A DNA stretch of 64,000 nucleotides from Xiphias gladius (taxonomy: Eukaryota > Chordata > Actinopteri > Istiophoriformes > Xiphiidae): positions 1,908,100-1,972,099 of the forward strand of contig NC_053421.1 of assembly GCF_016859285.1 (NCBI RefSeq). The letters run 5' to 3'. Made by a program: the position numbers and the translations under genes. The notes under the pieces are model-generated. The model was not told the DNA's origin. It saw only the letters and a program-made list of their open reading frames with translations, and did not search any database. This document shows positions 1 to 64,000 of this stretch, one piece after another. Position 1 is the first letter of the stretch. Every line of letters begins with the position of its first letter.

Positions 1-3000
1 TTACAATGGCAGAAAGAAGAGCAAAGTGAGATTTTGCCCCGAAACACAGCACAAGAGTGCACTGTGGACAAATACATTTCAATATACTAACATAACAATC
101 TTAATCATAAATACAAATTCAGTCAGGGTGAAAATAATACATCAAATAGACACATTTTAGATGATTCCAAAGCAATATTCCTATATATGTAATATACAGT
201 ATTAACAAGGTATTTCAATGATTAGATTTAGTGTTTCCTTCAAACCAAGTACTTGTTACCATTGTTTGTTTTTGCCACATAGGTCAAGGTCACCCGCTAC
301 AGCTCTCCCTGTTTACTCTCAGTATAAACCTTCCTGTTTGTTCAGTCAGGGCTGGTTTTCCGCTGCTCTTTAGGAGGCCCTCATCAATCTGTATAGCGCC
401 GCTGTCTTGTGAAAAAGCATCTGTCTCCAAAACATCAACTTTTCATGAGCTAAGATAGCAGCTCTGTTGTCAGCTTTGTGATAGTTAACCTGTGGGTTTT
501 GAGTAAAATATTTTCTAAGCAATCCTTCAGTTTATCCAAAGTAAATTAAGGAAATTAATAGAATCTAGAAGTCAACCACTTCCTTTACTTTGTATTTCCA
601 ATAAGTTGCCTTCTTAGAAAAAAAAAATCCTCGTTGACTTGTATTCATTATGAGTGTTCTATGGCCTAAAATGGCAGATATAAATGATTTTCCTGTTGCA
701 TCTCCTGAACATTTAAAGCTGTCATGTGCTAGATGCAAATGCACTTTATATCCTCAATATACTCTGCAGATCTACTTTTTTAAAGTGGCCTCTCTCTAGA
801 ACTTACGGTCCTCGTCTATATACTTTAGTATGAATCCAGCTGAGGTGCAAAGCCCGAACATGTCAGGCTGTCCTCTGCTTCGTCCTCATGTCCACTGTGA
901 CGGGCTGTCCAGAGAAAGTCTCCATCTGTCAGTCTGTCCATTCAGCAAATCCTGCCCCGCTGGAACTGCTCTCCTTCCCTTCTCCTTTTTCTATCACACA
1001 CACAAGTCCCTTGGGCGCTTGGCAGACGTCCTACTCAGTTAACTAAAGGGATAAAGCAAAGTGTCGGCCACACTGTACAGCTCTACGAAACACCATAGCA
1101 ACCTCTTTTTCCCTGGAAATAATCCTGAGCTTTCACTCTTATCCCAAAAAGTTCTTACTTTATTGGCAAAATCTCCTCTAAATATACAACAAACTTTTTC
1201 ATAAAGACTGAGAGATAAAGCTCTTGTTTCTGACAATGTTTTAATTAGTTTTGAGTTCTAGGTTGGTTTCGATCTGATAATCCTGCCTGTACTTGTGTGC
1301 ACCTGCTTAGTAGCTATGAGTCACTATATTCAATTTGCATTTGCACCCTTTGAAGTATTTAGAAGATTACATAATTGCATAAATGCATCAATATAAATTT
1401 AGTTACGCAATACACACATCCAGTTCATTGTAGGATTAATCATATAATCACTATCTGACTTCATTTTTCTTCCATCATTTTTACATTAGGATTAATAAAA
1501 CAAGAGCGCTCTCCTTCACCTGACTCAATCAACTAAGCTATATTTCAGTCTTATTACAGATCCTATCATTTAATGTGGCCTGGAAATGACTCCAGCCACA
1601 GCATAGCCTAAAGGTAGTTACACCTGATTTAAATTATTCCGCAGGAAGGATTATAAAAGTGACACACATTTCAGGACGTTGAGCGTCCGAGTTCACATGG
1701 AAGCTAATTAGGAAGCGCAACAGTTTAATAGGTGCTGGTTATTTGCCACCACTTGCGCTGCAGACGACAACTCAATTTCGTTCCCGCGCACACAGACAGA
1801 AATGGGATGCTCGGTAGCTTCACCTGCAAGGGAGAAGAGATGATGAAGCACGCCCTGCCAAGTCAGAGCAAGGGATTACATCCCTCAACCCTTCTATGTG
1901 TGTGTGCAAAGAGTGATTGTCCTTCTCCCTTTATATCCATCTTATCCTCGCCTCATTCTTCTTCTACCTCTTCATCTGTCTCTTTGCTTTACCTGCATCC
2001 CCCTGTCTTCCCTTCCTTCTGTGTCTGTCCTCCTGTCTGTCTGTCCGCGGATGCCAGCTGGTTCAGTGCTGCTGCAGTGTGCCGCGCCTGCCAAACATCC
2101 AGTCAAAAGGCGAACCAGTCTAGTATCACCACTCGTCTTTCATCCTTTTCCCCTCTCTGCAGCTGCAATACAATAGCTCACCCATCATGAAATTATTTGT
2201 GACTCAACAGCCTCGTCTTGCCGTTAAGTGATACGCCACCTTTATGTTTTGCCTTTGACTTGTGTAATATTGTGCTGATTGGTGTGTAGTTATACTGTTA
2301 GTTTTCTTTGTCTGTTTGTTTTTTGTTTGAAATCGGCCCAGTAATTTATACTTAGTTACCTTATATCAAACATCTTATACTTTAGCTCTCTATTTTATCT
2401 TGTTTTGTTCCACATGTCCCATATTGCTCCATATTTCATAACCCATGTTCCATATCCATTTTCCAATTATATATATACTTACATTTTACTGCTTACAGCA
2501 CTGTCCAAACTTTTACTTTTGTCCTTTTTTTTTTTTTTTTGCCATAATTTGGTCTTTAAAATATATAAGGACTGGAGGAGCAAAGAATATGGACATGCAT
2601 AGGCAATGGTATAATGTATGTAAATATACACAAATTTGACTACAAAAAGAGAAAGGTGATAAAGAAACATGTCACCCAGAGCAACAGTGTGTCTCACTGA
2701 TGTGTCTTTAATAGTTTGTGGACAACAATGGAGCTCTAGGGCACAGAGGAATATTATACATCAGGCCTCGGATACACACGAAGTGCTTCTTAGTAACTCA
2801 ATTCGTTGTTGGATTTGGTCTTGTCATTGGATTTGTTGAGGTGTGTGTGTTACATGTACCTATAGTTTTTGCATGTGTGTTCCTCAGTGCATCTGTAGCT
2901 TCCTCTATGCCACAGAGACTTTGATAGCAGCCCATGCAGAGCGGCAGACACAGACCAGTGGCTTCTTCTAATGAGCAGACTGTTTATGATCTGCCGTGGG

Positions 3001-3360
3001 GACCCAACTTCAGGGCTGGCACACTCTACATGATTTTATGAACTAATTAAGCACTAAAAGTTGCTTCCTTCCAGTAGAAAGTCAAGATGGATTATATGGA
3101 GCACAAAGAAAATTACTGGGAGAGAAAAAAAATAATATTAAATTTTTCATCCCTATCTTTTATTTGCATTCGGATACAGTCTGTTAAGGGCGCAGACTGG
3201 TTTGAGTTTGGACTATCTACCAGCCCAGAAAGAAACAATCTCCTATTTATAGGCATTAATTATTCTCTTAATGATATAAGACAGAGAAAAGCAGAAAATC
3301 CTCACACTGGAACCATCAATTTTATTTGGTATTTTTGTTACTGATGCATAATGTGGAAGC
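1..3360. other. Intergenic, no supported gene
   Basis: AT-rich DNA with short shadow reading frames only. A moderately GC-rich patch (1,680-2,170) is pyrimidine-rich and has no coding signature I can defend. A T-tract lies at 2,526-2,540. Confidence 0.6.
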
Positions 3361-3600
3361 AGCATTTTATTGTTGTAGTTAGTTAGGCTGGACCTAAATT
3401 TAACTACATTATCTGCTGCTAGGTAGTTTAATATGTAAAAATGTGTGATGTTGTATAAGGAAATTATATGTTTTGTATGAAAAGTCTTTAATGCCAAAGT
3501 AACTACAGCTGTCAAGTAAATGTAGTGGAGTATAAGTATAAAGGAAGATAAAATGGAAATACTCAAGTACAGTACTTGAGTAAATGTACAGTAAATTTCA
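3360..3600 (-). repeat. Teleost short repeat (ACTTGAGTAAATGTA family)
   Basis: The stretch contains GTAAATGTAGTGGAGTATAAG and ends in CAAGTACAGTACTTGAGTAAATGTACA. This is the hallmark of a very common fish interspersed repeat that reads, on the other strand, as tandem ACTTTACTTGAGTA-like words. Divergent fragments of the family also seem present at about 4,965-5,110 and 9,920-10,020. The family is recognised from recurring words only; its class is unknown to me. Confidence 0.5.
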
Positions 3601-4964
3601 TGTGAGATTAGGTTCTGTCATCACGTAAGATGGGTGTTGCTTTTAAAGATTAGATTAATCTCTTAAACTGTGCCTGTGAAAAAGACAGTAGATTTAGCAT
3701 TTCCCAGGTTGCACAACCTTTGAAACTTCTGCAAATTCAACTCATCCAATCTCTAAATCAGCTGAATTTCCAGCTCATTTAGCTGTGACTTTATGGCAAC
3801 TTTATACTACTTTAACTGTAAAGCTCCTTTCATACGTCTACAGTGGACCCCCCCCCCTCGCTCTGGGAGTCCAGAGAAATGCTGGATTGGCAGGCAGGGC
3901 TACTGTCAGCATCATCTCTGTCACCTGTCCTCCTCGGCAGCCAGCTGCTCCTCCTGTGATAACGCTAGAGTTTATTCTGGGGCTGAAAATACTGGACTCA
4001 ATCTGGCCGTTGGCCGATCACTCAGCCTTTTCTGTCTGTCTCTTCACAAACTGCAGCCCATATTCCTCACTGACAGTCAGTCAGTTCATCAGGGCCAAAG
4101 CTTGTTTTTTTTTTGTTTTTTAACTCAGTGGCTGTTTAATAGCTTCAATTTTAATTCTTCAACAATGTTTCAGTCACTAGAGTCACACAATAAGCTCTGT
4201 ATGATAGAAATCTGAGTCAGAATTGATTCAGAAAAAAGCCTTAAAATAGGGAAAGTGGAGGAAAGCTTAAATCAAAAGACTATGATTATATAGATCATAC
4301 ATTTATTTTATATATTAATGAAAAAGAATGTGAGTTAATGAATGACAGACTGAATGCAGCGTCCCTGTCGCTCTCCTCATTTCTCATAAGTGTCAGCCAC
4401 CTTCATCTCCTCATTTTCCTCCTTCTCCTAACAAATGAATGATGTTAAATCAACAATGCCAATGTCAGGCACTGTCTGAATGACTGATCTAAATAAAATG
4501 GGCAAAGCTCCATTAGGAAAGAAAAAGCTTGCTTTTATCCAGCAGCCGGCAGACTCTATTTCTCTTCCCTTCTCCTTCTTTCCCACCCTGTCTGTGTAGT
4601 GCAGAGTAAGCACAGCTGTCTGAAAGCAGCATGGGGGATGGAGGGCTCCAGCAGGAGGGCTGAGGGGTGGGGAGATGTGGACCTGGGAGAGAGCAGCGTT
4701 AACTGGGTGTGGCATGGCTGCACAGAAAGAAGCTGTGGCCAAGCTGCAGTGCTGCCACTGAGCATCTGGCTAAAGGCCATGAAGTCGAAACACTGTCTAC
4801 AGCAACTAAGCCAGCTACACTGATTTGTCCTCCTTTTACCTTTAGTTATTCAAGGAAAGTTGACAGAACATTAGCCTTTTATACAGAACACATAGTCTGC
4901 AGTCTTGGTGCTTAAAAGTTCCACAGGTTAAGGATAATTCTGGTTTATTACCACTTGGCAGGGG

Positions 4965-5110
4965 TGGAGCAAATCCTCAGGGTAAAATGATTCCACTACA
5001 AGTAAAAATCTTGCATTAAGAATTTTATGTAGAGTAATTTAGTGGAGTACAAGTGTAAGGGAAATAAGATTAAAATCAAGATTTTAATTTTACTTACTCA
5101 CCTTATTTGG
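4965..5110 (-). repeat. Second fragment of the same short repeat
   Basis: GGGGTGGAGCAAATCCTCAGG, then CTACAAGTAAAAATCTTGCATT and AATTTAGTGGAGTACAAGTG, share word order with the 3.4-3.6 kb copy. It is degraded and has no ends I can define. Confidence 0.4.
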
Positions 5111-8100
5111 AGGGGAAAGTTAAAGTGAGTCAAAATGTAGGTAATATGGCTTGACTGTACAGAGAAACTATGGGGGAAGTGCTATGGTAAGTATGGAAGG
5201 ACCCAGAAGTCCAAATCCCTAGGGCCTACTGTACTTGCCCCATTGGAATTAATTCTAGCCATGTCATCATGTTCACAGATCTCACAATTACTTTGGTAAA
5301 CACACTGCTGTTATTACCAACAGAAGTGATGGTCAAAACTACGAAAATAAGACCCAATTTGTAAAAAGCCAGAATTAAGTGTTTTGCTCAAGGCCGTCTT
5401 TCTGCCAGAACTTCGATGGATTCAGTTTGACTGTTTGTCAATCATTCCCTTTTCAGAACGAAATAGTATCAGTACTGACTACCGGCCTTCAATAAAGCTG
5501 TTTAGTGTAGCCGGTTAAATGTGCTGAAATGATGCTAACAGCCTCCATTTCTATGCAAAACACAAAATCCAGGTGCTTGAGGAAATAATATGGCTTTAAA
5601 ATCAAAACTCATGAAAGTTATGGCTTAAAAGCACAAACAACCAGATTATAGCCAAATCTATTTGTAAGGTTTGGAAAATTTAAGATTCAGACAAAAAGAT
5701 ATACAGATAAGATTAAAAACATAACCAAAGCTAATTGAATAAAACCACAAATAAAGAAACTCATTCAGCCAAATAAAGACTGGGATCTAGACATATAGCA
5801 CTGTAAAAACATTTATAAATGTATACTTTTAACTATAACAGACATACATGATTTAAGTATTCTGTATGTAACCTTTTTGACATGAATGTATAAGATAAGC
5901 ATCATCCTCACCTTGACAATACATTGCTTTACAGTTCCCCTGTTAAATGATTTCACTCAGTGTGAACGCCTATATTGTCTTGTTTTTGGGAGTCATCATT
6001 CCAAAGATGTCTGCTAAGCAAAATATTGTGATGAATGGAATGCCGATGAAACCAGTAGGAGAGGTGTCGGGCCTGTCAGAGAAAGGCATGAGGACTGCTA
6101 CGTGCTGAGTGGGTTTTCCCCCAAATAAGGTTCAACCAGGGGTCATCACAGACAGACAGACAGGGAGCCTGGATCAGATGAGGATGGAATGGGTTTGGAC
6201 GGACAATATGGATGGTGTTAGGGACATAGAAGGAGTTGAGGAGTTGAGGATGATCCTAACAGAAATTAATAGATTATCTGTAACAAATTCTTACACTTTT
6301 CAATATTTTTTGAATAAAATATAGAATTAATTTGAAAGGGATAAAATCCTCCTTGTTCTCTGCTTGGATGGTGTGGGAATGGAAGAAAAGCATCGGATTT
6401 CAATGTTTTGGGGCCCAAATTAACTCCTGTAAATACAGTTGTTTTGCTCTTCAAAATGCAGTATGAATTCGAATACACCCACTGTTTGTTTTTTTCTGCA
6501 AAAAAGTCCATTCAGTTTCCAGCACGAAGTAGATCATTCATGATGAATATACAATACTTCATCCAAACTGCAAATTCCAAGAAGGTTTACACTGGATGGT
6601 TCTGATGTCCTGTGGCAACTTTTTGTGGTTAAGATTCGGGAAAGATCAAAAAAACTATGGTTAAGGGAGTCAGGGTTAGGTCGTCACTTTGCTTTAACTG
6701 AAGTGCTGGTCAGATGGCCCGACAGCATCTAAAAACCTCCTCCTAACCCTGTCTCCTAGAAATTACCTTTATATACATCTAATTTGCGTTTGCGTATGTA
6801 ATACAATTTATAGGAAATGCAATGCTGAACAGATTATTTTTTCTAGTAACACAGTCAGTAAATGTATTTCATTTACATATTTGGTACATGCAAATATGTT
6901 GATACCAAATATATCAGTGAAATGTTCACAAACAACTGTTTTAATTTGTTTTCCACCAAAATGTCTGATCTTGACTCCAGCATTATTCAACATTTTTAGT
7001 GTTCTGATCAGACTCTCCAAGCACTTGGTTAAGGTCAGGGAAAGATCCTGGTCCGGTTTAAGACAGAAAAAAGTTCACAGTGACTTATGTGTACAAACAA
7101 GTCCAACACTCTGAATGCCTTCAAAGAAAGGTGTGCCATAATCCCCACATTTGAATGATTATCGTGTCTCTCCATGACAGCTGGCTTTTCACCCTGTCTT
7201 CAAGTGTGGCCATTCCAACAGCTATAAACACGTGTGCCTTCAGGCGTGGTTGAATGATATGAACCAGTTTTTTCAGGGATAACGTGACCTTTACAGTTAG
7301 GGATTTTTTTAAAGGGGAACTTAAATTGCAAGTCTGTGACAGGGATGCAAACTCCAGTCTACCACATTTAAGTCAGACATAATACACTTCCATCTATCTG
7401 ACATCCACATCCTTGCTTTCTGCTCCATTTCAATAAGGGCACATTACTACCTGAATTCACACAGACAGTTGGGGTTGGATTTACTGTTAATCATGATGTG
7501 CAGAATGGCTCAATTTGAATGTAATTCCCAGGTCTGACTAGATTAATAACACTGATCTTTCAAAGGGTACTTTTATGTTGTTATTTCACTCTTGGCTTTT
7601 TGTTTTGAATTGTAAGAAATCACCTGCATCGTCTTTATTGGCCAACAATCAAGGAAATATGAGCTTTTACTAACCAATTCAGCTGTCACCAACTTTTTGA
7701 AGCACTCTGCACAGCCAGAAGGTACTGACCTGTATCAAGTTGGGCTACGCTGATATGAGCGAAGGGATCTACCTGACCGACAGGTCTCGACTACTGCGAG
7801 ATTTGTAGACCATGAGGAAGATCTAAAGATCAATTCTGACATTTAGAGGAAGCTAAGGGAGAGAGTGGAGCAGGACACTGGAGCTCTGGAGAAAACTGGA
7901 GAAACTACTACTAACTGAAATTAACGTATTATGTGAAAGCTTTGCTGTAAATATGCGCAAAGCAGCTCTCAATAGATTTAATGTGAGCAGCTGAAGACAA
8001 GCACAACCCTTGCTGACATAAAAGAACTTTCCAGTATTGTCAGAGCACCAAATCCAGTGGAAATCAATGAAAGCTTTTAAATAAGCCATTGCCCAAAAGC

Positions 8101-8205
8101 TTCCAGCGCAAATCCTTGACTGCATTCACATTTGCTGAAACTGTAATGCACTTCTTCAAATTCCTCATTTTCATGGATCCTCTCTCTCTGTTTCCATTCC
8201 CCCAT
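5111..8205. other. Intergenic, no supported gene
   Basis: AT-rich DNA without exon-like open segments. A patch at 7,720-7,920 reads briefly like decayed coding sequence on the plus strand but is full of stops and matches nothing I recognise. Confidence 0.5.
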
Positions 8206-8219
8206 GACACACACACAAA

Positions 8220-8540
8220 CACACACACATGCTTCTATCTTTGTGAGGACACTCATTGACATAATGCATTCCCTAGCCCCTTACCCTGACCTTAACTATC
8301 ACATCTAAATGCTTAACCCCAACCCTTACCCTGACCCTTACCTTAACCCTAACTTAAACCTGATTCTAACTTGAACCCTAAAACCAAGTCTTAAACCTCA
8401 AACTGCAGTCTCTAGTCGGGGGGTACCTCAATATTTGTCCCCACGGTGACGAGTCCCCATGAGTAAGTGTGTATTCGTGTTGAAGTCCCCACCAGGATAT
8501 AAGAACAAGTAGACACACATGGACACACACAGACACAAGT
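8220..8540 (+). repeat. Interspersed teleost repeat with CCCTAA-like core, copy 1
   Basis: It begins CTTCTATCTTTGTGAGGACACTC, runs through degenerate CCCTAACC/CTTACCCTGACC units, then GTCCCCATGAGTAAGTGTG and AAGTCCCCACCAGGATATAA. The same modules in the same order recur at 52,307-52,580. CA-rich DNA flanks it. The repeated order shows a dispersed family; the CCCTAA units are internal to it and not a telomere. Confidence 0.75.
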
Positions 8541-9059
8541 GCACACATTGTGTGCTCCAGCTCATAATCCCCCAGGGTAGTTTTGATTGTTACTTAAATC
8601 TTTGTGCCCTCCCCTCCAAAAAATAAACTCCAAAACCTTTGCCTCTGAAATGAGCTAAATTGTGAGGCGAGTGTCTAGGTGGGTTTTCTTTTTTCCCCAC
8701 ATACAGTAGCTCTTTTCGTTGTGCCTTGCTGAAGTGTTTCCATCCATTATGCACAGTGACATTCTTTTTTTAAAGGACACTGGCATTCAGCCAAGAGCTT
8801 CTGCTGGTCCAGCCCAGCCATTTAATTGAAACCGTAAAAGAACTTTCTTTTGGCACAAAAGCCCTTATGTGGGCTTTGTTGCAATTAGATTGCCCAGAAA
8901 GGCCAGCAACCCTGATAAAAAGGGATTAGGAGAAATGTATTGCCGGGATATTATGTTGAGTGTGACACAGCAGCTTATGGAGGAATTAGTAAAGGCCTGA
9001 CCCGTCCTGGATTGGTCAGGCAGAAGGACAAACGAATGATTAATGGGGTGGTCCAAGGC

Positions 9060-12000
9060 TACACTTAAAACCTGATTTCACTAGAAGAAACAACTCAGCA
9101 GCACAAGTGGTACATTAAACTACCTCACTCACCCGTAGTCCAACACAGCACTCTGAAACAGCTGGGTGGAAATTCATTTTATGAAGTTGCCTGTTGCAAA
9201 CGAGCAGATTTTTCCCAACAAAGCTTCAAGGCGAGATGTGTGCCTGGACTTCTCTTTCCTTCCGGACAAAGTAGAAATATTTCAGATGTTTTAGATATTC
9301 ATTAATCCTTCAACTGAAGCTGTTGGTTTGGGTTCAGGGAGCCAAACAAATAACCCTTAACAGCAAGATGGCATGACTGACTGTCATCATTAGAATGATA
9401 AGGGAGGATTTAGCCTGATTTTATGGTGCTTTCTAAATCAGGTTGAGTCAGGATGCAAGGAACTATTAACTTAATATCCAATATTAGGAATGAAACTGTA
9501 TAGCTATTTAAGTAGTGAATTTAAAGCTGTAGTAGGCAATATTTTTCAAGATAGACCAAATGACTTAGTATAATGTAAAAGGTGTCACACATATTCCCAT
9601 ATTCTCAAACTATCAAACAAAGCAGACTTGCATATCATTTACATAGTCCAAACTATAGAAGGATGAGGCACAGCCAGACCTTTTGCTCGGAGGGGGTTTG
9701 CCACAGCTGCACTGGATTCCTAGATACAGTAGATTCTGGTGCTCCACCCATACATGAAGCAGTTCAGCCAGTTGGAGGAAGGTTGGAGTATGAGGGGATT
9801 TACCACACCAGGTGTAATAGATCAATAACATAATATATAAGAGTGACAAGGTCCATTTTGAGTAATGACAATTTTTTCTTTTGATAATTTAAGTATATGT
9901 TGCAAATAATAATTATATATTTTTTGAAAGTGACGTTTTAAATTCAGTGCTTTTACTGGTATTGAGTATTTTTAAGTTGTGTTATTGGTACTTAAGCAAA
10001 GGATCTGAGTACCTCCTCCGCTAATGCCACATACTGGTTGTTGTTTCTCTTTAATAGTCAAGACATTATCTTTCATTTTCATAGAATAACTCAAAATGAA
10101 GAATTCTGGTATTTTAAGATGACTTTATTTTTTGCGTGGCCAGCTGATATTATTAAGTCAGATCATATATCTCACCAGCTTGCACCCAACAAATGCGAGC
10201 TTTTCCTCATTAATTCTATTGATCATTTCAAGAACACACCTAATAGGGATTTGATATACTAAAACTGAAACGTTGCCTGAAGATCTTTAGATCGTTTTAC
10301 TGTAAACCTACTTTACCATGACATGATTTCAGCTTTGATACACAGCGGGCTGCTTCAAGGTGGATTAAGGCTTTGCTGCTGTGAAACCAAAGTTATTCTC
10401 AGCTCCATCACGGCCCTGTCCTCAATACCAAAGCACTTTATAAATAGGCAAGCAAATAGAGCACTGTTACATTTGAGTGCTACCTTGTGTTTCACTGCGC
10501 AGTCACACTGAGATTTTGAGAGAGGTTTGCTGAAGATAGTCATTTACTGTGTTTAGCATGATACACGCACATAAGAGTTATGTTACTGACTTACAAGTTA
10601 TTTTTCATGTTTTTGACAGGTTAGTCTTGCTGTTTTTAAACCGTCATTTGCCTGAAAGCTAATTTTCCAGCATTAAATGAACTTTCCTGTTTCTGTCTTA
10701 TTTGCGGCAGGTTAAGTCATGGTGTGTGGCCAGCTTGGCATCAGATCATCAGACTCAAAGTGAGTGGAAAGAGAAGAAAGCTGCTGTGTGCAAGCTGCCC
10801 TCCAGGGGACACAGCATGTACTGCACTCGTGCTGCTCGGCCCCATTTTATCCTCATCCTCCAGTGTTTCTTATTTCAGTAACTTTCACCACCATTGCAGT
10901 CAACTGTACAGTCGTCTGAGTCTGAGGAGATAAATGTACTACAGAGGAAAGGTGAGTGTTCTCAGCGGACTCCTTTTAATGCTAATAAGGACGACTGATG
11001 GTCTCTATCTGAATGGCTCAAATAAAAGGTGGGTAGAGTCCATTTGTGTCTGCTGCCTGCTGGGTAAGTACGTAACTTAAACACTGGCTGATGTCTTGTC
11101 AGTGGCTTGTGTCTGTCACTGAGTCGCTGAAGATGAACTCCTAAACTGCAGCCTTCACACTGTCTCTGTACTGTACTGCAGTACTGTGTGTATGTGTGTG
11201 TGTGGGGGTGGGGAGGGTCAGCTGGTGTTGTGAATCAGGCCGCTAAAGTGTCAGACACGGCTTCTTCACAACACCAGGGTTCCTCCTTACCACTTCCTAC
11301 TGGGATATATCACACTTCTACAATATTACTGGACTATCTCTCCTCACAGACTGTAGATTTATATCTAGCAAATACTGTATGTGTGCATTCAATAAATGCT
11401 GCATTAAAAATAGAGGCTGAGATGACACCTGACACCTCATCCATAACTGTTACTTCCAAACTTTTGTAATTTTTGGAGCTGAATACTTTTGTATTTACAA
11501 TCGGTCTAGTGTGTCCAAAGCTGTTTAAATTCGACTTTCTGACTTTCAATTTGCCATACTTATGTAAAAAGGTTTGTGCTCATTTGATTTCCTTGCCAAA
11601 ATCTGTATTATTTAGTTTATTTTGTTGTTTTTAAAAAAAACACATTTTAATTGTGTGAGTCAGTGCCACAGATGCACAACATATCACTTCAAAATATCTT
11701 AAAATGGGTCTTAGCATCTCGGAGGGTAAAGAATAGAAGAAGAAGACAGACTACTGCACACGAATCAAGAAACAACAGTCTAAGCCTAAAAACTGATTCA
11801 TATTGGAGGCAGGTGAAATGATCTCACCCCATTGGGCAGGCTTCTTTCATTTTCACTTATTTTACTGCAGGAAATTCAAATTTGGTTGACACTTTATTTT
11901 AACACTCTCAATTTAGCATTTATAAGGAGTATATTAACAATTAATAATACTATGATATAGGTGTAAGCAAATACAATCACTTTTTAAATGTTTATTAATC

Positions 12001-12780
12001 TATTTATTAACAGCTATTGAGTCCATAAAAAAATTATAGCTGTAAAATTTGATCTTCATGAGTTTCAAACACATTTATAAAGTTAATAAATGCTTTATAA
12101 CTGTTCATGTGTGTAATCATATATGTTTTACACATATGAATATGATTGCACCAGATGCAATCATAAGAGGAGTAGTACTTATTGACAAATGCATGAATAC
12201 ATTTTTTTAAAATGTCCTTGTCTTAATCTGTTCTGTTTAACAATAAGATACTGGCACTAATTTTAAAAGAATTCCTGAAACCTAAAAAAAAAACCTCACG
12301 GGGAACAGGTGGAGTTTTTCCCTGTTTCCCCCTAGACATTATTCAACATTCTTATTGAACACTGTCAACTGTCAGACGCATAGTAAAGCATATGCATATA
12401 CATACATACTATATATATACATAGTCTTCAGTGAATGCTTGACTGGTAAATAAATGTCTAATAATAAATGTTTCATGACCGAATGAACAATATATGTGTG
12501 TCTTTGTATCATTATTAACACTCACCACTCAAATGAAGGTTCTTTACCTTCATAAACTCTCTTGCATGATTAAAGAAAAAACATACATTGATGCATTGTA
12601 GAGCTTTTACTGCACAACACTCACACACTTGCATTACTGTCTGACATTATATAGAACATAAACAAATGCCACATATGCAAAGTGAGCAATGAAAATAGCA
12701 ACATGACCTGACTCCAGACACTTCAACCAATCAGAAGTAGGAGCATGTACCAGTACATTAATTCACAATGTCAAAATACT
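9060..12780. other. Intergenic, no supported gene
   Basis: AT-rich sequence with a degraded short-repeat piece near 9,920-10,020. A perfect 10-bp stem with a 5-nt loop is at 12,141-12,165. Two isolated ATG-to-donor segments (near 10,719 and 10,934) have GTGAGT donors but no family match. Confidence 0.5.
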
Positions 12781-12788
12781 ATAATATG

Positions 12789-12870
12789 ATAGCTAGATAG
12801 ATAGATAGATAGATAGATAGATTGATGGATAGATAGATGGATAGATAGATAGATAGATAGATAGATAGAC
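12789..12870 (+). repeat. GATA/TAGA microsatellite
   Basis: About 80 bp of TAGA units, interrupted by TGGATAGATAGATGGA variants and passing into CAGA units. It is likely length-polymorphic. Confidence 0.95.
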
Positions 12871-13084
12871 AGACAGATCAATACCTATTTAGTATTTCAT
12901 TGCTCCTCTTCCAGTGTACACTCACGAGTTTAGAAAAAGGCTTCATTTGAAAATACTTAAGGAAAAAAGAAACTAAAGGACAAGACAGGCAGGATGTGCT
13001 TGAGATGCAGATAAATAAAAGCATGTCAAGACACAGAGATAAAGGCCGAGTGAAGATATAAAACTAGACTTGTGTCATGGAGAG

Positions 13085-13122
13085 CTCATTGTAGCTGGAA
13101 TGTTTAATAATACTGCAAAACA
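13085..13122 (-). other. cndp1: cndp1 3' UTR with variant poly(A) signal
   Basis: After the stop codon (13123-13125) the minus strand has ATTAAA at 13108-13103, a common variant polyadenylation signal, only about 15 nt beyond the stop. A cleavage site near 13,085 would give a very short 3' UTR. A longer UTR using a later site is possible. Confidence 0.35.
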
Positions 13123-16100
13123 TCACACAGTAGTCTTCTCAATAAGGGAAACTTCATTCAGGAAGGCGATGAATAACTTGGTTCCCTCAATATAGTTGTA
13201 CCTGGGATAGGAAGAAAATAATGGACGGTTACCAAAACTAAACTTGTTGTCTGTTTAAATGCGTGTATGAACTGTTACAGCCAAGATTGGACAGTAAGAG
13301 AAGCATGTATGAAACAACGTGAGTATCCTTTACATATACAATCAACCTATTAACACCATCATCCACAGCAACAGACGGGCACAGTATAGTTTGAAAGAAA
13401 AAATCCATAGTAAAGCCCTATGGAACCAGACCAGCATATTTGTATTCCTGCTTTTAATGTCTCACATCATTCACCTTACACTGATCAGCCACAACATTTT
13501 TTATATATATATACACACACACATATATAAATTCAGATTAAACAATTATTTCAGCACAAGGTTGTGGAACAGAAAGGATATGACTACATTAGCGCTGGAG
13601 GTTCAGATTCCCCACTAATACACGCTTTATTTAAAACATCCTGTAAAATGAAATAGGAGGAAAGGACCTCTGAAGTCAAACCTGCTCATTTTCTCATTCT
13701 GGGAGTGCAGCCCGTCATCAAAGCCTCCGATGGGCAACATGATGATGCTTTTACCCGTCACTTCCTGGAAGGTTCTGGCGATAGGGATGGTCCCACCCTC
13801 ACGGATCAGATCAGGATCCATGTCAAAAACTGTAGAAGGGAGGAGATTTTATATTTGAGAGTAGTGGCAAGTAAGTGACACTCAGGTATCTTACCACACA
13901 ATAAAACAGCTGGGCATTTGTATGAATTATGTGTCACTTAAGCAAGTTTTCCTTAGGCATTATTGTCTGGGTGACCATCAACTATTCAAACAGAATTCAA
14001 AACACTTTACAAAGGATTAAATTCAAAATCAACAGCAAGAGGCAATAAGGCCAGGCTACAGTGCTAACAAAGTTATGCCTTTAAAGGGACCAGTGAAGTC
14101 TAAACTCATTTCTACAACTGGTAAGAACGCTGGTAGCTGTATTTTCTGTATTTTAGCAAAATGTTGCTGCAAGAAAAGATATAAGCATGAGTTAAATTGA
14201 TTTCTTACCCCGTGCTGTACTTTACATTAGCAGTTAGAGGCCCGAATAATGGTGAGTGAATATAATGATGGGTTGCTGAAAAGGACTATATCTGATTTGG
14301 GTTTGTGCAACGGAGGAACCGTAAGCAGTATTTGACACGTACATTTTGGAGAGTGTCTACAAGTTCTACAGGAGAATATACCATAATGTCAGAATAACAT
14401 CAAATATCTGCACTATATAAAATATGTGCTTACAGTTATAACGGTCAGGTGGAAGCATATAAAACATCGAGATTCAGCCCACAGCTGAATCGTGGAACAC
14501 CATGTGTTACTGCTGATGATGAGGGTATCTTGCATAGATTAGTCTTTATTGGACTCCCATTCTGCAAAGTGGTTGCTACCCTACATCTGGTGCATACTGT
14601 ACATGTGGGATCAAGTAAGTACATTCACTCAAGCAATTAGGTACAGTTAATATTACATATTATTATTAGCTCATAAAGATATAAAATGACTGGTGAAAAG
14701 TCTTGTGTTATTAAAACATCAGCTTTCTCTGTGCCTATGACAATGGGATTACCACCTCTCGGTTTTATGCCTCCGCCCACCACTCAAGTTGCAGTTTACA
14801 TCCATGTTTGTCCAGAACCATATAATAATGTAGTGAAGACTTTGAAGGAATTTAATAAAAAGGTATGAAGTGTATTTTGATATAATTAGCAGATGATTTC
14901 TTTGAGATTGGCTCACAAGAAGCGACACAATATGCCATACTGTATTACTAGTATTTGTATTACTACTGCTTGTATATTTTTACAGTTTGTTATAGTTTTA
15001 TAGTTACAGTTTTCTTCTGCTTTATTATCTATATAAAGGATTTTGATGCAGTGACGGGTGCTTAATGTGGGGTGAAGAGTCTTTTCTGTACCTCTCTTGA
15101 CAGCAGCCTTCCCAGCCTCATAAAGAGGGTGCTGAGTGTCAGCCAGCCAAGGCTTTGCCCCAATCAGCATAGTGACTTTTAGCGTGTTAGGACTCTTCCT
15201 CTTGGCAAACACAGAGTTAAGGTAGTCTGTTACCTAAAGCATCAAAACAAGAAGACAAAGAGCAGAGTATTTGTGGGAAAAAACAATTAGCTTATTTAAA
15301 AAAAGCAAAACAAAACATGATTTGGGTATTTTTCAAAGTAGAGCATTCACATCCTGTTTTACCTGTTTCTTGACCATTGCAGGGTCCATGTTTGGAACTT
15401 GTCTAATGGAGAATTTAGCAATAACCTTAGCAGGGATTACGGTCTTTGAGCCAGAGTCAGAGAAGGCCCCCTCAATGCCATGGATGGAGACGGTAGGGTA
15501 GCGCCACATGTGGGCCAACAAGTCCACCTATAGGAAACACAGAATAGAAAATCAGCTGTCTTGTTGCATTCACCTGGTCTTACAATAAATAATGTCCCTT
15601 TTCAAGATTATTCTCTCACCTTGTTGCTGTACATGAGCTGGCTGACACCGATTTTGTTCTTGTAGTTGTCAATGTCAAACTGGATGTCCTGGTACATCTT
15701 CCATTCCTCATCAGAGAGTGGAGCCACAGCCTCCCTGATGCCGGGAATTAGGATCTTACCACTGGGGCTGATCAGTGTGTCTGAAGAGTAGAGTAACAAC
15801 AGAATGGCGGATGCTATTTTTTAATTGACATCTCCTCACACTTAATGAATGTTAAAGTACATGGTCAGTTACACAACAGAGTTACGAGGGCCTGGAGGGA
15901 TTCGGTACCTTGCTCGGAGACCTTTCAGTAGGGAAGGTGCTTTCAAACAAAAGACTTTAAAACCCATCCTCCTGTACTTGCAGTCTCACAAATTACTGCA
16001 CAACTCTTGTGGCTGATTTAGGAAAATACCTATAGCCTACTGAATGTTTTTGTGCTACTAAAATATCATGTCATTTGTCTTACATCATTTAAAAAAACCA

Positions 16101-19100
16101 ATATATGTCAGTTGTTTTCTTGTAGTTTGACCAAACATGACTTCGTTTATTTGCCTTAGAATATGTACAACTTATGTGCTTCATATTGCACATACAGCAC
16201 ATGAATAGGCTTAATCATTTAGATTTCTTATGATCTGCAAAACCAAACGGGCAAAGTTGGTTTTTGTCCACCTTCGGTATGAGGATCCTCAGTTGAGGGT
16301 TTAACATTTAAAGGGAACATTTTACTGCATATTCCGGCCCGATCTGTCCTGGCTAATATGTAAAGCAGCACACCTTCACATATCATGCATAAGTTGCCGG
16401 GATCAGTGCCGTTCACAACTGCTCAGAAAGACACTTTGAAATTACATGGTCACAAATTTCAGCTCATCTCCATGGAAACATATGAGGTGTTTATGTCCCT
16501 TCTCATAGCATTTTTCATTCCCTCGCGATCTAGCACCCTGACAGACTAGATGTGTCCACAGTGAAGACGTCACTGTACGTATGATAAAAGTCCGCGAGGG
16601 CTCAGTCCTCAAGTCTGGAAGGTGGGAATTTGGATTCAGCTTTTGTCACTAGATTTATCAACTTTTCACACCCATTTGGTGACTTTTTTCAAAAAAAGCA
16701 CCTATAGTTACACTTGGTGAAAAGATATCAAAAAACTGTTTGCAGAATGGCTGCAAATGCAGTTACATTAAAATAAAATCCACTATTAACACTAATACAA
16801 TTGATACAGCTGATTTTGTAGGAGTTAAGCAATGTTTGTTTGTATTTGGGTTCACTCGGTAATGAAGTGTTAAAAATACATAACACAACAAAAGTAGCTA
16901 ATTTAGGCTCTTTAACAGCTGTGAATTCAAGGTTAGCACTAGGGCTAATACCTTATAACGCAAGCTATCCCCAAGTCGCGACAAGTGGTGTTTTCCTGTT
17001 ATTCCCATTCTGCCAACATTGCGTGAACACAGGATTAGCATTCAAGTAATTCTGAGCAGTGTTACCAGAAATACATCACACAAGTAAGCACTTGACTAGT
17101 TGCAAATAATCTGGTGTGGGTATTGGGACAGACATAATGTCTCTCATCAGACTTCCTACTTATATAAAGGCTAAATAAAAGTAGAATACAATGTTTGTTC
17201 TGTGAGCACCCACCACCATTTTACTAGATGCTGCACTCTTAAAAATACACTCACCAAGAATGCCAATGAGGTCAGTCATTGGTTCAATCACAGTGCCTCC
17301 ATACCCTCCAGAATGTAAATCCTGTTTAGGTCCTTCAACCTGCAAACACACACGAGTAAACCTTTACCATGAAATAGCATGAAGTAGCACAGCAGCACAC
17401 AGGTGCAGAATGCGTGTATAACCTAAGAATTATGCATAGTTTGTTTAAATCAGAGTATTATGTTTATGATACAAAACCTCAGCAAAGAAGTAGCAGTTGC
17501 CTCTGGTGCCGTAGGTGAGGGCGGGTCGTCTGCTGAGCCAGTTGCAGTCTGAGATGGTTATGTAATCCACGTCAGAGAAGAAGGTGTCTCTCTTGGCCAG
17601 GATCATGGCATCCAGGCCATTAGAGCCAGTCTCCTCCATGCCCTCGATGAGAAACTTCACATTCACTGGCAGCTCCTGGTGGACAAAAATAAAAGCAATG
17701 TTATTCCATTAGGTTGTGTTTGACAGTGGCAGCAAGTAGTTTGGATGGAGGATGAAGTATTGGAGAAGAGCCTCATCTGAGAACAACGTATTTTTGGATG
17801 ACAAGCCTGTTTTTTTGAAATTGTAATGGTGTTTCAACAGGCTTTGCAAACTGTAAAATCCTGAGCCATTAGCTTAATTTGAAACTACTCTCATCAACAC
17901 CTACACAAGCTCTTTCCCCTTAATGCATCCAGCATCTGGCTGATGCCTTTTGATGTATGAATTCAGCCTTGTTATTTTCTCATAAGATGAAGCAGCAGCA
18001 AGGATGGCGGGAACAGACTGCTGCAGTGACTTTGCAGAAACAGCAGTGACAAGATGTTTTGGCTGAAGCTTAGCTCTACTCTCTTTATCCTGAGGGTACT
18101 CTCTTTGTTCTCGCTTAATCTAAAGAGTATTTTACTCAACTAAAACAGTCTTCTTAAGTAAATGGGAGTTAACTTTTGGGTCTATCTTGCCTAGGCATCT
18201 CTCTCTGTTTCCCCTCTATATATTTCAATTCTTTCCAAGACAAAGATGATTATCAAATACGTGATCTGAATTGTCCTTTGTTCTAACTTGAGGTCACAGT
18301 GCCTCTGCAGCTCCCACTCCCATTTGATTTTGTTGATCTGTGGCATGAAAAATTATCCAATATAACAGCGATTTTCCCTCACCATGTTGAGGGCCTGGTA
18401 AGCCTCCACAGCATGGATCCAGGCTAAAACTGGGGCCTTGTTATCCGATACTCCTCTTCCATACAAGTTACCTAGAGGCACAATCACACAAGAATCATTA
18501 TATTTAGTTATCAAATAGATGTAGCCCTCACAGTGGTCTGGGTTTTAATAAATACTTACTGCACAACTCCTAGTTTGTTCTTTTAATTTCAGTTATTAAA
18601 TTGTATTTCATTTAATTGTATTTAAATGTATTTCCTATTTTGTTTTAATTAATAACACAAAAATCACTCTATTGTTCTAGTCGTTGTCTTGAAAACATCA
18701 TTCAAACATTCACAGTGAAGGTTGGATAAAGTATGGGAAGCCCTTGGCTAATGACATCAACAATAGCTAACTGGAGTCCATGCAATGAGACCAGACTGGA
18801 GGTGTGGGTTAGACCAACTTTGACTTATAAAAAAACACTCAAACCTTTTGAGTTTGCTATTCACATCTCTGTTTATGAGTCTACCATACGTAAATCATGG
18901 TGCATGGTTGCATGGACCTAGTGTCTGTGGCAGGACACCGTGCAGGAAGCCGCTGCTCTCCAAAAACGCATCACTGCGTGGCTGAAGTTTGCCAATGAGA
19001 AGCTTGACATCCCACAATACAGTGTTTCGTGGACTGATGAAACTAAGGCAGAATTGATTAGGAAGAACACACAGCACCACATATGGTGTAAAATTGGCAC

Positions 19101-22100
19101 TAAATACCAAAATTTCTCCTGAACGCTGTGCAGGTCTGATCTGCAGCCACAGGAAGAGCTAGTTTTTGGATATTGCTGCCAAAGGAGGTTTGACCAGTTA
19201 TAAAATTCAAGGGTTCACTTACTTTTTCCATCAGCACTGTGAATGTTTAATAAGACAATTCAGCTACTGAATATGATGTTTACACTGAATTTTTCACCAT
19301 TCCATCAGATGGAAATATTCCAGCCATCTTGTGAATAACTTTATACACATTCTCCCAAAATCCAGCCTTGAAAACCACTAGAAACCACTAGAAAATTTTG
19401 AACAGAGTTTGGCTGCACAACATGAACTGGTAATGACGACAGAGGAGTTTAAAGGCTGTTACCATTGATGTCAGTCAGGTTGTAGGGATCCGTTGCCCAA
19501 CCATCCTCTAGCTTTGCTGGCTGGACGTCCACATGACCGTAGACACACACTGTGTGTTTGCTGGAGTCATTGCCAAACTGAGCTATCACCACTCTAGGCA
19601 ACGCTAACGTCTGCCCATCAGGAAGCTACAGAAATTAAAGGAGAGTTTTGAGTGCTGCACTGTTACATATGGTTATTTTTCCATCCCTGAGTCATTTTGG
19701 TTTTCAAGTTTTTCTCAACTTCTGTTGAACCCTGCGGTGCAGCAAGTACTTTGGTTTTACAGGTTGCAACAGTAAAGTCTATCACCTAAACAATGCTGAA
19801 TTAGCTGCACGTTCTGTACCATCTCAATTTGAGTGTATATTTCTCGAATATCAAAGGAATATCAGTGATCCACAGTGTGAGATGGATAATCTTACGAGAA
19901 CGCAGAGGTACAGAAAATTGTTTCAGCTCTGCTTTTCTGAAATAAAAACATCATTATATCGTAGTTTTATGTGAAAAGGTCATCTGTTATTGTTTTTACC
20001 ATTCCCTTACACAATATAACAGTTCATGTTATGTTGGTCCTAATTACTGGTGAGAAAGTGATCTCTAGTTTGACCTAAAACAAACTATATGTTTAATGAG
20101 TCTGGGAAGCAGCTGTGATGGGTCTCAGTCAGTAATGAGGGGGTAGATTCAGTCCTTACTGCTCCTCTGCCTTTTTGAAGTTAGGAGCTCATTTGCCACT
20201 GTCACCCTCCCTGAAGGGCCAACCTCTCTGTTTGAAATACAAAAAATTTACTAACCTATCAGGCCGATGATTATATACAAAGCTCTAATATCTCAGACAG
20301 CATTTATGAAAGGCTGGTTTGCAGAGACGAACGGCTCTGTCACTGACTTCTTGTTCTCCGATGTCCACCAGCTCTACAGTCCCTCCCATCAGCCTCAGCC
20401 TCTGAGCCGCCATCTCCATCATGCTGTGTAGGTTCGGTCTCTTCAGAACATTACTGGAGTCACTTTCGATTGCAACCCAGTCCCGCAGAGCCTAGAGTAC
20501 AGATATACATTCAAAACATCATCATCTTTCTCAAATCCTTTTGCCATCATGTAAAATATGATGATATGATAGCACGACTGCTGAACACTACTAGTGTCCA
20601 GTGAAAAGGTGCTTTGATTCATTTTAAATCAAGGAATCTAATGAAAAAAACAAGAAGCAAGGCTATATTTGCTCTTAATAAAAAGTTGCTTGTTATACTG
20701 CCATACTGCCATACACCTTTTGGCTAAAACTGGCTTTGTTTCCCTGAGCAGTGAAGATATGCAACATATCCATTAACACTGATGACTCTTGCATGAAGTT
20801 TTTTGGAATTATTTTTCTCCCTGTTGAAAAATCATTGTGATCAACTTCTAGTTACAAATGATCAAAATTCTGGTCTGATGCAATTTAATTTAATCAGCAT
20901 TTCTATATGTATGTCTTTGGATGTTTAAAATAACCTAGTTTTAAAAAAACAGGCTATTAGAAAAAAAAGTCATGCATGTTTCTCTCATGGGTTTTGTCAA
21001 TGGTGTAGTAAAAATAAAAGACTGCAAAGCGACAGCACCACCTAGTTTCCAAAAATCGTTACATGACTTCATCTTTGTTGTGCACTGGGAGCAATTTTAT
21101 CTTGAAAGTTTTAAATTGTCAGACCACATCGGAAAGATTTTGGGGACAGAGGATCTGCTTCTGTTTAAAATACAGTTTGTTTTTCTTTCTATTATTTTCT
21201 ATTATTTTAACTTTGTAGGGGAAATAACAAAAACGGCTTTTCCCGCAAAACAGACATGACAGAAAAGTTATCATGTTGCAAATGAAAACTGTTTCAAACT
21301 GTGACACCAAGGTTTACATAAATTCCTTAAGTCCACTTTACTTCTGATGTTTAATTAAGCTCTACAATACACTCCTATACATAATTTGTATTACTATACA
21401 AATTTATAAAATTTGATTAATTCCCCATTGACTTTACTTTTTTTTTTTTACTTAGGTACTTAGGTATTGAGTTACGGTTGTTTCTCTATAATGTACAATA
21501 TTTGTGATTACTAGTGATTATTGTAGATGTGTAACATCTAAGATGTTCATTCATGCCTGCTTGTCTTTGGGTTATTTTAGTTTCTACTGTACCTACCTAC
21601 TTTTGCTCTATGGGGGGTAGTTGTAAGTTTGTAAGTCTGATGTAAGAGAGTGAATCTGGCCATGTTTCACTTTGTGCTGAATAATGGAAATATTCAAAGA
21701 GTAACTAAGTCATGCTTATTTCCAACAGCCCAGAGTGACTTAAGTACATTAACCAACAAGAATTCAGAAGTCAATTACCATGTGCAATGGATTATTCTGC
21801 ACAATTTGAATTTAATGAGTGGCTACAACATAAAATTGCTTGATATCCATGCAATCAGTATAACTTCCTTAAGTGAGATAAGTGAGTTTTTACAGCATAA
21901 GTGGTTGCTCTTCAACTTACCGTCTCTGTGGTGTAGTTTTTTCTAAACCTAATAAAAACAACTAGTTTTCAGTACCTCTTATGCTTGGATTCATAGTGTC
22001 ACAAGACTTCTAAGAGTTCAGTGCTTGAACTCTTAGAAGTCTTGCTAAAACAAGAAGAAGAATATATTGTACCTCTACATATTCTTCTTCATGGCTGTCA

Positions 22101-22183
22101 ATGTACTGCACCAGCTCTGTATACTGGAAAGCATGGACGGTAGAAATAACCAGCAAGATGGCGGGCAGAACTAGAAGATTCAT
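13123..22183 (-). CDS. cndp1: Carnosine dipeptidase 1 (beta-Ala-His dipeptidase), 11 coding exons
   Basis: Secreted zinc M20-family dipeptidase that hydrolyses carnosine-type Xaa-His dipeptides. Coding exons in order on the minus strand: 22183-22073, 20491-20348, 19625-19463, 18471-18383, 17675-17478, 17339-17255, 15780-15620, 15527-15363, 15233-15092, 13829-13682, 13201-13123. They total 1,485 nt, or 494 residues; human CNDP1 is about 507. A signal peptide (residues 1-18, [18 protein letters not shown]) favours CNDP1 over cytosolic CNDP2. Metal-site motifs are intact: YGHVDVQPA (His116), SDNKAP (Asp149), EGMEETGS (Glu183/Glu184), ISD (Asp212) and DDGLHSQNE (His461). The dimer-interface DLHSG motif has His244. 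Two N-glycosylation sequons (Asn104, Asn134) suit secretion. Junctions are GT-AG; the donor after exon 5 (GTTTTG) is weak. Exon 4 has SDNKAP where human has TDNKGP. The family is certain; the 1-versus-2 call rests mainly on the signal peptide. Confidence 0.94.
18745..19250 (+). mobile_element. Tc1-like transposon remnant, internally deleted
   Basis: It starts with the 5' region words ACTGGAGTCCATGCAATGAG and GAGGTGTGGGTTAGA. It then holds a middle transposase piece (18,950-19,110; residues like KPLLSKKRI and WTDETKAEL, which carry the first catalytic-region motif). It jumps to the transposase C-terminus and stop (GCTGCCAAAGGAGG, CCAGTTATAAA) and the 3' flank GGGTTCACTTACTTTTTCC. The N-terminal helix-turn-helix and most of the DDE core are deleted. 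It lies antisense inside the fourth coding-region intron of cndp1. Ends are approximate. Confidence 0.85.
22002..22044. repeat. Perfect 19-bp inverted repeat (hairpin), 5-nt loop
   Basis: Arms 22002-22020 and 22026-22044 are exact reverse complements (CAAGACTTCTAAGAGTTCA and its partner), with loop GTGCT. The hairpin lies in the cndp1 intron 28 nt past the donor of the first coding exon. Confidence 0.97.
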
Positions 22184-22436
22184 CTGTTGGCAGAGTCAGA
22201 TGGCTGTGTAAAAGGTCATTACTTCACTAAAGTATGTCTGACTACAAAGAAAACTCTCCCAGTACAGTAAACACATGCAGGGCTGTAGTCCAGATTCCCC
22301 CAGTCCAACCCCAAAAACCTAAGAAATCATTAGCCACCAAAAAGAAACCTGTGAAATCTTCTGATTATTTTAATATTTTGTCTCATTTACCTACATATTT
22401 TCTATAAATTTCATCTTGCTTCAAAATGGTCTAAAT

Positions 22437-22750
22437 TAGGGCTGCAACTAACTATTATTTTAATTATTGCTTGATCTACTGATTATTCATTCAATTAATC
22501 GTTGTGTATAAAAAATGGCAATAAATGCCTGCAACTTACCGCAACTTCCCTGATTCCAAAATGATATCTTAAAATGGATTTTTTGTTTCTCAAACAGTCT
22601 AAAACCCAAAGATATTCAGTTCACAATTATATATGACAAAGAAAAGCAGCAAATCCTCTCATTTTCACTACTGAAAGATGAATGAAACACTCAACCAATT
22701 ATCCGAATGGTTGTCCATTTCTTTCGATCAACTAATCATAAATATACTAT
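22437..22750 (+). repeat. Small AT-rich teleost repeat (GGGCTGCAACTA family)
   Basis: It begins ATTAGGGCTGCAACTAACTATT, runs through several ATTGATTAATC-like words, then GTCTAAAACCCAAAGATATTCAG and AAAGAAAAGCAGCAAATCCTC. The same words occur inverted at 32,690-32,890 and 37,130-37,668. It looks like a non-autonomous element lacking coding. It lies in the predicted 5' UTR intron of cndp1. Confidence 0.7.
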
Positions 22751-23050
22751 AAATGCAGTTTCAAAGTCTTCCATGCACAGGCAGAAATATAAATCTGGTG
22801 GTGGAAAATATCATATTCTTGTCTAAAAAAAAGTCATATTTAAGAAAATTCAGTCTATAAAAAAAATCCACCTTCAAAAGCCACCATTTGGAATTTATAG
22901 CATTTAATTTAACAGGATGTAAACTCCTCCTCAGGTGTTTAAATCCCCAAATTCCCAGAAGCACACATGAACTTAAAGTCCACTATAGCCCACTTACTTG
23001 TGAATATTTTCATAGTAATACTACACTCAATGGATGACCATTTGTCTTAC

Positions 23051-23106
23051 CTTTTCTCTACTGGAAATGTGTGTTACTGTCTCCTCAGGCAGGCAGGCGG
23101 ATTTTG
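23051..23106 (-). other. cndp1: Predicted non-coding first exon (5' UTR) of cndp1
   Basis: Read on the minus strand, a TATA box is followed about 30 nt later by a stretch that ends in a strong donor (AAAG|GTAAGAC, exon edge 23051). The first coding exon begins with an acceptor AG (22184-22185) directly in front of the ATG at 22183, so the start codon opens exon 2. The implied 5' UTR intron is 22184-23050. The upper edge is inferred from TATA spacing and is approximate. Confidence 0.6.
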
Positions 23107-23128
23107 GCACCGTGTTGTTGCATACACA

Positions 23129-23136
23129 TTTATATA
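23129..23136 (-). promoter_or_regulatory. cndp1: TATA box of the cndp1 promoter
   Basis: The minus strand reads GGGTATATAAATG. This canonical TATA motif lies about 80 nt before the predicted splice donor of the non-coding exon. Expected initiation is near 23,105. A TATA promoter fits a tissue-restricted, liver-type secreted gene; that regulation is inferred. Confidence 0.6.
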
Positions 23137-24665
23137 CCCTCCCCTCATATCACACTCCTACTGCGCCTCGGGGTCACAGAGTCAAACTTTTCCTGACACA
23201 GTGCCAAGACAGCTGACAAATTAAATTTTTCTTGCTGACAGGCACAGGAATTACACTCAATCTATTGATCTCGCTCCAAGAATGCACAACGGGGTTCAGC
23301 AGGAACAAAGGCAGCATGGTGAAATGAACAAATTCCTGTTGTTTGTGTTTTGGAATCTCCAAGCAAACCCCTAGATGAAAGTAGAATGGCTTTTCTTGTT
23401 CCATAGTAGGTGAGTGTCCCATTGTGCTGAACTTAACATTGAGCTACTTGTAAGCATTCCTAGTTGACATGCAGCTATATTATATAATTACCCTAAGACA
23501 GTTTGTCTGAAAATATTTAATCCCATCACCTCTTCATGTTCATTGGATAAATTGTCCTTGGTAAAAACTTCCTGTCTCTTTATGTGTGCCCCAGTGTGAG
23601 ACAGGACAAAAGACTGGGGATTTGTCACACTCACAAGAAAATAAAACTTACAGGGGCTCAAAAAACCAAAGCCCTTAGCTGGTACCCACTGGTAACGTTT
23701 TACCAGTGTGTGTTTGAGTTTGTGCGTGCCTGCAGGCAGTATTCAAATTTCTTTTATTTTCCATACAGATTTGAATTAATCATGATGAAACAGACAACTT
23801 TGATTGGACAGAAGAAAGTGGCCAAAAAAATTACCTGGTTGGAATATTCCCTAAACTGACTCCGCTGCTGATGATCCTTTATAAAGCTTCACAGTGAATA
23901 AAAGCTGCAGATTTTGTTGCAGTACCTAATTGCTGCACTAATCAATCTGTGATACTCTGATATTTATATTAACAGTGGGCCAGTGACTAGTTACCTAGAA
24001 TGTGACAGGGCGGTAATGACAAACCCACAGAAATGATCATCTAACTCTGCATTATCACTGTTACCCTCAATTCTATGGAGCCTTTTAGCATCTTACAGCT
24101 TCACTGTTTTGGTATTATAGCTTGAAACGTTACTGTTTGGTAAAGCCTGACTGTCCACTACTTTCTCAGCAGCGTCAGCAGCCAGACAAATTTAGCAACC
24201 AGCTGGTGAACATAGTGGAGCATTTCTGCTTGCAGCTGAAGCATTAGTTCCGCTTTGTGTCTCTCATGTACTGGATGAACATACATTCCAGTCACTAACC
24301 GGAATGTTTGAAAAGCCCAGGAGGTCGTTTAAAAAGACTTCCCGCTGTTCTGATGTTATTTTCAGAATCCCTAAAGACTCTTCTAAGCATCTGCATGGAA
24401 AAATATGAAGTCCACTGCACAACAAAAAAGATGCCTGGATTTACTCCCTCGCGACATCAAGGACATTACATTAATTGCAGGGTAGCCTCATTATTTATCA
24501 TTACAAGCTTTCTTTTGTTAAACCTACCGACTCACTGACTATTTGAGGACAGCAAAACATCAGAGATCTGCTTCTTCAGGAAAAATAAATCTAATTAGGA
24601 ATACAGTTTATTAGCTTTATTTCAGTTAATGGGTGTTTCTTCTCTTCTACTACTGTAATTAATTA
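23137..24665. other. cndp1-taf2 upstream region, no supported gene
   Basis: The short open frames lack exon signals and family matches. The 250 nt immediately above the TATA box may hold cndp1 control sites, but none is certain. Confidence 0.5.
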
Positions 24666-24667
24666 TA

Positions 24668-24771
24668 ACCATAAAGAGTACGTCCTAGACCTGCTCCATA
24701 TGAAAAGTGCCGTGAGATAAGCTCTGTAATGATTTGGTACTATAAAAAGGAAATTGAATTGAATTGAATTG
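24668..24771 (+). repeat. 3' end of a LINE (L2/CR1 type) with ATTGA tail
   Basis: The sequence TAAAGAGTACGTCCTAGACC, then GAAAAGTGCCGTGAGATAA and GATTTGGTACTATA, ends in three GAATT/ATTGA units. This is the familiar 3' terminus and short tandem tail of teleost L2-like retrotransposons. Nothing upstream is recognisable, so it is a 5'-truncated insertion. Confidence 0.8.
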
Positions 24772-24788
24772 TAAATAATCTGCATGCT

Positions 24789-24790
24789 GT

Positions 24791-24828
<38 letters not shown>
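24789..24828 (+). repeat. TG microsatellite
   Basis: About 40 bp of TG units, directly before the acceptor of the possible transposase exon. Confidence 0.95.
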
Positions 24829-24831
<3 letters not shown>

Positions 24832-24835
24832 TCAG

Positions 24836-25069
24836 ACAGCCGGGTCAGTTACAATGGCAGAGAAAAGAAAAACAGACATCCGAACATTTTTCAGTGCACT
24901 GAAACGTCAAGTAAGTATAAATATGCCGTTAATATCAAACATGATTTGATAAAATCTTCATAAGAAAGGAATTAAGTGCTTATGGAAATGTTTCATAATG
25001 GTGTCATTAGGCAAAGGCAACACAGAGATCAGACCTGGGCAGAGAGAGTCAGGGAGAAGTCAGACAGAG
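24836..25069 (+). pseudogene. Possible 5' end of a hAT-type transposase-derived gene (two exons)
   Basis: A TTTTTCAG acceptor precedes ATG at 24854. The frame reads MAEKRKTDIRTFFSALKRQ and stops at a perfect donor (AA|GTAAGT, 24911). A second segment, 25011-25069, lies between ATTAG and GTATAC and stays open in the same frame (20 codons, Arg/Gln/Glu-rich). The basic opening ending in TFF..KRQ resembles the start of hAT/ZMYM1-type transposases, whose early exons are spliced in fish. The rest is missing: a Tc1 remnant and retroviral sequence follow. The family call rests on about 19 residues only. Confidence 0.35.
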
Positions 25070-25199
25070 GTATACGGTTTCAGGTAAGTTTACACGCTGG
25101 TACAACCCGTAATTTATTTACCTATCAATTATCCAGTGTAGATAGTAGTAATTAGGTTTTCCTGTGTCCCCCCACAGTAAAATGAAATATCCGCCCTTG

Positions 25200-25930
25200 G
25201 ACATGGTGCATTAGCATGCTGGAAGTAGCAAGTAGAAGATGGTAAATTGTGACCATAAAGGGATGGACATGGTCAGCAACAATACTCAGACAGGCTGAGG
25301 CATTCAACCCATGACTGAACGATATTAAGGGGTCCAAAATGTGTCAAGAAAACATTCCTTACACCATTACAGCGCCACCAGCCCCAGCAGATTCATCAGA
25401 CCAGGCTACATTTTTCCACTTTCAGCTGTCCAGTTGTGGTGAGCCTGTGAACCACTGCAACCTCAGATTTCTGTTCTTGGCTGAAAGGAGTGGAACCTGA
25501 CATGGTCTTCTGCTGCTGTAGCCGATCCACCTCAAGGTTGGATGTGTTGTGCATTCTGAGATGTTTCTCTGCTCACCACAGTTGTAAAGGGTGGTTATCT
25601 GAGTTACTGTAGCCTTTCTGGCAGCTCCAATTAGTCTGGCCCCTCTCCTTGGACCTCTCTCATCAACAAGGTGTTTCCATCTGCAGAACTGCTGCTTGGT
25701 GGATGTTTTTTGTTTCTTGCTCCTTTCTGCGTGAACTCTAGAGATTACTGCATGTGAAAATCCCCGGAGATCAGCAGTTTCAGAAATACTCAAACCAGCC
25801 CATCTGGTACAATCAATCACGCCCGGGTCAAAGTCACTGAGATCACATTTTTCCCCCATTCTGATGCGTGATGAGAACATTGACTGAAGCTCCTGACCTG
25901 TATCTGCATGACTTTATGCATTGCTGTTGG
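25200..25930 (-). mobile_element. Tc1-like transposon remnant
   Basis: The minus strand from 25,880 to 25,422 encodes the transposase N-terminus: MGEKCDLSDFDPG, the helix-turn-helix GLSISETADLRGFS, then RKATVTQITTLYN and YSSRRP..VPLLSAKNRNLRLQW. A second piece (25,320-25,205) holds part of the DDE core (SIVADHVHPFM). Between them the first catalytic motif and surrounding core are deleted. Terminal repeats are missing on both sides. It sits directly against the retroviral env remnant. Confidence 0.88.
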
Positions 25931-25936
25931 AAACTG

Positions 25937-26366
25937 TTGGAAACAGCAACCAAGTTGTTGCGGGATTTGAATCTGGTGGGTTACGACCAATAAAAATATT
26001 GATTGAATAGCAATTAGAGAAAACTAGTTTATTGTCATGGAAGAAACAGAATGGCCCTACATATGTTCTTAGCTGAAAAAGGAGGTGTTTGCAAAATGTG
26101 TGATGATGTGTGCTGTACCTTTGTTCTAAACAACAGCCCCTGATGGAAGCATTACTAGAGCCATCCAGGGTTTGACAGCTCTCTCAGAGGAGCTGGCAGA
26201 AAATTCAGGTGTGGACAACCCCTTTACCAGAATGATGGAGAATTGGTTTGGGAGGTGGAGTGGATTAATCTCTTCTTTTCTAGTCTCTATTGCAGTTGCA
26301 ACGGCCCTCCTCTCTGTCTTGGTTGTTGCTGCATACCATGCCTACGGGGACTTATCCAAAGACTAA
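25937..26366 (+). pseudogene. Broken retroviral env, transmembrane subunit
   Basis: Codons at 26090-26116 form a C-X6-C-C motif just after a region resembling the gamma-type immunosuppressive segment. A frame change between about 26,129 and 26,141 separates this from the downstream part (26,142-26,366), which keeps an ectodomain stem, a hydrophobic membrane span (about 26,265-26,335) and a short cytoplasmic tail ending at TAA/TAG-type stop 26364-26366. The part before 26,040 carries stops and is hard to frame. The surface subunit is absent. This is a decayed fossil and not an intact captured env. Confidence 0.75.
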
Positions 26367-26618
26367 TTGATACTGCCATAACAAAGACAACGATGTATCC
26401 ACAAATACAAACTGATGATTATGATAATGTATCTGATTCCATGACCTATACTTAAGAATGTACCCTGTGATGATGAGTGAATGGCCCATGACGTATACTA
26501 TGAAAATCTGAATGAAGTGTGGTGTACAGATGCTACAGATGTACTCTGACTCACTTGTATAAAAAAACATTTTTACAATGTTTTTGATTTTGTGCATAAA
26601 GTATAAACAGGAGGGAAA

Positions 26619-27030
26619 TGTTGGAAAAATCCTTACCCTTTATGCTCATGACTGTGTAATCACCTCGTATTGACCTTGTATTATGACTTGTGTGAGAGTC
26701 TGTGCAACTATCTCGTGAAGACAGAGGCTTCGCCCAGGGGAGGACGTGAACACCAGAGAGGAAAAGGGCATTCTTGTTCCTCTCCTCAAGGCCATCTCAC
26801 TTGTCTATTCCTGTATGATAAGCAAAGAACCATGTGTGTTATATATGTCAGCGAGAATACAAGCCTCTGCCCATCTGGCATTATAAAAGTCTCATGTGAA
26901 GCCTGTATTTTTGAACATTTGCACTGCAGACTCTGTGTGTGTAACTTCTTCCCTTTATGCAAGAATAAACAACCCACTCTTGTGAATTTCAGGAGGTGTT
27001 CCTGAGCTTGTTTTTAGAATTTTCCCATCA
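26619..27030 (+). repeat. Retroviral 3' LTR
   Basis: It starts TGTTGGAAAAATCC right after a polypurine tract (AAACAGGAGGGAAA) and ends TTTTCCCATCA, so the ends form an imperfect TG...CA inverted repeat. AATAAA at 26964-26969 is placed as expected for the R region. Length is about 412 bp. Confidence 0.82.
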
Positions 27031-27064
27031 TGTTTTTTAGTACACAGTGTGGGTATTCAATATT

Positions 27065-27442
27065 TGTTGTGTTATCTATTGTGCCTTATGTTATATGCAG
27101 CTACATGTAAGCCAAGAAGAGATCACACTTCACTGATCAACAGGAAACACAGAAACACAGGACATGACCCCAACGGTCAAGGAAACAGGAAATAGGAACA
27201 AGCAATAAACCACAAGGCGGGCTTTACATTACGCCCCATTGGGCTGACTGAAACATACAGCATATAAAGACACACACATAGAGCTCAAGTCAGATCTCTT
27301 CATGGTATTGCTGCTTGTGCTGACCTGATTGATCTCCGCTCTCTGCAGACAGCGAATAAATACTCATACTTATTCAATTGAGTTTCCGTACTTTGTTTCC
27401 ACATCTGAACTGGGAGAGACTGTGGCTGAACAGGTCACAACA
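27065..27442 (+). repeat. Possible second solo LTR
   Basis: Ends TGTTGTG (27065) and CACAACA (27442) are exact inverted 7-mers. Inside are a TATA-like CATATAAAGA (about 27,261-27,270) and AATAAA (27,356-27,361), in promoter-then-poly(A) order. No matching target-site duplication flanks the 378 bp. It differs from the adjacent LTR in sequence. Confidence 0.4.
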
Positions 27443-27639
27443 ACAGCTATGCCAGTTACTTTCCTGCTGACAATGTAAATGTTTACTGGCTAGAGTCAAC
27501 ATTATAATGCACTCGCTCAAGCCAAAGAAGCCTTAAATAAGTGTAGTTGAAACCATTTAAGTCCTCACACATATAGGGGGTGCACTGTCACAGTGAAAAT
27601 GAAATCGTTGTAGTATAAATCATTCAAACAATCAATAGC

Positions 27640-28374
27640 TCAGGGTGTCGCTGTGCGCGCTCCCGCGGAGCTCATGCACTTCTCGGCTGGTAGGCAGTCT
27701 CCGCCCTCTCTGACGCAGCAGAGACGTGCGGACTTATTTTTATATAAATACGTTGGATTAATTTGCATTTACTTTATACACAATTATATATTACCTATAT
27801 AAATGTCACTGTAAATTTTGACGATTGTCCTCTTGATTTTGGATCAATTTGTTTGTTGTCATTTTTACGCGGGAGGTCAGAGGTTACTAACAAAATGGCT
27901 GAAAACACTGACGCCGCAACCATAATGCTATGAGCCGCCGGACAGTAAGGGCACATTCGAATGTTTTGATGCGCGGCGACTGCTGCAGTCATTATGTGGA
28001 CCTATCTCTTCTATACAATACCGACTGCTAGTCATGGCAGACTTATATTTATCGATAAGGAAACTGTGGTTGCAACAAAAACACTGTACAGCCGTCTCCT
28101 GGGGGATACAAACCGAAGCTAAGGCACTCATTACACAGAGACTAGTACAGTGCTGATTCGGATTTGACTACGACCGTCGTTATTTTGTTACATGTAAAGT
28201 TTTTGTTACTGTCGCTTTAGAGGGCACCTTTTTACTGTTTGCAGTCTGGCAGATGTAAGAGGTTGCTGAATCTGAAGTTACCCAAATAGACAAACACGGC
28301 TGTTAAGAAGGAAACGTCTCGGAGCAGGGGTACGGCACGTTGAAACTTCATTCAAGACACAACAACAAACGAAG
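27640..28374 (+). promoter_or_regulatory. taf2: taf2 promoter and 5' UTR region
   Basis: This stretch has locally high GC and CpG density (27,640-27,740 and 27,900-27,980) against an AT-rich background, which fits a housekeeping promoter. CAAAATGGCTG at 27893-27903 matches a YY1 site, common near the start of such genes. No clear TATA box is visible. The transcription start cannot be fixed by eye. The taf2 ATG at 28375 has a modest context (GAAGATGA). Confidence 0.5.
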
Positions 28375-31300
28375 ATGAACAGGAAGAAGGATAAAGGATT
28401 TGAAAGCCCGCGCCCCTTTAAATTATAAGTTCTTTTCTTTTGCCTAAAAAATGATGAAATGGTTTGCATTCATGTTTGATAGTAAAGCAAAGTTAACGTA
28501 AACTTAGCTAACATAACGTCAGCTTAAAAATAGGCAACTCTTGCTTAGCTTACAGACATTAGCGTTGCACGTAAAAAACAGTGAGCATATCTTATCTAAA
28601 TATTGCTGACAGGGAATATATAGTTACGTTCATTGTTCAGATTTACATCATACATTGACTTAATTTTTCTGTCACTGCTTTTACGACCCACCAGATGGTG
28701 TGCATCAACAACATCAACTTCCAGAGGAAGTCTGTCATCGTGAGTACAGCAGTTACAGTATACCAAAAAGTATAAAACGGCTCTCCATGTGTAATATTGC
28801 ACCAAGTAGCCTCCTATCCACTTACTGCACCCTTTGTAATATTATAGTTGACAGTATGAATTGACTGCTTTACAGTAGTGTTCCCTCTTTTCTTTTCCAT
28901 CTATTTACACGTTATACTCATTCAATCACGGGAAATTACCAACTGCATTAAGGATAATTCCTTACTGTATGGAAAAAGTATTACACTTGCAACTTAGGTG
29001 TATTGAACAGTCTTATGATTCATAGTTTTTATTTACTAGATGTAATGCAAATATTATATGTCAGACCTAAGCTTTTATTGTGTTACAGCCCTACAGAATT
29101 GTGTTGTGTTTGGAATATTTTTCAGTGAACAAATTCCTTTATGCAGCTCACCCTGGGGTTCTAATCCAGACCATGAAACAATTTCCGCTAATGATTATAG
29201 TTGTAGTCCATTTTCACCAACTGCTGTCTTTTTTTTTTTTTTTTTTTTTTTTTTTGGCATCCCTTAGGGTTATGTTGAACTGACTATATTCCCCACAGTG
29301 GTCAACCTGAACAGGATCAAGCTTAACAGCAAACAGTGCCGCATTTACAGGGTTCGAGTCAATGAACTTGAAGCCCCATTCATTTACAATGACCCCACGC
29401 TGGAGGTGTGCCACCATGAGTCAAAGCAGTGAGTATATCAGTGTATTATACACAAGCATTGTCTGCTTATTAGATTAACTTTCAGAAAATTGGAAATACA
29501 TTCGGTTGTTACAGTTAAGTGTGGGGTAAGACACTCCTATCTGTAGTAGTAGAGAAAGTATTGGAGAGAAAATGTTTTTATTTTTATTGTCTGCCTACTT
29601 TAGGAGGTATGTATGGTGATGATATTATTTTGTGTAAATGTTTTATGTGTGTCTTTGCAGGAGAAACCTCAACTATTTCTCTAGTGCCTATACAGCAGCA
29701 GTGAGTGCTGTGGACCCTGATGCAGGACATGGGGAGCTGGTCATCAAAGTTCCCTCTGAACTCTGGAAACAAGGAGATGGTAAGAGGCAAAGTGTACAGG
29801 CCACTAACAATTAAAGAGGCTCACAGAGGTCTTTTGCGTTATAGATAATGTGAAGTTTAGAGGATTTGGAGTATAAAACAAGTTATCATTTTGTCAACAA
29901 AAGTCCCACATCATCATCACAAAATTGTTGTAAAAGTCCAAAATTTTAATTCCTTATGACATGGGTTGATATGGTTACATGAGATGGATCACCAAATTTT
30001 TTTAGCACAACTGAAATGAGGTTCAAACCTAATTACATACAGAAATTAAACCATAAGGTCATGGCTAATACACTAATGTTCCTGTTTTTTGTGTCCCTCC
30101 AGATTTGAAAGTTTTAAAGGTGTACATAGAATTTTCCCTGGACCAGCCAAAAGGGGGTCTCCACTTTGTTGTTCCTGATGTGGAGGGCAGCATGGCGGAG
30201 AGAGGAGCTCATGTGTTTTCCTTTGGATACCAGAACTCTACCAGGTATCAAAAATGTGTTTATAATTACCCAGTTTTATAGGAGTTGATTCAGATAAATA
30301 CCTTGTTTTTAAGAGCTGTCCATACATAGACAATGGCAGTTAAAAATTAATTCCAGCAAGAATTAACCATGACATACCGTATATCACCTGGTGGATTGGT
30401 CCGTTTGCTAGCATGCAGTTATAGCCACATTTGAGACAATTTTTGATGCGACATTTAGATCCTTTTTGAATAATTTAAAATTTGGTTGTTGGGTACGTTT
30501 CAGTCTTTGCCCACAGAAATTGAAAGTAAGAACAAGAGTGAAGCATGAACTGTTTTCTAAATAACAGTTGGCAAGTACTCTGTATATACCAATCGGAATG
30601 GTCAACTTTCAGTCTTTTATCTGTCTTGTTTCTGGTTTCCCGTGCTAGAGCATAAGCACAGACTTTGTCACCTTTGCTGCTCATGCTTTTTGTGTCACAT
30701 TTTCTACCTAGTCTAGTAGTTAAAATATTGTCAGCAGTTATCTCCAGCTGTCTTTGTGCAGGGTTTCCTGTTGAGGCCTTAACATTTGACTACCCACTGT
30801 TGAGCAGGCAGGACAGGACTCCAAGCACTATGTCAAACTTTAATGGACTGCTACTATTCTGAAAACTACATGAAAATGAACATGTAATATACCTGTATGT
30901 ATCAATGGATTGGACTCTTATGTTATGGTCATTTAAAAAAATGACTTGCCATAAAAAAAAATTCTATTTACAAAGCATAGCAGAATATACAGCTGAAACC
31001 TTAAAGTATACTGCACTTTCAAAGCAGTCTGACAGACCAAGAATGTAATAAATCCTTGAAAACTTGATGTCCAAACTTATCACAAAGGTGTAACAATCAA
31101 AAATAATCCATTTGTTTTCATTTAGGTGGTCCGATGTTAAGGGGGAAATGTACAAAACATTATTCTTTAAAGTGCTAGATTTCTTACGTCCTCCAACCAT
31201 TGTCTGTTAAATTAAGTAGTAGTATAGACTCTTCCTTGCACTCTAAGCTCACTATCTTCACTCCTTTCTCTTTTGGACATTTCCTGTTACTAACACTTAC

Positions 31301-34300
31301 ACCTGCCTATAAAGGTCAACTAGTAAACCCCAAATAACATTAGGCATTGTATTTATTCGTGTTTTTAGACTATTCTTAAAGCTCATAAGATTGACCTCTA
31401 CCCTAGATTCTGGTTCCCCTGCGTGGATTCTTACTCAGAGCTGTGTACATGGAAGCTGGAGTTTACCGTGGATGCTTCCATGGTGGCAGTGTCCTGTGGT
31501 GATCTGGTGGAGACCATCTACACCCATGACATGAGGAAGAAGACTTTCCACTATGTCCTCCCAATTCCAACAGCAGCCCCTAACATCTCTCTTGCTGTGG
31601 GGCCCTTTGAAATCCTTGTAGACCCCTACATGCATGAGGTGGGTTTATAGTGAACAGTGGTGGGTTTAAATGATGATGTTGCTGCATGTAGTTTGGTATT
31701 GGAAAATGATATCTGTATCATGGTTTTTAATGTCTACTTTGATTATTTTTAGATCAGAAAAAGATACAATGCTGTGATTCATTTTCTGAAAATTTGATTT
31801 TACTTCTATAAAATGAAATAGTAAGCAAAGTATCACTTAAACTTTCTGACCAGTGTTTTCAGTAACACAAAGAACAAGTCAGAGGAGTCAACAACTCAGA
31901 TCATGCAAAGATATCCAGAGAGTCCTTTTCAATGAGCTAAGGAAGTTAGTGTCGATCAACAGAAAGTAAGACGAAAAATTTGAAAAACAGTTCAATATTT
32001 AAGTCATTTACCAAGCCCAGATACACACATTCTCTGGTTCCAGCATCTCAGATGTTAGGATTTGCTACTTTTCTATGTTTTCTATTACTGTAAAAGGAGT
32101 ATCTCTAGGTTTGACCCTTCTTGAATTTGGCCAGATAGTTGCTGCCAACCCACTGGTCACATACATGTGTAGTAAGAGGAAAAAGTGTCAACTACTATAT
32201 TTACTGGGATAATTGCTCAAAAACACTACATAATACAGCCATCTGTAAAACATTATGAGATGGACTAAACTGTTGCTCGCTACAATGTAGTAATAAATGT
32301 AGTCGTTGTAATGTAGTAATATTTAGTCAATCTTTGTATGTTCTAGATGTCCCTAAACACAAGGTGGCAGTATTGACATTAAGGTTTCCTTCACTCCTAA
32401 ATTCCTGCACACACAGACTGCACATTGTAATCACATAACCTTAATTACCCAAACATATTTATTTGATGAATTCATTGAGGTAGAATGTAGTATATGCACA
32501 CCCAGCCTGTGTACTCTGTGATTGTAGTAAATGCAGTAAAGAAATACCAGGGGGACATCCCATGTATTCTATGGTAACTGTCATTAATTTTACAGTTTCT
32601 GTATTTCCCAGACAGTGGTAAGACAGAGGAACCAGAACAGGCAATAGTATTACTGTTGTGCTCTCACTAGAGAGTTAACTTTAATAGTACCAGCTCTCAA
32701 ATGTGAAGATTTGCTTATTTTCTGTTGTTTTTTTTTTAAAATGGAAAATCCTTGGGTTTGAACTTTGTCTTTTTATTATAGATATTTTTCACTTTTCACT
32801 TTTCACTTCCTTTTTCTGACATTTTACAGACTAAACAATTAATTAACAGGTTAGTCAATCATGAAAATAATCATTAGCTATAGCCCTAATTGTATTGGCA
32901 CCATTATCAAAACTTTTTGAAATATAGAAAGTCCCAATTGATAACTAACATTATACTTCGTCTTGTCCCCATACAGGTGACCCATTTCTGCCTGCCACAG
33001 CTGCTGCCACTGCTCAAACACTCCATGTCTTATCTGCACGAGATATTCGAGTTCTATGAAGAGATCCTGACATGCCGCTACCCTTATTCCTGTTTTAAGA
33101 CTGTGTTTGTGGACGAGGCCTATGTACAAGTGTCCTCCTATGCATCCATGAGCATCTTTAGGTAATCATGATATAGTGTGTTCCCCTGCTCCTCTGTCCT
33201 TTCAGGTCATGATGGGATTGGTAGATTTCTTTACTCATGCACATGTTCGTGCAAACCTGTTTTTTGTGTGCAAGAAATAACCAGCTATAGAAACCTTGTG
33301 TGCGTGTGTGCCATTCCCATTCACTCTGAAACTTCAGCTGTTGCCTCTCTGTCTTTCAGTACCAACCTGCTTCACAGTGCTATGATAATAGACCAGACAC
33401 CACAGACTCGCCGCTGTCTGGCCCAGGCCTTGGCTCAGCAGTTCTTTGGCTGTTTCATTTCCAGGATGTCATGGTGAGACATAACTTTTCATAGTTTAGC
33501 AAATGTCCAACCTGAGACATGAGGTCTAGTCCACAAAGTCAGATTTGCTGTTTAGAGCCTGAAACTATTGAAGGTTCCATTGTCATTGGGTATTGGCAGT
33601 GTCAGTCAAAAGACTGCATGACAGTATTTGAGTGCATTTTTCTGCATCTGTCAGGAAACTAAAATAAAACAAAAACAATGCAACAACCAAAACAAAGCTT
33701 GTTACTGCAGAAAGAACCTAGCACTTGTGGCCAATAGAATATCACTGGGTTTGAGATGATAACATCCTATCACTGAAAGATTCCTTACCAATGGTATTCA
33801 CATTAGCTGAAGATCTAATGTCCTTGAAAGAAGCAATGTTTTTTTCTGGATGGATTGAAATCTCTCACTACCAACCTACATCTACTGTATGTCTAGTTTT
33901 TTTTTTTTTCTTGATCATGCATGTCTGAATTCCTGTCTGGACCATCAAACCAGGGTTATCAAGCTCTCTTTTCTTTACATTCTTTACACAATTACTTATT
34001 TCAGTGTTCATTTGACCAACTGAGTGCAACACCATGAATGCCTTCAAGAAGAGACTGTCCAAATATTAACCTCATTTGCATGATTCATCATAGGTATAAA
34101 TAATTTTCTTTTACCTTCAGATGTGATTAGACAACATGTTGTACGAACTAGGTCGTTTGAAGTATTCTGTGACTTTGAGTTTCATGGGGAAAAGGTGATA
34201 TGTGTTCAGCGGTGGACAGATTACAATAAGCTTCAGTGGCCAAATTGGAATTAGTGTTTCGAAGCGTAGTCACATACACAATGTACAAACTATTTTCACT

Positions 34301-37300
34301 GAAGTTAAGGTTGTCACATTCACTCCGTAGTATTCAGGTCTTTTTGAGAATTGTGTTATCATTTAGCTCTCAGATTTTTCCATTAAAGCTGGTGACGAGA
34401 GAGTTACTACAGAACTAAAATATATTTTCAGTACTAGGAGGCACAAGATGGGCCAGCACTGGCCTGAATGAGTGCATTGGCCAATATGATGGATCGCTGT
34501 GTTTGCTGCCTGACAACTTTGCCACTGTGGTTGGTGTGTGTGAGAGACTGAGGGAACAATTCAGGGGGGTTTGCTTGTGTTAAAAGACCCATCAGTAGGA
34601 TTTAAACATTCTAGTGCCTCTAGTGCTGTTCATGTTAAATTCTTGCGTGTCCTTCCTTTACCTCTCATCCTCCATTCTGCTCCTCTCCTTTCCTCTTTTA
34701 TCCTCTCAGACGTCTAAACACGCATCAGATGTGGGACCTTGGTTTGCTAATGTTTTGAGCTGACTGGTGTGTAAGAAAAGACCTAAGGAAAGTCAGTCAG
34801 ATCTCTTTGATTTTAGCAAAGCATGGTGATGCCTGCTAGCAATTAATCAGAGTGGGGGTTAACTGTGGCCTGTAATTGAAAACAGGCTGTGCTCCGTAGC
34901 CTGTCAAACGTATACAGTTAGGCACATAAGTATTTGGACAGTGACACAATTTTCGTAATTTTGGCTCTGTACACCAACACAATGGATTTGAAATGAAGCC
35001 AAAAAGATGTGATAGAATTGTAGACGTTCAGCTTTAATTCAAGGGGTTTAACAAAAATATTGCACTAACCGTTTTATTAATTACAGCTATTTTTATACAT
35101 AGTCCCTCATTTTCAGAAGCTCAAAGATAATTGAACAAACTATTAATTAAACAAATTAAAATACTAGTGTTATTTTTGGTATAGTATTTTTTTTTTTTTT
35201 TTTTTGATACTTGGATGAAAATCCTTTGTATTCAAAGACTGCCTGAAGTTTGGAACCCATGGACATCACCAAATGCTGAGTTTCCTCCCTTGAGATGCTT
35301 TGCCAGGCCTTTACTGGAGCCGCCTTTAGCTGCTGCTTTTTTGTGGGTCTTTTGCCCTGAGTTTTGTATTCAGAAAGTGAAAAGCATGCTCAGTTGGGTT
35401 GAGGTCAGGTGACTGACTTGGCCAGTGAAGAATATTCCATTTCTTTGCCTTGAGAAGCTCTTGGGTTGCTTTCGCAGCATGTTTTGGATCATTATCCATC
35501 TGTACTGTGAAGCACCGTCCTATTGGTTTTACAGCATTTGCCTGAATCTGAGCAGATAGTATAGCCTTATACATTTCAGAATTCATCCTGCTACTTCTAT
35601 CGCAGTCACATCCTCAATAAACACCAGTGACCCAGTTCGATTGGCAGTTGTACATGCCCATGCAATAACACCATGTCAGACACATGATGTGTTATGCTTT
35701 GGATCATGAGCCGTTCCTTTCCTTCTCCATGCTCTTCTCTGTTCCTATCATTCTGATCCAAGTTAATCTTGGTTTCATCTGTCCAAAGAGTCTTGTTACA
35801 GAACTGGGCAGGCTTTTTAAGAGGGTTTCTGGCAAAGTCTAATCTGGCCTTACCAAATTGTTGATTTGGCCACTCTTAAAGTTTCTGCTGTCTGATAGGT
35901 TTTTATTGTTTTTTAGACAAATGACGGCCTCCTTCATTTGCATCGACACCTCTACGGACCCGTATTGAGAGTTCTGAAGGTTTTGTGTTTTATCATACTT
36001 TTCCAAGCCTGAACTTGGGACTTCATTTAAAGAAAGGTTCCGGTGGTCTGTGAGGTTGAGATCACAAAAGAAAGGAAATTCCACAATTCTTAAATAGCAG
36101 ACATAATATGATCCATAGACAGTGTAGTAGAGCAAAGTGTGGATCAAATCAAGTAAATTACTTCTCTCCATAATGTTGATTATAGCAGATACAAAGATCA
36201 AATCATCTATATTACATAAACCAGACGGGATTCAGTTCAGCTTCAAGTGGTGAAACCACCAAGGTTGAATCAGCATGTTGTCTCTTTTTTTTTTACAAGC
36301 TAATAAATCCAGGTTAAATAATGAAAGTTTTGAATGCCATGCCAAGTTCCTTCCAAGAAATACCCTGAGGGTAGAATTCACTATTACAAAGTGATGAAGC
36401 AACTCAAGAGTGGCCTTAAATGCTTTCCAAAGGTTTTCCACTTTGAAAGAGCCTAAGCGAATGTGGGAAAAGGATTAGAAAAGTCAAACTGAAAGGGATT
36501 TTATCGTCAAACTCTGTTTCAAATGATTTAGTTTTGTAACTCTGTGTAATTTATTTTGGCAGGATTGTTAAGTAGCTTGCCACTTCTCGTTGCCATATAT
36601 CTGATGGTAAACAGAGTCTGTACAAAGTCTGAATGATTGCAAATCTGAAGTTTATTCACTTCAAAATAAATGAATGGACAGAAACTATGGAGTTAAACTG
36701 CAGTCATATTCATTCTGAATAGGTCGTGGAAAGGTTGGAGATTTACCATAAATCTTGCAGGGAATTAAATTCACCCATAATGATTCATTGATATTTTGTA
36801 ATGTTTTGTACTTTGGAAGCCTAAATTGCCATGACATAATATTTTGTTTCTTCTCAAGGGCGGATGAATGGGTGTTGAAGGGAATCTCAGGTTACATCTA
36901 CGGCCTCTACCTGAAGAAAACCTTTGGAGTCAATGAGTATCGGCATTGGATAAAAGAGGTAATAGTTTTTTTTTCAAATGTTTTTTCTCTGTTTGTCCTG
37001 TCATAACACTCAGATTTTTCCCCCTAGTAAATTGGTCAGCAGAGCTGGTAATAGCTGCCCAACTGCTGCAGTTAGGCTATGATTAGAATGGGGTCTAAAT
37101 TGTGGGTGCTAAGTTTTTCTTAGAATTGATCAGAGCTGGAACAAGTCCTTGGTTTATTGATTAGTTGATCAGGAGAAATATAATTGGCAACTATGTTGAT
37201 AATCGATTACTTGTTTCAGTCATTTTTCAAGTAAAAATACTCAAAAATTGCTAAACATTCTAAGGTTCCAGCTTTTAAAATGTGAAGATTTACAGCTTTT

Positions 37301-40017
37301 CTTTGTCATCATTTTTAACTGAATATCTTTGAGTTTTGGACATCTGAAGATGTCACCTTGGGTACTCGGAAGTTGTGAGGAGCGTGTTTTTCACGGTCCA
37401 TTAGATATCAGTTAACTTTTTTAGTTGTTTTTTAAAGCCAAAATACCAAGCATTTCTTGGTTAAAGCTTCTCAGTTGTGATGATTTTTCTGCTCTTCTTT
37501 ATCATAACTAACATGCGCTGAATATTTTTGTGACTGTTGGTCGATTAAAACAGGCAATTTGAATACATCATCTTGGGCTATAGGAAATTATAGCAGGCAC
37601 CTTTCACAATTTTGAAAAATAATCGGCAGATTAATCAATGATGAAAATAATCTTCGCAGCCCAAGAAATGATGTGCATAGTGTATCTATTTATATACATG
37701 ACTGCATTTAAACTAATCATTCACTATTATAAAAGCTAATTTACTGAGCTTTCACAAATGTTATATACATATTATTTTGTTGTTAAACAGGAGCTGGATA
37801 AGATTGTGGAGTATGAACTAAAGATGGGAGGGGTTCTGTTGCACCCAACCTTCAGTGGAGGCAAAGAGAAAGACAAGTACTAAATTTAATTTCAATTTCA
37901 ATCCCTGTGCATCGACAAGTAATTTTCTGGATCACACTAACTGAACTTTTTTCTCTTCAGTCCAACTCCACACCTTCACTTCTCCATCAAGCACCCACAC
38001 ACATTGTCCTGGGAGTACTACAAGATGTTTCAGTGTAAGGCCCACCTGGTGATGAGATTGATAGAAAACAGGATAAGCATGGAGTTCATGTTGCAGGTCA
38101 GGCACAACAAGCATTTTCTTGTCTTTTCTGTCTCTTTTTCAGAATTGGGTTAACGACGTAATAAAAACTGCTTTAGTCTTTATTTTTTTTCTTTTTCTGC
38201 TGTTGACTTTGCTGCCCTCCTTTTAGGTTTTCAACAAGCTCCTGAGTCTGGCTAGTACAGCCTCATCCCAGAAATACCAGAGTCACATGTGGAGCCAGAT
38301 GCTTCTGTCCACTCACGCTTTCCTCAAATCCATCTCCAACGTTTCTGGCAAAGACATAGGCCCGCTCATCAAACAATGGGTGTATCCTTTATCTGTAATG
38401 GATCTGTTTGAAAACAAGCAGTCGGAGTGACCATTGAGTCCTTAGAGGTCCTTCATGCCCTGTTACACTCAGAGCTTTAGAAATGGATTTATATCCTTGC
38501 CCTGATGTATGCCTAGCCATAAAACTTTATCTCAGATGTCTACAGAGATTTCCTTGGACATGGTGTTTTTTTTTCTTAATGTACGGTGTGATTAGCATGA
38601 CATTAGATACATGGGTGTTTGTCTTTATAAACTATTACCAGTCAGTCCAATTTGCGAAAAATTCTGAAATGTTTTCATCAACGGTTATTGAGTGTAGATT
38701 GTTGGGTAAAAGTGGCAACTTTATTCATTTAAAATTAAATCTACAACACAATAAAGTGCTAAAAGTGAAGGGGTCTGAATACTTTCTGAAGCCACTGTAC
38801 AGTATATATTAACAATGGGGTCTCACCCGGGAAAAATCCTGCCACTCAGATGACGCCAGCTGTGCCTGCTGCATGCATTCGAAATTAGGGTGAACAAGCC
38901 CATTAAAATTAAAATAAACAAAAATGGTAAATGTCATCATCAAGGCAAGCGCACATAGAAATTTTTGCTAAACATAGATTGACATAACAAAATTTGATAC
39001 TCAAGGGAAATCATATTTCTTGTTTTCAGGAAACATAATATAGATTATAATTATCAAAAGTGATTAAAGCTGATCAAACAGCATAAACAACAATTAACAT
39101 TAAATGGAGTCATACAGAATATACACAAGGGAAATGTGCAACAATAAAGAAGAAAGGAAAAAATTAACACATTTTAACAAGAAATGGCTTTCCTAACAAG
39201 AAGACGTAATTTACAAGAAGAAATTATTAGAAAAGTTTTTAACAATGTTTTAAAAATAACTTTTTACGAATAATTCTTAACAAATTTGGAAACCTGACAC
39301 TATGAGAGTTTTTACCTTTTCATCATTTGCTCTTGAATTGAAAAGTCAAAACTTGTAAAGTCATGTAAATGTCATTAGTAAAAAATATAACTTGTCAGGC
39401 AGATCTGAGCACCACCTCTCTCTCTCTACTGGTTATGTTCACCCCAACTTTTCTTGGTCATCTTCATATATCTTAACTTTCGGTATCCAGAGATCAGAGT
39501 GGTGTGGTGAAATTCTTTGGAAGTTTTGCCTTTAACAGGAAGAGGAACGTGCTAGAGCTAGAGATCCGTCAGGACTACACATCATCTGGAACTCAGAAAT
39601 ATGTGGTAAAACCTTAAGATACAGTATGTGGAATGAGTCTGTTATCTGTGTTTAGACTAAAAGTCATGTATATAACAGATAAAGAAGCCAAGAATGTGGC
39701 AGATCCCATGTCTGAAAGGGGCTAAAAGAACTATTACATGTATCATCAAAATCCTGACCCACTTCATTGGTTCACACAGGATTTGGACTTTTTTCTGATA
39801 AATAATCTGATGTATATTTCCCTGCAGGGTCCCATCAAGGTGACAGTGCAGGAGCTGGATGGGTCCTTCAATCATACACTGCAGATAGAGGAGAACAGCC
39901 TCAAACATGACATCCCCTGCCACTCCAAGAGCAGACGGTACATACTACAGAAAAACACACTAGTTCATTCTCTCATGATTAGTGAATTTTGCATACTTAA
40001 TATTTTATTATATTTAA

Positions 40018-40050
<33 letters not shown>

Positions 40051-40064
40051 GTGCGTGTGCGTGT

Positions 40065-40122
<58 letters not shown>

Positions 40123-43100
40123 GTGTGTGTGTATATGTGTATTTATATGCATATGTGTATTTATATATTGTATGTGTGAATGAGTGTGTATATATATATA
40201 CATCCTGTGTGTGTGTGTGTGTATATATATGTTTATGTTGGTAAATTGTTTTTAAATGATAAGCAATGTGATAATATATTATTTGCTGTGAGTATGTGTT
40301 TGCTGTGATATTGTATCATAAAAGTAGTTTTCATACATTATTTCCAGTATATGACAGCCAGTGTCTGTGAGTTAATTTAAATCTTAAAGTTGACATGTTT
40401 TTTTCCTGGTTCTACCTGATATGTTGATGTTTTCAGTCTCTACTGTAGCTTTGGTGTTTGTTCCCTCAGTTCACTTTTGTCTACTCTAGTGTAACAGAAA
40501 TATCAATGACAAATAGTTTTTTAAAAAAGTGAATGAATGTGCCCGATGTTGGGCTTTAGTTTTGGATTTTCTAATCGCTAATTGTTCTGTTGGTTTCTTT
40601 TCTCAGAAACAAGAAAAAGAAGATCCCACTAATGAACGGAGAGGAGGTTGACATGGATTTGACAGCCATGGAGTAAGACATTACTGCTGTCACTGTTTGC
40701 TGTCTTTAGTAAATTTACTTGACTATATCCACGATTCATATCATTTATACCTTGTTAAAATTGAGTGTTGTGTGAAAGCACTATAGATCTCTGGGAACTA
40801 TTTTCTACATGTACTTACAGGTACCTGTTTGAGTTGAGTTGAGGTACTTTACATCTCTTTCCCTTAATGTGTCCCTCTATCTTCTTTCCTCTGCAGTGCT
40901 GATTCTCCTCTCCTCTGGATCCGGATTGACCCAGACATGTCCATTCTGAGGAAGGTGGAGTTTGAGCAGGCTGACTTCATGTGGCAGTATCAGCTGCGCT
41001 ATGAGAGGGATGTAGTTGCACAGGTAGGCTAATGACAAGAGTATAGTTTTCCACGGTGGCTTTGTTTTTAAATTTTTTTAAATCACTAACTTGTTTTTGT
41101 ATGCATATACATATGTGTCGGCATCACTTAAGAACTCTGTTCAAAAAATTAACCAAAAACTTAATTTTTGTTGGTTTCTACAACATTATCTCTAATATTT
41201 TGTCTTTTATTTTTTGTGTTTCTGGTAAACATATTCTCCTTTGAATATGTTTTTGTTTTATCTGTTGGTCGCTTTTTACTGAGAGTTTTTAAACAATCTT
41301 ACTCTTGGATTTTACAACCTTGCCAAATATGCCCTATGAGGACTGTTTGGTCCTTCAGAAACCAAAGAGAAAGATCACTGACATTAAGGACTATAAAGAA
41401 AGAAAGTCTCCCTTCTGTCCAGCACCATAGATGTAGCAGCAGGGCAGTCCAAGCGTGTTGCCTCTCTCAGTGCAGCCATCGAGGACACAGCCCTGTGGGA
41501 TCCCTCCACTTGTCCCTGGCATTCCTCCTACTCGACACTTATACATCAGTTGTCTTGGGCCGTAGTGGTGGTCCACGGTCGAAAGAGACACTCAGATAGG
41601 GCTGCCTCACCCCTTTGCCTAAGCCTCTCCAACCACAACCCTGTCAGACGACACTCCGGGTTTCCCAGCTGATGCTCCTGCGGTTCTGACTGAACCCCGA
41701 CAAATGCCTCTGGTAGTTCTCCCCCGTAGTCCAGTAACTGCTACCATGCAACCTGGACTTCTCTCTAGCTGCAGCCAGTGCTGCTGTCTGCTCTCCACTT
41801 GTTGCTGACACAAATCTGGCAGCAGTCAATCATGGGAAAGCTGAAAAAGGATGAGGTAGTTCCTCCTCTCTTTGCAGGGTTCTGAGGAGGCTGTGATAAG
41901 ATGGTCTGCTCTTTTAAAAGGGTAAACAAAATCTTCTTTACATAAAACGCACCAGTGTCCCATCTCCAATCACTATGTGTAAACTGGCACCCCTAATTGT
42001 GAGGTCTCTCTCAAATAAGAATTTTATTCTAAATGAGTTTATCCCTTCCACCCTCCTAGATTTCTTGTTCTTCACTGGAACTTGTTTGGAGTTTGGCGTA
42101 TATAGCCGGGTCTTAGAATTATGTTCTCCAGATTATGACTTTTCTAGCTCACCCAGGTTTAGTGAATGTGGTGGGGTATTGCGGTCATTTTTTAAAAAAT
42201 TACAATATTATTTACATTCCCATTCCCATTGATTCTACTGTTAACAACATTTTTTATGTTTAAAACAGGTGGTACAAATCCATTGCTATGTGTAACTGAA
42301 TTCTCTGAGTATTTATTACCAATTGTTTTAAACTTTGACAAGATTTTAATCTTTGGGAATTTTAATTTTTATGTGGACACTCAATCCAATGCCTCTGCTG
42401 CTGAATTTCTTGGAACCATGGACTCTTTTTTTTAACTTTACTCAGCATGTTGCCAGCCCAACTCACAACCGTGGCCATACCTTTGACTTAGTATTCAGGT
42501 TAGGTTAGACCATTGCCTCCCTAGATATGGACGATTTGGGTGTCTCAGACCATCAGTGTGTCAGGTTCTCCACCCTGTTTCATAATGTCCCCAATTCTCA
42601 AATACCTGTTTGTTAGCTTTGCTCTATAAATATTTGTACTACAAGTAATTTCTCAGGTGCTGACAGAGCCTCCTCTCTATTTAGTAGTATTAAGACCCAG
42701 CCCTTTCAATTGAGCACTGAACAGTTGGTCACAAAGTTTAAGTCTGTTGACACATCTTGAGACTCTGTTGCCCCTCTGACAGTCAAAAACCCAAGAGCCA
42801 AACTACAGCCATGGCTGAACAACGGCACCTGTGCTCATAGGGAAATTTGTAGAAAGGCTGAATGTAAATGGAAAAAAGATAGATACAGGTACAGATTTCA
42901 TATGAGATACTGAAAGGCTGCAAATTACAAGCAATCTGTCAAAGTTACGAAAGCAAAATATTTTGCCACCATTCTCACCAAAAATTCCCACAGCCCTATA
43001 GTTCTGTTCCACACAATTAATTCAGTTGTCAAAACTGTTGCTGCTACCTGTCTTGAGGTAACCACAGCCATTTGTATGGACTTTTTAAACTTTTTCTCAA

Positions 43101-46100
43101 CAAAAATTTATAACATACAATCTAATATTTCCCCGCCCACCCAAGATCCCTCTCCGGTGCCTGCCTGCTCTGCTATCTTCAGTGTCTGTCAGCCTGTCTC
43201 TCTATCCCACTTTTTTGATAGAAATTCTCACACAAAGTCCACCACCTGTCCCCTGGACATTGTTCCTACGTACTTTGTAAAGGAAGTATTGGACACTAGG
43301 ACCCTTAGTTCCGCTGATTATAAACAGCAGTCTTGCAAATTGAACTGTCGCATCCTGTTTTAAACATGCAATAGTCCACCCTCTTATTAAAAAGCCTAAC
43401 CTTGACAAATCAGACCTAAATTATTTTTTGCCCCACCTCTAACCTCCCATTCCGGTCCAAAGTTCTGGAGAAAGTTGTCTATACATAGTCTCTGTCCTAT
43501 TTGGACAGTAACAACATCATGGAGAAATTCCAGTCAGGCTTCAGGGCTTGTCATAGCATAGAATCACCTCTTCTCAAAGTCTCAAATGACCTACTGATTT
43601 CTTGGTAAATGTGCCATTTTACCTTTAGACCTCAGTGTGGCTTTTGACATGGTTGATAAGTGCATTCCTTTAAACCGCCTCAAGGATGTGCCCTCTAGTG
43701 GTTTGCATCATACTTAATAGAAAGATCTTTCTCTGTTAAGATTCTGAGTTTCTCCTCCTCTACTGCCCTTATCACTTGTGGAGTATCTCAAAGCTCCATT
43801 TTAGGGCCTTTATTTGATTTGTTTATGCTCCCTTTGGGGTCTATCTTCTGCAAACATGTCTCTTTTCACTAGTACACTGATGACATGCAAATATACTTAT
43901 TATTGAATCTAGGGGATTCCACTGTCACATTCAAACTTAAAGGCCTCCAGGATGTGAAAAGCTGGATGGCTAACTGTCTTCAGTTGAGCGACACCAAGAC
44001 ACAAGTGATTGTTTTTGGTTCCCCTAACACCACAGGGATTATAGCTAGCCACCTAGGACCATTGACACTGAACCTTCATGCCCATGCCAGGAATCTTGGA
44101 GTCATTTTTGACTCAGCACTGAAATCTGAAAAACAGATCAACTCTGTGGTGAAAGGTAGCTATCTTCATCTGAGAAACATTGCTGAAACTGAAGTCCATC
44201 CTACCTCTCAACTACGTGAAGACTGTAACCACTGCATTAATCTCCTCAAGGCTGCATTCTTGGAACTTTCTGTATCTGAGTATTAGCTAGTCCTCTTTAT
44301 CTCACCTGCAACTGATGCAGAGTGCTGCAGCGAGACTCCTAACCTGTGGTACCAGAAAAAGAGACAGCATTACTCATTCCTTTTTATTAGCCAAGAGTAA
44401 TTGATGATGTACATTTTCAGAAGCTCAAAAGTAATTGGAAAACAAACATCAGACAGATGGCAGAATTTTGAGGAAAGGCCAAACAATTTTGTAAATTCTT
44501 AAAATAGAGGAAAGCACTGATGAGCAGAGGCAACACCAAAAGACCTGGAAGACCACGGACAACAACAAAAGTGGATGATTAGAGTTTTTTTCTTGGTGTA
44601 GAAAAACCCTTCGCAACATCTAGCCAGGTCAGGAACAATGTTGAGGAGGTAGGCGCATCATTTTCAAAGTCTACAATGAAGAGGTGCCTTCATGAATGTA
44701 AATACAGAGGGTTTGCCATAAGGTGGAAACCACTGGTAACACTTAAGAACAGAAATACAAGATTAGACTTTTGCCAGAAAAAGTCTAAAAAAGCCTGCGC
44801 AGCTCTGGAACAAGATTCTTTGGACAGATGAAACCAAGAATAACTTGATATAACCAGAATGATGGGAAGAGAAGAGCATGGAGAAGGAAAGGAATGGCTC
44901 ATGATCCAAGGCATTACCACATTATCTGTCAAAACATGGTGGAGGCAGTGTTATTGCATGGACATGTATGGCTGCCAGTGGAACTGGGTCACTCGTGTTT
45001 ATTAATGATGTGACTGCGATAGAAGTAGCAGGGTGAATTCTGAAGTGTATAGTTCTATACTATCTGCTCAGATTCAGCCAAATGCTGCAAAACTGATAGG
45101 ATGGTGCTTCACAGTACAGATGGTTAATGACCCACAAGGCAAAAGCAAGGCAAAGAAATGGAATATTCTTTAATAGCCAAGCAAGTCACCTGACGTCATC
45201 ATAACTGAGCTTGCTTTTCACTTCCTGAAGACAAAACGGAGGGAAGAAAGACCCACAAATAAGCAGAAACTGAAGGCAGCTGCAGTAAAGCCCCGGCAAA
45301 ACATCTCAAAGGAGGAAAATCGGCATTTGGTGATGTCCATGGGTTCCAGACTTCAGGTGGTCATTGAGTGTAAAGGATTTTTTTTCAAAGTATTAAAAAT
45401 AATCCTTAAATTTATAATAATGTTGGTTTGTCCAATAACTTTTGAGCCTATGAAAATGAGGGACTATGTATAAAAATGGCTGGAATTCCTAAACGGTTGA
45501 TGTGAGAGTTTTATTAAACCCTTTGAATTAGAGCTTCAATCATATCTGAATACCTTTGTTTCATATCCATTGTGTTGGTGTACTGCGGCAAAATTACAAC
45601 TGTCCAAAGACGTATGGACCAAACTATATATGTAGCAGCTTCTCAATTTGAGTGTTGCTGTCACTGGTTAAAGTCAGATACATTTAATTAACATTTCATA
45701 CTGTATATTCTGGTGCTCTTTTCATTTGCAGGTTGTAACTAAGGATTAATTTGGCTGTTACTATATGCTGTATATGTGTGTCTGCTTTCTTAGCCAACCA
45801 AAGCTGATTAGACATATTTGAGTTGGTGTTCTTTTAGCCTTTAGTTAATTGCAAAGGTTGAGTGTTTACCATATCTCTCTGCTAGGAGGAGGCTATCTCA
45901 GCGCTGGAAAAGTTCCCAACCCCCGCCTCCAGACTGGCTCTGACTGACATCCTAGAGCAAGAACAATGTTTCTACAAAGTCCGGATGCAGGCCTGCTTCT
46001 GTTTGGCCAGGGTATGTGTATACGTGTGCCTGTGTGTGTGGATGTGTGTGTGTGTGTGTGGATGTGTGTGTGTGTGTGGATGTGGGTGTGTGTGGATGTG

Positions 46101-49100
46101 GGTGTGGGTGTGGGTGTGGGTGTATTTCAGCAACAATGGAGCATAAGGGTTTTGAACAGTGACATTTATAAAACAAAGCCTCTGGGCAGCAGCTTGGCAT
46201 AGCTAAGGAAGAACATTACTGAATGAACATGTGACACTACAGGGTGTATTCATGTGACCTACAATCAGTTCACCACACAACATTTGAGGGGAACTCTGGT
46301 GTTTGTATCATAGGTACACCCTTAATATAAATACAAGTCACCACTATTGTCACTAAAGCTTTATTTATACTTCAGCAAAAAACTTACTACATGATGCAAA
46401 GATAATAGTTTTGACTTCAAGCTGACAAATTTTGAGTGTCAGCAATTGGTGTCACATACTTGCTTTTTTCATATGTAAGGCACAACTGTAACTGGATGTG
46501 GAATCTGACTAGAATATGGAGGCTGATGGCAAGATGCTGGACTGATGGGAGTTCAGTAGTGATTGATTTACACATGGTGTGGATAGAGTAGATTATCAAA
46601 AGGTGAAAATTAATTTTCCCTAATATTCCCAAAATCAGCTTGGTCTTGGTCATACGGCCACCTTCTCTTCATCTTCTTCAAAATAAATATGCAACATTCG
46701 GTTATGGTCTACTGTTTCTGTCTTTGAATGAAAAGTTTCTCAGCTCCTCTTGATATCTGGTTGCAATGATAATGAGTGTACTGTCACTGAACTATTAACA
46801 GAGCTCCTCTGTTGTTTATACATGTCACATGGTACCTTTTCACTGAAGTATAAATGAGCCTAATTTCCACAAAAACAAATGATCTAAACGATTAACAATG
46901 TAAGGTCTTGAACTTGGGCCTTCCAAAACCTGTGGTTCCAGGTGGCCAAGATCTGGTTTTGTTTTGGTTCTTTGCTGTGACTCATTAAATGTGTCAGAGG
47001 TTACAAAAATCGGGTTTATGTTGTGGAACACAATCTTGAGTGTGTTTCAAATGGCTCTGGAATTAACTTCAAATGGCAATAAAAATTATTGAAAGTAATA
47101 TACAGAAAGTCACAAAATAGGAACGGATGTAGAATATATATAGAAGTAAGCTTGGCAAAAGTGGAGTGAGACTTGAGGGAGAGATATGAGGAGTATGTGG
47201 GAGGATTAGTAGATCAAAGAAAACGGGGAAAAGAGGAAAGAAAGTAAGGCTTTAGGGTAGTCAGAGAAATTAAGGTTTGGGATGTTTGGACGAATGATTC
47301 ATGGTGAGAGGAACAAAATAGAGAAAGTCGTTCAGTTTATAGCGAGGCACTGAAACTAGAGTGAGTCAGTTCTGTTTTGAATTTGTGTCAAAAATTTGAG
47401 ACAAAACTTTTTCATTTGCAATGGTAGATGAAAGCATATTGCGCATAACTTGTGTTCCTCTATCTACTTAGTATTTTGGTAAAATTTTTACAAAATCTTT
47501 AGTGGAAACAATATTGTGAAAATAGCTACAGTATTATAACAAAAGATAACTTCCAAGCTAGCATGGCCACCCGTCAGTTTAACCCTTGCTGCACTTAAAC
47601 TCAGTTGACTGAATAATCCTATTCTGTAGCTACAGGAAATTCTCCCTTCTCTGGATTTGGTCTGTTCCAACTTTAAACCCACTGGATTTCCGCCATTCCA
47701 TTCCACCTGAAACAATATTTTCACAACATGATAAACTGAGTGGAGGCTGAAATGGCAGCACTTCACGTCTTTCATTAAATTGCCGTGTTGGTCTTTGGTA
47801 TATACTATACTATACTATACTATACTACTACTACTACTACTACACACACTCACCAACTCACACACTCACCAACCCACACACTCACCAACTCACACACTCA
47901 CTCACTCTTAACATGCACATAAACACATGCATTCACAGACTTACATACCCACACTGACCACAAAGTGAAATATGACTGACTTTAACCCTCAGATGGACTT
48001 GGCTGCATTATGATTGGTTGGGACAGCATGTAATTGCTGGTTTTTGGTAAAAAAAAATGTGGGAAGGAAGAAGGAACAACCTGGAGCTGAAAATCATGGG
48101 GAAAGACACATAAAAACTGACAAATGCATGCATATGTTGAAAAACTGACACACAAAAATTAAAGACGTGTTCGTGAATGCATGCATGCACACATACAGGA
48201 ACATTCCGGTGTGCACACCCGCTCTATTTATCTAACCAAATGACAACATCCTGTGCCAGTGACCCTTAGCTCTTTATTACCACATTAACATAAATTCCCC
48301 AATATCCTGTTAGAACTCAAAGACCACTGGAGCCACTGGTCTTCATACCTATGGAAACCTCATGAGCTGCTCATGTGCACTTTTGAATTTTACATTGTAG
48401 TTTAGTTTTCACTGCAAAAGTTATAACAGGCAGAAAGGACATTCTTATACCACTTACAACATTCTTGACTTGTCATTTGTGTGCCATACAGTATTTCTTA
48501 AATAACTACTACAACTTGTGTGTAGTTTATACTTCTGTGTGCATTTTACATTTCATATGCTTTGCAGAAATCTTGAATCTAATCCTAATATTTTACTGTA
48601 ATGACAGCAGACCGAGGACAGCTGGCAGATGTTTTCCACCACATGCTGCAACTTGAACTGAATTGAATTAAGTAATTGAATGACTTTCACTGTAAAATTG
48701 TATTAATCTGTTCTCGTTGGTGCATGCAAACCTTGTAGATAGCCAATGCCATGGTGAGCACATGGCAGGGCCCGCCAGCTATGAAGTCCCTGTTCACCAG
48801 AATGTTCTGCTGTAAAAGCTGTCCCAACATTGTCAAGACCAACAACTTCATCAACTTCCAGAGCTACTTCCTGCAAAAGGTACATCAAATAAACAAAATG
48901 CACTGGCAGGAACAAACAGTTTAACACACAATACTTCACACTAACAGCGTCGTTAGCTGCCAAGCCGCCCTCAACAGACTGTACAACCAAACTTGAACTC
49001 TTATTCAAGGCCTTATTGTTGGTCTTACAAGAAGGCCCAACAGGTGTATCAGAATGGCTGATACCTCTGTCTGATTTTAGCTTATCACAGATATACTGCA

Positions 49101-52100
49101 TCAGTACTGGCGTTTATATTTGCTGATAAGAAACCAGAGTTTTGTGTAGGTAAATACCACAAATATGTTCTGAGTTCATTTATAAACAGTGTTACTATTA
49201 CATATATTGTTCACCAGACAGCCCTGACAAGTTTATTTTTCAGCTGTTCTAATGTTCCACTTAGAACAACCTTACGAAAAATGTTTTTTATGTGCATGTT
49301 AAAAAGCAAATAACAAATGATGTATCACTCAAATCAGCCTCAAATTTCCAGCATTGGTTGTTTCTATGTAAAAGGCCAAGCACTACAATAAAACACATTG
49401 TAAAGCTGAGCTTTCAAATTATGTTTTTTTCATCTTTTTCATAGCAGAATCATATCATGACTGCTGTTTCATCTTTGTTTTCCATGTCAGACAATGCCAG
49501 TGGCCATGGCGTTACTCAGAGATGTCCAGAACCTCTGTCCCAAAGATGTCCTCAACTTTATACTTGACCTCATCAAGTATAACGACAACAGAAAAAACAA
49601 AGTAAAGACACACATTTACTCACTTTAACTCTAACAAAGTAACTCTTAAAGACTTAAAGCAAAAACAAACAAATACATATACCGTATTTATCATGACGAT
49701 ATTAATAGGAGTCATGAACATGAGTGATAAGAAGGCTTCTTTTGCCATATTAAAAACCTAAAAAAATTTTTTTAAATTTTGCTATTTTATAGATGCCAAA
49801 AGTAAATCTTTGGCCCCAATGGTCAGCATCCACAAAGAGGGATTTTAATTTTTCTTTCATTTCTTTTTCTCTTTCCTTTCTCCTCCTCTCCCTCTTGCAT
49901 GTCTTCAGTTTTCAGATAACTACTACCGTGCAGATCTGATTGAAGCACTGACCAACTCTCTGACCCCAGCCATCAGCATCAACAATGAGGTGCGGACAGT
50001 GGACAATTTAAATGCTGACGTCCGTCTCATCTTGGAGGAGATCACCCGATTCCTCAACATGGAGAAACTCCTGCCTAGCTTCAGAAACACCATCACTGTC
50101 AGGTACACAGTAAAATGTGTTCCTGTATATGTTTATGGATGTATTCCTAAAACATGTTCTCCTGGCAGCTCTTCATATCAGTTCCACATGACAAAATAAT
50201 TTAAAAATGCTGGCATGTTGCTTACTATTCGTAAGAGAGCCTGATAAATTTGTTGTAAAGTTTTCTCTGTTCCAATGTCCAAATAAAAACTGAATTTGGT
50301 CTCCTATATAACAAATAAAATAGTGTAGTATGCAGTGATATGGGGAAGGGTTCAAACCTATTTTGACCACTGAATAACTAGAAGTGCTTGTTGTTGTTTT
50401 TTTTTAATTTATGTTGGAGTTGCAGATATGGTAGACACATTTCAATGAAACTATAATGCAAAATATATAAAATGTCTTTATTTGAAAAAGTTTTCATGTC
50501 CTCTGCCTGTAAGCATCAATGGGAATTTCAGAATATAAGGTCAATCTTTGCCATGTTTCTCCTCGTGTTTAAATTATTCATGTCTGTATTACTTGTTTTT
50601 CTTACATTTCAGACAGACATCTGTAGGCAGCATAACGTTTAGCTTAGCATATGTAGGAAACACCAGGTTAATGAAGTCAGTGGATGATAAAGATGAAGTC
50701 TTAGGATGTGAGGATTCTATCATTTATTTCTCATTTACGAAGCAAAAAGCTCATTTTGGTATTATCTAGACATAGGAAAAGGCTCATAGCCTCTTCTATT
50801 TTCTATTAGTCACCTTCCTGAGTTCCTCACTCACTTTACTGTCCTCCCCCTTTTTCTAGCTGTCTGAGAGCAATTCGTCAGCTTCAGAAGAATGGCCATA
50901 TTCCCAGCGACCCATCACTCTTCAAGTCCTATGCTCAGTATGGACACTTTGTAGACGTTCGCATTGCTGCACTGGAGGCTCTGGTGGACTATACAAGAGG
51001 TAGGACATTTAACACAAGTGTGTTAGCTGTTGTTATTATATTTTATATTATATTATTATTAGTAGTATTCTTATGGAGCTCGTTGATCTAGCTCACATGC
51101 CCCTGGAGATCAGCATTAGTGGCTCTTATATTAGTCTTTAATCAGTCGGAGTCTGTTATAAGTTTGGGGAAACCAATTGAGTTGGATAGAGCATAGTATT
51201 CATAGTATGTGTAAGGTACTTACTGCTGAGAGTTTTCCTGTAAATACCCAGATTTTTTAAATAACCACATCAGTACAAACTGATTTTAACCTATATTTTG
51301 AATCCCCAACATTTTACACTTAAAAAAAAAAAAAAAAATTAAACACATTATATTTATTTGCATGTGGGACTGATAGGACGAGGTCTGTTTGCTGCCATGG
51401 GCCAGATCCCCTAGATAAGATGCCAGTAAGTGTATAAGTAGGACATGATAATTGTTTTTTGTTCTCTAGTTGAAAGAAGTACAGCAGACCTGCAGTGGCT
51501 GCTCATCATGGTCCAGAATGACCCAGCTCTTTATGTCAGGTCAGCTAACACCTAGCACATACTTGCTGCTAGTGCACATATGCACTCTTTTAACACATAT
51601 TCATGCCCTACATTACAATGTCCTTGTCTCAAGGTTTTTTTTTCTTATTTTGTATGTCCTTACATCTCATCTTCTCAAATTTGTTGGCAGTTCTGTCATA
51701 CATTTTACTATTACATGGCAACAATATGGCCAGAATATGAGAAAAAAGTTTACTAATGGTCTGATGTCTGTTTACCTCAGGACCAATGGAATTTAGCCCT
51801 ATATGGAATGTTAGCACATATGGAATGTTAGTTACATGTTAGCACTTTTGTCACACCGTCTAAGTAACATGGTTATAAAATTTTAAATGGAAAACAGGCT
51901 GTGTCATCAAAAATCTTTAAAGGTTTAATTTTAAAGTAAGAGAATGTCACTGCCAAATTTCACCTCAAATCAAAGGTGTTTTTGATTTGTAGTGGTAGTT
52001 TATTTTACCTTCTGGATAAGTGATCATGCATGGTTGTTATTCAAAGAAGGCTGTAGTTAATGTTAAATAACTGAACAGTTGACACACAAACAGCTATTGT

Positions 52101-55100
52101 GGGGGTTTCCATCTTCTTTCTTATTTTTTGCTTGTCTAAATTTTTTTGTTTGTTGTCCAATCAGACATAAGATCCTGGGTATGCTATGTAAGAATCCACC
52201 TTTCACAAAGACAACAGACTCTGCTCTCTGTAATGAAGCGCTGGTCGACCAACTCTGGAAGCTCATGAACTCAGGTGAGGCGCATGCACACACACACACG
52301 CATGCACGCACTTCTATCTTTGTAAGGACACTAATTGAAATAATGCATTCCCTAGCCACTTACCATAACCTTAATCATCACAACTAAATGCCTAACCCCA
52401 AGCCTTACCATAACCCTAACCTTAAGGTAATTGTACCCTGAATCCTAAAATAAGTTTTAACCCTCAAAAAGTAGTCTGGACCCATGGGGACCTCAATTCT
52501 GTCTAGACGAGTGATATGAGTCCCCATGAGTTAGTGTGCATTCAGTTTAAAGTCCCCACCGGGATATAAAAAAAAGCCCACACAAACATATACATGCGCC
52601 TGCACTCTTTATGAAAGGCAAGATAAAAAATCCTTGTGTGTCACTGAGTCTGTCAAGCTGTCCTACTCACGCCTGCACAGAAATGATTATAAACTTTTAT
52701 TGGACTGATAGAAATTCAGCAGGCTGTCACTGTAGCATTGTATGTGTAGTGTATCAGTGTGGTTTGAGGAGCTCGTGACAAGATATGATCCAGCCATTTC
52801 TAAATCCTTCACATCATTGTTGATCAGATGCAGTGGATGGCTTTTTGAGGGTGTGGTGAATGAAGCTGTGCAACTGTGACATCAAAACAAATGTGGCACT
52901 TGATTCCAGTTTTTATCTTGCCATTTTCCTGCCAAATTTAATTGTCTTTTCCGACAGCCAGTAGATAAAGAAAAGGACAGTGCATCACCTTCTGATCTGT
53001 TAGTACTAACTGAGCTGTCTTTTAGCAGCTCAGATGGTGAAATTCTCTCATTACTGTCAAAATAAGTTTTTATGATGGGAAAGAGTTGTTCAACACTAAA
53101 GCTTCAATTATACTACCTTGCGGATGCACACATTGATAGCTGCGGACACCATGGCCCAAGCTGTCCTTGGTATAAGTCTGCTTGGAGTCCGCTTGGTGCA
53201 AAAAATGCGCAGTTGGTGCCCTTGTAGCATCATACCAAATTGAAGGGACTCGGATGTCCGCAAAGAGTCTTGTGTACACTCTGATGACTTTACGTCACTC
53301 GCCTCACATACTTGTGGATGTGGAAAGTATAACACTAGCCTAAGGCTGCACATGTCTCATTAGGTTTGGGGATATACAATATTGGATTCAAAATGCATTA
53401 GATGATTAATAGGTTTTGGACAGTTTCTTTTTGGCTATTTCACTCAAGAACAAAATACAGCTTAGCTTTTTCCACTGCTCTTATGAGGACTCTTAGGATC
53501 TAATCAAAACTAGGGAAAATTATACTGATGAGAGTCCGGTTAATGCACGTTCAGTATTTATTATGTTTTCGGGTTGTCCATCCGTCCATTCGTCTGTCCA
53601 TCCTTCCCATTCTCGTGAACGTGTTATCTCAGGAATGCCTGGAGAGATTTTCTTTAAATTTCGCACAAATATTCACTTGGACTCAAGGATGAACTGGTTA
53701 GATTTTAGGGGTCAAATGTCAAGGTCACTGTGACCTCACAAAACACTTTTTTGGCCATAACTCAATAATTCACACACTAATTGTGACAAAAGTTGACACA
53801 AATGTCTAATTGGATAAAACGATGAAGTGATGACATTTTATATCCAAGTGGTCAAAGGTCAACTTCACTGTCACATCATAATGTTCTCCAAAAACACTTT
53901 TATAGCCTTTATTCAACGCCACAACTCAGGAACAGAAGGGTAGGGTTGTTACCAAATTTCCTGCACCTTGTCTGGCGTAGACATATAGCCACAAGGCAGT
54001 AATTTTAGTTCTTGCAATAAGTGCTCTCACAGCACTATAACAACTAACACAGTGCCTGCAACAGAACCAAGAAAACTTTTTATTCACTCATATTTCCTTG
54101 GTTTCACCCAGCAAAAAGTTTAAGTAAATCCATTTGAGCTAAAATTCATTTTCCTTGTAGACAAAACATAATGCAGCAGAGACCTGTTTATGTTTGTATG
54201 TCACCTTAAAAGAAACTATTTAATCCTGATGATCGACATTTTCTTACTGTCTAGCAAAACCAGCAGTGCCTATTCACCATTGTACTGGAAAACTCTAAAG
54301 CACAATATCCTCCACAACAGGAGCCAGACTCATTTTACCAGTTCTCTTCTGGTTAAACTGGGGTTTCATACATCTGAGGAGATATTTCAAAAGCTACTGG
54401 TGTTGCCTGAATGTTTTCAAAAACAACAGTGGCTTCAGAAAGTTCTAACAGCCCTTCCAAATTTTGTTATAGCATGGCATGTCATGGACTTGATTTAAAG
54501 TTGTTTTTTTTTTAAAAACTTCTAAAGCATTGAAAGTTTCTAATAGCACAGTTGGCTCCATCTCTGTCGTAGAAGTTTGGAAGCACCAGGGCTCCTTGAG
54601 CTGCCAAACTCAGTAACCAGGCAGGAATGGCTTTGGTAACTGAAGTGACCAAGAACCCAGCAGGGTTTCCATTGACAGAGATCAAAGAAAAGCTAGTTTA
54701 CCACCACCCCTATACTGCCTCTTTCATGGGTCTATTTTTTTATGCCTGCTTATTCAGTTCATATGATTTTTGTTCTCTATGTTGTTTAGTAGACAGAGAG
54801 AATCACATACATTGCTCCAGTGTCTATTCCAACTAAAGTCCCTTACAATAAGAATATAATCAGACACTATAATCAGACACGGTACTCATGTCTCTTAGAT
54901 AAATTTATCCATCATTTCATAAATTCAGCATCTGTATCAGCAAGTATCACGTTCTCCATGGAGGTAATTACAGTAGATTCATTGGCTGAGAGGGTGCTTC
55001 AAAAGAAATATTGAGCTCCCAGTCTTTTCCTTTCATTATTATACAGTTGTTTCTTCCAATCATGCTTTTTGATGCAGTGCTTCTACCTTATACTTACGTG

Positions 55101-58100
55101 GTTCTGCCTTCTATTGTGTCCTCAGGTTTCATTATTACTTTCTCTTCCAGGGGGTCCTATGTGTCTTTCAGCTAGCTAGCAAGGCCATAACGGTTCAGTC
55201 TGCCAGTCCAAATAAACATGACCTCAGAACCCAAATATATATAAGTATATGTTCACAGTTCCATATTCCTAAAGACCATTGAGCTCTTTTTTGCAACACA
55301 TTATTTATTTATTGACCTACAAGCATGAGGGATGAACAAAAATATTTATGATCATTATTTCCAGTGAACTTTGTCGATCAGTCAGTGTTGGTTGCTGTAG
55401 GACTACCGGACTGTGCTGCCAATTTAAATACACAGTGACCAGGGTGTGGGAACCTTAATGACTATGTCATGAAAATGTATTGTTTTAGCCCCCCCCATAA
55501 CACCACGCTCAAGCAAGATGATGTTTCACTGGCTGAAGGTCAGCGCATTAAGAACGTAAACCTCAAAGTACTTTCTGCTGCTGTTAGAGTCATTTATTTC
55601 AACCTTCTTCCAAAGCCACAGTCCACTCCCCATGGTAGGCGCCTGGCCTCTGAATCACTTTCTTCAGCAATATTTGTTGTTTAATTCATTCAATTTCTCA
55701 ACACACTGCATCTAAATTAACCATATAATGATGCATTTAGCATTCATGTCACTCATTATCTCATATTTAGTTGTGCTCATATTATCTCTGGGAACGTAAT
55801 GTAAAATGTGTAATTGAAGAACCCTACCTCAGATCAGGATTGCTGGTAACTCTGGAAATTTGTTTCCTCCAACTCTCGATGTAGCTTTCTTCTCCCTCCC
55901 TGTTTCCTTCCCTTTTCCCTTTTCCTCACACTACCTCCTTGCCTCTCTCTTGTCACTTGACTTTTCATTTCTCTCTACCTCATTCTCTTTGCATTTATTT
56001 TAGTGCCTCCACTGATGGTGGCTGCTCTGCTATGTGGGCAACCTTGATGGTAATGTGTTTGATCACCTGACAGGCTTTTTTTAGTATTTTTTGGGACATT
56101 TTTCTCTCAATTTTGGTAGCAGACAGTAGCGGGGTTACAGGAAACTAAGGAAAACAAAGGAGGGATGGCATGCAACAAAGATCCTTGGCTGAATTTGAAC
56201 AAGGGATGTTGCAGTGACATTGCCAGCATCTTAGACCCCAAGGTCATCAGGACACCCCACAACTTCACTTTTTGTCTCCATCTCACCTTCTTTTTCTCAG
56301 GTACCTCACATGACTGGCGGCTACGCTGTGACGCTGTGAACCTCTACTACACTTTGTTTGGTCTGACCCGGCCTTCTTGCCTGCCACTGCCAGAACTGGG
56401 CCTCGTGCTCAACCTGAAGGAGAAGAAAGCTGTGCTTAACCCAACCATCAAGCCTGAACTAGGGGTTAGCGCTGTTATGGACACGCCTGCCAGTATAGGT
56501 ATCCATGGTGTCGGCATGAGTTACACAGCTGTAAGTGGTGTGGGGTCATTTAATTTTCAGGACAGTTAATTGAGTGTTAATAGAAAATGTCTGTCATGAA
56601 CTAGTGATTGAAATACATTTTAAGTTATTCCTTGACAAGTTGTATTTGTATTTTGATTGGAAATTGTGTGGTTTCAGCCAACCAGCACATTAGTTAAAGA
56701 CACACTACATCACGCAACAACTCGAGTTTCATTGGTTTCTCTGCCAATGGCGATGTGATCAGTGAGCTGCATGGGGGTCTCTGTTTCCTTCTGTTTGAAT
56801 GTCTTTGGTTGAGTAATGCTACATTGTAATTTTCAGATAGCATACAGATAACTACTTCATAAAAACTTTTATCTTAGGTTGGATCTACGAAATTATGGAT
56901 ACTGCAGTATAGTACTGCCAACATAATTTGGCTCTACCTCATTCTCATTGCATCACCATTGTAACCATAATCACTGTAATAGGCACCCTTTTGACTCTTT
57001 TGGCTATAATAACATCTCTGTGACAGCTGACTAAATCAGTATTACCTAGCCTGGGCCCAGGTTAACTACTGTACAGAATGAAATGACAATACTGACAAAG
57101 GTCAGGAAGCTGCTGCCAATTTCTCAAAGATACTGACAGTGAAATTCTAATATGTAATCATGTTAAGTATTCCATTTTTTCTGCTCAAAAATTAATTCCC
57201 CATTGGTTTCATATACACTAATTTCAATGTGCTGCAAACTCACATTCTTATTAATGTTACATTATTACAAAGAATAATAAGTAAGCTATAATACGACAGT
57301 CAAGTTTCTTTGTTTGTGTCTAACAGGTAGATGAAGAGCCAGATCCTATTTCATTAGGGGTATGTGGGGTCGGCCAGCCACCTCAGGGCCTGAAGAGGAA
57401 GGCTGAGACCCCACTGGACTCCCCTCCAGAGCCTGGACAGGTACTGCAGCAACAGGATGATGATGGAAGAGGAGGGCGCTACAAGATCAGGGTAAAGGAC
57501 TTCTGACTTCACTTGTTTCTACACCCCTGCTTTGTTTTGCTCAGCTTTGCCGTGCTCTTCTAAAGTCTTTTGTGCTCTGTTTTGAAAATTTTTTTCAGGC
57601 TAATTATTTATGGACATATGTTTTACTGACATCTGCAATATTCTGTTTCTGTAAAGTCTGTCTTCTACAAAGGCTCACAAAAATAAAAATGTTTTGTAAT
57701 GTTTGTCTTTATTATACAAGAAATATACAGGTGATTTTCACATGGTATTAATATGTAGTTCTGGTCTGTTATAGTTTAACACCATGGAAGATGAAGATAT
57801 TGATATGGAGACTGTTCATGATAGTCAGGCCTTCATTCACCATCATCTCAATCTGTTAGAGAGACCCTCTACACCAGGTACGCGCACACACAAAAAAAAC
57901 CACACACACACACCACTCATATTTCAAATAAACCCATAACTAGGTAAGACACACTCATGCTCTCTCTTTTTAGGTAAAGAGCCACCGTCAGTTGAACAGT
58001 CCATGCTCTCCATGCCTGCCATGCCGCTGCCATCCTTCTCCAAAGAGACCACCTCTTCGTCCTCCAAACACGGGACTGAGCACAGCCACCACCATCACCA

Positions 58101-58272
58101 CCACCACCACGAGCACAAGAAGAAGAAGAAAAAGCACAAGCACAAGCACAAGCACAAGCACAAGCACGAAACCAAGGACAAGGAGAAGGAGAGAGAGAGG
58201 GACAACTCCCACACCTACAGTAACAGCCCAGCCAGTGGCAGATCCCTACGCTCACCATCTCTGTCTGACTAA
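28375..58272 (+). CDS. taf2: Transcription initiation factor TFIID subunit 2 (TAF2), 27 coding exons
   Basis: Nuclear TFIID subunit that contacts core promoter DNA near the initiator. Exons: 28375-28424, 28685-28739, 29268-29428, 29661-29779, 30103-30244, 31407-31638, 32977-33161, 33360-33473, 36859-36958, 37791-37876, 37961-38096, 38227-38381, 39491-39605, 39828-39937, 40607-40672, 40897-41023, 45886-46011, 48739-48879, 49491-49601, 49909-50102, 50860-50999, 51470-51539, 52165-52274, 56301-56530, 57327-57491, 57775-57877, 57974-58272. They sum to 3,642 nt, or 1,213 residues; human TAF2 is about 1,199. The N-terminus [17 protein letters not shown] matches the family. An M1-aminopeptidase-like fold follows but the zinc motif is lost (residues 336-345, [10 protein letters not shown]). 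HEAT-like repeats follow, then a disordered His/Lys-rich tail (1153-1180) ending [12 protein letters not shown]. Intron 1 is AT-AC and intron 12 is U12-type. Confidence 0.96.
28425..28684 (+). other. taf2: AT-AC intron 1 of taf2
   Basis: No GT donor can end exon 1 without running into the TAA that follows the Lys-Leu codons. If the intron starts with ATAAGT (28425-28430) and ends with TTTTAC (28679-28684), the junction gives Lys-Leu-Thr-His-Gln, the order I know for vertebrate TAF2. The donor resembles U2-type AT-AC introns (ATAAGT), not the U12 ATATCCTT form. The upstream TTGACTTAAT could act as a branch region. The frame closes exactly across all 27 exons. Confidence 0.75.
29229..29255 (+). 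repeat. 27-T homopolymer in the taf2 exon 3 acceptor tract
   Basis: An uninterrupted T run ends 12 nt before the acceptor AG of exon 3 (29266-29267) and serves as its polypyrimidine tract. Confidence 0.95.
32690..32890 (-). repeat. Small AT-rich teleost repeat, copy in taf2 intron 6
   Basis: Read in reverse it begins ATTAGGGCTATAGCTAATGATT and continues with the same word order as the 22.4 kb copy. It ends near TCACATTTGAGAGC. Confidence 0.65.
34913..35975 (-). mobile_element. Tc1-like transposon remnant in taf2 intron 8 (family A)
   Basis: The terminal sequence TACAGTTAGGCACATAAGTA at 34,913 begins the element. The minus strand from 35,586 encodes the transposase C-terminal half, including MDNDPKH and [13 protein letters not shown], the conserved second-Asp and final catalytic motifs. 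Further on (about 35,700-35,820) comes the segment around the WTDE-like motif, then a jump near 35,845 to N-terminal sequence (TTGATTTGGCCACTC... read in reverse). Middle sequence is deleted and several stops interrupt it. The same family recurs in opposite orientation at 44.4-45.6 kb. Confidence 0.88.
37125..37668 (-). repeat. Small AT-rich teleost repeat, probably two tandem copies in taf2 intron 9
   Basis: Both halves repeat the words AATATCTTTGAGTTTTGGAC or a variant, CAGCTTTTCTTTGTCATCA or a variant, and the terminal GATTAATCAATGATGAAAATAATC. The second half ends CGCAGCCC, the reverse of the GGGCTGC start. This suggests a duplication or nested insertion. Confidence 0.55.
38382..39490 (+). 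other. taf2: U12-type (minor spliceosome) GT-AG intron 12 of taf2
   Basis: The donor after exon 12 is GTATCCTTTA, the near-invariant U12 5' splice site. TCTTAAC at 39471-39477 matches the U12 branch consensus, with the branch adenosine about 14 nt before the acceptor AG (39489-39490), within the tight spacing these introns need. The junction restores Trp-Val-Asp-Gln-Ser-Gly. A Tc1 fragment sits inside the intron. Confidence 0.88.
38505..38806 (-). mobile_element. Tc1-like terminal fragment in taf2 U12 intron (family B)
   Basis: It ends AAGGGGTCTGAATACTTTC...CTGTACAGTA, the terminal repeat of the same family as the 61.5 kb element. Reverse reading gives a transposase start, M-S-K-E-I-S-V-D, at about 38,560. 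The rest of the transposase is gone. Confidence 0.75.
40018..40225 (+). repeat. Long TG/TA microsatellite in taf2 intron 14
   Basis: About 115 bp of TG with scattered TGCG variants, then ATATGTGTATTTATATG-like imperfect units and more TG and TATA runs. It gives long artificial reading frames on both strands. Confidence 0.95.
41350..44385 (+). mobile_element. Decayed non-LTR retrotransposon (CR1/L2-like LINE) in taf2 intron 16
   Basis: Plus-strand segments, in several frames and with many stops, give in order: an endonuclease piece ([14 protein letters not shown] near 42,357; SDHQ at about 42,548), reverse transcriptase motifs ([12 protein letters not shown] near 43,522; LDLSVAFD near 43,628; [10 protein letters not shown] near 43,781; YTDDMQIYL near 43,871) and the post-RT region ([17 protein letters not shown] near 44,090; [12 protein letters not shown] near 44,310). 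The core YADD motif is changed to YTDD. The 41.35-41.95 kb part is probably its 5' region but is not recognisable. Its 3' tail is missing where a Tc1 element begins. Confidence 0.85.
44386..45628 (+). mobile_element. Tc1-like transposon remnant in taf2 intron 16 (family A)
   Basis: It carries CATTTTCAGAAGCTCAAAAG near the start, the AGCAACACCAAAAGACC... helix-turn-helix region (about 44,530), the GAAACCAAGA catalytic-region segment (44,820) and GGTGGAGGCAGTG (44,940). The end is TCCAAAGACGTATGGACC. Stops and frameshifts run throughout. It abuts the LINE and is inverted relative to the family A copy in intron 8. The 5' terminal repeat is lost. Confidence 0.85.
46025..46120 (+). repeat. TGTGGATG/TGTGGG minisatellite-like tract
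   Basis: Imperfect GTGTGTGTGGATGTG and GTGTGGGTGTGG units start 14 nt after taf2 exon 17. The G-rich strand matches the transcript. Confidence 0.85.
46121..48700. other. taf2: taf2 intron 17, mostly unassigned
   Basis: AT-rich intron without recognisable coding. A compound tract lies at 47,803-47,915: ACTAT and ACT units, then CTCACCAACTCACACA units. A short ATTGAATT-like run at 48,658-48,682 may be a decayed LINE tail. Confidence 0.5.
47803..47915 (+). repeat. Compound microsatellite/minisatellite
   Basis: Seven or so ATACT units pass into ACT triplets, then four imperfect CTCACCAACTCACACA units. Confidence 0.9.
52300..52580 (+). repeat. Interspersed teleost repeat with CCCTAA-like core, copy 2
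   Basis: Co-oriented with the 8.2 kb copy and alignable along its whole length (CTTCTATCTTTGTAAGGACAC at the start, AAGTCCCCACCGGGATATAAA at the end). It starts about 25 nt after taf2 exon 23, inside intron 23. Confidence 0.75.
53105..53333. repeat. Possible MITE in taf2 intron 23
   Basis: TTATACTACCTTGCGGATGCAC at the left and TTGTGGATGTGGAAAGTATAA at the right form imperfect inverted ends. The interior is GC-richer than its surroundings and rich in TCCGC words. No coding. Short and unproven. Confidence 0.4.
53570..54025 (+). repeat. Abundant-type teleost interspersed repeat
   Basis: It starts with GTCCATCC-type words and contains GTTATCTCAGGAATGCCTGG, GGTCAAGGTCACTGTGACCTC and TTGGCCATAACTCAATAATT, with GGTCAAAGGTCAA repeated later. 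I know this word series as a dispersed family in perciform-type fish. Its class is unclear to me. Confidence 0.55.
54556..54720 (+). mobile_element. Tc1-like transposase fragment in taf2 intron 23
   Basis: One open stretch reads [20 protein letters not shown], the second helix-turn-helix region of Tc1 transposases (usual form ALVREVTKNP..TLTEL). No terminal repeats or other domains are visible. Confidence 0.6.
57327..57491 (+). other. taf2: taf2 exon 25, in-frame exon with no obvious mammalian counterpart
   Basis: 165 nt, phase 0 at both ends, 55 codons, acidic then GLKRKAETP and a QQQDDDG run. In the human protein as I know it, the equivalent linker is short and unlike this. It can be skipped without shifting the frame. 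It belongs to the disordered part before the conserved [15 protein letters not shown] block. Confidence 0.7.
58080..58190 (+). repeat. taf2: CAC/AAG triplet tract encoding the TAF2 His/Lys tail
   Basis: CACCAC and AAG runs followed by five CACAAG hexamers encode eight His, then Lys6 and alternating His-Lys. The low complexity creates long spurious open frames on both strands. Confidence 0.95.
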
Positions 58273-59535
58273 GCATCTGGAGAGAAGTTTGGTTTTCCAA
58301 CTGCTATTGGCTCAGTCAGGGTTAACTGGATACATCCATTTTGCAGTAGCAAGCTTTGATCGCTGTGAGTACAGTGACACAAAATGGAAGCAAAGCACGA
58401 TCAGTTTAACTAAATATTCATTACACAGTACTGAATGAATGAGGAAGACTGATTTGGACAAAATGTTCAATTATGGCGTTCAAGTGTTATAACCCTTAGA
58501 TAAATGGAAACACTGAGTTCCTCAACAGAAACAGCAATGTTTGACTCTTAAGAGGAAACATAGAGTGCAGTGTCATTAAGGTAAACCCTCCAGAGGTGTC
58601 CCTGTGTCCTCACACCACACACACACACACACACACACACAGCCTGCAGGAGTTTGTGGACTTGTAACATTGCTTCCAGGCTGTCTGGGGCATGCAACCA
58701 CATATACCTTTCTCCACAAATAGTCAAATACAGTCTTAGCTGACCTCATACACCCACCCTTCCTACATAGACACCACTCTGGTGTGCCTCATCCCCACAG
58801 CTCAATCCCAACATTCAGTGAGCGGCTTCTGAGGCAAAACAAGATTGATCGTGGTGTGGATTTAAGCATTCTGTCTGGACTGGGCCTCCAGTGTCTTTAA
58901 CATCCTGCAAATAACATTTACCTGTCTGCTCACAGATGAAAATTAAACAGAGGAATTTAAGTGTGCTGTACAATTAAAACTCAAGTAATACTAGTGTTTT
59001 TAAAAAAACACTTTTTGTTTCCCAACTGTCATCATTGATTAAAGATGCTTTTATATTCATGAATGTTTTGACTAGATTGAATCCAGCTCCACAAAGGCAT
59101 TTATGGCTGGGTTTACTCTGGCACTGTTTCTCAGGGCTGATTATGTGGTTTTAAACAATGAAAAGAACATGCAATCAGTATTCAGAATATATACAGAAAA
59201 AAAAGGGTATTCTTACATAATCAGCCTTCCAATTTCATCTTCTTTTTCCCTAAATAAGACAAATAAAATCTTATCATTCATGTAAAGATTCTTGACACTG
59301 GTTAAGTAGTCCCTGTCAGGATTTATTCCCATTTAGTTCATGTGAATTTCCCATTTAGTACTTGAGAAAGTGACTGTGGAAATGTGGAGGAAAGAGAGAT
59401 AACAGTTTAAAGTAGAATTCAGAGGCTTTATGGAAAATTAAGGATGCAACTTAATTTAGCCTCATATTTTCTACATTGTAATTTCCGTGTAACACTTTTT
59501 GATTTATTCTTAAAATAAACTGGATAAAATTACCC
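58273..59535 (+). other. taf2: taf2 3' UTR with candidate poly(A) signals
   Basis: After the TAA at 58270-58272 no further family coding is seen. AATAAA hexamers lie at 59262-59267 and 59514-59519, giving a 3' UTR of about 1.0 or 1.25 kb. A CA microsatellite is at 58611-58640. Which signal is used cannot be told from sequence. Confidence 0.5.
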
Positions 59536-59616
59536 TTTTTACATCTGTTGTTACTCTTTGTGTTTTGTTTTTATTCTTTAGATTAAAAAAGATCACTGAC
59601 AACAGTAAAACCTTAG

Positions 59617-59904
59617 TCAGCAAGTCCAATGACAGAGAACAATGTCTCAGTAAGACCTCCTACCGCTTATTCTTCCCAGTGGTACTCTTTACAACTCGAA
59701 GATATCATTGGACAAGACAGCATTGTAAAGCCAGACCCTCCCACCAGGATTCCAGCCTTGTACCTTCACCAGATGGACAGAGTACAGCAAAGACAAGTCG
59801 TGGCAGCAGCCACTCATAGTGAAATATTTTATGTTATGTTATGTTATGTTATCTCAGCATTAACTGCCAAGATACAGAACTTGCATTCAGGTTTCCTATG
59901 GTAG
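59617..59904 (+). CDS. Unidentified protein-like open segment
   Basis: A CCTTAG acceptor-like site at 59611-59616 precedes an open frame with ATG at 59629 that runs to TAG at 59902-59904. Up to about 59,830 its composition is protein-like (Pro/Tyr-rich opening PPTAYSSQWYSLQLED, then IVKPDPPTRIPALYLHQMD). Beyond 59,828 it is a TTATG microsatellite, so the original end probably lay earlier. I do not recognise the family. It could be the last exon of an unknown gene, an unannotated transposon ORF or chance. It lies about 1.3 kb past the taf2 stop, on the same strand. Confidence 0.3.
   Translation, partial: SASPMTENNVSVRPPTAYSSQWYSLQLEDIIGQDSIVKPDPPTRIPALYLHQMDRVQQRQVVAAATHSEIFYVMLCYVISALTAKIQNLHSGFLW
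59827..59851 (+). repeat. TTATG microsatellite
   Basis: Four to five TTATG units. Confidence 0.9.
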
Positions 59905-60546
59905 ATTTTCAAGCACCCTTTTGCACCAACAAATTTGATTATTTTACTTATTGTCTTATAAGCACTGATTTAACTGATCCAAATTTAACAACAAATATCG
60001 TCCCTAAAATTGATGACACGTCTGTGACGTGGTTTTGTTCGGTCCTTCACACGGCTTCATAACCCACCGGGACAGTTTCAGGAGTGGAGCGTTTATTCTG
60101 CCTGATTGCAAGATTTTGTTGACTTGCTGATTTGTTCATCTCCCCTTGATCTTTGTGCTTCTACCATGGGTAAGTAGGCTTCCCATGACTTCTGACCTGG
60201 TGCCAACGGTTGAGTGATGTGATATGTGATCGAGAGTCTGCACAGGTCGTTTTATTTTGAAAATCGGCCAGCTGCTCGATGCCGTTCCTGTGTATGACTT
60301 CCTGCATGGTTGGATCTGTTCAGTGTTGCTTGACACGTCTTCAGTCAAAATAAAATGGTATAAAATAAAATAAACGACTACGCGTGTATTTGTAGTGGAG
60401 CAGCGTCGCAGCCGAAACATGATGAATGCAAACGCTTCCACCCAGGTCCACTGCATGGTACAATTAAGGAATTAACATCCCATCATGCTCAGCGGTAATG
60501 AATGGAAACAGTAAGCAGGCCCAGTTGATCATGATTTTATATCAAG

Positions 60547-61408
60547 ATGGCAAGAGGAAAAGATCTTAGTGACTCTGAAAGAGGGTTCATTGTTGGGGCA
60601 TGGATTGCAGGACATTCAGTCACACAGACTGCTCAACTGGCTTTTGTTTCAATAGGAACAGTGACTGAAGTGACATCTGCATTTAGATCTAGGGGAAAAA
60701 CATTAGTTAATAGGGTCAGACACTTTGGTCGACATTTGATGACCATGATGCAGGTGCATTAGTGTGATATGTCAGGAAAAACAGAAGAGCAAATCTCGCT
60801 CAGATGAGAATATCTATCCAGGACATGATCAGACTGTGTCAGCAACAGACAATCAACAATTACATAGAGAGGGATATTATAGTAGGGTTGCAGTGCATAA
60901 ACCCCTTATTGTTATATGCACCAAGAGAATGGTACAGGCCTGAAGGCTTGACCCTTACAGTGAGGGGACCCGGTGGCTCTGTTATGCTGTGGTGGGCATT
61001 TTGCTGGCAAGTGGGTCCACTTGTCCCCCTAGAGGGAAGGGTCACTGCAAATCACTATAAAGCTGTTCTGAGTGATCACCTTCATCCTATATTGAAACAT
61101 TTCTGTCCTGACGGGAGTGGTCTCTTCCAGGATGACAATGCCCCCATCCATAGGTCACGAGGGGTCACTGAATGGTTTGATGAGTATGAAAATGATGTGA
61201 ATCGTATGCTATGGCCTTCACAGTCACCAGATCTCACTCCAGTTTAACACCTATGGAAGATTTTGGACCAAATGTGTTAGACATCGTACTGCACCACCAT
61301 CGTCAAAATGGTGTCCATCCCTCCAGTAGAGTCCAGAGACTTGTAGAATCAATGCCAAGGCGCAATGAAGCTGTTCTGGCAGCAAGTGGTGGCCCAACAT
61401 CTTACTAA
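60547..61408 (+). mobile_element. Tc1-like transposon remnant
   Basis: The plus strand encodes the transposase start (MARGKDLSDSERGFIVGAW, then GHSVTQTAQL as the helix-turn-helix), a decayed middle and a good C-terminal half: GGSVMLWWAFCWQVGPLVPLEG, QDDNAPIHRS with the second catalytic Asp, [11 protein letters not shown], and SMPRRNEAVLAASGGPTSY near the end. Frame shifts and stops at about 60,760 and 61,247 break it. The first catalytic Asp region is missing. Terminal repeats are not clear. Confidence 0.88.
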
Positions 61409-61450
61409 GACACTTTATGTTGGGCTTTCCTTTCAGTTGTCACCCGTATA

Positions 61451-61462
61451 TCTATCTATCTA

Positions 61463-61506
<44 letters not shown>
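61451..61506 (+). repeat. ATCT/TA microsatellite
   Basis: Four TATC units, then about 20 TA units, between the two Tc1 remnants. The second element starts at its edge. Confidence 0.95.
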
Positions 61507-61508
<2 letters not shown>

Positions 61509-62780
61509 CAGTGCATTCAGAAAGTATTCAGACTCCTTCACTAATTGTCACATTTTGTTATGTTGCAGGCTCATGCTAAAATCTTTTAAATTCATTTTTC
61601 CCCTGACCAATCTACACTCAATACCCCATAATGACAAAGCCAAAACAGAATTTAAATTTTTCTTGAAAATTATTAAAAAGGAAAAACTTAAATATTACAT
61701 TGATATAAGTATTCAACCCCTTTCCTTGGTACTTAGTTGAAGCGCCTTTGGCAGCGATAACAGCCTCTAGTCTTCTTGGGTATGATGCGACAAACTTTGC
61801 ACACCTGGATTTGGGGATTTTCAGATGTTCAGTTGAATTCAAGTAAGGGCTCCGGCAGGGCCACTCAAAGACATTCACAGAGTTGTCCTTAAGCCATTCC
61901 TGCATTCTCTTGGCTGTGTGCTTAGAGTGACTGTCCTGTTGGAAGGTGAACCTTCAGCCTAGTCTGATGACCAGAGCGTTCTGCATCAGGTTTTCATTAA
62001 GTATATCTCTGTACTTTGCTCCATTCAACTTTCCCTCAACTCTGACCAGTCTCCCAGTCCCCGCCGCTGAAAAACACCCCCACAGCATGATGCTGCCACC
62101 ACCACAGCTTCACTGATGGGATGGTATTGGGTAGGTGATGAGTGGTGCCTGGCTTCCTCCAGACATGACACATAGAACTGGGGTCAAACAGTTTAAACTT
62201 GGTTTCATCAGACAAGAGAATCTTAGGTGCTTAGGTCTTAGGGGTCCACACAGGATCTCTGGAGCTCAGCCAGAGTGACCATCAGGTTCTTGGTCACCTC
62301 TCTTACCAAGGCCCTTCTCCCCCGATTGATCAGTTTGGCCGGACAGCCAGCTCTAGGAAGAGTCCTGGCTGTTCAAAACCTCTTCCATCCAAGAATTATG
62401 GAGGCCACTGTGCTCTTTGGAACCTTCAATGAAGCAAAAACATTTTGTAGCCTTCCCCAGATCTGTGCTTCAACAACATCCTGTCTCTGAGCTCTGCAGG
62501 CAGTTCCTTCCACCTAATAACTTGGTTTTTGCTCTGATATGCATTGTCAACTTTGAGACCTTATAAAGGAAGGTTTGTCTTTTCCGAAATCATGTCCAAT
62601 CAATTGAATTTACCACAGGTGGATTCCAGTCAAGTCGTAGAAACATCTCAGAGATGATCAAGAGAAATGGGAGGCACCCGAGCTAAACTTCAACTGTAAT
62701 AGCAAAGGATCTGAATACTTATTTCAGTGTGATATTTCATTTTTTCCTTTTTAATAAATTTGCAAAACTGAGATTTTCTC
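61507..62780 (-). mobile_element. Tc1-like transposon remnant (family B)
   Basis: The terminal sequence TACAGTGCATTCAGAAAGTA at 61,507 starts it. The minus strand then encodes transposase from the C-terminus inward: EAVIAAKGASTKYQ and LKIPKSRCAKFV, WPCRSPYLNSTEH, the CAGCATGATGCTGCC block (GGGSIMLW in the usual protein) and, near 62,280-62,330, NRGRRALVREVTKN-like sequence. It passes ACCACAGGTGGATTCCAGTC and breaks off near 62,775 in ATTTGCAAAACTGAG, so the far terminal repeat is missing. Many stops. Confidence 0.9.
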
Positions 62781-63500
62781 AAAGCCAGACTAACCTGCTT
62801 GTCATTTGTAAATACCAGGAACACCAATATTAACACTTAGTGCTAATGAGCAAAAGAGACAGAAAAAGTTTCCCAACTGAGACTCCAACGTAAGTGTGAC
62901 TGATCTGACTGAGCTGCCAACAACTGCTTCTGCCTGAATGAAGAAATGATGGCAATTCGTTGCCTAATCCTCCCATTAAAACAGAGACAGGTGAGGATTG
63001 GCCTTAACGTCTCAGTCACAGCAGGAAAAATACATAATTATTTAAAGAAAAACCATTAGAAGAAGAAAAATAAACATGAATGTTTATAATTATAGAATTG
63101 CGAACATGATGCAATCATAGTTAGGATATTCTATAATATTTTATAAAGGCATTAATTACCTCTCCATTGAAATAATATCGCAGTTAATATCCCTTTATTT
63201 ATTGAAATGATGACTGAACTCATTCCTTCCTTTCAGATATTGTACACTTGCAAAGCGACCACTACGGTTTATCTTACGATTGGTAAACAACTCATTTAAA
63301 GTCAGTTATTGAACAGTTACTAAAGTTTTCATTTCTCGGTAGGCAATAGTGGGAAAAATTAAACATGGTTGCAGTGTGTCTTCTGGTGCATGTTAGACTT
63401 GATGGCCTACCCAACTAGCCTACAAAGCTCTGCTCCTGATGCGGACCACATACTTTGTTTCTTCCCTCCCTTCTTTCTTTTTTGGTCTCCCTGTAACATC
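62781..63500. other. Intergenic, no supported gene
   Basis: AT-rich sequence without exon-like segments or repeats that I recognise. Confidence 0.5.
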
Positions 63501-63514
63501 TAAATCGTGGCTGA

Positions 63515-63721
63515 GATAAAAGCCCTCCTCCTACGCAAGTCCAGTAAGAATCCGGTCTGCTCCCGTCAGCCCCCCCCACCTCCGTTCTCTCCTGTTGTCT
63601 TCAACGGTCCTCCTCTCTGGTGGTCCTTGGGTTTCGGAGTGAGCATCAGTCACTCTCCCACCTACAGCACCGGACTACGCTCAACCCGTCAGAGGAACAT
63701 GTTGCTGCAGAAACTGGTACG
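63515..63721 (+). other. Possible first exon of the next gene downstream of taf2
   Basis: GATAAAAG at 63515-63522 could serve as a TATA-like element. About 175 nt later ATG at 63699 opens MLLQKLV followed by a strong donor (CG|GTAAGAG, 63722). A short hydrophobic start would suit a secreted protein. In human, ENPP2 lies just past the 3' end of TAF2 on the same strand, so enpp2 is a candidate, but seven codons cannot prove it. Confidence 0.3.
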
Positions 63722-64000
63722 GTAAGAGTCCATGTCTACACGTTTTAGCTGCAGGTCACTTCAGAATAGAGACTACGCCGTGCGTAAATCCATGCGTAAT
63801 CCGCGTAGTTTGGCAGTTTGCGTTATTCATTGTGGCCAAAAGGACATTTTCCTGATATTCTCAGCTTTTTTCTCAGAATACCCCCCTCGCTTGCTTTCCT
63901 TCCTGCTGCTTAGCATTTGCAGAACAATCTGTCATTTCCAAGTGGCAAACGATTCGTCAAACTGTCAAAGGCGATTGTTATGCGGATGCATATGTTATGC

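Follow-up and report, generated by a model that had tools for sequence, protein, structure and literature searches.

A probable U2-type AT-AC intron between exons 1 and 2 of Xiphias gladius taf2

The taf2 locus

The window analyzed here, a 64,000-nucleotide stretch of the Xiphias gladius genome (contig NC_053421.1), contains a taf2 gene whose identity is confirmed along its whole length by the TFIID subunit 2 of Phycodurus eques (P0001), which is 89% identical over 100% of the query. A preliminary description of this DNA had proposed a 27-exon frame closing at 1,213 codons; the 27 exons are found, but the frame obtained has 1,196 codons. Open joins around exons 24–25, among those listed, give anything from 1,139 to 1,196 codons, and the choice of C-terminal exons is therefore uncertain. 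The features of the gene that concern us are the following.

28375..58272, plus strand: taf2 coding region, from the first codon to a single terminal stop, the C-terminal exons being less certain than the rest
28375..28424, plus strand: coding part of taf2 exon 1, 16 residues plus two of the three bases for a Leu
28425..28684, plus strand: taf2 intron 1, with AT-AC ends and in phase 2, as placed by junction enumeration and signal scores
28425..28430, plus strand: intron 1 5′ splice site, with the sequence ATAAGT, which from +2 to +6 is the same as GTAAGT
28655..28664, plus strand: candidate branch site of intron 1, TTGACTTAAT, assigned by eye
28661..28684, plus strand: pyrimidine-rich tract and 3′ splice site of intron 1, TTTTAC
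28685..28739, plus strand: taf2 exon 2, placed by junction enumeration and signal scores
38382..39490, plus strand: taf2 intron 12, GT-AG and U12-type by its signals, GTATCCTTT ... TATCTTAAC ... CAG

The limits first proposed for intron 1 are exact: the interval is 260 bases long, its first six bases are ATAAGT and its last six TTTTAC, and the exon 2 sequence, which begins GACCCACCAG, follows directly. The region has one match in the 691-Mb genome, which is itself. Residues closely resembling those encoded by exon 1 open the public protein models P0001 to P0004, and are also present in the human TAF2 PDB chain from its residue 11.

The window contains several other recognizable elements. A mir-138 microRNA precursor lies at 11214–11284 on the plus strand (its score of 72 bits exceeds the gathering score, 50), and open reading frame fragments that by eye resemble Tc1-type transposase are present at 35326–35613 (minus strand), 45009–45473 (plus strand) and 60768–61247 (plus strand). 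Within the taf2 introns, CA/GT-type microsatellites at about 39990–40180 and 45960–46130 are seen as repetitive open reading frames.

Joining of exons 1 and 2 and the class of intron 1

All possible donors between 28378 and 28460 were combined with all acceptors between 28600 and 28734, with the end of exon 2 set at 28739. This enumeration gives 11,205 pairs, of which 3,735 are in frame, and 1,319 of the in-frame pairs are free of stops. There is not a single stop-free in-frame GT-AG join among the 11,205 pairs tried, and only one stop-free GC-AG join, which costs 19 residues. The best join score, 168, is common to an AT-AC intron at 28425–28684 and a TA-CG intron at 28426–28685, and these two placements, the second a one-base slide of the first, are the only ones that restore the conserved sequence K-L-T-H-Q. 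The window was also aligned to human TAF2 with introns limited to GT/GC-AG, and the resulting spliced gene model was rejected; it is forced to carry an in-frame TAA at the exon 1–exon 2 junction. The preliminary description had held that ATAAGT...TTTTAC is the sole intron that leaves the conserved N-terminal coding free of a stop. This is loosely worded, as what constrains the join is the conserved protein together with plausible intron ends; its further claim, that the join yields Lys-Leu-Thr-His-Gln, holds.

Over its first 128 residues, the protein that results from this join aligns to residues 1–127 of the human TAF2 PDB chain with an E value of 1.3e-72, and the joined stretch departs from that chain by one inserted Gly and two residue changes (F/Y and M/V). 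Alignment to the more distant Taf2 chain in 6hqa, which we take to be that of a yeast, is weaker, with FKIAHQ where the window has FKLTHQ. Both alignments run across the K-L-T-H-Q joint, which therefore belongs to a conserved part of the protein. With equal base frequencies, the chance of finding ATAAGT and AC at one of the two placements that the protein allows is about 2 × 4^-8, or approximately 3e-5.

The splice signals were scored with position weights derived from the 24 other U2-type introns of taf2 (introns 1 and 12 being left out), ignoring positions +1 and −1. The AT-AC donor ATAAGT scores 3.32, above 8 of the 24 other U2-type donors, and the AT-AC acceptor scores 4.99, above 10 of the 24 acceptors, so that both are inside the range of these introns. 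The TA-CG donor scores −6.67, above none of the 24, and its acceptor −3.20, above one, and the TA-CG placement is set aside on these signals in spite of its equal protein score.

Introns of the U12 class are defined in one account by a conserved donor and branch site (PMC3584512). The taf2 introns were therefore also scored against the U12 consensus. The intron 1 donor, ATAAGTTCT, does not fit the U12 donor consensus [AG]TATCCTTT, matching it at 4 of 8 positions from +2 to +9, a level reached or exceeded by 7 of the 25 other taf2 introns. Likewise, its match to the U12 branch site is 6/9, and 15 of the 25 other introns do as well or better. Intron 12 has all 8 donor matches at +2 to +9, in agreement with [AG]TATCCTTT, and a branch site, TATCTTAAC, that matches a TTCCTTAAC-like consensus at 7 of 9 positions about 15 bases from the intron end. 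The branch match of intron 15 is also 7/9, but lies 30 bases away, and its donor has only 3 of 8 matches. These signals support the assignment of intron 12 to the U12 type, and the GT-AG U12 intron that the preliminary description had placed in the same gene is therefore recovered here.

By its splice signals, intron 1 is a major-class intron. A U2-like AT-AC intron is supported as the best reading of the exon 1–exon 2 junction, and its excision by the major spliceosome is predicted. The U2-like class was part of the preliminary description, and it accords both with the range of the 24 U2-type introns and with a figure legend in which human TAF2 intron 1 is independently named as a major (U2-type) AT-AC intron (PMC8280824); the claimed structure is right, and the class assigned to it very probably so.

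TAF2 models of other vertebrates

Models of other species were drawn from the 120 best among 428 proteins, together with four more from a second search; 50 of these 124 were picked as vertebrate. The second search, made with residues 18–75, returned 47 proteins, the four additions among them, and yielded no further read-through models. By pattern match, the K-L to T/N-H-Q join is present in 14 of the 50 vertebrate models, including those of the largest clusters, P0029 (1,413 members), P0002 (92) and P0003 (53). In a further 10, T-H-Q or T-N-Q follows directly on some other sequence, and in every one of them the residue just preceding exon 2 is Thr. Neither pattern is seen in the remaining 26, most of which are truncated or started differently, with several repeating one species or lacking the region; P0041, counted here, reads KL-AYQ and could pass as a diverged join.

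The Thr in the second group is informative. As the intron is in phase 2, the residue preceding exon 2 in a read-through is encoded by the last two bases of the intron and the first base of the exon, such that Thr indicates an intron ending in AC, where AG would give Ser or Arg. These 10 entries span five genera: Oncorhynchus (six entries, three species), Boleophthalmus, Zosterops, Sphaerodactylus and Varanus. The Zosterops and Varanus models are fused to an upstream gene, and the intron contributes to them just this Thr, with perhaps a single further residue. The evidence from these protein models is indirect, but it points to retention of the AC end of intron 1 in fish, birds and lizards.

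The exon 1–exon 2 junction is a likely trap for gene annotation. By the pattern used, the expected join is absent from 36 of the 50 vertebrate TAF2 models, which have other preceding sequence, shortened starts or fusions. Several of these 36 are from a single species, however, and in some the region is missing for other reasons; the join is also present in the largest clusters. Several public models, P0016, P0036 and P0118 among them, are fused to an upstream gene (Pfam PF09724), presumably DSCC1, which implies that this gene is a neighbor of taf2, upstream of the position equivalent to 28375. The first 385 residues of P0118 have no match in the window by tblastn at 1e-3, and this gene must therefore be farther off, or the gene order must differ, in this fish. 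Positions 28695–28697 (plus strand) encode Met in this fish and Val in 13 of the 14 joined vertebrate models, creating an in-frame ATG immediately after the AG at 28694.

Alternative readings and relation to known AT-AC introns

That AG can also be read as the end of a GT-AG intron at 28429..28694 (plus strand), with exon 1 reduced to a short upstream open reading frame ending in TAA and translation starting at ATG 28695, which would yield a TAF2 shortened by its first 20 residues. The two dinucleotides are indeed there, the score of the acceptor is 3.62 (above 7 of the 24), the in-frame ATG follows at once, and in four of the 26 public gene models with neither pattern (P0014, P0022, P0047 and P0118) exon 2 begins right after the Gln, at the matching place; one of them, P0022, is a named Pelobates isoform and starts with MVVCI. 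This arrangement nonetheless seems very unlikely, as its donor scores −3.50, below all 24 other donors, and it discards residues that are conserved to human and retained in the 14 joined vertebrate models. Less probable again is that intron 1 is a U12-type AT-AC intron excised by the minor spliceosome, even though this genome has genes for the U12 and U4atac RNAs, with one match each, and AT-AC ends are far from equally shared between the classes: in Table 2 of PMC7367187 they occur in about a quarter of U12-type introns in both zebrafish and human, but in only 0.02% (zebrafish) and 0.01% (human) of U2-type introns, a rarity that the preliminary description had rightly stressed. The donor is ATAAGTTCT and not ATATCCTTT, its 4 matches to the consensus compare with the 8 of intron 12, and the human orthologue is classed as major (PMC8280824, figure legend).

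An assembly error or a rare allele that altered both ends of an ordinary GT-AG intron is the least probable of these alternatives. It draws on the fact that the case is built on the assembled sequence, yet two independent changes would be needed at exactly the two terminal bases, the AC end is implied in the five other genera, and an AT-AC intron is named for human in the same legend (PMC8280824).

We consider it highly likely, then, that intron 1 of taf2 in this fish is a U2-type AT-AC intron, removed by the major spliceosome and orthologous to intron 1 of human TAF2. What is observed is the sequence, its reading frame, the conservation of the protein and the scores of the signals; we infer that this species splices at these sites, which snRNAs take part, and, from the agreement in gene, intron number and class, that the intron itself is orthologous. 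By the scheme described for AT-AC introns, ATAAGT would be recognized by U1 and then by U6 through pairing at +2 to +6, with A at +1 and C at −1 taking over from the two G bases normally paired in the second splicing step, after which exons 1 and 2 would join as K-L-T-H-Q. The divergence of these vertebrates dates back roughly 400 million years. It is probable that TAF2 intron 1 has retained its AT-AC ends across ray-finned fish, birds, lizards and mammals, a rare pair that single changes would easily break being fixed over that whole time; A at +1 and C at −1 may be mutually locked, and splicing at the closest GT-AG alternative would cost the protein its conserved N-terminus.

What these observations add is modest: sequence support that one more vertebrate has an intron of this rare type, along with indirect signs that its ends have long been conserved. 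No principle of splicing is overturned. A single transcript with both a U2-type AT-AC intron and a U12-type GT-AG intron would, however, be a handy single-gene control in tests of minor-spliceosome loss.

The AT-AC intron 1 of TAF2 is already known from human, and the fish case is thus not new. Our literature search, with most subscription journals outside its scope, found among the papers listed no report of a TAF2 AT-AC intron beyond PMC8280824, such that earlier reports are possible, and only an unrelated preprint on TAF2 and non-canonical splicing. On major or U2-type AT-AC introns as such, it found one further paper, a study in plants. In the CENATAC study, human TAF2 intron 1 and SYCP2 intron 5 appear as major (U2-type) AT-AC introns in RT-PCR assays, contrasted in the same panel with a minor AT-AC intron of IPO5 (PMC8280824, Fig 5E legend). 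Of these, TAF2 intron 1 is apparently orthologous to the fish intron, the two having the same gene, intron number, class and ends in different species, with the human class taken from the legend and not from sequence. SYCP2 intron 5 is of the same intron class but in a different gene. Other U2-dependent AT-AC introns have been described, reportedly in voltage-gated sodium channels. These, to go by the title of the study (Wu and Krainer 1997), combine AT-AC ends with major-class snRNAs, as predicted for fish intron 1, although in other genes. The likeness of fish intron 1 to the U12-type AT-AC introns extends to the AT-AC ends. The donor of those introns is ATATCCTTT, a sequence that fish intron 1 does not have.
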